The position numbers and the translations under genes are program-made. Positions 1 to 15,395 of a stretch of DNA of 15,395 nt are shown here, piece after piece. Position 1 is the first letter of the stretch. Every line of letters starts with the position of its first letter. The notes under the pieces were generated by a model, which did no database searches, was not told the DNA's origin, and saw nothing but the letters and a program-made list of their open reading frames with translations. This DNA is from an uncultured Caulobacteraceae bacterium. GTDB lineage: Bacteria; Pseudomonadota; Alphaproteobacteria; Caulobacterales; TH1-2. Location of the stretch: the NCBI GenBank assembly GCA_937967425.1, contig CALBST010000028.1, forward strand, positions 1 to 15,395. Direction: 5' to 3'.

Positions 1-1
1 C

Positions 2-58
2 TTCAATCCCGAGTTCCTGCGCGCGCAAAACCTGCCGACGCCGCCGTGGATGGCGTAG
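2..58 (+). CDS. 3' end of an unidentified upstream gene (partial)
   Basis: The window opens inside a reading frame whose last 18 residues read FNPEFLRAQNLPTPPWMA and which ends in TAG at 56-58. Nearly every codon in this frame ends in G or C, as in the confirmed genes of the window, which supports real coding sequence. The tail is too short to assign to a family. It points in the same direction as the TBDR operon that follows 267 bp later, so it may belong to the same pathway, but the gap makes an independent promoter for the TBDR likely. Confidence 0.5.
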   Translation, partial: FNPEFLRAQNLPTPPWMA

Positions 59-325
59 CGGTTCACTCGGCGGCGGGCTGAGAGGCGATTCCAAATTTGC
101 CGAGCGGGGCCGGGGTGGCCCAAGACTGACAATCGTCCTTGGCGTCGGCCCCCTGATGCGCTCGCCCGTGCCTAAGCGCTCGAGCTTTTCGCAGGGCGGA
201 GCATCGCCGAATGCACAAGATATTCACGCACGTGAGAGTGAGTATTGACAATTGCCTGTTTTGCGTCCCTCATCCTGGCTTGGAAGCGCCGGCCATAAGA
301 CCAGCGCCCAGGGGAGGAATACGGG
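59..325. other. Non-coding leader region upstream of the first TBDR gene
   Basis: This 267-bp stretch holds no convincing gene; small ORFs on both strands overlap each other and lack ribosome binding sites. It should contain the promoter of the plus-strand module. Visible elements are a perfect -35-like TTGACA at 245-250 without a good -10 at normal spacing, a dyad-rich segment at 220-245, and a strong Shine-Dalgarno sequence (GGAGG at 312-316) for the TBDR start at 326. A small imperfect hairpin (CTCGGC/GCTGAG, about 68-84) follows the upstream gene but has no T-tract. Confidence 0.6.
220..245. promoter_or_regulatory. Candidate operator: nested inverted repeats upstream of the first TBDR
   Basis: Two overlapping dyads are visible. 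TCACG-CA-CGTGA (224-235) is a perfect inverted repeat with 5-bp arms. ATATTCAC (220-227) and GTGAGTAT (238-245) form an 8-bp pair with one mismatch across a 10-bp spacer. The segment abuts the TTGACA hexamer at 245-250. A dyad of this size is typical of TetR-family operators, and the module ends in a TetR gene, so it is a reasonable candidate site. The link to that TetR is inference only. Confidence 0.35.
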
Positions 326-2464
326 ATGAGAGCGATGCTCTTCGCGTCGGCGTGCGCCGTCGCACAAATGGCGCTTGCCTTGCCGGTCCAGGCGCAAACC
401 GCTGACCAGACCACGAGTGAAACCGAGGCGGACATCGTTGTCACCGCCGAACGGCGCTCGGAGAGTTTGCAGCGCACCCCGATCGCCGCCACCGTGATGA
501 CGGGTGATGATCTCGCCAATGCCGGCGTCACCACCGTCGATCAGCTCCAGTTCGTGTCGCCCGGCGCCACAGTCAACAATTTCGGCCAAGGTATCGACTT
601 CAACATCCGCGGCATCGGCAAAGCCGAGCACAATACCCAAACGACGACAGGCGTGATCACCTATCGCGACGGTGTCGCGACCTTCCCGGGCTATCTCCAG
701 GGCGAGCCTTATTACGACATCGCGCGCGTTGAGATTCTGCGCGGCCCGCAAGGCACCTTCGTCGGTCAGAACGCGACGGGCGGCGCGGTGTTCGTCACTT
801 CGCGCAACCCAGAAATTGGCGGCGGCTATCATGGCTACATCATGGGATCGGCCGGCAATTACGATTATTTCGGCCTCCAGGGCGCAGTGAACTTGCCAAT
901 CAGCGACACGCTCGCGGCGCGCGTCGCCTTCAATACCGATCACCGCGACAGCTTCTATGACATCACCGGTCCCTATACGGGCGACGACGGCGTGCATACT
1001 TTCAGCGGCCGCTTCAGCTTGCTGTGGGAGCCGTCGTCAAATCTGTCCGTGCTCTGGAAGACCGATCTCAACTATCTCGACATGAGCGGCTACAATGCCG
1101 ATCCGGTGCTTGCGCCAAACGACGAGTTTGAGATCACCGCGAACGCGGACATTGCGGCGCTCGATCGCTTTGCGCGCACAATATTGCAGGTGGACTACGA
1201 GTTCGCAGGCGGCACGACTTTGCGCTCAGTTACAGGCTACCAAGAGGGCAGCACCCTCTATCGTGCTGACCTCGATGGCACGAGCGCCGGGAACAACACT
1301 TTTCGCGACTATGTGGAAGAGACGATCTTCAGCCAGGAATTCAACCTAATCTCGCCGGACACTGGGCCGCTGTCTTGGATCCTCGGTCTCTATTATCAGA
1401 TGGATGAGTACGAATTCCCACCGGGTGAGTTTGTCATCGGCGTCCCGCCGGGAAGCGTATTCACTGAGTACGTGCTGCAGGGCACGAACCCGAAGAACAC
1501 CTACGCGATATTCGGTCAGGTTGCCTATGATCTGACTGATCGGCTCGAACTTGAAGTCGGCGCGCGCTACGCGCACAGCACCACGGAAAACAACATCACC
1601 GTCAGCCAGTACGGCACGCCGATCGCGCAACATCAAAACGCCGAGTGGTCAAACCTCTCCGGAAAAGTGTCGCTCAACTGGACGATCGACGATCACAACT
1701 TCCTCTACGGCTTTGTCGCCACCGGCTTCCGCCCGGGCGGCTTGAACGTGCCCGTGGGCTTTGGCGTGCCTGACCCGTTCGACGAGGAGAACGTGACGAG
1801 CTACGAGCTGGGCTGGAAATCTGGCTGGCTCGACGGACAGCTGCGCACGCAGCTCAGCGCCTACTACAATGAGTACGAGAACTTCCAGGTGATCATCGGC
1901 TATCCCGATTTCCCTGTGTTCGGCTTCCAGCTCAATCTGCCCGAGGCGAGCACGATTTATGGCGTCGAGGCGCAGGCCGAAGCCGTGTTTGGCGATTTCT
2001 CACTCGATGCCGGCCTAGGGATCATGCACAGCGAGATTGGCCGCTTCTACGCAACCGACCCGCGCGCCATCAGCCTAACGCCCTGCGATCCGAATACCGG
2101 GCCCGCCAGCCTTTCGTGCATCAACCTCGAGGGCAACGAGCAGACTTATGCGCCGGAGCTGACGTTCAACCTCGGCCTCCAATATGTGTTCTCGCTGCCG
2201 GGCGGCGATACGCTGACGCCGCGTCTCAATTACGGGCATGTGTCCGAACAATGGGCGACGCTCTTTCAGAACGAGGCGCGGGGCGATCGCGTCGAAGAGC
2301 GTAACATCATCAATGCCCAACTTGCTTGGACGCATGGTGACTTCGTCACCACGCTTTGGGCCACCAACGCCACCGATCAGCACTACATGGGGGCGCTGAA
2401 CTCGGGGCTTCGGTTTGCCGGTCCGCCGCGCCAATATGGCATTCGCGTCTATCGCGCATTCTAG
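326..2464 (+). CDS. TonB-dependent outer-membrane receptor (first copy)
   Basis: A 712-residue outer-membrane active transporter that takes up a ligand across the outer membrane using TonB/ExbBD energy. A signal peptide is visible (hydrophobic residues 4-19, probable cleavage after A23 in PVQA/QT). A TonB-box-like DIVVT follows at 36-40. The plug domain spans about 48-165 and contains the conserved stretch VEILRGPQG at 135-143. The rest is a beta-barrel rich in aromatic-alternating strands, and the protein ends in phenylalanine, the usual C-terminal signal for outer-membrane assembly. The start is supported by GGAGG 9 nt upstream. Length and motifs fit the iron-complex-outermembrane-receptor-like class that is expanded in sphingomonads and relatives, many of which import non-iron organic molecules. 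The next gene, an MFS carrier, starts 73 bp downstream after a hairpin. The ligand cannot be inferred from sequence; the neighbours suggest an organic ester rather than a siderophore. Confidence 0.93.
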   Translation: MRAMLFASACAVAQMALALPVQAQTADQTTSETEADIVVTAERRSESLQRTPIAATVMTGDDLANAGVTTVDQLQFVSPGATVNNFGQGIDFNIRGIGKAEHNTQTTTGVITYRDGVATFPGYLQGEPYYDIARVEILRGPQGTFVGQNATGGAVFVTSRNPEIGGGYHGYIMGSAGNYDYFGLQGAVNLPISDTLAARVAFNTDHRDSFYDITGPYTGDDGVHTFSGRFSLLWEPSSNLSVLWKTDLNYLDMSGYNADPVLAPNDEFEITANADIAALDRFARTILQVDYEFAGGTTLRSVTGYQEGSTLYRADLDGTSAGNNTFRDYVEETIFSQEFNLISPDTGPLSWILGLYYQMDEYEFPPGEFVIGVPPGSVFTEYVLQGTNPKNTYAIFGQVAYDLTDRLELEVGARYAHSTTENNITVSQYGTPIAQHQNAEWSNLSGKVSLNWTIDDHNFLYGFVATGFRPGGLNVPVGFGVPDPFDEENVTSYELGWKSGWLDGQLRTQLSAYYNEYENFQVIIGYPDFPVFGFQLNLPEASTIYGVEAQAEAVFGDFSLDAGLGIMHSEIGRFYATDPRAISLTPCDPNTGPASLSCINLEGNEQTYAPELTFNLGLQYVFSLPGGDTLTPRLNYGHVSEQWATLFQNEARGDRVEERNIINAQLAWTHGDFVTTLWATNATDQHYMGALNSGLRFAGPPRQYGIRVYRAF

Positions 2465-2470
2465 TCGCAC

Positions 2471-2510
2471 ACGCTGGCCGTCATCGGGTGTAGATGATGG
2501 CCGGCGTTTT
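2471..2510 (+). terminator. Hairpin plus T-tract between TBDR and MFS genes (terminator or attenuator)
   Basis: Seven bases after the TBDR stop, CGCTGGCCGTCATC (2472-2485) pairs with GATGATGGCCGGCG (2493-2506) around the 7-nt loop GGGTGTA. All 14 positions pair, two of them as G-U wobbles, and the run TTTT (2507-2510) follows directly. This is the shape of a Rho-independent terminator with a short T-tract. Because the next gene lies in the same direction 28 bp on, partial read-through that gives more receptor mRNA than carrier/enzyme mRNA is a plausible role. Confidence 0.7.
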
Positions 2511-2537
2511 GCCTGCACTTGACCAAGAGCAACAATA

Positions 2538-3860
2538 ATGGCGACGGGAACTTCATCAGTTGCGGGCGTTGGCGCCGGCACAGCGCGCGCCCAACCCGGC
2601 GCTTGGTTTGTGCTGACGATCCTGTGTTTCGTCTACGTGCTCAATTTCCTGGACCGGCAGCTCTTGTCGATCCTGGCGAAACCGATTCAAGACGAACTTG
2701 GCGTCAGCGATGGCCAGCTCGGGCTTATCGGCGGGCTCTATTTTGCCGCCTTCTACTGCATCCTCGCCATCCCGGTGGGGTGGCTTGCCGATCGCACCAA
2801 TCGCGTGCGCGTGCTGGCCTTCGCGTGCGGACTTTGGAGCGCCGCGACCGCCGCTTGCGGCTTTGCGCAAAACTATCCGCAGCTGGCTGTGGCGCGTATG
2901 GCGGTTGGCGTTGGTGAGGCGGGCGGGGTGCCGCCGTCTTACGCGATCATCTCGGACTATTTTCCGCCGGGCCGGCGTGGCACCGCGCTCAGTCTGTTCA
3001 ACCTAGGTCCTCCGATCGGCCAAGCGCTGGGCATCGCCTTCGGCGCCTCCGTTGCGGCCGCCTATTCATGGCGCTCAGCGTTTGTCGCGATCGGTATCGT
3101 CGGCGTCGTCACGGCTGTGATCGTCTGGATGTTCGTGCGCGAGCCTAAGCGCGGCGGCCTGGACGTTGCGCCGCAAACGGATGCGGCGGAGGCGAAGCCA
3201 GAAAGTGCGAAATTCTGGCCAACTGTCCGCATGTTCTTTTCCAACCCGGTCTTGTTGCGGGTTTCGATCGCGTGCGCGGCCACGCAGTTTGTGACTTACG
3301 GTATCTTGAACTTCACCACGCTCTTCTTGATGCGCGAGAAGGGCATGTCGCTTGAGGAGGTGGCGCTCTATTACGCGTTGCTGATCGGCATCTTTATCAG
3401 CCTCGGCATGTACGTGTCGGGCCGTCTCATCGATGCCTTTACCAAGCGTTCTAAGATCGCCTACGCCTGGATCCCTGCGATCGGGCTTATCCTCGCGGCG
3501 CCTCTCTTTGTTGGGTTCGTCTGGGCGCCGACCTGGCCGCTGGCCCTGGCGTTTCTGGCGCTGCCGACGGGGCTCAATTATTTCTACCTCTCGCCTTCGA
3601 TTACTTTGGTTCAACAAGAAGTGCGGCCCGACCAACGCGTGCTATGCGGCGCGCTGCTGTTGCTCGTAATGAACTTGGTTGGGTTGGGTTTCGGACCGAC
3701 CTTCGTCGGTTTCGTCAGCGACTATTTCAGGCCAACGCATCCGGACAATTCGCTGCAATTGGCATTTTATTGCCTCGCGCCATTTTACGGGGTGGCGGTG
3801 CTGTTGTTCATGTGGCTCGCAGGCGCGCTGAAGCGCGAGCAAACAGGAGACCGCGCGTGA
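2538..3860 (+). CDS. MFS transporter, spinster-like
   Basis: A 440-residue major facilitator superfamily carrier, expected to have 12 transmembrane helices and to sit in the inner membrane. After a short polar N-terminus, TM1 starts near residue 22 and leads into NFLDRQLL, a sequence typical of spinster-like MFS members. The loop 2-3 signature GWLADRTNRVRV lies at 81-92. A hydrophilic central loop (about 199-230, with REPKR and an acidic/Ala stretch) separates the two six-helix halves. The start ATG has only a weak AAGAG upstream. The 3' end overlaps the next gene by 4 bp (GTGA), indicating translational coupling to the esterase. By context it probably moves the TBDR ligand or its hydrolysis product from periplasm to cytoplasm; direction and substrate are inferred, not seen. 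Confidence 0.9.
   Translation: MATGTSSVAGVGAGTARAQPGAWFVLTILCFVYVLNFLDRQLLSILAKPIQDELGVSDGQLGLIGGLYFAAFYCILAIPVGWLADRTNRVRVLAFACGLWSAATAACGFAQNYPQLAVARMAVGVGEAGGVPPSYAIISDYFPPGRRGTALSLFNLGPPIGQALGIAFGASVAAAYSWRSAFVAIGIVGVVTAVIVWMFVREPKRGGLDVAPQTDAAEAKPESAKFWPTVRMFFSNPVLLRVSIACAATQFVTYGILNFTTLFLMREKGMSLEEVALYYALLIGIFISLGMYVSGRLIDAFTKRSKIAYAWIPAIGLILAAPLFVGFVWAPTWPLALAFLALPTGLNYFYLSPSITLVQQEVRPDQRVLCGALLLLVMNLVGLGFGPTFVGFVSDYFRPTHPDNSLQLAFYCLAPFYGVAVLLFMWLAGALKREQTGDRA
3845..3849 (+). promoter_or_regulatory. Ribosome binding site that fixes the GTG start of the carboxylesterase
   Basis: AGGAG lies 7 nt upstream of GTG 3857-3859. It places the start immediately before a classical signal peptide, and shows that the in-frame extension back to 3644, which runs inside the MFS gene, is not used. 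Confidence 0.75.
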
Positions 3861-5494
3861 AGCGACTTTTTCATCTCGTTACTGTGGTGTTGGCGCTCTT
3901 CGCGGGCGCATCAGCGTTCGCGCAGGAAGCCCCTGTCGTGAATGCGCCGGCCGGCAGTGTGCGTGGCGAATCTCTGGGCGATACGCGGGTGTTCCGCGGC
4001 ATTCCTTACGCGCGCCCACCCGTTGGGCAATTGCGTTGGCGCGCGCCGCTGCCATTGCCGCGGTGGCGCGGCGTGCGGGAAGCCACCCAGTTCGGCGCCG
4101 CTTGCATGCAACCGCCGTCCCGAGAGGGCAGCATTTACTACAACACCCACGCAGCGATGAGCGAGGACTGTCTCTTCCTCAATATCTGGACGCCAGCGAA
4201 TGCGCACAATGCGCCGGTCCTTGTCTGGATTCACGGCGGCTCGCTCGTAGGCGGGGCGGGCAGTGAGGGGATGTATGACGGCGCGCGTCTTGCCGCCGAG
4301 GGCGTCATCGTTGTCACCATCAATTATCGTCTCGGCGCATTGGGCTATCTGGCGCATCCGCAATTGAGCGCAGAATCGCGGCGCAACATTTCGGGCAATT
4401 ATGGGCTGCTGGATCAAGTGCAGGCGCTGCGCTGGGTCGAGCGGAATATCTCAGCCTTCGGTGGTAATCCGCAAAACGTGACGATTGCCGGCGAGTCAGC
4501 TGGCGCGTTGAGCGTCATGTATCTCATGGCGACGCCCGAGGCGCGCGGACTGTTTGATCGCGCTATCGCCCAAAGCGCCTACATGATCACCGCGCCGGAG
4601 CTGCGCAATTCTTCCTTTCAGGATTTCCCAGCTGCCGAAGCGATCGGCTACTGGCTGGGCACACAACTAGGCGCAGGCGATCTGGCGGGCTTGCGCTCGA
4701 TGAGCGCCGAAGCGATCGTCACTGGTTCAGCCGCGAGCGGCTACTTTCCGTTCGTGACCATCGACGGCCGGATCCTGCCGCGCCAACTCGTCGATGTGTT
4801 CGATCGCGGCGATCAAGCGCCGGTGCCGATCCTTGCAGGCTTCAACGAAGGCGAGATTCGCTCAATGCGCTTTCTCTTGCCGCCAGCCCCGGCGGACGCC
4901 GGCGCATACACGAACGAAATCCGGGCGCGCTATGGCGATTTGGCGGATGCGTTCTTGGCGCGTTACCCGGAGAGCAACATAGACGAGAGCATGCTCGCGA
5001 CCACGCGTGATGCAATGTATGGCTGGACCGCCGAACGCCTGGTGGCAAAGCAGACAGCTTTGGGCGTGCCGTCATTCCTTTATTACTTTGATCACGGCTA
5101 TCCAGCGGCCGACGATCGGGGCCTGCATGCATTCCATGCAGCAGAGATACCTTATGCGTTTGGGACTATGGCGCGGACGCCGCCGCGCTGGCCTGGGATC
5201 CCGCAGACGGCAGAGGAACGCGCGTTCTCGGACGCGATGGTGAGTTATTGGGCGTCGTTTGCACGTGACGGCGTTCCTAGCGCGCCCAATCACCCAGCCT
5301 GGCCAGCCTATGACGCTGAGCGTGCTTATATGGCGTTCGAGGCGGGTCCGATTGCACGAGCGGCGCCGCCGAATGCTTACGAACTGCATGAGGCAGTTGT
5401 CTGCCGCAGACGCGCGCAAGGCACGATCGCGTGGAATTGGAACGTTGGCGTCATCTCGCCGCCGCTTCCACCTGAGGCGCAACAGTGCCGATAA
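3857..5494 (+). CDS. Secreted type-B carboxylesterase
   Basis: A 545-residue serine esterase of the COesterase (type-B carboxylesterase) alpha/beta-hydrolase family, which hydrolyses carboxylic esters. The N-terminus is a signal peptide (VKRLFH, then a hydrophobic core, cleavage near AFA/QE), so the enzyme should act in the periplasm or outside the cell. Family landmarks are present: oxyanion-hole HGGS at 126-129, EDCLFLN at 103-109, nucleophile elbow GESAG with Ser214, acid Glu333 in GFNEGE, and His427 in FHAAEIPYAFG. The triad is complete and the length normal. The start is a GTG overlapping the upstream MFS stop (GTGA). The TBDR plus MFS plus secreted type-B esterase combination resembles known ester-detoxifying clusters such as that of the fumonisin esterase FumD, but no aminotransferase is visible here and the substrate is unknown. 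Some family members are amidases or act on lactones. Confidence 0.92.
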   Translation: MKRLFHLVTVVLALFAGASAFAQEAPVVNAPAGSVRGESLGDTRVFRGIPYARPPVGQLRWRAPLPLPRWRGVREATQFGAACMQPPSREGSIYYNTHAAMSEDCLFLNIWTPANAHNAPVLVWIHGGSLVGGAGSEGMYDGARLAAEGVIVVTINYRLGALGYLAHPQLSAESRRNISGNYGLLDQVQALRWVERNISAFGGNPQNVTIAGESAGALSVMYLMATPEARGLFDRAIAQSAYMITAPELRNSSFQDFPAAEAIGYWLGTQLGAGDLAGLRSMSAEAIVTGSAASGYFPFVTIDGRILPRQLVDVFDRGDQAPVPILAGFNEGEIRSMRFLLPPAPADAGAYTNEIRARYGDLADAFLARYPESNIDESMLATTRDAMYGWTAERLVAKQTALGVPSFLYYFDHGYPAADDRGLHAFHAAEIPYAFGTMARTPPRWPGIPQTAEERAFSDAMVSYWASFARDGVPSAPNHPAWPAYDAERAYMAFEAGPIARAAPPNAYELHEAVVCRRRAQGTIAWNWNVGVISPPLPPEAQQCR

Positions 5495-7053
5495 TTCACG
5501 GAGATATGCAGTCCTATCCGCTGACGCTCGACAGATTTTTGGCGCACGCGGCGAAGTGGCGCCCGAATGTTGAAGTCGTCACGGCGCACGCGGGAGGGCG
5601 CCGGGACAGGATCGGCTATCGCGCCCTCATGGCGCGCAGCCGGCGCGTCTCGGCGGTGTTGCGCGAACTCGGTGTCAAGCCAGGAGAGCATGTCGCCACG
5701 CTTGCCTGGAATAGCGCCACGCACGTCGAGGCTTGGTACGCGATCATGGGTATGGGCGCGGTCTGCCACACGCTCAATCCGCGTCTCACCAGCGCGCAAC
5801 TGGCGGCAATGGCTACGCTGTCCGGCGCGCGTATCATCATTGCGAGCGCTGATCTTGGCCCCCTCGCGCATCAGATCGCCGAGGCTGCGCCCCCGATTCA
5901 GCGCGTGCTCACAATCGATGGCGCCGCAGGTGATGCCGAGGCGCTGGAACCGTTGATCGAAGCGGCCGACGAGGGCGGGGTCGTGTGGGGCGCGTTCGCG
6001 GAGACGCAAGCGTCGGGACTTTGCTTCACCTCCGGCACAACCGGCGCGCCGAAGGGTGTCACCTATACGCACCGATCGAGCTATCTCCACACTCTGCGTT
6101 TGTTGCAGGCCGACGTGCTGGCGCTAACCGCAAGCGACAGCGTGCTCGCGGTCGTTCCGATGTTTCATGCCAATGCCTGGGGATTGCCGTTCGCTGCGCC
6201 AGCCGCAGGCGCCAAGCTCGTTCTTCCGGGGCGGGCGACGGACGGCGCAAGTCTGGCGAACTTGATCAACGCGGAGAAGGTGACAATCGCCGTTGGCATT
6301 GCGACTGTCTGGCTGGGACTCGTCGAACACCTAGACACACACGGAGGTGAAACGCCGTCCTTAAAGCGGGTGGTCGTCGGCGGCGCACCGCTGCCACCGG
6401 CCTTGATGCAACGCATCGAAGAACGACTCGGCGTTGTTGTTCAAACAAGCTGGGGCATGACCGAGCTTTCGCCGGGGGGAACGTTTGCGCCGCCTCATCT
6501 CCGTGAACGCGATGCTGCTTTGTCGGGCCGACCGGCGATCGGCGTGGATCTTCTGCTCACCGACGCCGAAGGCGTCGCGTTGGCGGAGCAGCGCAACATC
6601 GAGGGGCACTTGCGTGTGCGCGGCGACGCGGTCGTTGCACGCTATTTCGGCGAGACGCAAAGCGCAGCCGATGCGGATGGCTGGTTCGCGACGGGTGATC
6701 TTGCGAAAATCGATGCGGACGGGAATCTGATGATCACCGGACGTGCGAAAGATTTGATCAAGTCCGGCGGTGAGTGGATCAACCCGGTGGAGATCGAGGC
6801 CCTGGTGAGCCGTTTGCCGGAGGTATCCTTAGCGGCAGTGATCGGCCGTTCGCACCCCAAATGGGGTGAGCGGCCCATCCTCCTGGTGCAGACACGCGAG
6901 CAGCCGGTCAGCGACGAAGCCCTGTTGGCGCCGCTGCACAATAACGTGGCGCCTTGGTGGATTCCCGATGCGATCATACGTATTCCAGAGATGCCGCTCG
7001 CACCGACCGGCAAGATAGACAAGATTCGTTTGAGAGCTGAGTATGGCGGCTGA
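5485..7053 (+). CDS. AMP-dependent acyl-CoA synthetase, AlkK-like
   Basis: A 522-residue adenylate-forming ligase that converts a carboxylic acid, ATP and CoA to an acyl-CoA in the cytosol. Motifs run in order: VCHTLNPR at 93-100 and an FHANAWG stretch, both typical of the AlkK/medium-to-long-chain fatty acyl-CoA synthetase branch; P-loop TSGTTGAPKG at 182-191; WGMTE core; TGD at 403-405; hinge GRAKDLIKSGGEWI at 419-432; and catalytic Lys510 in PTGKIDK. The GTG start at 5485 overlaps the esterase by 10 bp and has TGAGG 7 nt upstream. An ATG at 5506 is the alternative, but its GGAG is only 2 nt away. Homologues generally carry a G-x-M-Q-x-x-P-L type N-terminus, which favours the GTG. It probably activates an acid released by one of the esterases. 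Whether that acid is aliphatic or aromatic is not determinable. Confidence 0.92.
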   Translation: MPIIHGDMQSYPLTLDRFLAHAAKWRPNVEVVTAHAGGRRDRIGYRALMARSRRVSAVLRELGVKPGEHVATLAWNSATHVEAWYAIMGMGAVCHTLNPRLTSAQLAAMATLSGARIIIASADLGPLAHQIAEAAPPIQRVLTIDGAAGDAEALEPLIEAADEGGVVWGAFAETQASGLCFTSGTTGAPKGVTYTHRSSYLHTLRLLQADVLALTASDSVLAVVPMFHANAWGLPFAAPAAGAKLVLPGRATDGASLANLINAEKVTIAVGIATVWLGLVEHLDTHGGETPSLKRVVVGGAPLPPALMQRIEERLGVVVQTSWGMTELSPGGTFAPPHLRERDAALSGRPAIGVDLLLTDAEGVALAEQRNIEGHLRVRGDAVVARYFGETQSAADADGWFATGDLAKIDADGNLMITGRAKDLIKSGGEWINPVEIEALVSRLPEVSLAAVIGRSHPKWGERPILLVQTREQPVSDEALLAPLHNNVAPWWIPDAIIRIPEMPLAPTGKIDKIRLRAEYGG

Positions 7054-7804
7054 ATCTGCATCCAAGCCTAAGAGCGCGGCGGCAAAGTCGAAGCCAACGC
7101 CTAAATCGAACGCCAAGGCTCGCGGCGATGAGGCAAAGTCGCGCCGTCGGCCGACCAAGATTCAGCAACGTGCAGATAAGATGGAACAGATCTTGGATGC
7201 GGCGGAGTATCTGTTCTCCAAGCATGGCCTGCATGGGGTGACGCTGAAGGATGTCGCCAAGCGCGTCGATGCCCACCACACGCTGATGAACTACTATTTC
7301 ACCGATAAGACGACGCTCTTTGCCGCTGTTTTCGCGCGGCGCGCGGCCGTGACAAGCGCACTTCGCTTGGCGGCGCTCGATAAGTATGACGCCGAGACTA
7401 AAGGGAAGCCGACCGTTGAGGGCGCGCTGCGCGCGTTCTTGGACACCGACCTCGATCTCTATAGTCGCGGCGGCGAGGGCTGGAAGAACTACGGCGCTCT
7501 AGGCGCGCAGGCGTCGAACACCGCAGAAGGCGCAGCGCTCATGGATCAGCATTTCGATCCTGTCGTGCTGAGGCTGATTGGCTTGCTGAAGAAGGCGATG
7601 CCCGATTGCGCCGAAGAAGACATCTTTTGGGGCTATCACTTCGTCACGGGCGCTCTGATGTTGACGCTCGCCAGAACGGGCCGGATCGATCGGCTGTCCG
7701 GGGGGCTCTGCAAATCGGACGACTACGAAGCAATCAAGAAGCGCATGGCGCAATTCATGGCCGCAGGCTTTCGCGACCTCTGTAAGCGGAGCAAACTCGG
7801 CTAA
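7043..7804 (+). CDS. TetR-family transcriptional regulator with basic N-terminal tail
   Basis: A 253-residue TetR-type repressor candidate. The DNA-binding domain covers about 46-95: helix MEQILDAAEYLFSKHG, then the helix-turn-helix (T67-F86) ending in the family-typical NYYFTDKTTLF. The remainder is an alpha-helical ligand/dimer domain. Residues 5-45 form an unusual low-complexity tail rich in Lys, Ala, Ser, Pro and Arg ahead of the first helix. The ATG overlaps the ligase gene by 11 bp, so the regulator is co-translated with the catabolic genes and may act in feedback on the operon promoter. An acyl-CoA made by the upstream ligase is a reasonable effector by analogy with FadR/PaaR-type TetR proteins, but this is inference. 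It is the last gene of the plus-strand module and converges with the minus-strand MFS gene. Confidence 0.9.
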   Translation: MAAESASKPKSAAAKSKPTPKSNAKARGDEAKSRRRPTKIQQRADKMEQILDAAEYLFSKHGLHGVTLKDVAKRVDAHHTLMNYYFTDKTTLFAAVFARRAAVTSALRLAALDKYDAETKGKPTVEGALRAFLDTDLDLYSRGGEGWKNYGALGAQASNTAEGAALMDQHFDPVVLRLIGLLKKAMPDCAEEDIFWGYHFVTGALMLTLARTGRIDRLSGGLCKSDDYEAIKKRMAQFMAAGFRDLCKRSKLG

Positions 7805-7838
7805 TCGGCGCCACGCACTTTGCTCTCCGACTAAGACG
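7805..7838. other. Convergent junction between the two modules
   Basis: Only 34 bp separate the TetR stop (plus strand) from the MFS stop (minus strand). I see no GC-rich hairpin with a T-tract on either strand, so transcripts from the two sides may overlap at their 3' ends. Confidence 0.5.
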
Positions 7839-9128
7839 CTAGCGCGCCCGGATCAGCGCCGCGGTGAAGCCAATTGCGGCCGCGGTACTCGTCGCGGCGC
7901 CACAGATCGCCAGCCCGGTCCGCAGGGCATCTTCGCCGCCGACTGCGTCCGCAATGATCGTAACCAGAGTAGGCGCCACGCCGAAGCCGATGATGGCGCC
8001 TATAACGATAAATGCGCCCAGACACACTCCGCGAATTTCGTTTGGTACGAGAACGGCGATCGCCGCCGCCGTAACGAGGCCAGTAATTGCGCCACATGTC
8101 AGCAGCAGAAGCAGTAGCCAGGCAAAACCGGTGGCTGTCGGCATCAGTGGAAAGAGCGCGCCGGGAATGGAAAGTGCTGCGGCGACAACGGCGCCGATCA
8201 AGATTCCCCCTTTGATTTTGCTCTTGTGACCGAAGTCGGCCGCGAAGCCTCCGACGAGAGCGCCGATTACGCCTGAGCCTAGGATGACGAGGCCCATCCA
8301 ACCGCCGAATTGATCCGGTTCGAGATTGTAATGACGCTCAAGCACAGGCGCGGCCCAAATGCTTGCTGCAGCGTCCGCCATCACCACCGTGACCTGACCG
8401 AGAAACAGCGGAGCAAGAAGTCCCCGCCGCTCCCACAGCTCGCGCAGCGCCACAGAGAGAGCGGGACTCGTTTCACTGATTTCTTGGCGCGGCGGCTCGC
8501 GGAGCAGCAGTAAGAGCAGGGACAGAATGAGGCTCGCGCCGGCAAACACCAGCAATACGTTGCGCCAGGGCGTGAGCCCTTCAACGAGCGGTGTGGTTTG
8601 CGCGTAAAAGCCAAGCAGTGAGCCGCCGAATGCAAAGGCTGCCGCGCCGCCGATCATGTTGCCCAGCGAAAGCACCATCAGAGAGCGGCCGCGGGTTGCG
8701 GGAGAACTGAGATCGGCCGTCAGTGAGATGGCGACGGTGAGCGACGAAAACGCGCCGATCCCTGCAAGCATGCGCGCGGCGAAGATGTGCCAAAACTCGG
8801 TAGCGAAGACCGTGAGCGCGGTGCCGACGGTCCAAAGCATGGCGAGGCAAAACAGCAAGAGCGAGCGGTTGCCTCGATCGGTCATGCGGCCGACCGGGAT
8901 CGCCAAGAGGCCGATGGGGATGGAGATCGCCAAGCCTTGCAGCAGACTCATTTGAAAGTCGCTGAAATGCAGTTCGGCCGCCGCGACCTCTTGCACCGGG
9001 CTAAACACGGTGCGCATCGCCGATGCGCTGCCGATTGTGGTCGCGAGTAGGATGAGCGCGGGCAGAACGCGGTTGGGCCTGCGCGCAACCGCTGCGCTCA
9101 AGCCGGCCGTGGCGTCAAGCTGAGCCAA
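7839..9128 (-). CDS. MFS transporter, spinster-like (second copy)
   Basis: A 429-residue inner-membrane MFS carrier with 12 predicted helices. TM1 lies near 21-42. The loop 2-3 motif GRMTDRGNR is at 80-88. Helix 4-5 contains an ARMLAGIGAF-type sequence, and a basic central loop (LLLREPPRQE) precedes the second half. I prefer the TTG start at 9126-9128 because it has a perfect GGAGG 6 nt upstream and gives a normal MFS N-terminus. The in-frame ATG at 9165-9167 would add 13 residues, has no ribosome binding site, and overlaps gntR by 53 bp. The TTG overlaps gntR by 14 bp, so the carrier is likely coupled to it. It is not close to the MFS protein at 2538-3860 by eye, so the two carriers may handle different compounds. 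Substrate unknown. Confidence 0.88.
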   Translation of the reverse strand: MAQLDATAGLSAAVARRPNRVLPALILLATTIGSASAMRTVFSPVQEVAAAELHFSDFQMSLLQGLAISIPIGLLAIPVGRMTDRGNRSLLLFCLAMLWTVGTALTVFATEFWHIFAARMLAGIGAFSSLTVAISLTADLSSPATRGRSLMVLSLGNMIGGAAAFAFGGSLLGFYAQTTPLVEGLTPWRNVLLVFAGASLILSLLLLLLREPPRQEISETSPALSVALRELWERRGLLAPLFLGQVTVVMADAAASIWAAPVLERHYNLEPDQFGGWMGLVILGSGVIGALVGGFAADFGHKSKIKGGILIGAVVAAALSIPGALFPLMPTATGFAWLLLLLLTCGAITGLVTAAAIAVLVPNEIRGVCLGAFIVIGAIIGFGVAPTLVTIIADAVGGEDALRTGLAICGAATSTAAAIGFTAALIRAR

Positions 9129-9849
9129 CTTGAGCCTCCGCCTTGAGCAGATCGCCGATGGCGTCATCGAAGTGCAGCGCCATGGCTGCGGCGGCGGCTT
9201 CCGGATCTCGCTTCATGATCGCTGCCGCAACGGCGCGGTGGCGATCGATCATCACTTGCTTGCGGCTCTTGGCGATGCGCGTGCTCCAAGCGGTCGGCAC
9301 CGCGACCTCCATCAGCGGCGCAAACGAAGCAACGATCTGGATGAAGAGCGCATTGTGGCTCGCTTCGGCGATGGCTCTGTGAAAGGCGATATCATGAGCG
9401 GTGCGCTTGGCAAGATCGTCCTTGTCCGCCGCCATCGCCTCAGCCAGCGCGACGATGCGCTCGGCCTGTTCATCGGTGCGCGCCGTCGCTGCAAGCGCTG
9501 CTGTGCGCTGCTCAATTGTGCGGCGGACGTCCCAGATATCGGGCACCGTAATCTGAGCCGTTGAAATGGCGTGCTGCAGAGAGGTGGCGATGACCGAGCC
9601 GTCGAGCGCGCCAACACGCGGCTTGCGGCCGTTGCCCACATTGATCACTTTGAGTGCGGCAAGCGCGCCGAACGCTTCACGCATCACCGCCCGGCTGACG
9701 TCGAGCACTTCCGCAAAATGGCCTTCGCCGGGCAGAGTGTCGCCGACGCGCAACTGATGATCCCGGATGTAGTCCGTGACAGCATTCATTGCGGATTGGA
9801 CAAGCGAACCGCTTTCGGCGCCACGCAAAGTGGTTGAGGGGGTTGGCAT
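9115..9849 (-). CDS. GntR-family regulator, FadR/FCD subfamily
   Basis: A 244-residue transcription factor. The winged helix-turn-helix occupies about 16-80, including LPGEGHFAEVLDVSRAVMRE (39-58) as the DNA-recognition part. The C-terminal FCD effector domain covers about 104-235 and carries the expected metal-binding set: Asp153 and His157 (in DIAFHRAI), His204 (DRHRAV) and His226 (ALHFDDA). FCD-GntR proteins commonly repress catabolic operons and are released by carboxylic acids or sugar acids. The ATG at 9847-9849 follows the araC stop after 9 bp, with AAGGG upstream, so araC and gntR are co-transcribed. It is the best candidate to bind the shared palindrome at 10648-10662, 10673-10687 and 15255-15269, because FCD-GntR proteins bind short palindromes of that kind; not proven. 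Confidence 0.93.
   Translation of the reverse strand: MPTPSTTLRGAESGSLVQSAMNAVTDYIRDHQLRVGDTLPGEGHFAEVLDVSRAVMREAFGALAALKVINVGNGRKPRVGALDGSVIATSLQHAISTAQITVPDIWDVRRTIEQRTAALAATARTDEQAERIVALAEAMAADKDDLAKRTAHDIAFHRAIAEASHNALFIQIVASFAPLMEVAVPTAWSTRIAKSRKQVMIDRHRAVAAAIMKRDPEAAAAAMALHFDDAIGDLLKAEAQVGSA
9135..9139 (-). promoter_or_regulatory. Ribosome binding site that favours the TTG start of the second MFS gene
   Basis: GGAGG on the minus strand, 6 nt before TTG 9126-9128 and inside the last codons of gntR. The competing ATG at 9165-9167 has no comparable site. Confidence 0.6.
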
Positions 9850-9858
9850 CTCTATCCC

Positions 9859-10608
9859 TTAAGCCGCTGCGCCGTAGGCGCGGAAATCTGACGGTGAGAC
9901 GCCGAAGCGGCGGCCAAACGCGCGCGCGAAGCTGGCGTTGTTCAGGTAGCCGTTTTCGTAGCCGATGGACGAGACCGGCAGGTTTGTCGTCAGCAGCATC
10001 CGCTTTGCTTGACTGAGCCGCTGCTCGGCAATGGCTTCGGCGATGCTGCAATTGAACATGTCGCGGAAGCCGCGCGTCAGCTTGGCGCGATTGAGGCCGC
10101 AGGCGCGTGCGATCTTGTCGAGCGTGAGTTTCTCGTTCCAGCGTTCGTCAATCATGCGGCGCGCGGCGAGGACACGGCGGGTGTCTTCAAGCGAGAGCGC
10201 GCCGTCGGCGGCGAGCGGCAGCAATTCCTCGGTGCTGAGCAAACGGATGGTTTCGCACAGCAGTTCGATGCTCTTACCGAGGCGATAAATCGTCAGCGTC
10301 TCGCCGTGCAGCGTGCTTTCCTGAATGGCCAGAACAATCCCGCGCAGCGCCGATGGCAGGTGAAACTCGACACCGTCCGGCGTCACACCGCCGACACGCG
10401 TAAACGCGCTCCGGCTGATGACGAGCGTCAGCCGCGTCTCGGCATTGAGCGAAGCAGTGTTCGGCGAAAGATCGAACGCCACCACTGGCGTCGCAGCATC
10501 GGCGTCGAACGAAAGCGCAATGTGGTCCGGCGGCAGCGGCGCATGGGTGACCGGGCCAGCGCCCAGCAACAGCGTCATCTCCGGAGAGACTTCGACGAAT
10601 TCCCGCAT
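9859..10608 (-). CDS. AraC-family transcriptional regulator
   Basis: A 249-residue regulator with a clear C-terminal AraC/XylS domain (about 145-245). The first helix-turn-helix is LDKIARACGLNRAKLTRGF (163-181). The second spans about 212-235 and ends in the family signature FGVSPSDFRAY. Residues 1-130 do not look like an AraC-type arabinose cupin. The segment with LTIYRLGKSIELL is reminiscent of PchR-like AraC proteins, which sense small ligands at TBDR loci, but that resemblance is by eye only. The start is fixed by a strong GGGGGAGGA just upstream. It heads the araC-gntR-MFS unit, directly behind two palindromic operator-like sites. A positive regulator beside a GntR repressor suggests two-layer control of the neighbouring TBDR operon. 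Confidence 0.92.
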   Translation of the reverse strand: MREFVEVSPEMTLLLGAGPVTHAPLPPDHIALSFDADAATPVVAFDLSPNTASLNAETRLTLVISRSAFTRVGGVTPDGVEFHLPSALRGIVLAIQESTLHGETLTIYRLGKSIELLCETIRLLSTEELLPLAADGALSLEDTRRVLAARRMIDERWNEKLTLDKIARACGLNRAKLTRGFRDMFNCSIAEAIAEQRLSQAKRMLLTTNLPVSSIGYENGYLNNASFARAFGRRFGVSPSDFRAYGAAA

Positions 10609-10647
10609 TTTCCTCCCCCAGTGTTCTGGTGGTTGCGAGGACCATGC

Positions 10648-10662
10648 ACCTTTCAGATAGGT
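10648..10662. promoter_or_regulatory. Operator-like palindrome, site A
   Basis: ACCTTTCAGATAGGT on the plus strand, which is ACCTATCTGAAAGGT on the minus strand. This 15-mer is identical (reverse-complemented) to site C upstream of the second TBDR. Pairing about its centre is complete except at one symmetric position. Confidence 0.7.
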
Positions 10663-10672
10663 TTGGTCAACT

Positions 10673-10687
10673 AGCTATCTGATAGGT
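10673..10687. promoter_or_regulatory. Operator-like palindrome, site B
   Basis: AGCTATCTGATAGGT contains the perfect 11-bp palindrome CTATCTGATAG and matches the site A/C consensus at most positions. It lies one base beyond the stop codon of the esterase gene. Confidence 0.6.
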
Positions 10688-10688
10688 C

Positions 10689-11657
10689 TTAAGTGCTAGG
10701 GTAAAGAGCCCGGCGGAGCGCCTCTCGGCTGTGCTCGCGGGCGCGGACGGAGATCGGCGCGTCTCCGCCGAAAATGTCGAAGCCATGAAATCCGCCCGGA
10801 TAAACATGGAGTTCAACGGCGACGCCGGCCCGCGCCAGACGGGCGGCGTAGGCGATGTCCTCATCAATGAAGAGGTCGAGCGTCGGGCAGGCGATAAAGG
10901 CGGGCGGCAGGCCGCGGAGGTCAGTGGCTCGCGCGGCGGCAGCGTAGGGCGACACATTTGGGCGGCCCGGCTCGTGGCCCAAGAGCGAGGTCCAGCCGAA
11001 GCGATTGTTGTGCGCCGTCCAGATGAATTCGCCGGCGACTGGGTTGGGCTCAGCCGCAACGCAGGTGCGGTCATCGAGCATCGGATAGATTAAGTGCTGA
11101 AACGCGAGCCTGTATTCGCCGCGATCTCGCGCGAGCAGCGTCAGCGCGGCTGCAAGACCGCCGCCCGCGCTTTCGCCCATAACGCCTATGCGATCGCGAT
11201 CAATGCCAAGCTCAGACGCGTTCGCGAATGTCCAGCCGAGACCAGCATAGCAATCCTCAATACCGGCCGGAAATGGATGTTCGGGCGCGAGCCGATAATC
11301 GACGCTGACGATCACGCAGTTGAGATCGAACGCCATCGGGCGATGCAGCGGTTCAAGCTGCGCAGCGGCGCCGCCGACATAGCCGCCCCCGTGGATGTGA
11401 TAGATACACGGCAGCGGGCCTCTGGCGTTGCGCGGCGTGTAGATCGTCAGCGTGATGTCCGGCGCGCCGGCCGGACCTGGTACGCTGCGTACCTTTTGCA
11501 AAACGCCTTCGCGCACTTGATCAGAGAGCGTCACGGGCAACTGCGCAAAGCGTTCCGCCTCACGCATCGCCCCCAGCACCTCGTTCGATAACGCAATCGT
11601 CGGAAATACGTCCAACACGGGCAGGAGTGCTGGGTCGACGAGCTTGCGCGTGTCCAT
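10689..11657 (-). CDS. Alpha/beta-hydrolase esterase, HSL (hormone-sensitive-lipase) family
   Basis: A 322-residue cytosolic serine esterase or lipase. Oxyanion motif HGGG is at 89-92, the DYRLAPEHPFPA sequence at 120-131 is characteristic of the HSL family, and the nucleophile elbow GESAGG holds Ser163. The acid is Asp261 (in TLDLFIDED) and the base His291 (GGFHGF). The triad is complete and the length is typical. There is no signal peptide, unlike the type-B esterase at 3857-5494, so the two hydrolases act in different compartments. It is separated from the FAD oxidase stop by 4 bp and has only a weak ribosome binding site, consistent with coupled translation. The reaction is ester or lactone hydrolysis of a small substrate; identity unknown. 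Confidence 0.93.
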   Translation of the reverse strand: MDTRKLVDPALLPVLDVFPTIALSNEVLGAMREAERFAQLPVTLSDQVREGVLQKVRSVPGPAGAPDITLTIYTPRNARGPLPCIYHIHGGGYVGGAAAQLEPLHRPMAFDLNCVIVSVDYRLAPEHPFPAGIEDCYAGLGWTFANASELGIDRDRIGVMGESAGGGLAAALTLLARDRGEYRLAFQHLIYPMLDDRTCVAAEPNPVAGEFIWTAHNNRFGWTSLLGHEPGRPNVSPYAAAARATDLRGLPPAFIACPTLDLFIDEDIAYAARLARAGVAVELHVYPGGFHGFDIFGGDAPISVRAREHSREALRRALYPST

Positions 11658-11661
11658 ATTT

Positions 11662-13068
11662 TCAATCCGCGAAGATCTTGCCGGGGTTGAAGAGGTTCTT
11701 CGGATCGAGCGCCTTCTTGATTGAGCGCATCATATCGACGCCGTCTTCGCCAAGTTCGCGCACCAGCCAATCTTGCTTGCCCAGCCCGATGCCGTGTTCA
11801 CCGGTGCAGGTTCCGTCCATGTCGAGCGCGCGTTGGACCAGGCGCTCGTTCAGCGCTTCGGCTTCCTTGTGCTCGGTGGCGCTGTTCGGATCTATGACGA
11901 AGATGACGTGGAAGTTGCCGTCGCCGACGTGGCCGAGAATCGGCGCGGGGAAAGAAGCCTTCTCCAGATCGCGCTTGGTCTCATTGATGCATTCGGCAAG
12001 GCGCCCGATCGGCACGCATACATCGGTGGGCCAGCCGATGGCGCCTTTTCGCATAGCCGTCGCGGCGTAGAACGCCTGGTGGCGGGCCTTCCAAAGCTTG
12101 GCTCGTTCTTCCGGTAAGTTCGACCAGTGGAATTCGCCGCCGCCATTGTCGCGCGCAAGATCGCCGATGGTGGCGATCTGCTCTTTCACGGCGTGTTCGC
12201 TGCCGTGGAATTCGAAGAACAGCGTCGTCAGTTCGGGATAGCTGAGTTTCGAGTGCAGGTTGACGGCTTTCATCTGCACGTCATCGAGAATTTCAACGCG
12301 TGCGAGAGGGATGCCGAGTTGGATCGCTTGCACCACAGTATCAACGGCGCCGGCCAACGTCTGGAAGCTGCAGACGGCCGAGGAAATCTGCTCCGGAATG
12401 CCGTGGAGCCGCAACGTCACTTCGGTGATGATGCCGAGCGTGCCTTCAGAGCCGATGAAGAGGCGGGTGAGGTCATAACCCGCCGCGCTCTTGCGCGCAC
12501 GGCGAGCGGTGCGGATGTCGCGGCCATCAGGTGTGACCACGCGCAACGAGAGGATCGCCTCGCGCATCGTTCCATAACGCACGGCGTTCGTGCCGGAGGC
12601 GCGAGTCGAGGCCATGCCGCCAAGCGTAGCGTTGGCGCCGGGATCAATAGGAAAGAACAGGCCTTGGTCGCGCAGCGCGAGGTTCAACTCTTCGCGGCGC
12701 ACGCCGGCCTGCACCGTGCAGTCGAAGTCGTCCGGATTGATCTCGAGGATCTTGTTCATCTCGGACAGGTCAACGCAGACGCCGCCGCGCACCGGCGTCG
12801 TGTTGCCCTCCACCGAGGTACCGGCGCCGTAAGCGACGATCGGCACGTCAGCGGCGGTGCACGCCTTCACGACAGCAACGACCTCTTCAGTCGAGTGCGC
12901 GAAGACGACGGCGTCTGGTAGCGCCGTTGCGAAATGGGTTTCGCTGCCGCCGTGTTGAGCCCGCATGGCTTCGCCGAGATGCAGGCGGTCTCCGAAGATT
13001 CCGCGCAGCGTTTCGACGAAAGCCGGCGCGAGTGGCGAGCGCGACGCAATAGGTGCGGGCGCGCCCAT
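11662..13068 (-). CDS. FAD-linked oxidase, GlcD / D-lactate dehydrogenase (cytochrome) type
   Basis: A 468-residue flavoprotein of the D-lactate dehydrogenase/glycolate oxidase subunit D family, which oxidises D-2-hydroxy acids to 2-oxo acids and passes electrons to a carrier rather than NAD. The PCMH-type FAD domain (about 45-230) shows PIVAYGAGTSVEGN, the conserved FPIDPGANATLGGM, and GYDLTRLFIGSEGTLGIITE. The C-terminal FAD-oxidase domain carries HVGDGNFH (380-387) and GEHGIG (Glu424, His425), the substrate/metal-binding signatures, and ends in LDPKNLFNPGK. No signal peptide or iron-sulfur motif is seen, so it matches the single-subunit LDHD-like form rather than a GlcDEF complex. The ATG follows the TBDR stop after 4 bp. 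Sugar-acid, lactate or aryl 2-hydroxy-acid substrates are all possible. Confidence 0.92.
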   Translation of the reverse strand: MGAPAPIASRSPLAPAFVETLRGIFGDRLHLGEAMRAQHGGSETHFATALPDAVVFAHSTEEVVAVVKACTAADVPIVAYGAGTSVEGNTTPVRGGVCVDLSEMNKILEINPDDFDCTVQAGVRREELNLALRDQGLFFPIDPGANATLGGMASTRASGTNAVRYGTMREAILSLRVVTPDGRDIRTARRARKSAAGYDLTRLFIGSEGTLGIITEVTLRLHGIPEQISSAVCSFQTLAGAVDTVVQAIQLGIPLARVEILDDVQMKAVNLHSKLSYPELTTLFFEFHGSEHAVKEQIATIGDLARDNGGGEFHWSNLPEERAKLWKARHQAFYAATAMRKGAIGWPTDVCVPIGRLAECINETKRDLEKASFPAPILGHVGDGNFHVIFVIDPNSATEHKEAEALNERLVQRALDMDGTCTGEHGIGLGKQDWLVRELGEDGVDMMRSIKKALDPKNLFNPGKIFAD

Positions 13069-13072
13069 GGCT

Positions 13073-15178
13073 TCAGAACCGCGTGCTGACGCGAACGCCG
13101 ACGCGGCGGCCGTCGCCGGCGATGGCGAGGTTGCGCGTGATGGGGCTGGCGTCGCCGAACAGGCGGCCGAGCAGTGAACGATCGAGGTAGGAGTCGTAAT
13201 ATTCCTCGTCGGTCAAATTCGTGCCCCAGAGGCCGATGGTCCAATCGTTGATGGAATAGCTGATGTTGCCGCTGACGAGGTAGTAGCCCTCCATCGGCGG
13301 CGCGACCAGCGGATTCAAGCTCGAGCCGACGCGATCACCCTTGTATGTAATAGTTGTGTCCAGACGAAGCTCGCCTTGGCCGAGCGGCACGGTGTAGCTC
13401 GGCGTCAGGAAGAAATTCCAATCCGGCTGGAAAAGAATGCGGTCTGACGGCAGCGGATCGCCGATAATGGCTTGGTATTGCGAGTCATCGGTGATGCGGG
13501 CGTGGTTATAGGTTGCGCCGCCTTGCAGCGCGAAGGCGTCCGTCGGCCGCCATACGCCTTCGATTTCGACGCCGTAGCTTTCAACATCGCCGGTGTTGAG
13601 GTTCACCGCGATCAGCGCCGGCGTCAGCGAGTTCTGGCCGATGTAATTCTGATAGTCGTTGAAATAGACGGCCGTGTTCAGCGTCAGCGTGTTGTCGTTG
13701 GTGGTGAACTTGTTGCCGAGTTCGTACGTCCACACCGAGTCGCCCTCCCAGATCGGGTTCGGCGCGCCAGGTGAGTTTGCGCCGCCGCCGCGGAAGCCGC
13801 GTGCGATCGAGCCGTACGTCATCCAGTTGTCGGTCCAGCGCTGTGTCAGCGTAACGCGCGGCTGCCACTCGTCGGCGGAGTAGATGCCAGACGTGCCGGT
13901 GGCGTTGATCTCCTGGTGGTCGTAGCGAAGACCAACTGAGAGCTCTAGCGACGGCGTAATTTCATAGAACAGAGTACCGAAGATAGCGGCGGAGGATGTT
14001 TCGATCGTTTGGTCGGTAATCACCAGCGGCGCAAGTATGAGCGGCGTGCTGGACAGCACGAGATTGTTCTCTGAGTGGATGTAGTTGTCGGAGTGGTTGG
14101 CGAATACGCCGACCAGCGTGCTCAGCCGGTCGCTCCACTGCGTATCGAACCGCACCTCGCCGGTAAAGGTCTCCAGCAGATTGTAGCCGTTGCGCACGCG
14201 CAAGAAGTCGATCGGGCCGAAATCGCCGTCGCCCCGCGCTTCGCCTTCCTTGCGGTCGTACGCGAGGATCGCGGTCATCTGCGTGTTTTCGGTAACATCG
14301 AATACGCCGCGTACGTTGCCGCCGGTGTATTCGAAGCGCGCGATGCTGTTCTCGTTGAGCTGCGTGTCTTGGACGTAGTCGGTCGGTCCGCTTGGGCTTG
14401 AGTAAGCGGTCTGCGAGCCTTCGACCGTGTTGTAATATGCATTGAGAGTGATCTCGGCGCCTTGCGGCGCATCCCACACCAACGAACCCGTCAGCGATTC
14501 CGTTTGCATCGGGCGCGCATCGCCGCCGGCAAGCGTGTTGGTCGAGAAGCCGTCGCGCGTGTGGTACGCCGCGCCAATGCGGCCACGCAGAACGCCCTCG
14601 ATCAGCGGACCGCTGATGCTGCCGGAGTAGGTCTGATAATTATCTGGATCGGCGTAGACGGCGCTTAGGCGGCCTTCGAACTCGTCCGTCGGCTGACGCG
14701 TCACGACGCTGATCGCGCCGCCCAGTGTGTTATTGCCGAACAGCGTGCCTTGCGGGCCGCGCAACACCTCGATGCGTTCGACATCGAACACCGGGTTATT
14801 CAAATAGGAGCTGTTCGCCTGATAGACGCCATCGACGAAAATGCCGACTCCAGGCTGCACAGTGTCGATCAAGGTGGTGCCTACGCCGCGGATGGACATG
14901 AATGCGCGGCCGACAGCGTCGGTGGTGATGTTGAGGCCCGGCGTGAGCGCGGCCACTTCGCGGACGGAATTGATCTGCTGGTTCTCAAGCGTTTCGCCGC
15001 TGACGGCGGTCACCGCGATCGGCACGTCCTGCAGCCGCTCTTCGCGCTTCCGCGCCGTAACGACGATCTCATCGTCCCCGCTCTCTTCCGCGCTGGTTGC
15101 GTCTTGCGCCGCCGCCACGCTGGGGAACACCGCCAGACCCAGGGCCGCGCTAGCCAGAAGCTTCGTGATGCGACGCAT
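13073..15178 (-). CDS. TonB-dependent outer-membrane receptor (second copy)
   Basis: A 701-residue outer-membrane transporter. A signal peptide begins MRRITKLL and ends near VAAA/QD (cleavage after A24). A TonB-box-like EIVVT is at 37-41, followed by RKREERLQDVPIAVTAVSGE, a common plug opening. Further plug landmarks are IRGVGT near 96-101, VGIFVDGVY at 111-119 and IEVLRGPQGTLFG at 136-148. The beta-barrel fills the rest and the protein ends in Phe. The ATG at 15176-15178 has a perfect GGGAGG 7 nt upstream and begins directly with the signal peptide. The longer in-frame ATG at 15229 adds 17 residues without a ribosome binding site and is rejected. It heads a tight operon with the FAD oxidase and HSL esterase (4-bp gaps), which ties its ligand to the substrate of those enzymes. 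Confidence 0.94.
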   Translation of the reverse strand: MRRITKLLASAALGLAVFPSVAAAQDATSAEESGDDEIVVTARKREERLQDVPIAVTAVSGETLENQQINSVREVAALTPGLNITTDAVGRAFMSIRGVGTTLIDTVQPGVGIFVDGVYQANSSYLNNPVFDVERIEVLRGPQGTLFGNNTLGGAISVVTRQPTDEFEGRLSAVYADPDNYQTYSGSISGPLIEGVLRGRIGAAYHTRDGFSTNTLAGGDARPMQTESLTGSLVWDAPQGAEITLNAYYNTVEGSQTAYSSPSGPTDYVQDTQLNENSIARFEYTGGNVRGVFDVTENTQMTAILAYDRKEGEARGDGDFGPIDFLRVRNGYNLLETFTGEVRFDTQWSDRLSTLVGVFANHSDNYIHSENNLVLSSTPLILAPLVITDQTIETSSAAIFGTLFYEITPSLELSVGLRYDHQEINATGTSGIYSADEWQPRVTLTQRWTDNWMTYGSIARGFRGGGANSPGAPNPIWEGDSVWTYELGNKFTTNDNTLTLNTAVYFNDYQNYIGQNSLTPALIAVNLNTGDVESYGVEIEGVWRPTDAFALQGGATYNHARITDDSQYQAIIGDPLPSDRILFQPDWNFFLTPSYTVPLGQGELRLDTTITYKGDRVGSSLNPLVAPPMEGYYLVSGNISYSINDWTIGLWGTNLTDEEYYDSYLDRSLLGRLFGDASPITRNLAIAGDGRRVGVRVSTRF

Positions 15179-15185
15179 TTCAATT

Positions 15186-15190
15186 CCTCC
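15186..15190 (-). promoter_or_regulatory. Ribosome binding site that fixes the start of the second TBDR
   Basis: GGAGG on the minus strand, 7 nt before ATG 15176-15178. It excludes the upstream in-frame ATG at 15229. Confidence 0.8.
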
Positions 15191-15198
15191 CGGTGTGG

Positions 15199-15222
15199 GC
15201 ACGCTCCAGTTCTGAAGCGTGC
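15199..15222 (-). promoter_or_regulatory. Hairpin in the 5' leader of the second TBDR
   Basis: GCACGCT and AGCGTGC form a perfect 7-bp inverted repeat around a 10-nt loop, 8 nt upstream of the Shine-Dalgarno core. It could be a leader-RNA structure that affects translation, or a second protein-binding dyad. It does not resemble the site A/B/C palindromes. Confidence 0.4.
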
Positions 15223-15254
15223 TTGTCATTAGGGAGAGCCTAAGCTGAGCTGAG

Positions 15255-15269
15255 ACCTATCTGAAAGGT
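15255..15269. promoter_or_regulatory. Operator-like palindrome, site C, upstream of the second TBDR
   Basis: ACCTATCTGAAAGGT, extended by flanking G and C to a 17-bp near-perfect palindrome (GACCT...AGGTC). It is the exact reverse complement of site A in the araC promoter region and lies 77-91 bp upstream of the TBDR start codon. No convincing -35/-10 pair was found around it. Confidence 0.7.
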
Positions 15270-15313
15270 CCCCGGGTGACCAGAGTCTGTGCCGATCGGC
15301 TCAGAGGTTTGGC

Positions 15314-15337
15314 CCGGCGGAATCTGCGCGCCGCCGG
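15314..15337 (-). terminator. GC-only hairpin after the SDR gene (weak terminator candidate)
   Basis: CCGGCGG and CCGCCGG pair perfectly (7 bp) around a 10-nt loop, starting 2 nt after the SDR stop codon. No T-tract follows on the minus strand, so it may only protect the 3' end or mark a Rho-dependent boundary between SDR and TBDR transcripts. Confidence 0.35.
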
Positions 15338-15338
15338 T

Positions 15339-15395
15339 TCACCAGCACGAATAACCGCCGTCGGCCAGCACGATGCTGCCGGTCATCAGGCTTGA
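15339..15395 (-). CDS. 3' end of a short-chain dehydrogenase/reductase gene (partial)
   Basis: Eighteen residues and a TGA are inside the window: SSLMTGSIVLADGGYSCW. The pattern (x)MTGSxVxxDGGYxxW is the standard C-terminus of classical SDR oxidoreductases, where it closes the last beta strand of the Rossmann domain. The gene runs in the same direction as the TBDR operon but ends 109 bp upstream of the TBDR signal, beyond a hairpin and the site C operator. It is probably a separate or alternately transcribed member of the same pathway, oxidising or reducing an alcohol or ketone with NAD(P). Confidence 0.85.
   Translation of the reverse strand, partial: SSLMTGSIVLADGGYSCW

Follow-up and report, generated by a model that had tools for sequence, protein, structure and literature searches.

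Organization of the locus

The window, a stretch of 15,395 nucleotides, carries on its minus strand a TonB-dependent receptor gene (13073..15178), a gene for an FAD-linked D-2-hydroxyacid dehydrogenase (11662..13068), and a gene for an alpha/beta-hydrolase esterase of the hormone-sensitive-lipase type, assigned by family and domain matches (10689..11657). These are followed on the same strand by genes for an AraC-family regulator (9859..10608; Pfam PF12833 and a structural model), an FCD-type GntR regulator (9115..9849; PF00392 and PF07729, alignments, and a model), and an MFS transporter (7839..9167; Pfam), the last of the araC-gntR-MFS unit. The longest open reading frame of the receptor extends to 15229, but a GGAGG ribosome site and a signal peptide indicate 15178 as the likely start codon. 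By its domains (FAD_binding_4 and FAD-oxidase_C), the product of 11662..13068 is an LDHD-type FAD D-2-hydroxyacid dehydrogenase, with matches to mouse LDHD entries at 1.2e-150. Taken together, the receptor, oxidase, and esterase genes suggest a route by which a hydroxy-acid ester may be taken up across the outer membrane.

Three palindromes, which we term O1 to O3, are predicted to be GntR operators on the minus strand. O1 (15255..15269), upstream of the receptor operon and 76 bp from the likely receptor start, reads ACCTATCTGAAAGGT on the plus strand and ACCTTTCAGATAGGT in the direction of the genes. O2 (10648..10662), the araC-proximal site upstream of araC-gntR-MFS, is the exact reverse complement copy and reads ACCTATCTGAAAGGT on the minus strand, so that the identity of the two 15-mers noted in the original prediction holds with 0 mismatches at each place, on opposite strands. 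The identical 15-mers are imperfect palindromes, with one of seven base pairs broken, three bases from the center. O3 (10673..10687), the distal site of the pair upstream of araC, reads AGCTATCTGATAGGT, a relative of ACCTATCTGAAAGGT, and ACCTATCAGATAGCT on the minus strand; alignment and matrix support both O2 and O3. The O3-O2 distance is 25 bp, and pairs of sites 21-25 bp apart occur in 62 of the 70 loci that have a site before araC. O2 and O3 are placed in a gap of 80 bp between the esterase gene and araC, so that araC-gntR-MFS is a predicted rather than an evident transcription unit of its own.

Allowing up to three mismatches to ACCTATCTGAAAGGT, the window contains six matches, which are the three places read on both strands. 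Dinucleotide shuffles of the window (n = 200) gave a mean of 0.10 matches and a maximum of 2, never 6, in keeping with the earlier argument that identity by chance is unlikely. The best symmetric consensus, ACCTATCnGATAGGT, finds just these three places in the window, with one mismatch each. In a position matrix built from relatives, with the window's own three sites among the 241 training sites, O1 to O3 score 26.6-27.0 of a possible 28.7 (27.0 for O1). The next-best place in the window scores only 5.5, and therefore no comparable site lies upstream of the plus-strand module. The mismatch and matrix scans thus bear out the original prediction of a third related copy, none elsewhere in the window, and none before that module.

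Tentative promoter elements were placed by eye. From alignments, TTAGGCT (15237..15243, minus strand), 11 bp after O1, is a possible -10 element, in which case O1 would fall at the -35 region. TTGACC (10665..10670, minus strand), between O3 and O2, could serve as the -35 element for araC, and the stretch separating the two sites is conserved in the alignment.

Conservation and rarity of the palindromes

With up to one mismatch, ACCTATCnGATAGGT occurs at 139 sites in 80 gntR-homologue loci (1.48 Mb), where a control set of 30 scrambled palindromes (28 different sequences) gave 0 sites. Alignment of relatives shows near-invariant palindromes within drifting flanks, as at O1, and members of different orders keep them in corresponding non-coding gaps, a footprint that supports the proposed local regulon. 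Genome-wide counts, which come from the genomes of relatives, are low: in the most closely related complete genome the total is three sites, all within the gntR locus, and at up to two mismatches the sites inside the locus number 3/3 in two genomes (G001 and G002) and 3/5 in two others (G003 and G004). Many copies unlinked to catabolic genes, which would have spoken against the original prediction, were therefore not found; the sites are scarce, and most of those in close relatives fall within the locus. Nor is the motif generally lost from orthologous loci that keep gntR, since it or a variant form is retained in 86 of the 90 loci examined, including the window. Of the four loci in which it is missing, L023 and L055 hold a lone gntR copy that does not stand with the catabolic genes, and L110 and L111 hold homologues with 38% identity. 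That the three window palindromes belong to a local regulon of gntR is thus strongly supported by comparison of sequences. The L055 genome has a perfect palindrome beside apparent GGDEF and peroxiredoxin genes, as judged from raw sequence only.

A direct repeat accompanies araC

AraC proteins usually bind direct repeats, and there are AraC/XylS activators whose direct repeats have 21-bp spacing. A tandem direct repeat with a 21-bp period (15287..15320, minus strand; score 34.8), unnoticed in the original prediction, adjoins the receptor palindrome and ends 17 bp upstream of O1. The occurrence of such a repeat follows that of AraC: 65 of the 73 AraC-containing loci were scored as having one, and 0 of the 17 AraC-less loci. 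The mean number of matches at offset 21 is 7.98 of 12 vs 3.24 in shuffled sequences, with 3.93 the largest value among 2000 shuffles, and offset 21 is best in 47 of 55 loci, counting ties for 21. Among AraC-containing loci outside the training set, 10 of 18 have the repeat before the receptor or oxidase gene. A scan of 10 records found one in-locus match in each of eight chosen AraC-containing genomes, two of which had one weak extra match, none in the AraC-less Sphingomonas Y57 draft genome, and one weak match in pSymA; the reversed control gave one match in all. The repeat is probably the AraC site, as judged from this co-occurrence.

The AraC protein resembles AraC/XylS activators in the double HTH at its C terminus, seen in the model, and in the placement of a two-turn direct repeat beside a promoter. 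It differs from them in its N-terminal domain, a candidate sensor or dimer domain with weak similarity only, and in the position of the repeat about 6-7 or 16-19 bp from the GntR operator across loci. The 28-bp gap in locus L032 looks as if the anchor was set on the distal repeat unit, because the repeat scores best 21 bp downstream.

GntR as the predicted binder of O1 to O3

The N-terminal winged helix of GntR matches PF00392 with 32.5 bits against a cut-off of 27, and its C-terminal region is an FCD domain (PF07729). The palindrome persists in loci that lack AraC: 13 of 17 still carry it, three of these in variant form, and among the 13 are rhizobial plasmids on which gntR has different neighbors. 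In Sphingomonas Y57 two sites precede an oxidase-gntR operon, and we found no AraC orthologue in the draft genome, just a 33% HTH match. S. meliloti pSymA has one match in 1.35 Mb, perfect and directly before the gntR homologue, and in the sister plasmid L106 the palindrome is 12 bp from the annotated start of the gntR homologue.

The closest experimental parallel is DhdR of Achromobacter denitrificans, an FCD-GntR repressor of dhdR-d2hgdh that is released by D-2-hydroxyglutarate and whose footprint, GTTATCAGATAAC, lies over the -35 element (PMC8651671). This footprinted operator has the core TATCAGATA in common with the palindromes described here, in which the DhdR-type core TATCnGATA is present. 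Because the palindrome persists in AraC-less loci and the DhdR operator has the same core, O1 to O3 are very probably operators of the GntR encoded at 9115-9849, as far as can be judged from sequence, which agrees with the earlier preference for GntR over AraC. A structure of DhdR with DNA is available (PDB 9jpj), and the FCD domains nearest to the predicted GntR model are those of PdhR and DhdR; it was a fold search that led to the DhdR publication. As with DhdR-type repressors, gntR is linked to an FAD D-2-hydroxyacid dehydrogenase gene, although not in the annotated rhizobial homologues. The two proteins are only ~28% identical, the operator flanks are GT/AC in DhdR and ACC/GGT here, and DhdR is described with one palindrome and one operon, in contrast to the three sites, receptor, esterase, MFS transporter, and AraC partner of this locus.

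The predicted operator is a departure from the usual FadR-subfamily consensus TKGT-N3-ACMA, with GT-N3-AC at its center, a feature typical of the subfamily rather than defining and to which BioR and NanR are named exceptions (PMC4494728). Here GT-N3-AC is absent from the center: the third position from the center is A or T in ~85% of half-sites and G or C in ~15% (241 sites). The matrix rules out a classical FadR operator reading (TGGT...ACCA). Arginine, which contacts G, is the commonest residue at HTH position 28 in the FadR subfamily (PMC4494728). None of the 81 aligned sequences has arginine at HTH position 28, and none of the 81 aligned GntRs has it at the equivalent of FadR Arg35; three paralogues with lysine at the Arg35-equivalent position and arginine in the wing carry ACATATC-type sites. 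LldR, GlcC, and PdhR, FadR-subfamily regulators of lactate, glycolate, and pyruvate, share the FCD effector domain and are among the best NCBIfam matches of GntR, all below cut-off, but their operators have GT-N3-AC (PMC4494728). LldR (2di3) is the best PDB sequence match, with D, H, H, and H aligned at the ligand positions, and in the 81 aligned GntRs these are conserved as D153 (78), H157 (81), H204 (80), and H226 (77). BioR, with TTATMKATAA, is likewise a consensus exception with an ATA-type half-site (PMC4494728), but its operator lacks the central spacer base and its targets are biotin genes, unlike those of GntR here.

A possible two-regulator switch

From the computed sites, with their conservation, rarity, and association with gntR, and from the association between the repeat and araC, we infer binding, repression, activation, and an effector as follows. 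A GntR dimer would bind ACCTATCnGATAGGT in the promoter of the receptor operon and at the paired sites before araC-gntR. It probably represses two operons in this way, araC-gntR, to which its own gene belongs, and that of the receptor, D-2-hydroxyacid oxidase, and esterase. We lean toward a small carboxylate as the signal that releases GntR, with the best candidate an alpha-hydroxy acid akin to whatever the co-encoded FAD D-2-hydroxyacid dehydrogenase oxidizes. Derepression of araC-gntR would free AraC to bind the 21-bp repeat just upstream of O1, where it likely activates the receptor operon; some relatives have an upstream carboxylesterase-SDR operon that would be activated as well. The model as a whole, with GntR repressing both operons and AraC activating the receptor operon, we consider probable.

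The most serious alternative is that this circuit is partly wrong, because GntR binds but activates, or because a protein other than AraC binds the repeat. Sequence cannot give the direction of control, and the -10 and -35 assignments were made by eye. We nevertheless regard this as unlikely: DhdR, whose operator has this core too, acts as a repressor at the -35 element (PMC8651671), and the repeat is absent from all 17 AraC-less loci and was not found in the Y57 draft genome. Far less probable is that AraC binds the palindromes and GntR has another target. AraC is encoded directly beside O2 and O3 and is present in 73 of the 90 loci, but the AraC-less loci that keep the palindrome or a variant lead us to reject it as the binder, and it is the direct repeat, the usual type of AraC site, that tracks araC. 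Just as improbable is a third regulator, such as a global regulator or the PsrA-like TetR of the plus-strand module. Palindromes suit TetR proteins too, and the sphingomonad locus L059 has homologues of that module with a PsrA-like TetR; against this, L059 is the only one of the 80 loci searched with a TetR homologue above 80 bits, every site found in G001 and G002 falls in the gntR locus, and the single pSymA match is at a gntR homologue. The shuffles (0.10 matches expected per window), scrambled palindromes, and genome-wide counts (3/3 in the locus for both G001 and G002), together with the retention of the sites in equivalent non-coding gaps by members of different orders, leave negligible room for chance, a dispersed repeat, or transcript structure.

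The GntR-AraC arrangement would be a switch found in numerous bacteria of soil and water, where it seems to govern how a small hydroxy-acid compound is taken up and degraded. Our literature search found no description of such a two-regulator switch; searching for motif strings returned a primer as the bacterial match and otherwise unrelated titles, a search that operators printed with other flanks would escape. The analysis predicts the operator, its binder, and the target genes of this FCD regulator group across Caulobacterales, Sphingomonadales, and rhizobia, and a clear further case of FadR-subfamily regulators whose operators lack GT-N3-AC. Because contact residues changed with the operator in a paralogue group and AraC-less loci have no repeat, the module suits study of the evolution of repressor specificity and of two-regulator promoters. 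As a tentative extension, to which we give slightly less than even credence, the locus may work as an AND-gated feed-forward loop dedicated to a D-2-hydroxyacid ester, in which a non-canonical FCD repressor (ACC-TATCnGATA-GGT, no Arg28) represses both the receptor-catabolic operon and the gene of its partner activator, the distance of the activator repeat from the repressor operator varies in steps of about one helical turn, and rhizobia have reused the repressor without its partner, next to sugar-acid genes. The pSymA GntR regulators SMa0062, SMa0063, and SMa0065 are named in a computed network (PMC11387232).

A 15-bp palindrome recurs at three places in the window

The window contains three 15-bp palindromes that we read as operators of the FCD-type GntR regulator (9115-9849, minus strand): O1, ACCTATCTGAAAGGT, at 15255-15269 on the plus strand; O2, its reverse complement, at 10648-10662; and O3, AGCTATCTGATAGGT, at 10673-10687. 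These are the two identical copies and the third, related palindrome of the original prediction, and they are the only places in the window within three mismatches of ACCTATCTGAAAGGT, with both strands matching at each, so that its claim of no other copies also holds. Shuffled windows give 0.10 matches to the 15-mer on average, in keeping with the view that chance identity is very unlikely. The symmetric sequence ACCTATCnGATAGGT differs from each site by one mismatch. The minus-strand order is an SDR-like gene cut by the window edge (C-terminal end, 15339-15395), O1, a TonB-dependent receptor, an FAD-linked oxidase, an alpha/beta-hydrolase, O3 and O2, an AraC-family regulator (9859-10608), GntR, and an MFS gene. 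The receptor start is likely at 15178, as indicated by its ribosome site and signal peptide; a mechanical ORF list gave 15229.

The palindrome is conserved in relatives

A protein search with GntR yielded 1459 homologues out of 7998 candidates scored, 120 of which were listed; Vitreimonas, Hyphomonadaceae, and Terricaulis supply the nearest named homologues among the matches listed. The window's GntR and 24 of the 120 were combined into a 25-sequence profile, which led to loci on genome contigs, the best 80 of 130 being used. In these 80 loci the symmetric consensus has 7 exact occurrences; a further 132 sites carry one mismatch, 99 carry two, and 43 carry three. As a control, 30 palindromes built from scrambled half-sites (28 of them distinct) produced no sites at one mismatch or fewer, between 0 and 5 at two, and between 5 and 59 at three. 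The operator matrix, built from 241 sites with at most two mismatches (those in the 80 loci together with the window's own three, which are part of the 241), has a half-site of A at -7 (92%), C at -6 (81%), C at -5 (98%), T at -4 (99%), A at -3 (66%), T at -2 (99%), and C at -1 (96%).

Synteny of the receptor, LDHD-like oxidase, AraC, and GntR is strong in Hyphomonadaceae, Caulobacteraceae, and Sphingomonadaceae, with the alpha/beta-hydrolase and MFS as optional members and often a carboxylesterase upstream, followed, where looked at, by an SDR. In two relatives' loci (L001 and L104), an SDR gene comes after the carboxylesterase gene, immediately ahead of the receptor. Counting the window in both, 55 loci have the palindrome in front of the receptor and 70 have it in front of araC. 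Before araC it forms pairs 21-25 bp apart, mostly 23, in 62 of the 70; before the receptor, 37 loci have a pair (with spacings of 16-18, 20, 23, or 29-32 bp) and 18 have a single copy. In the footprinting suggested in the original prediction, the palindromes stand out amid diverging flanks in nine aligned close loci, the window among them.

The genome-wide scan that had also been proposed was run in 13 relatives' genomes (G001-G013), at two mismatches or fewer and with a reversed-pattern control, and found few copies. All three sites lie in the locus in G001 and G002 (controls 3 and 1), three of five in G003 and G004 (1 each), four of eight in G005 and G007 (5 and 4), four of eleven in G006 (4), four of six in G009 (1), four of five in the two gntR loci of G010 (4), three of four in G011 (1), and one of six in G013 (5); G008 has eight sites (2) and G012, a Vibrio, twenty (18). 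Matches outside the loci are thus near background. In G001 the control equals the real count, yet all three real sites have one mismatch only.

The palindrome in loci with and without AraC

The comparison took in 90 loci: the window, nine from plasmids, and 80 from genome contigs. They are not independent, since S. meliloti is the source of both L103 and L106, and L014 is a near twin of L015. The palindrome scores above 14 in 73 of 73 loci with AraC and in 13 of 17 without it, three of these in a variant form; the motif, whose loss from loci that keep gntR the original prediction would have counted against the link, is thus kept in 86 of the 90, and the four loci without it all lack AraC. In the draft genome of Sphingomonas Y57, where no AraC orthologue was found (best match 33%, over the HTH), two palindromes precede the oxidase-gntR operon. 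On S. meliloti pSymA (1.35 Mb), a perfect ACCTATCTGATAGGT before the gene of a 48%-identical GntR is the sole match at two mismatches or fewer (control, one match). On an annotated sister plasmid this site stops 12 bp short of the gntR start, with lactonase, mandelate-racemase-type, and sugar-ABC genes and no AraC around it. Shinella, Agrobacterium, and Ensifer homologues each have one palindrome 13-24 bp before gntR. Two Rhodobacterales homologues (38%) have no palindrome, either at the locus or elsewhere on the plasmid, and none was found near two lone gntR copies (L023 and L055). The L055 genome carries a perfect ACCTATCAGATAGGT (L114:1501-1515) beside unrelated genes and far from the only gntR homologue found there; it is perhaps a relic.

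The variant form, with ACATATCnGATATGT-like sites, belongs to three related paralogues (L063, L070, and L071). In their GntRs, Lys replaces Gly or Ala at the position matching FadR Arg35, and Arg replaces Asn in the wing. The L043 GntR has the same Lys yet keeps ACC-type sites, and therefore Lys alone is not the cause of the variant operator. Ligand positions are also changed in the three paralogues (Asn, Leu, or Cys), and that of L063 lies near FMN- and NAD-type 2-hydroxyacid dehydrogenases.

A 21-bp direct repeat is a candidate AraC site

A tandem repeat (distal unit CCGATCGGCCAAG, proximal CCGATCGGCANAG) sits upstream of the receptor palindrome, at 15287-15320 in the window with a gap of 17 to the palindrome. 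With the proximal unit as anchor in 55 loci, an average of 7.98 of 12 positions match at offset 21, compared with 3.24 when shuffled (2000 shuffles, largest 3.93), and no other offset does better in 47 of the loci, ties being counted for 21. The gap measures 6-7 bp in 33 loci and 16-19 bp in 21, while a single locus, probably mis-anchored, has 28; the lengths form two classes that differ by roughly one helical turn.

Trained on those 55 loci, a two-unit matrix scores above a cut-off of 15 in 65 of 73 loci with AraC and in none of the 17 without; one of the 65 matches (L041) is isolated, some 9 kb away from araC. Among loci with AraC outside the training set, 10 of 18 (L024, L035, L036, L037, L049, L059, L062, L067, L072, and L104) have the repeat before the receptor or oxidase gene; L072 has no palindrome before its receptor. 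Of the eight below 15, L105 has a 21-bp repeat that can be made out by eye, L016 and L027 differ in gene order, and L029, L042, L046, L075, and L076 are on contigs that break off before the region. Eight genomes with AraC, chosen for the pattern, each have one in-locus match genome-wide, two with a weak extra match, and the Sphingomonas Y57 genome has none. Of the 61 loci that have a same-strand carboxylesterase gene, 16 also have a copy scoring 15-25 no more than 200 bp upstream of the match to that gene. We read the repeat as the probable AraC site. The predicted AraC model (pLDDT 92) has a clear C-terminal HTH but only weak similarity to known sensor domains. The L016 contig, which carries the otherwise mainly alphaproteobacterial regulon in its different gene order, is labelled a Bordetella MAG, suggesting mis-binning or transfer.

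A model for regulation and substrate

By eye, the receptor promoter's -35 probably lies under O1 and is followed by a TTAGGCT-like -10 some 11 bp further along, and before araC a TTGACC-like element sits between O2 and O3; because of this predicted placement, GntR would block both promoters. Residues D153, H157, H204, and H226 of its FCD domain align with D, H, H, and H of LldR 2di3, which bind metal there, and are kept in 78, 81, 80, and 77 of 81 sequences, respectively (one locus truncated). This conservation and alignment suggest a carboxylate effector. Mouse LDHD, to which the oxidase is closely similar (1.2e-150), is described as a D-2-hydroxyacid dehydrogenase of general scope whose substrates carry hydrophobic groups (PMC10589216). 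Because the esterase and receptor share an operon with this oxidase, the likeliest role of the operon would be uptake and cleavage of a D-2-hydroxyacid ester; both the substrate and the effector are guesses.

Matrix scans found neither GntR nor AraC sites in the plus-strand module (326-7804; TonB receptor, MFS, carboxylesterase, AMP-ligase, and PsrA-like TetR), as had been predicted for the palindrome. In Sphingomonas jinjuensis (L059), the receptor, esterase, ligase, and TetR of this module have homologues next to the same regulon, and the module and the GntR/AraC regulon may for that reason work together.
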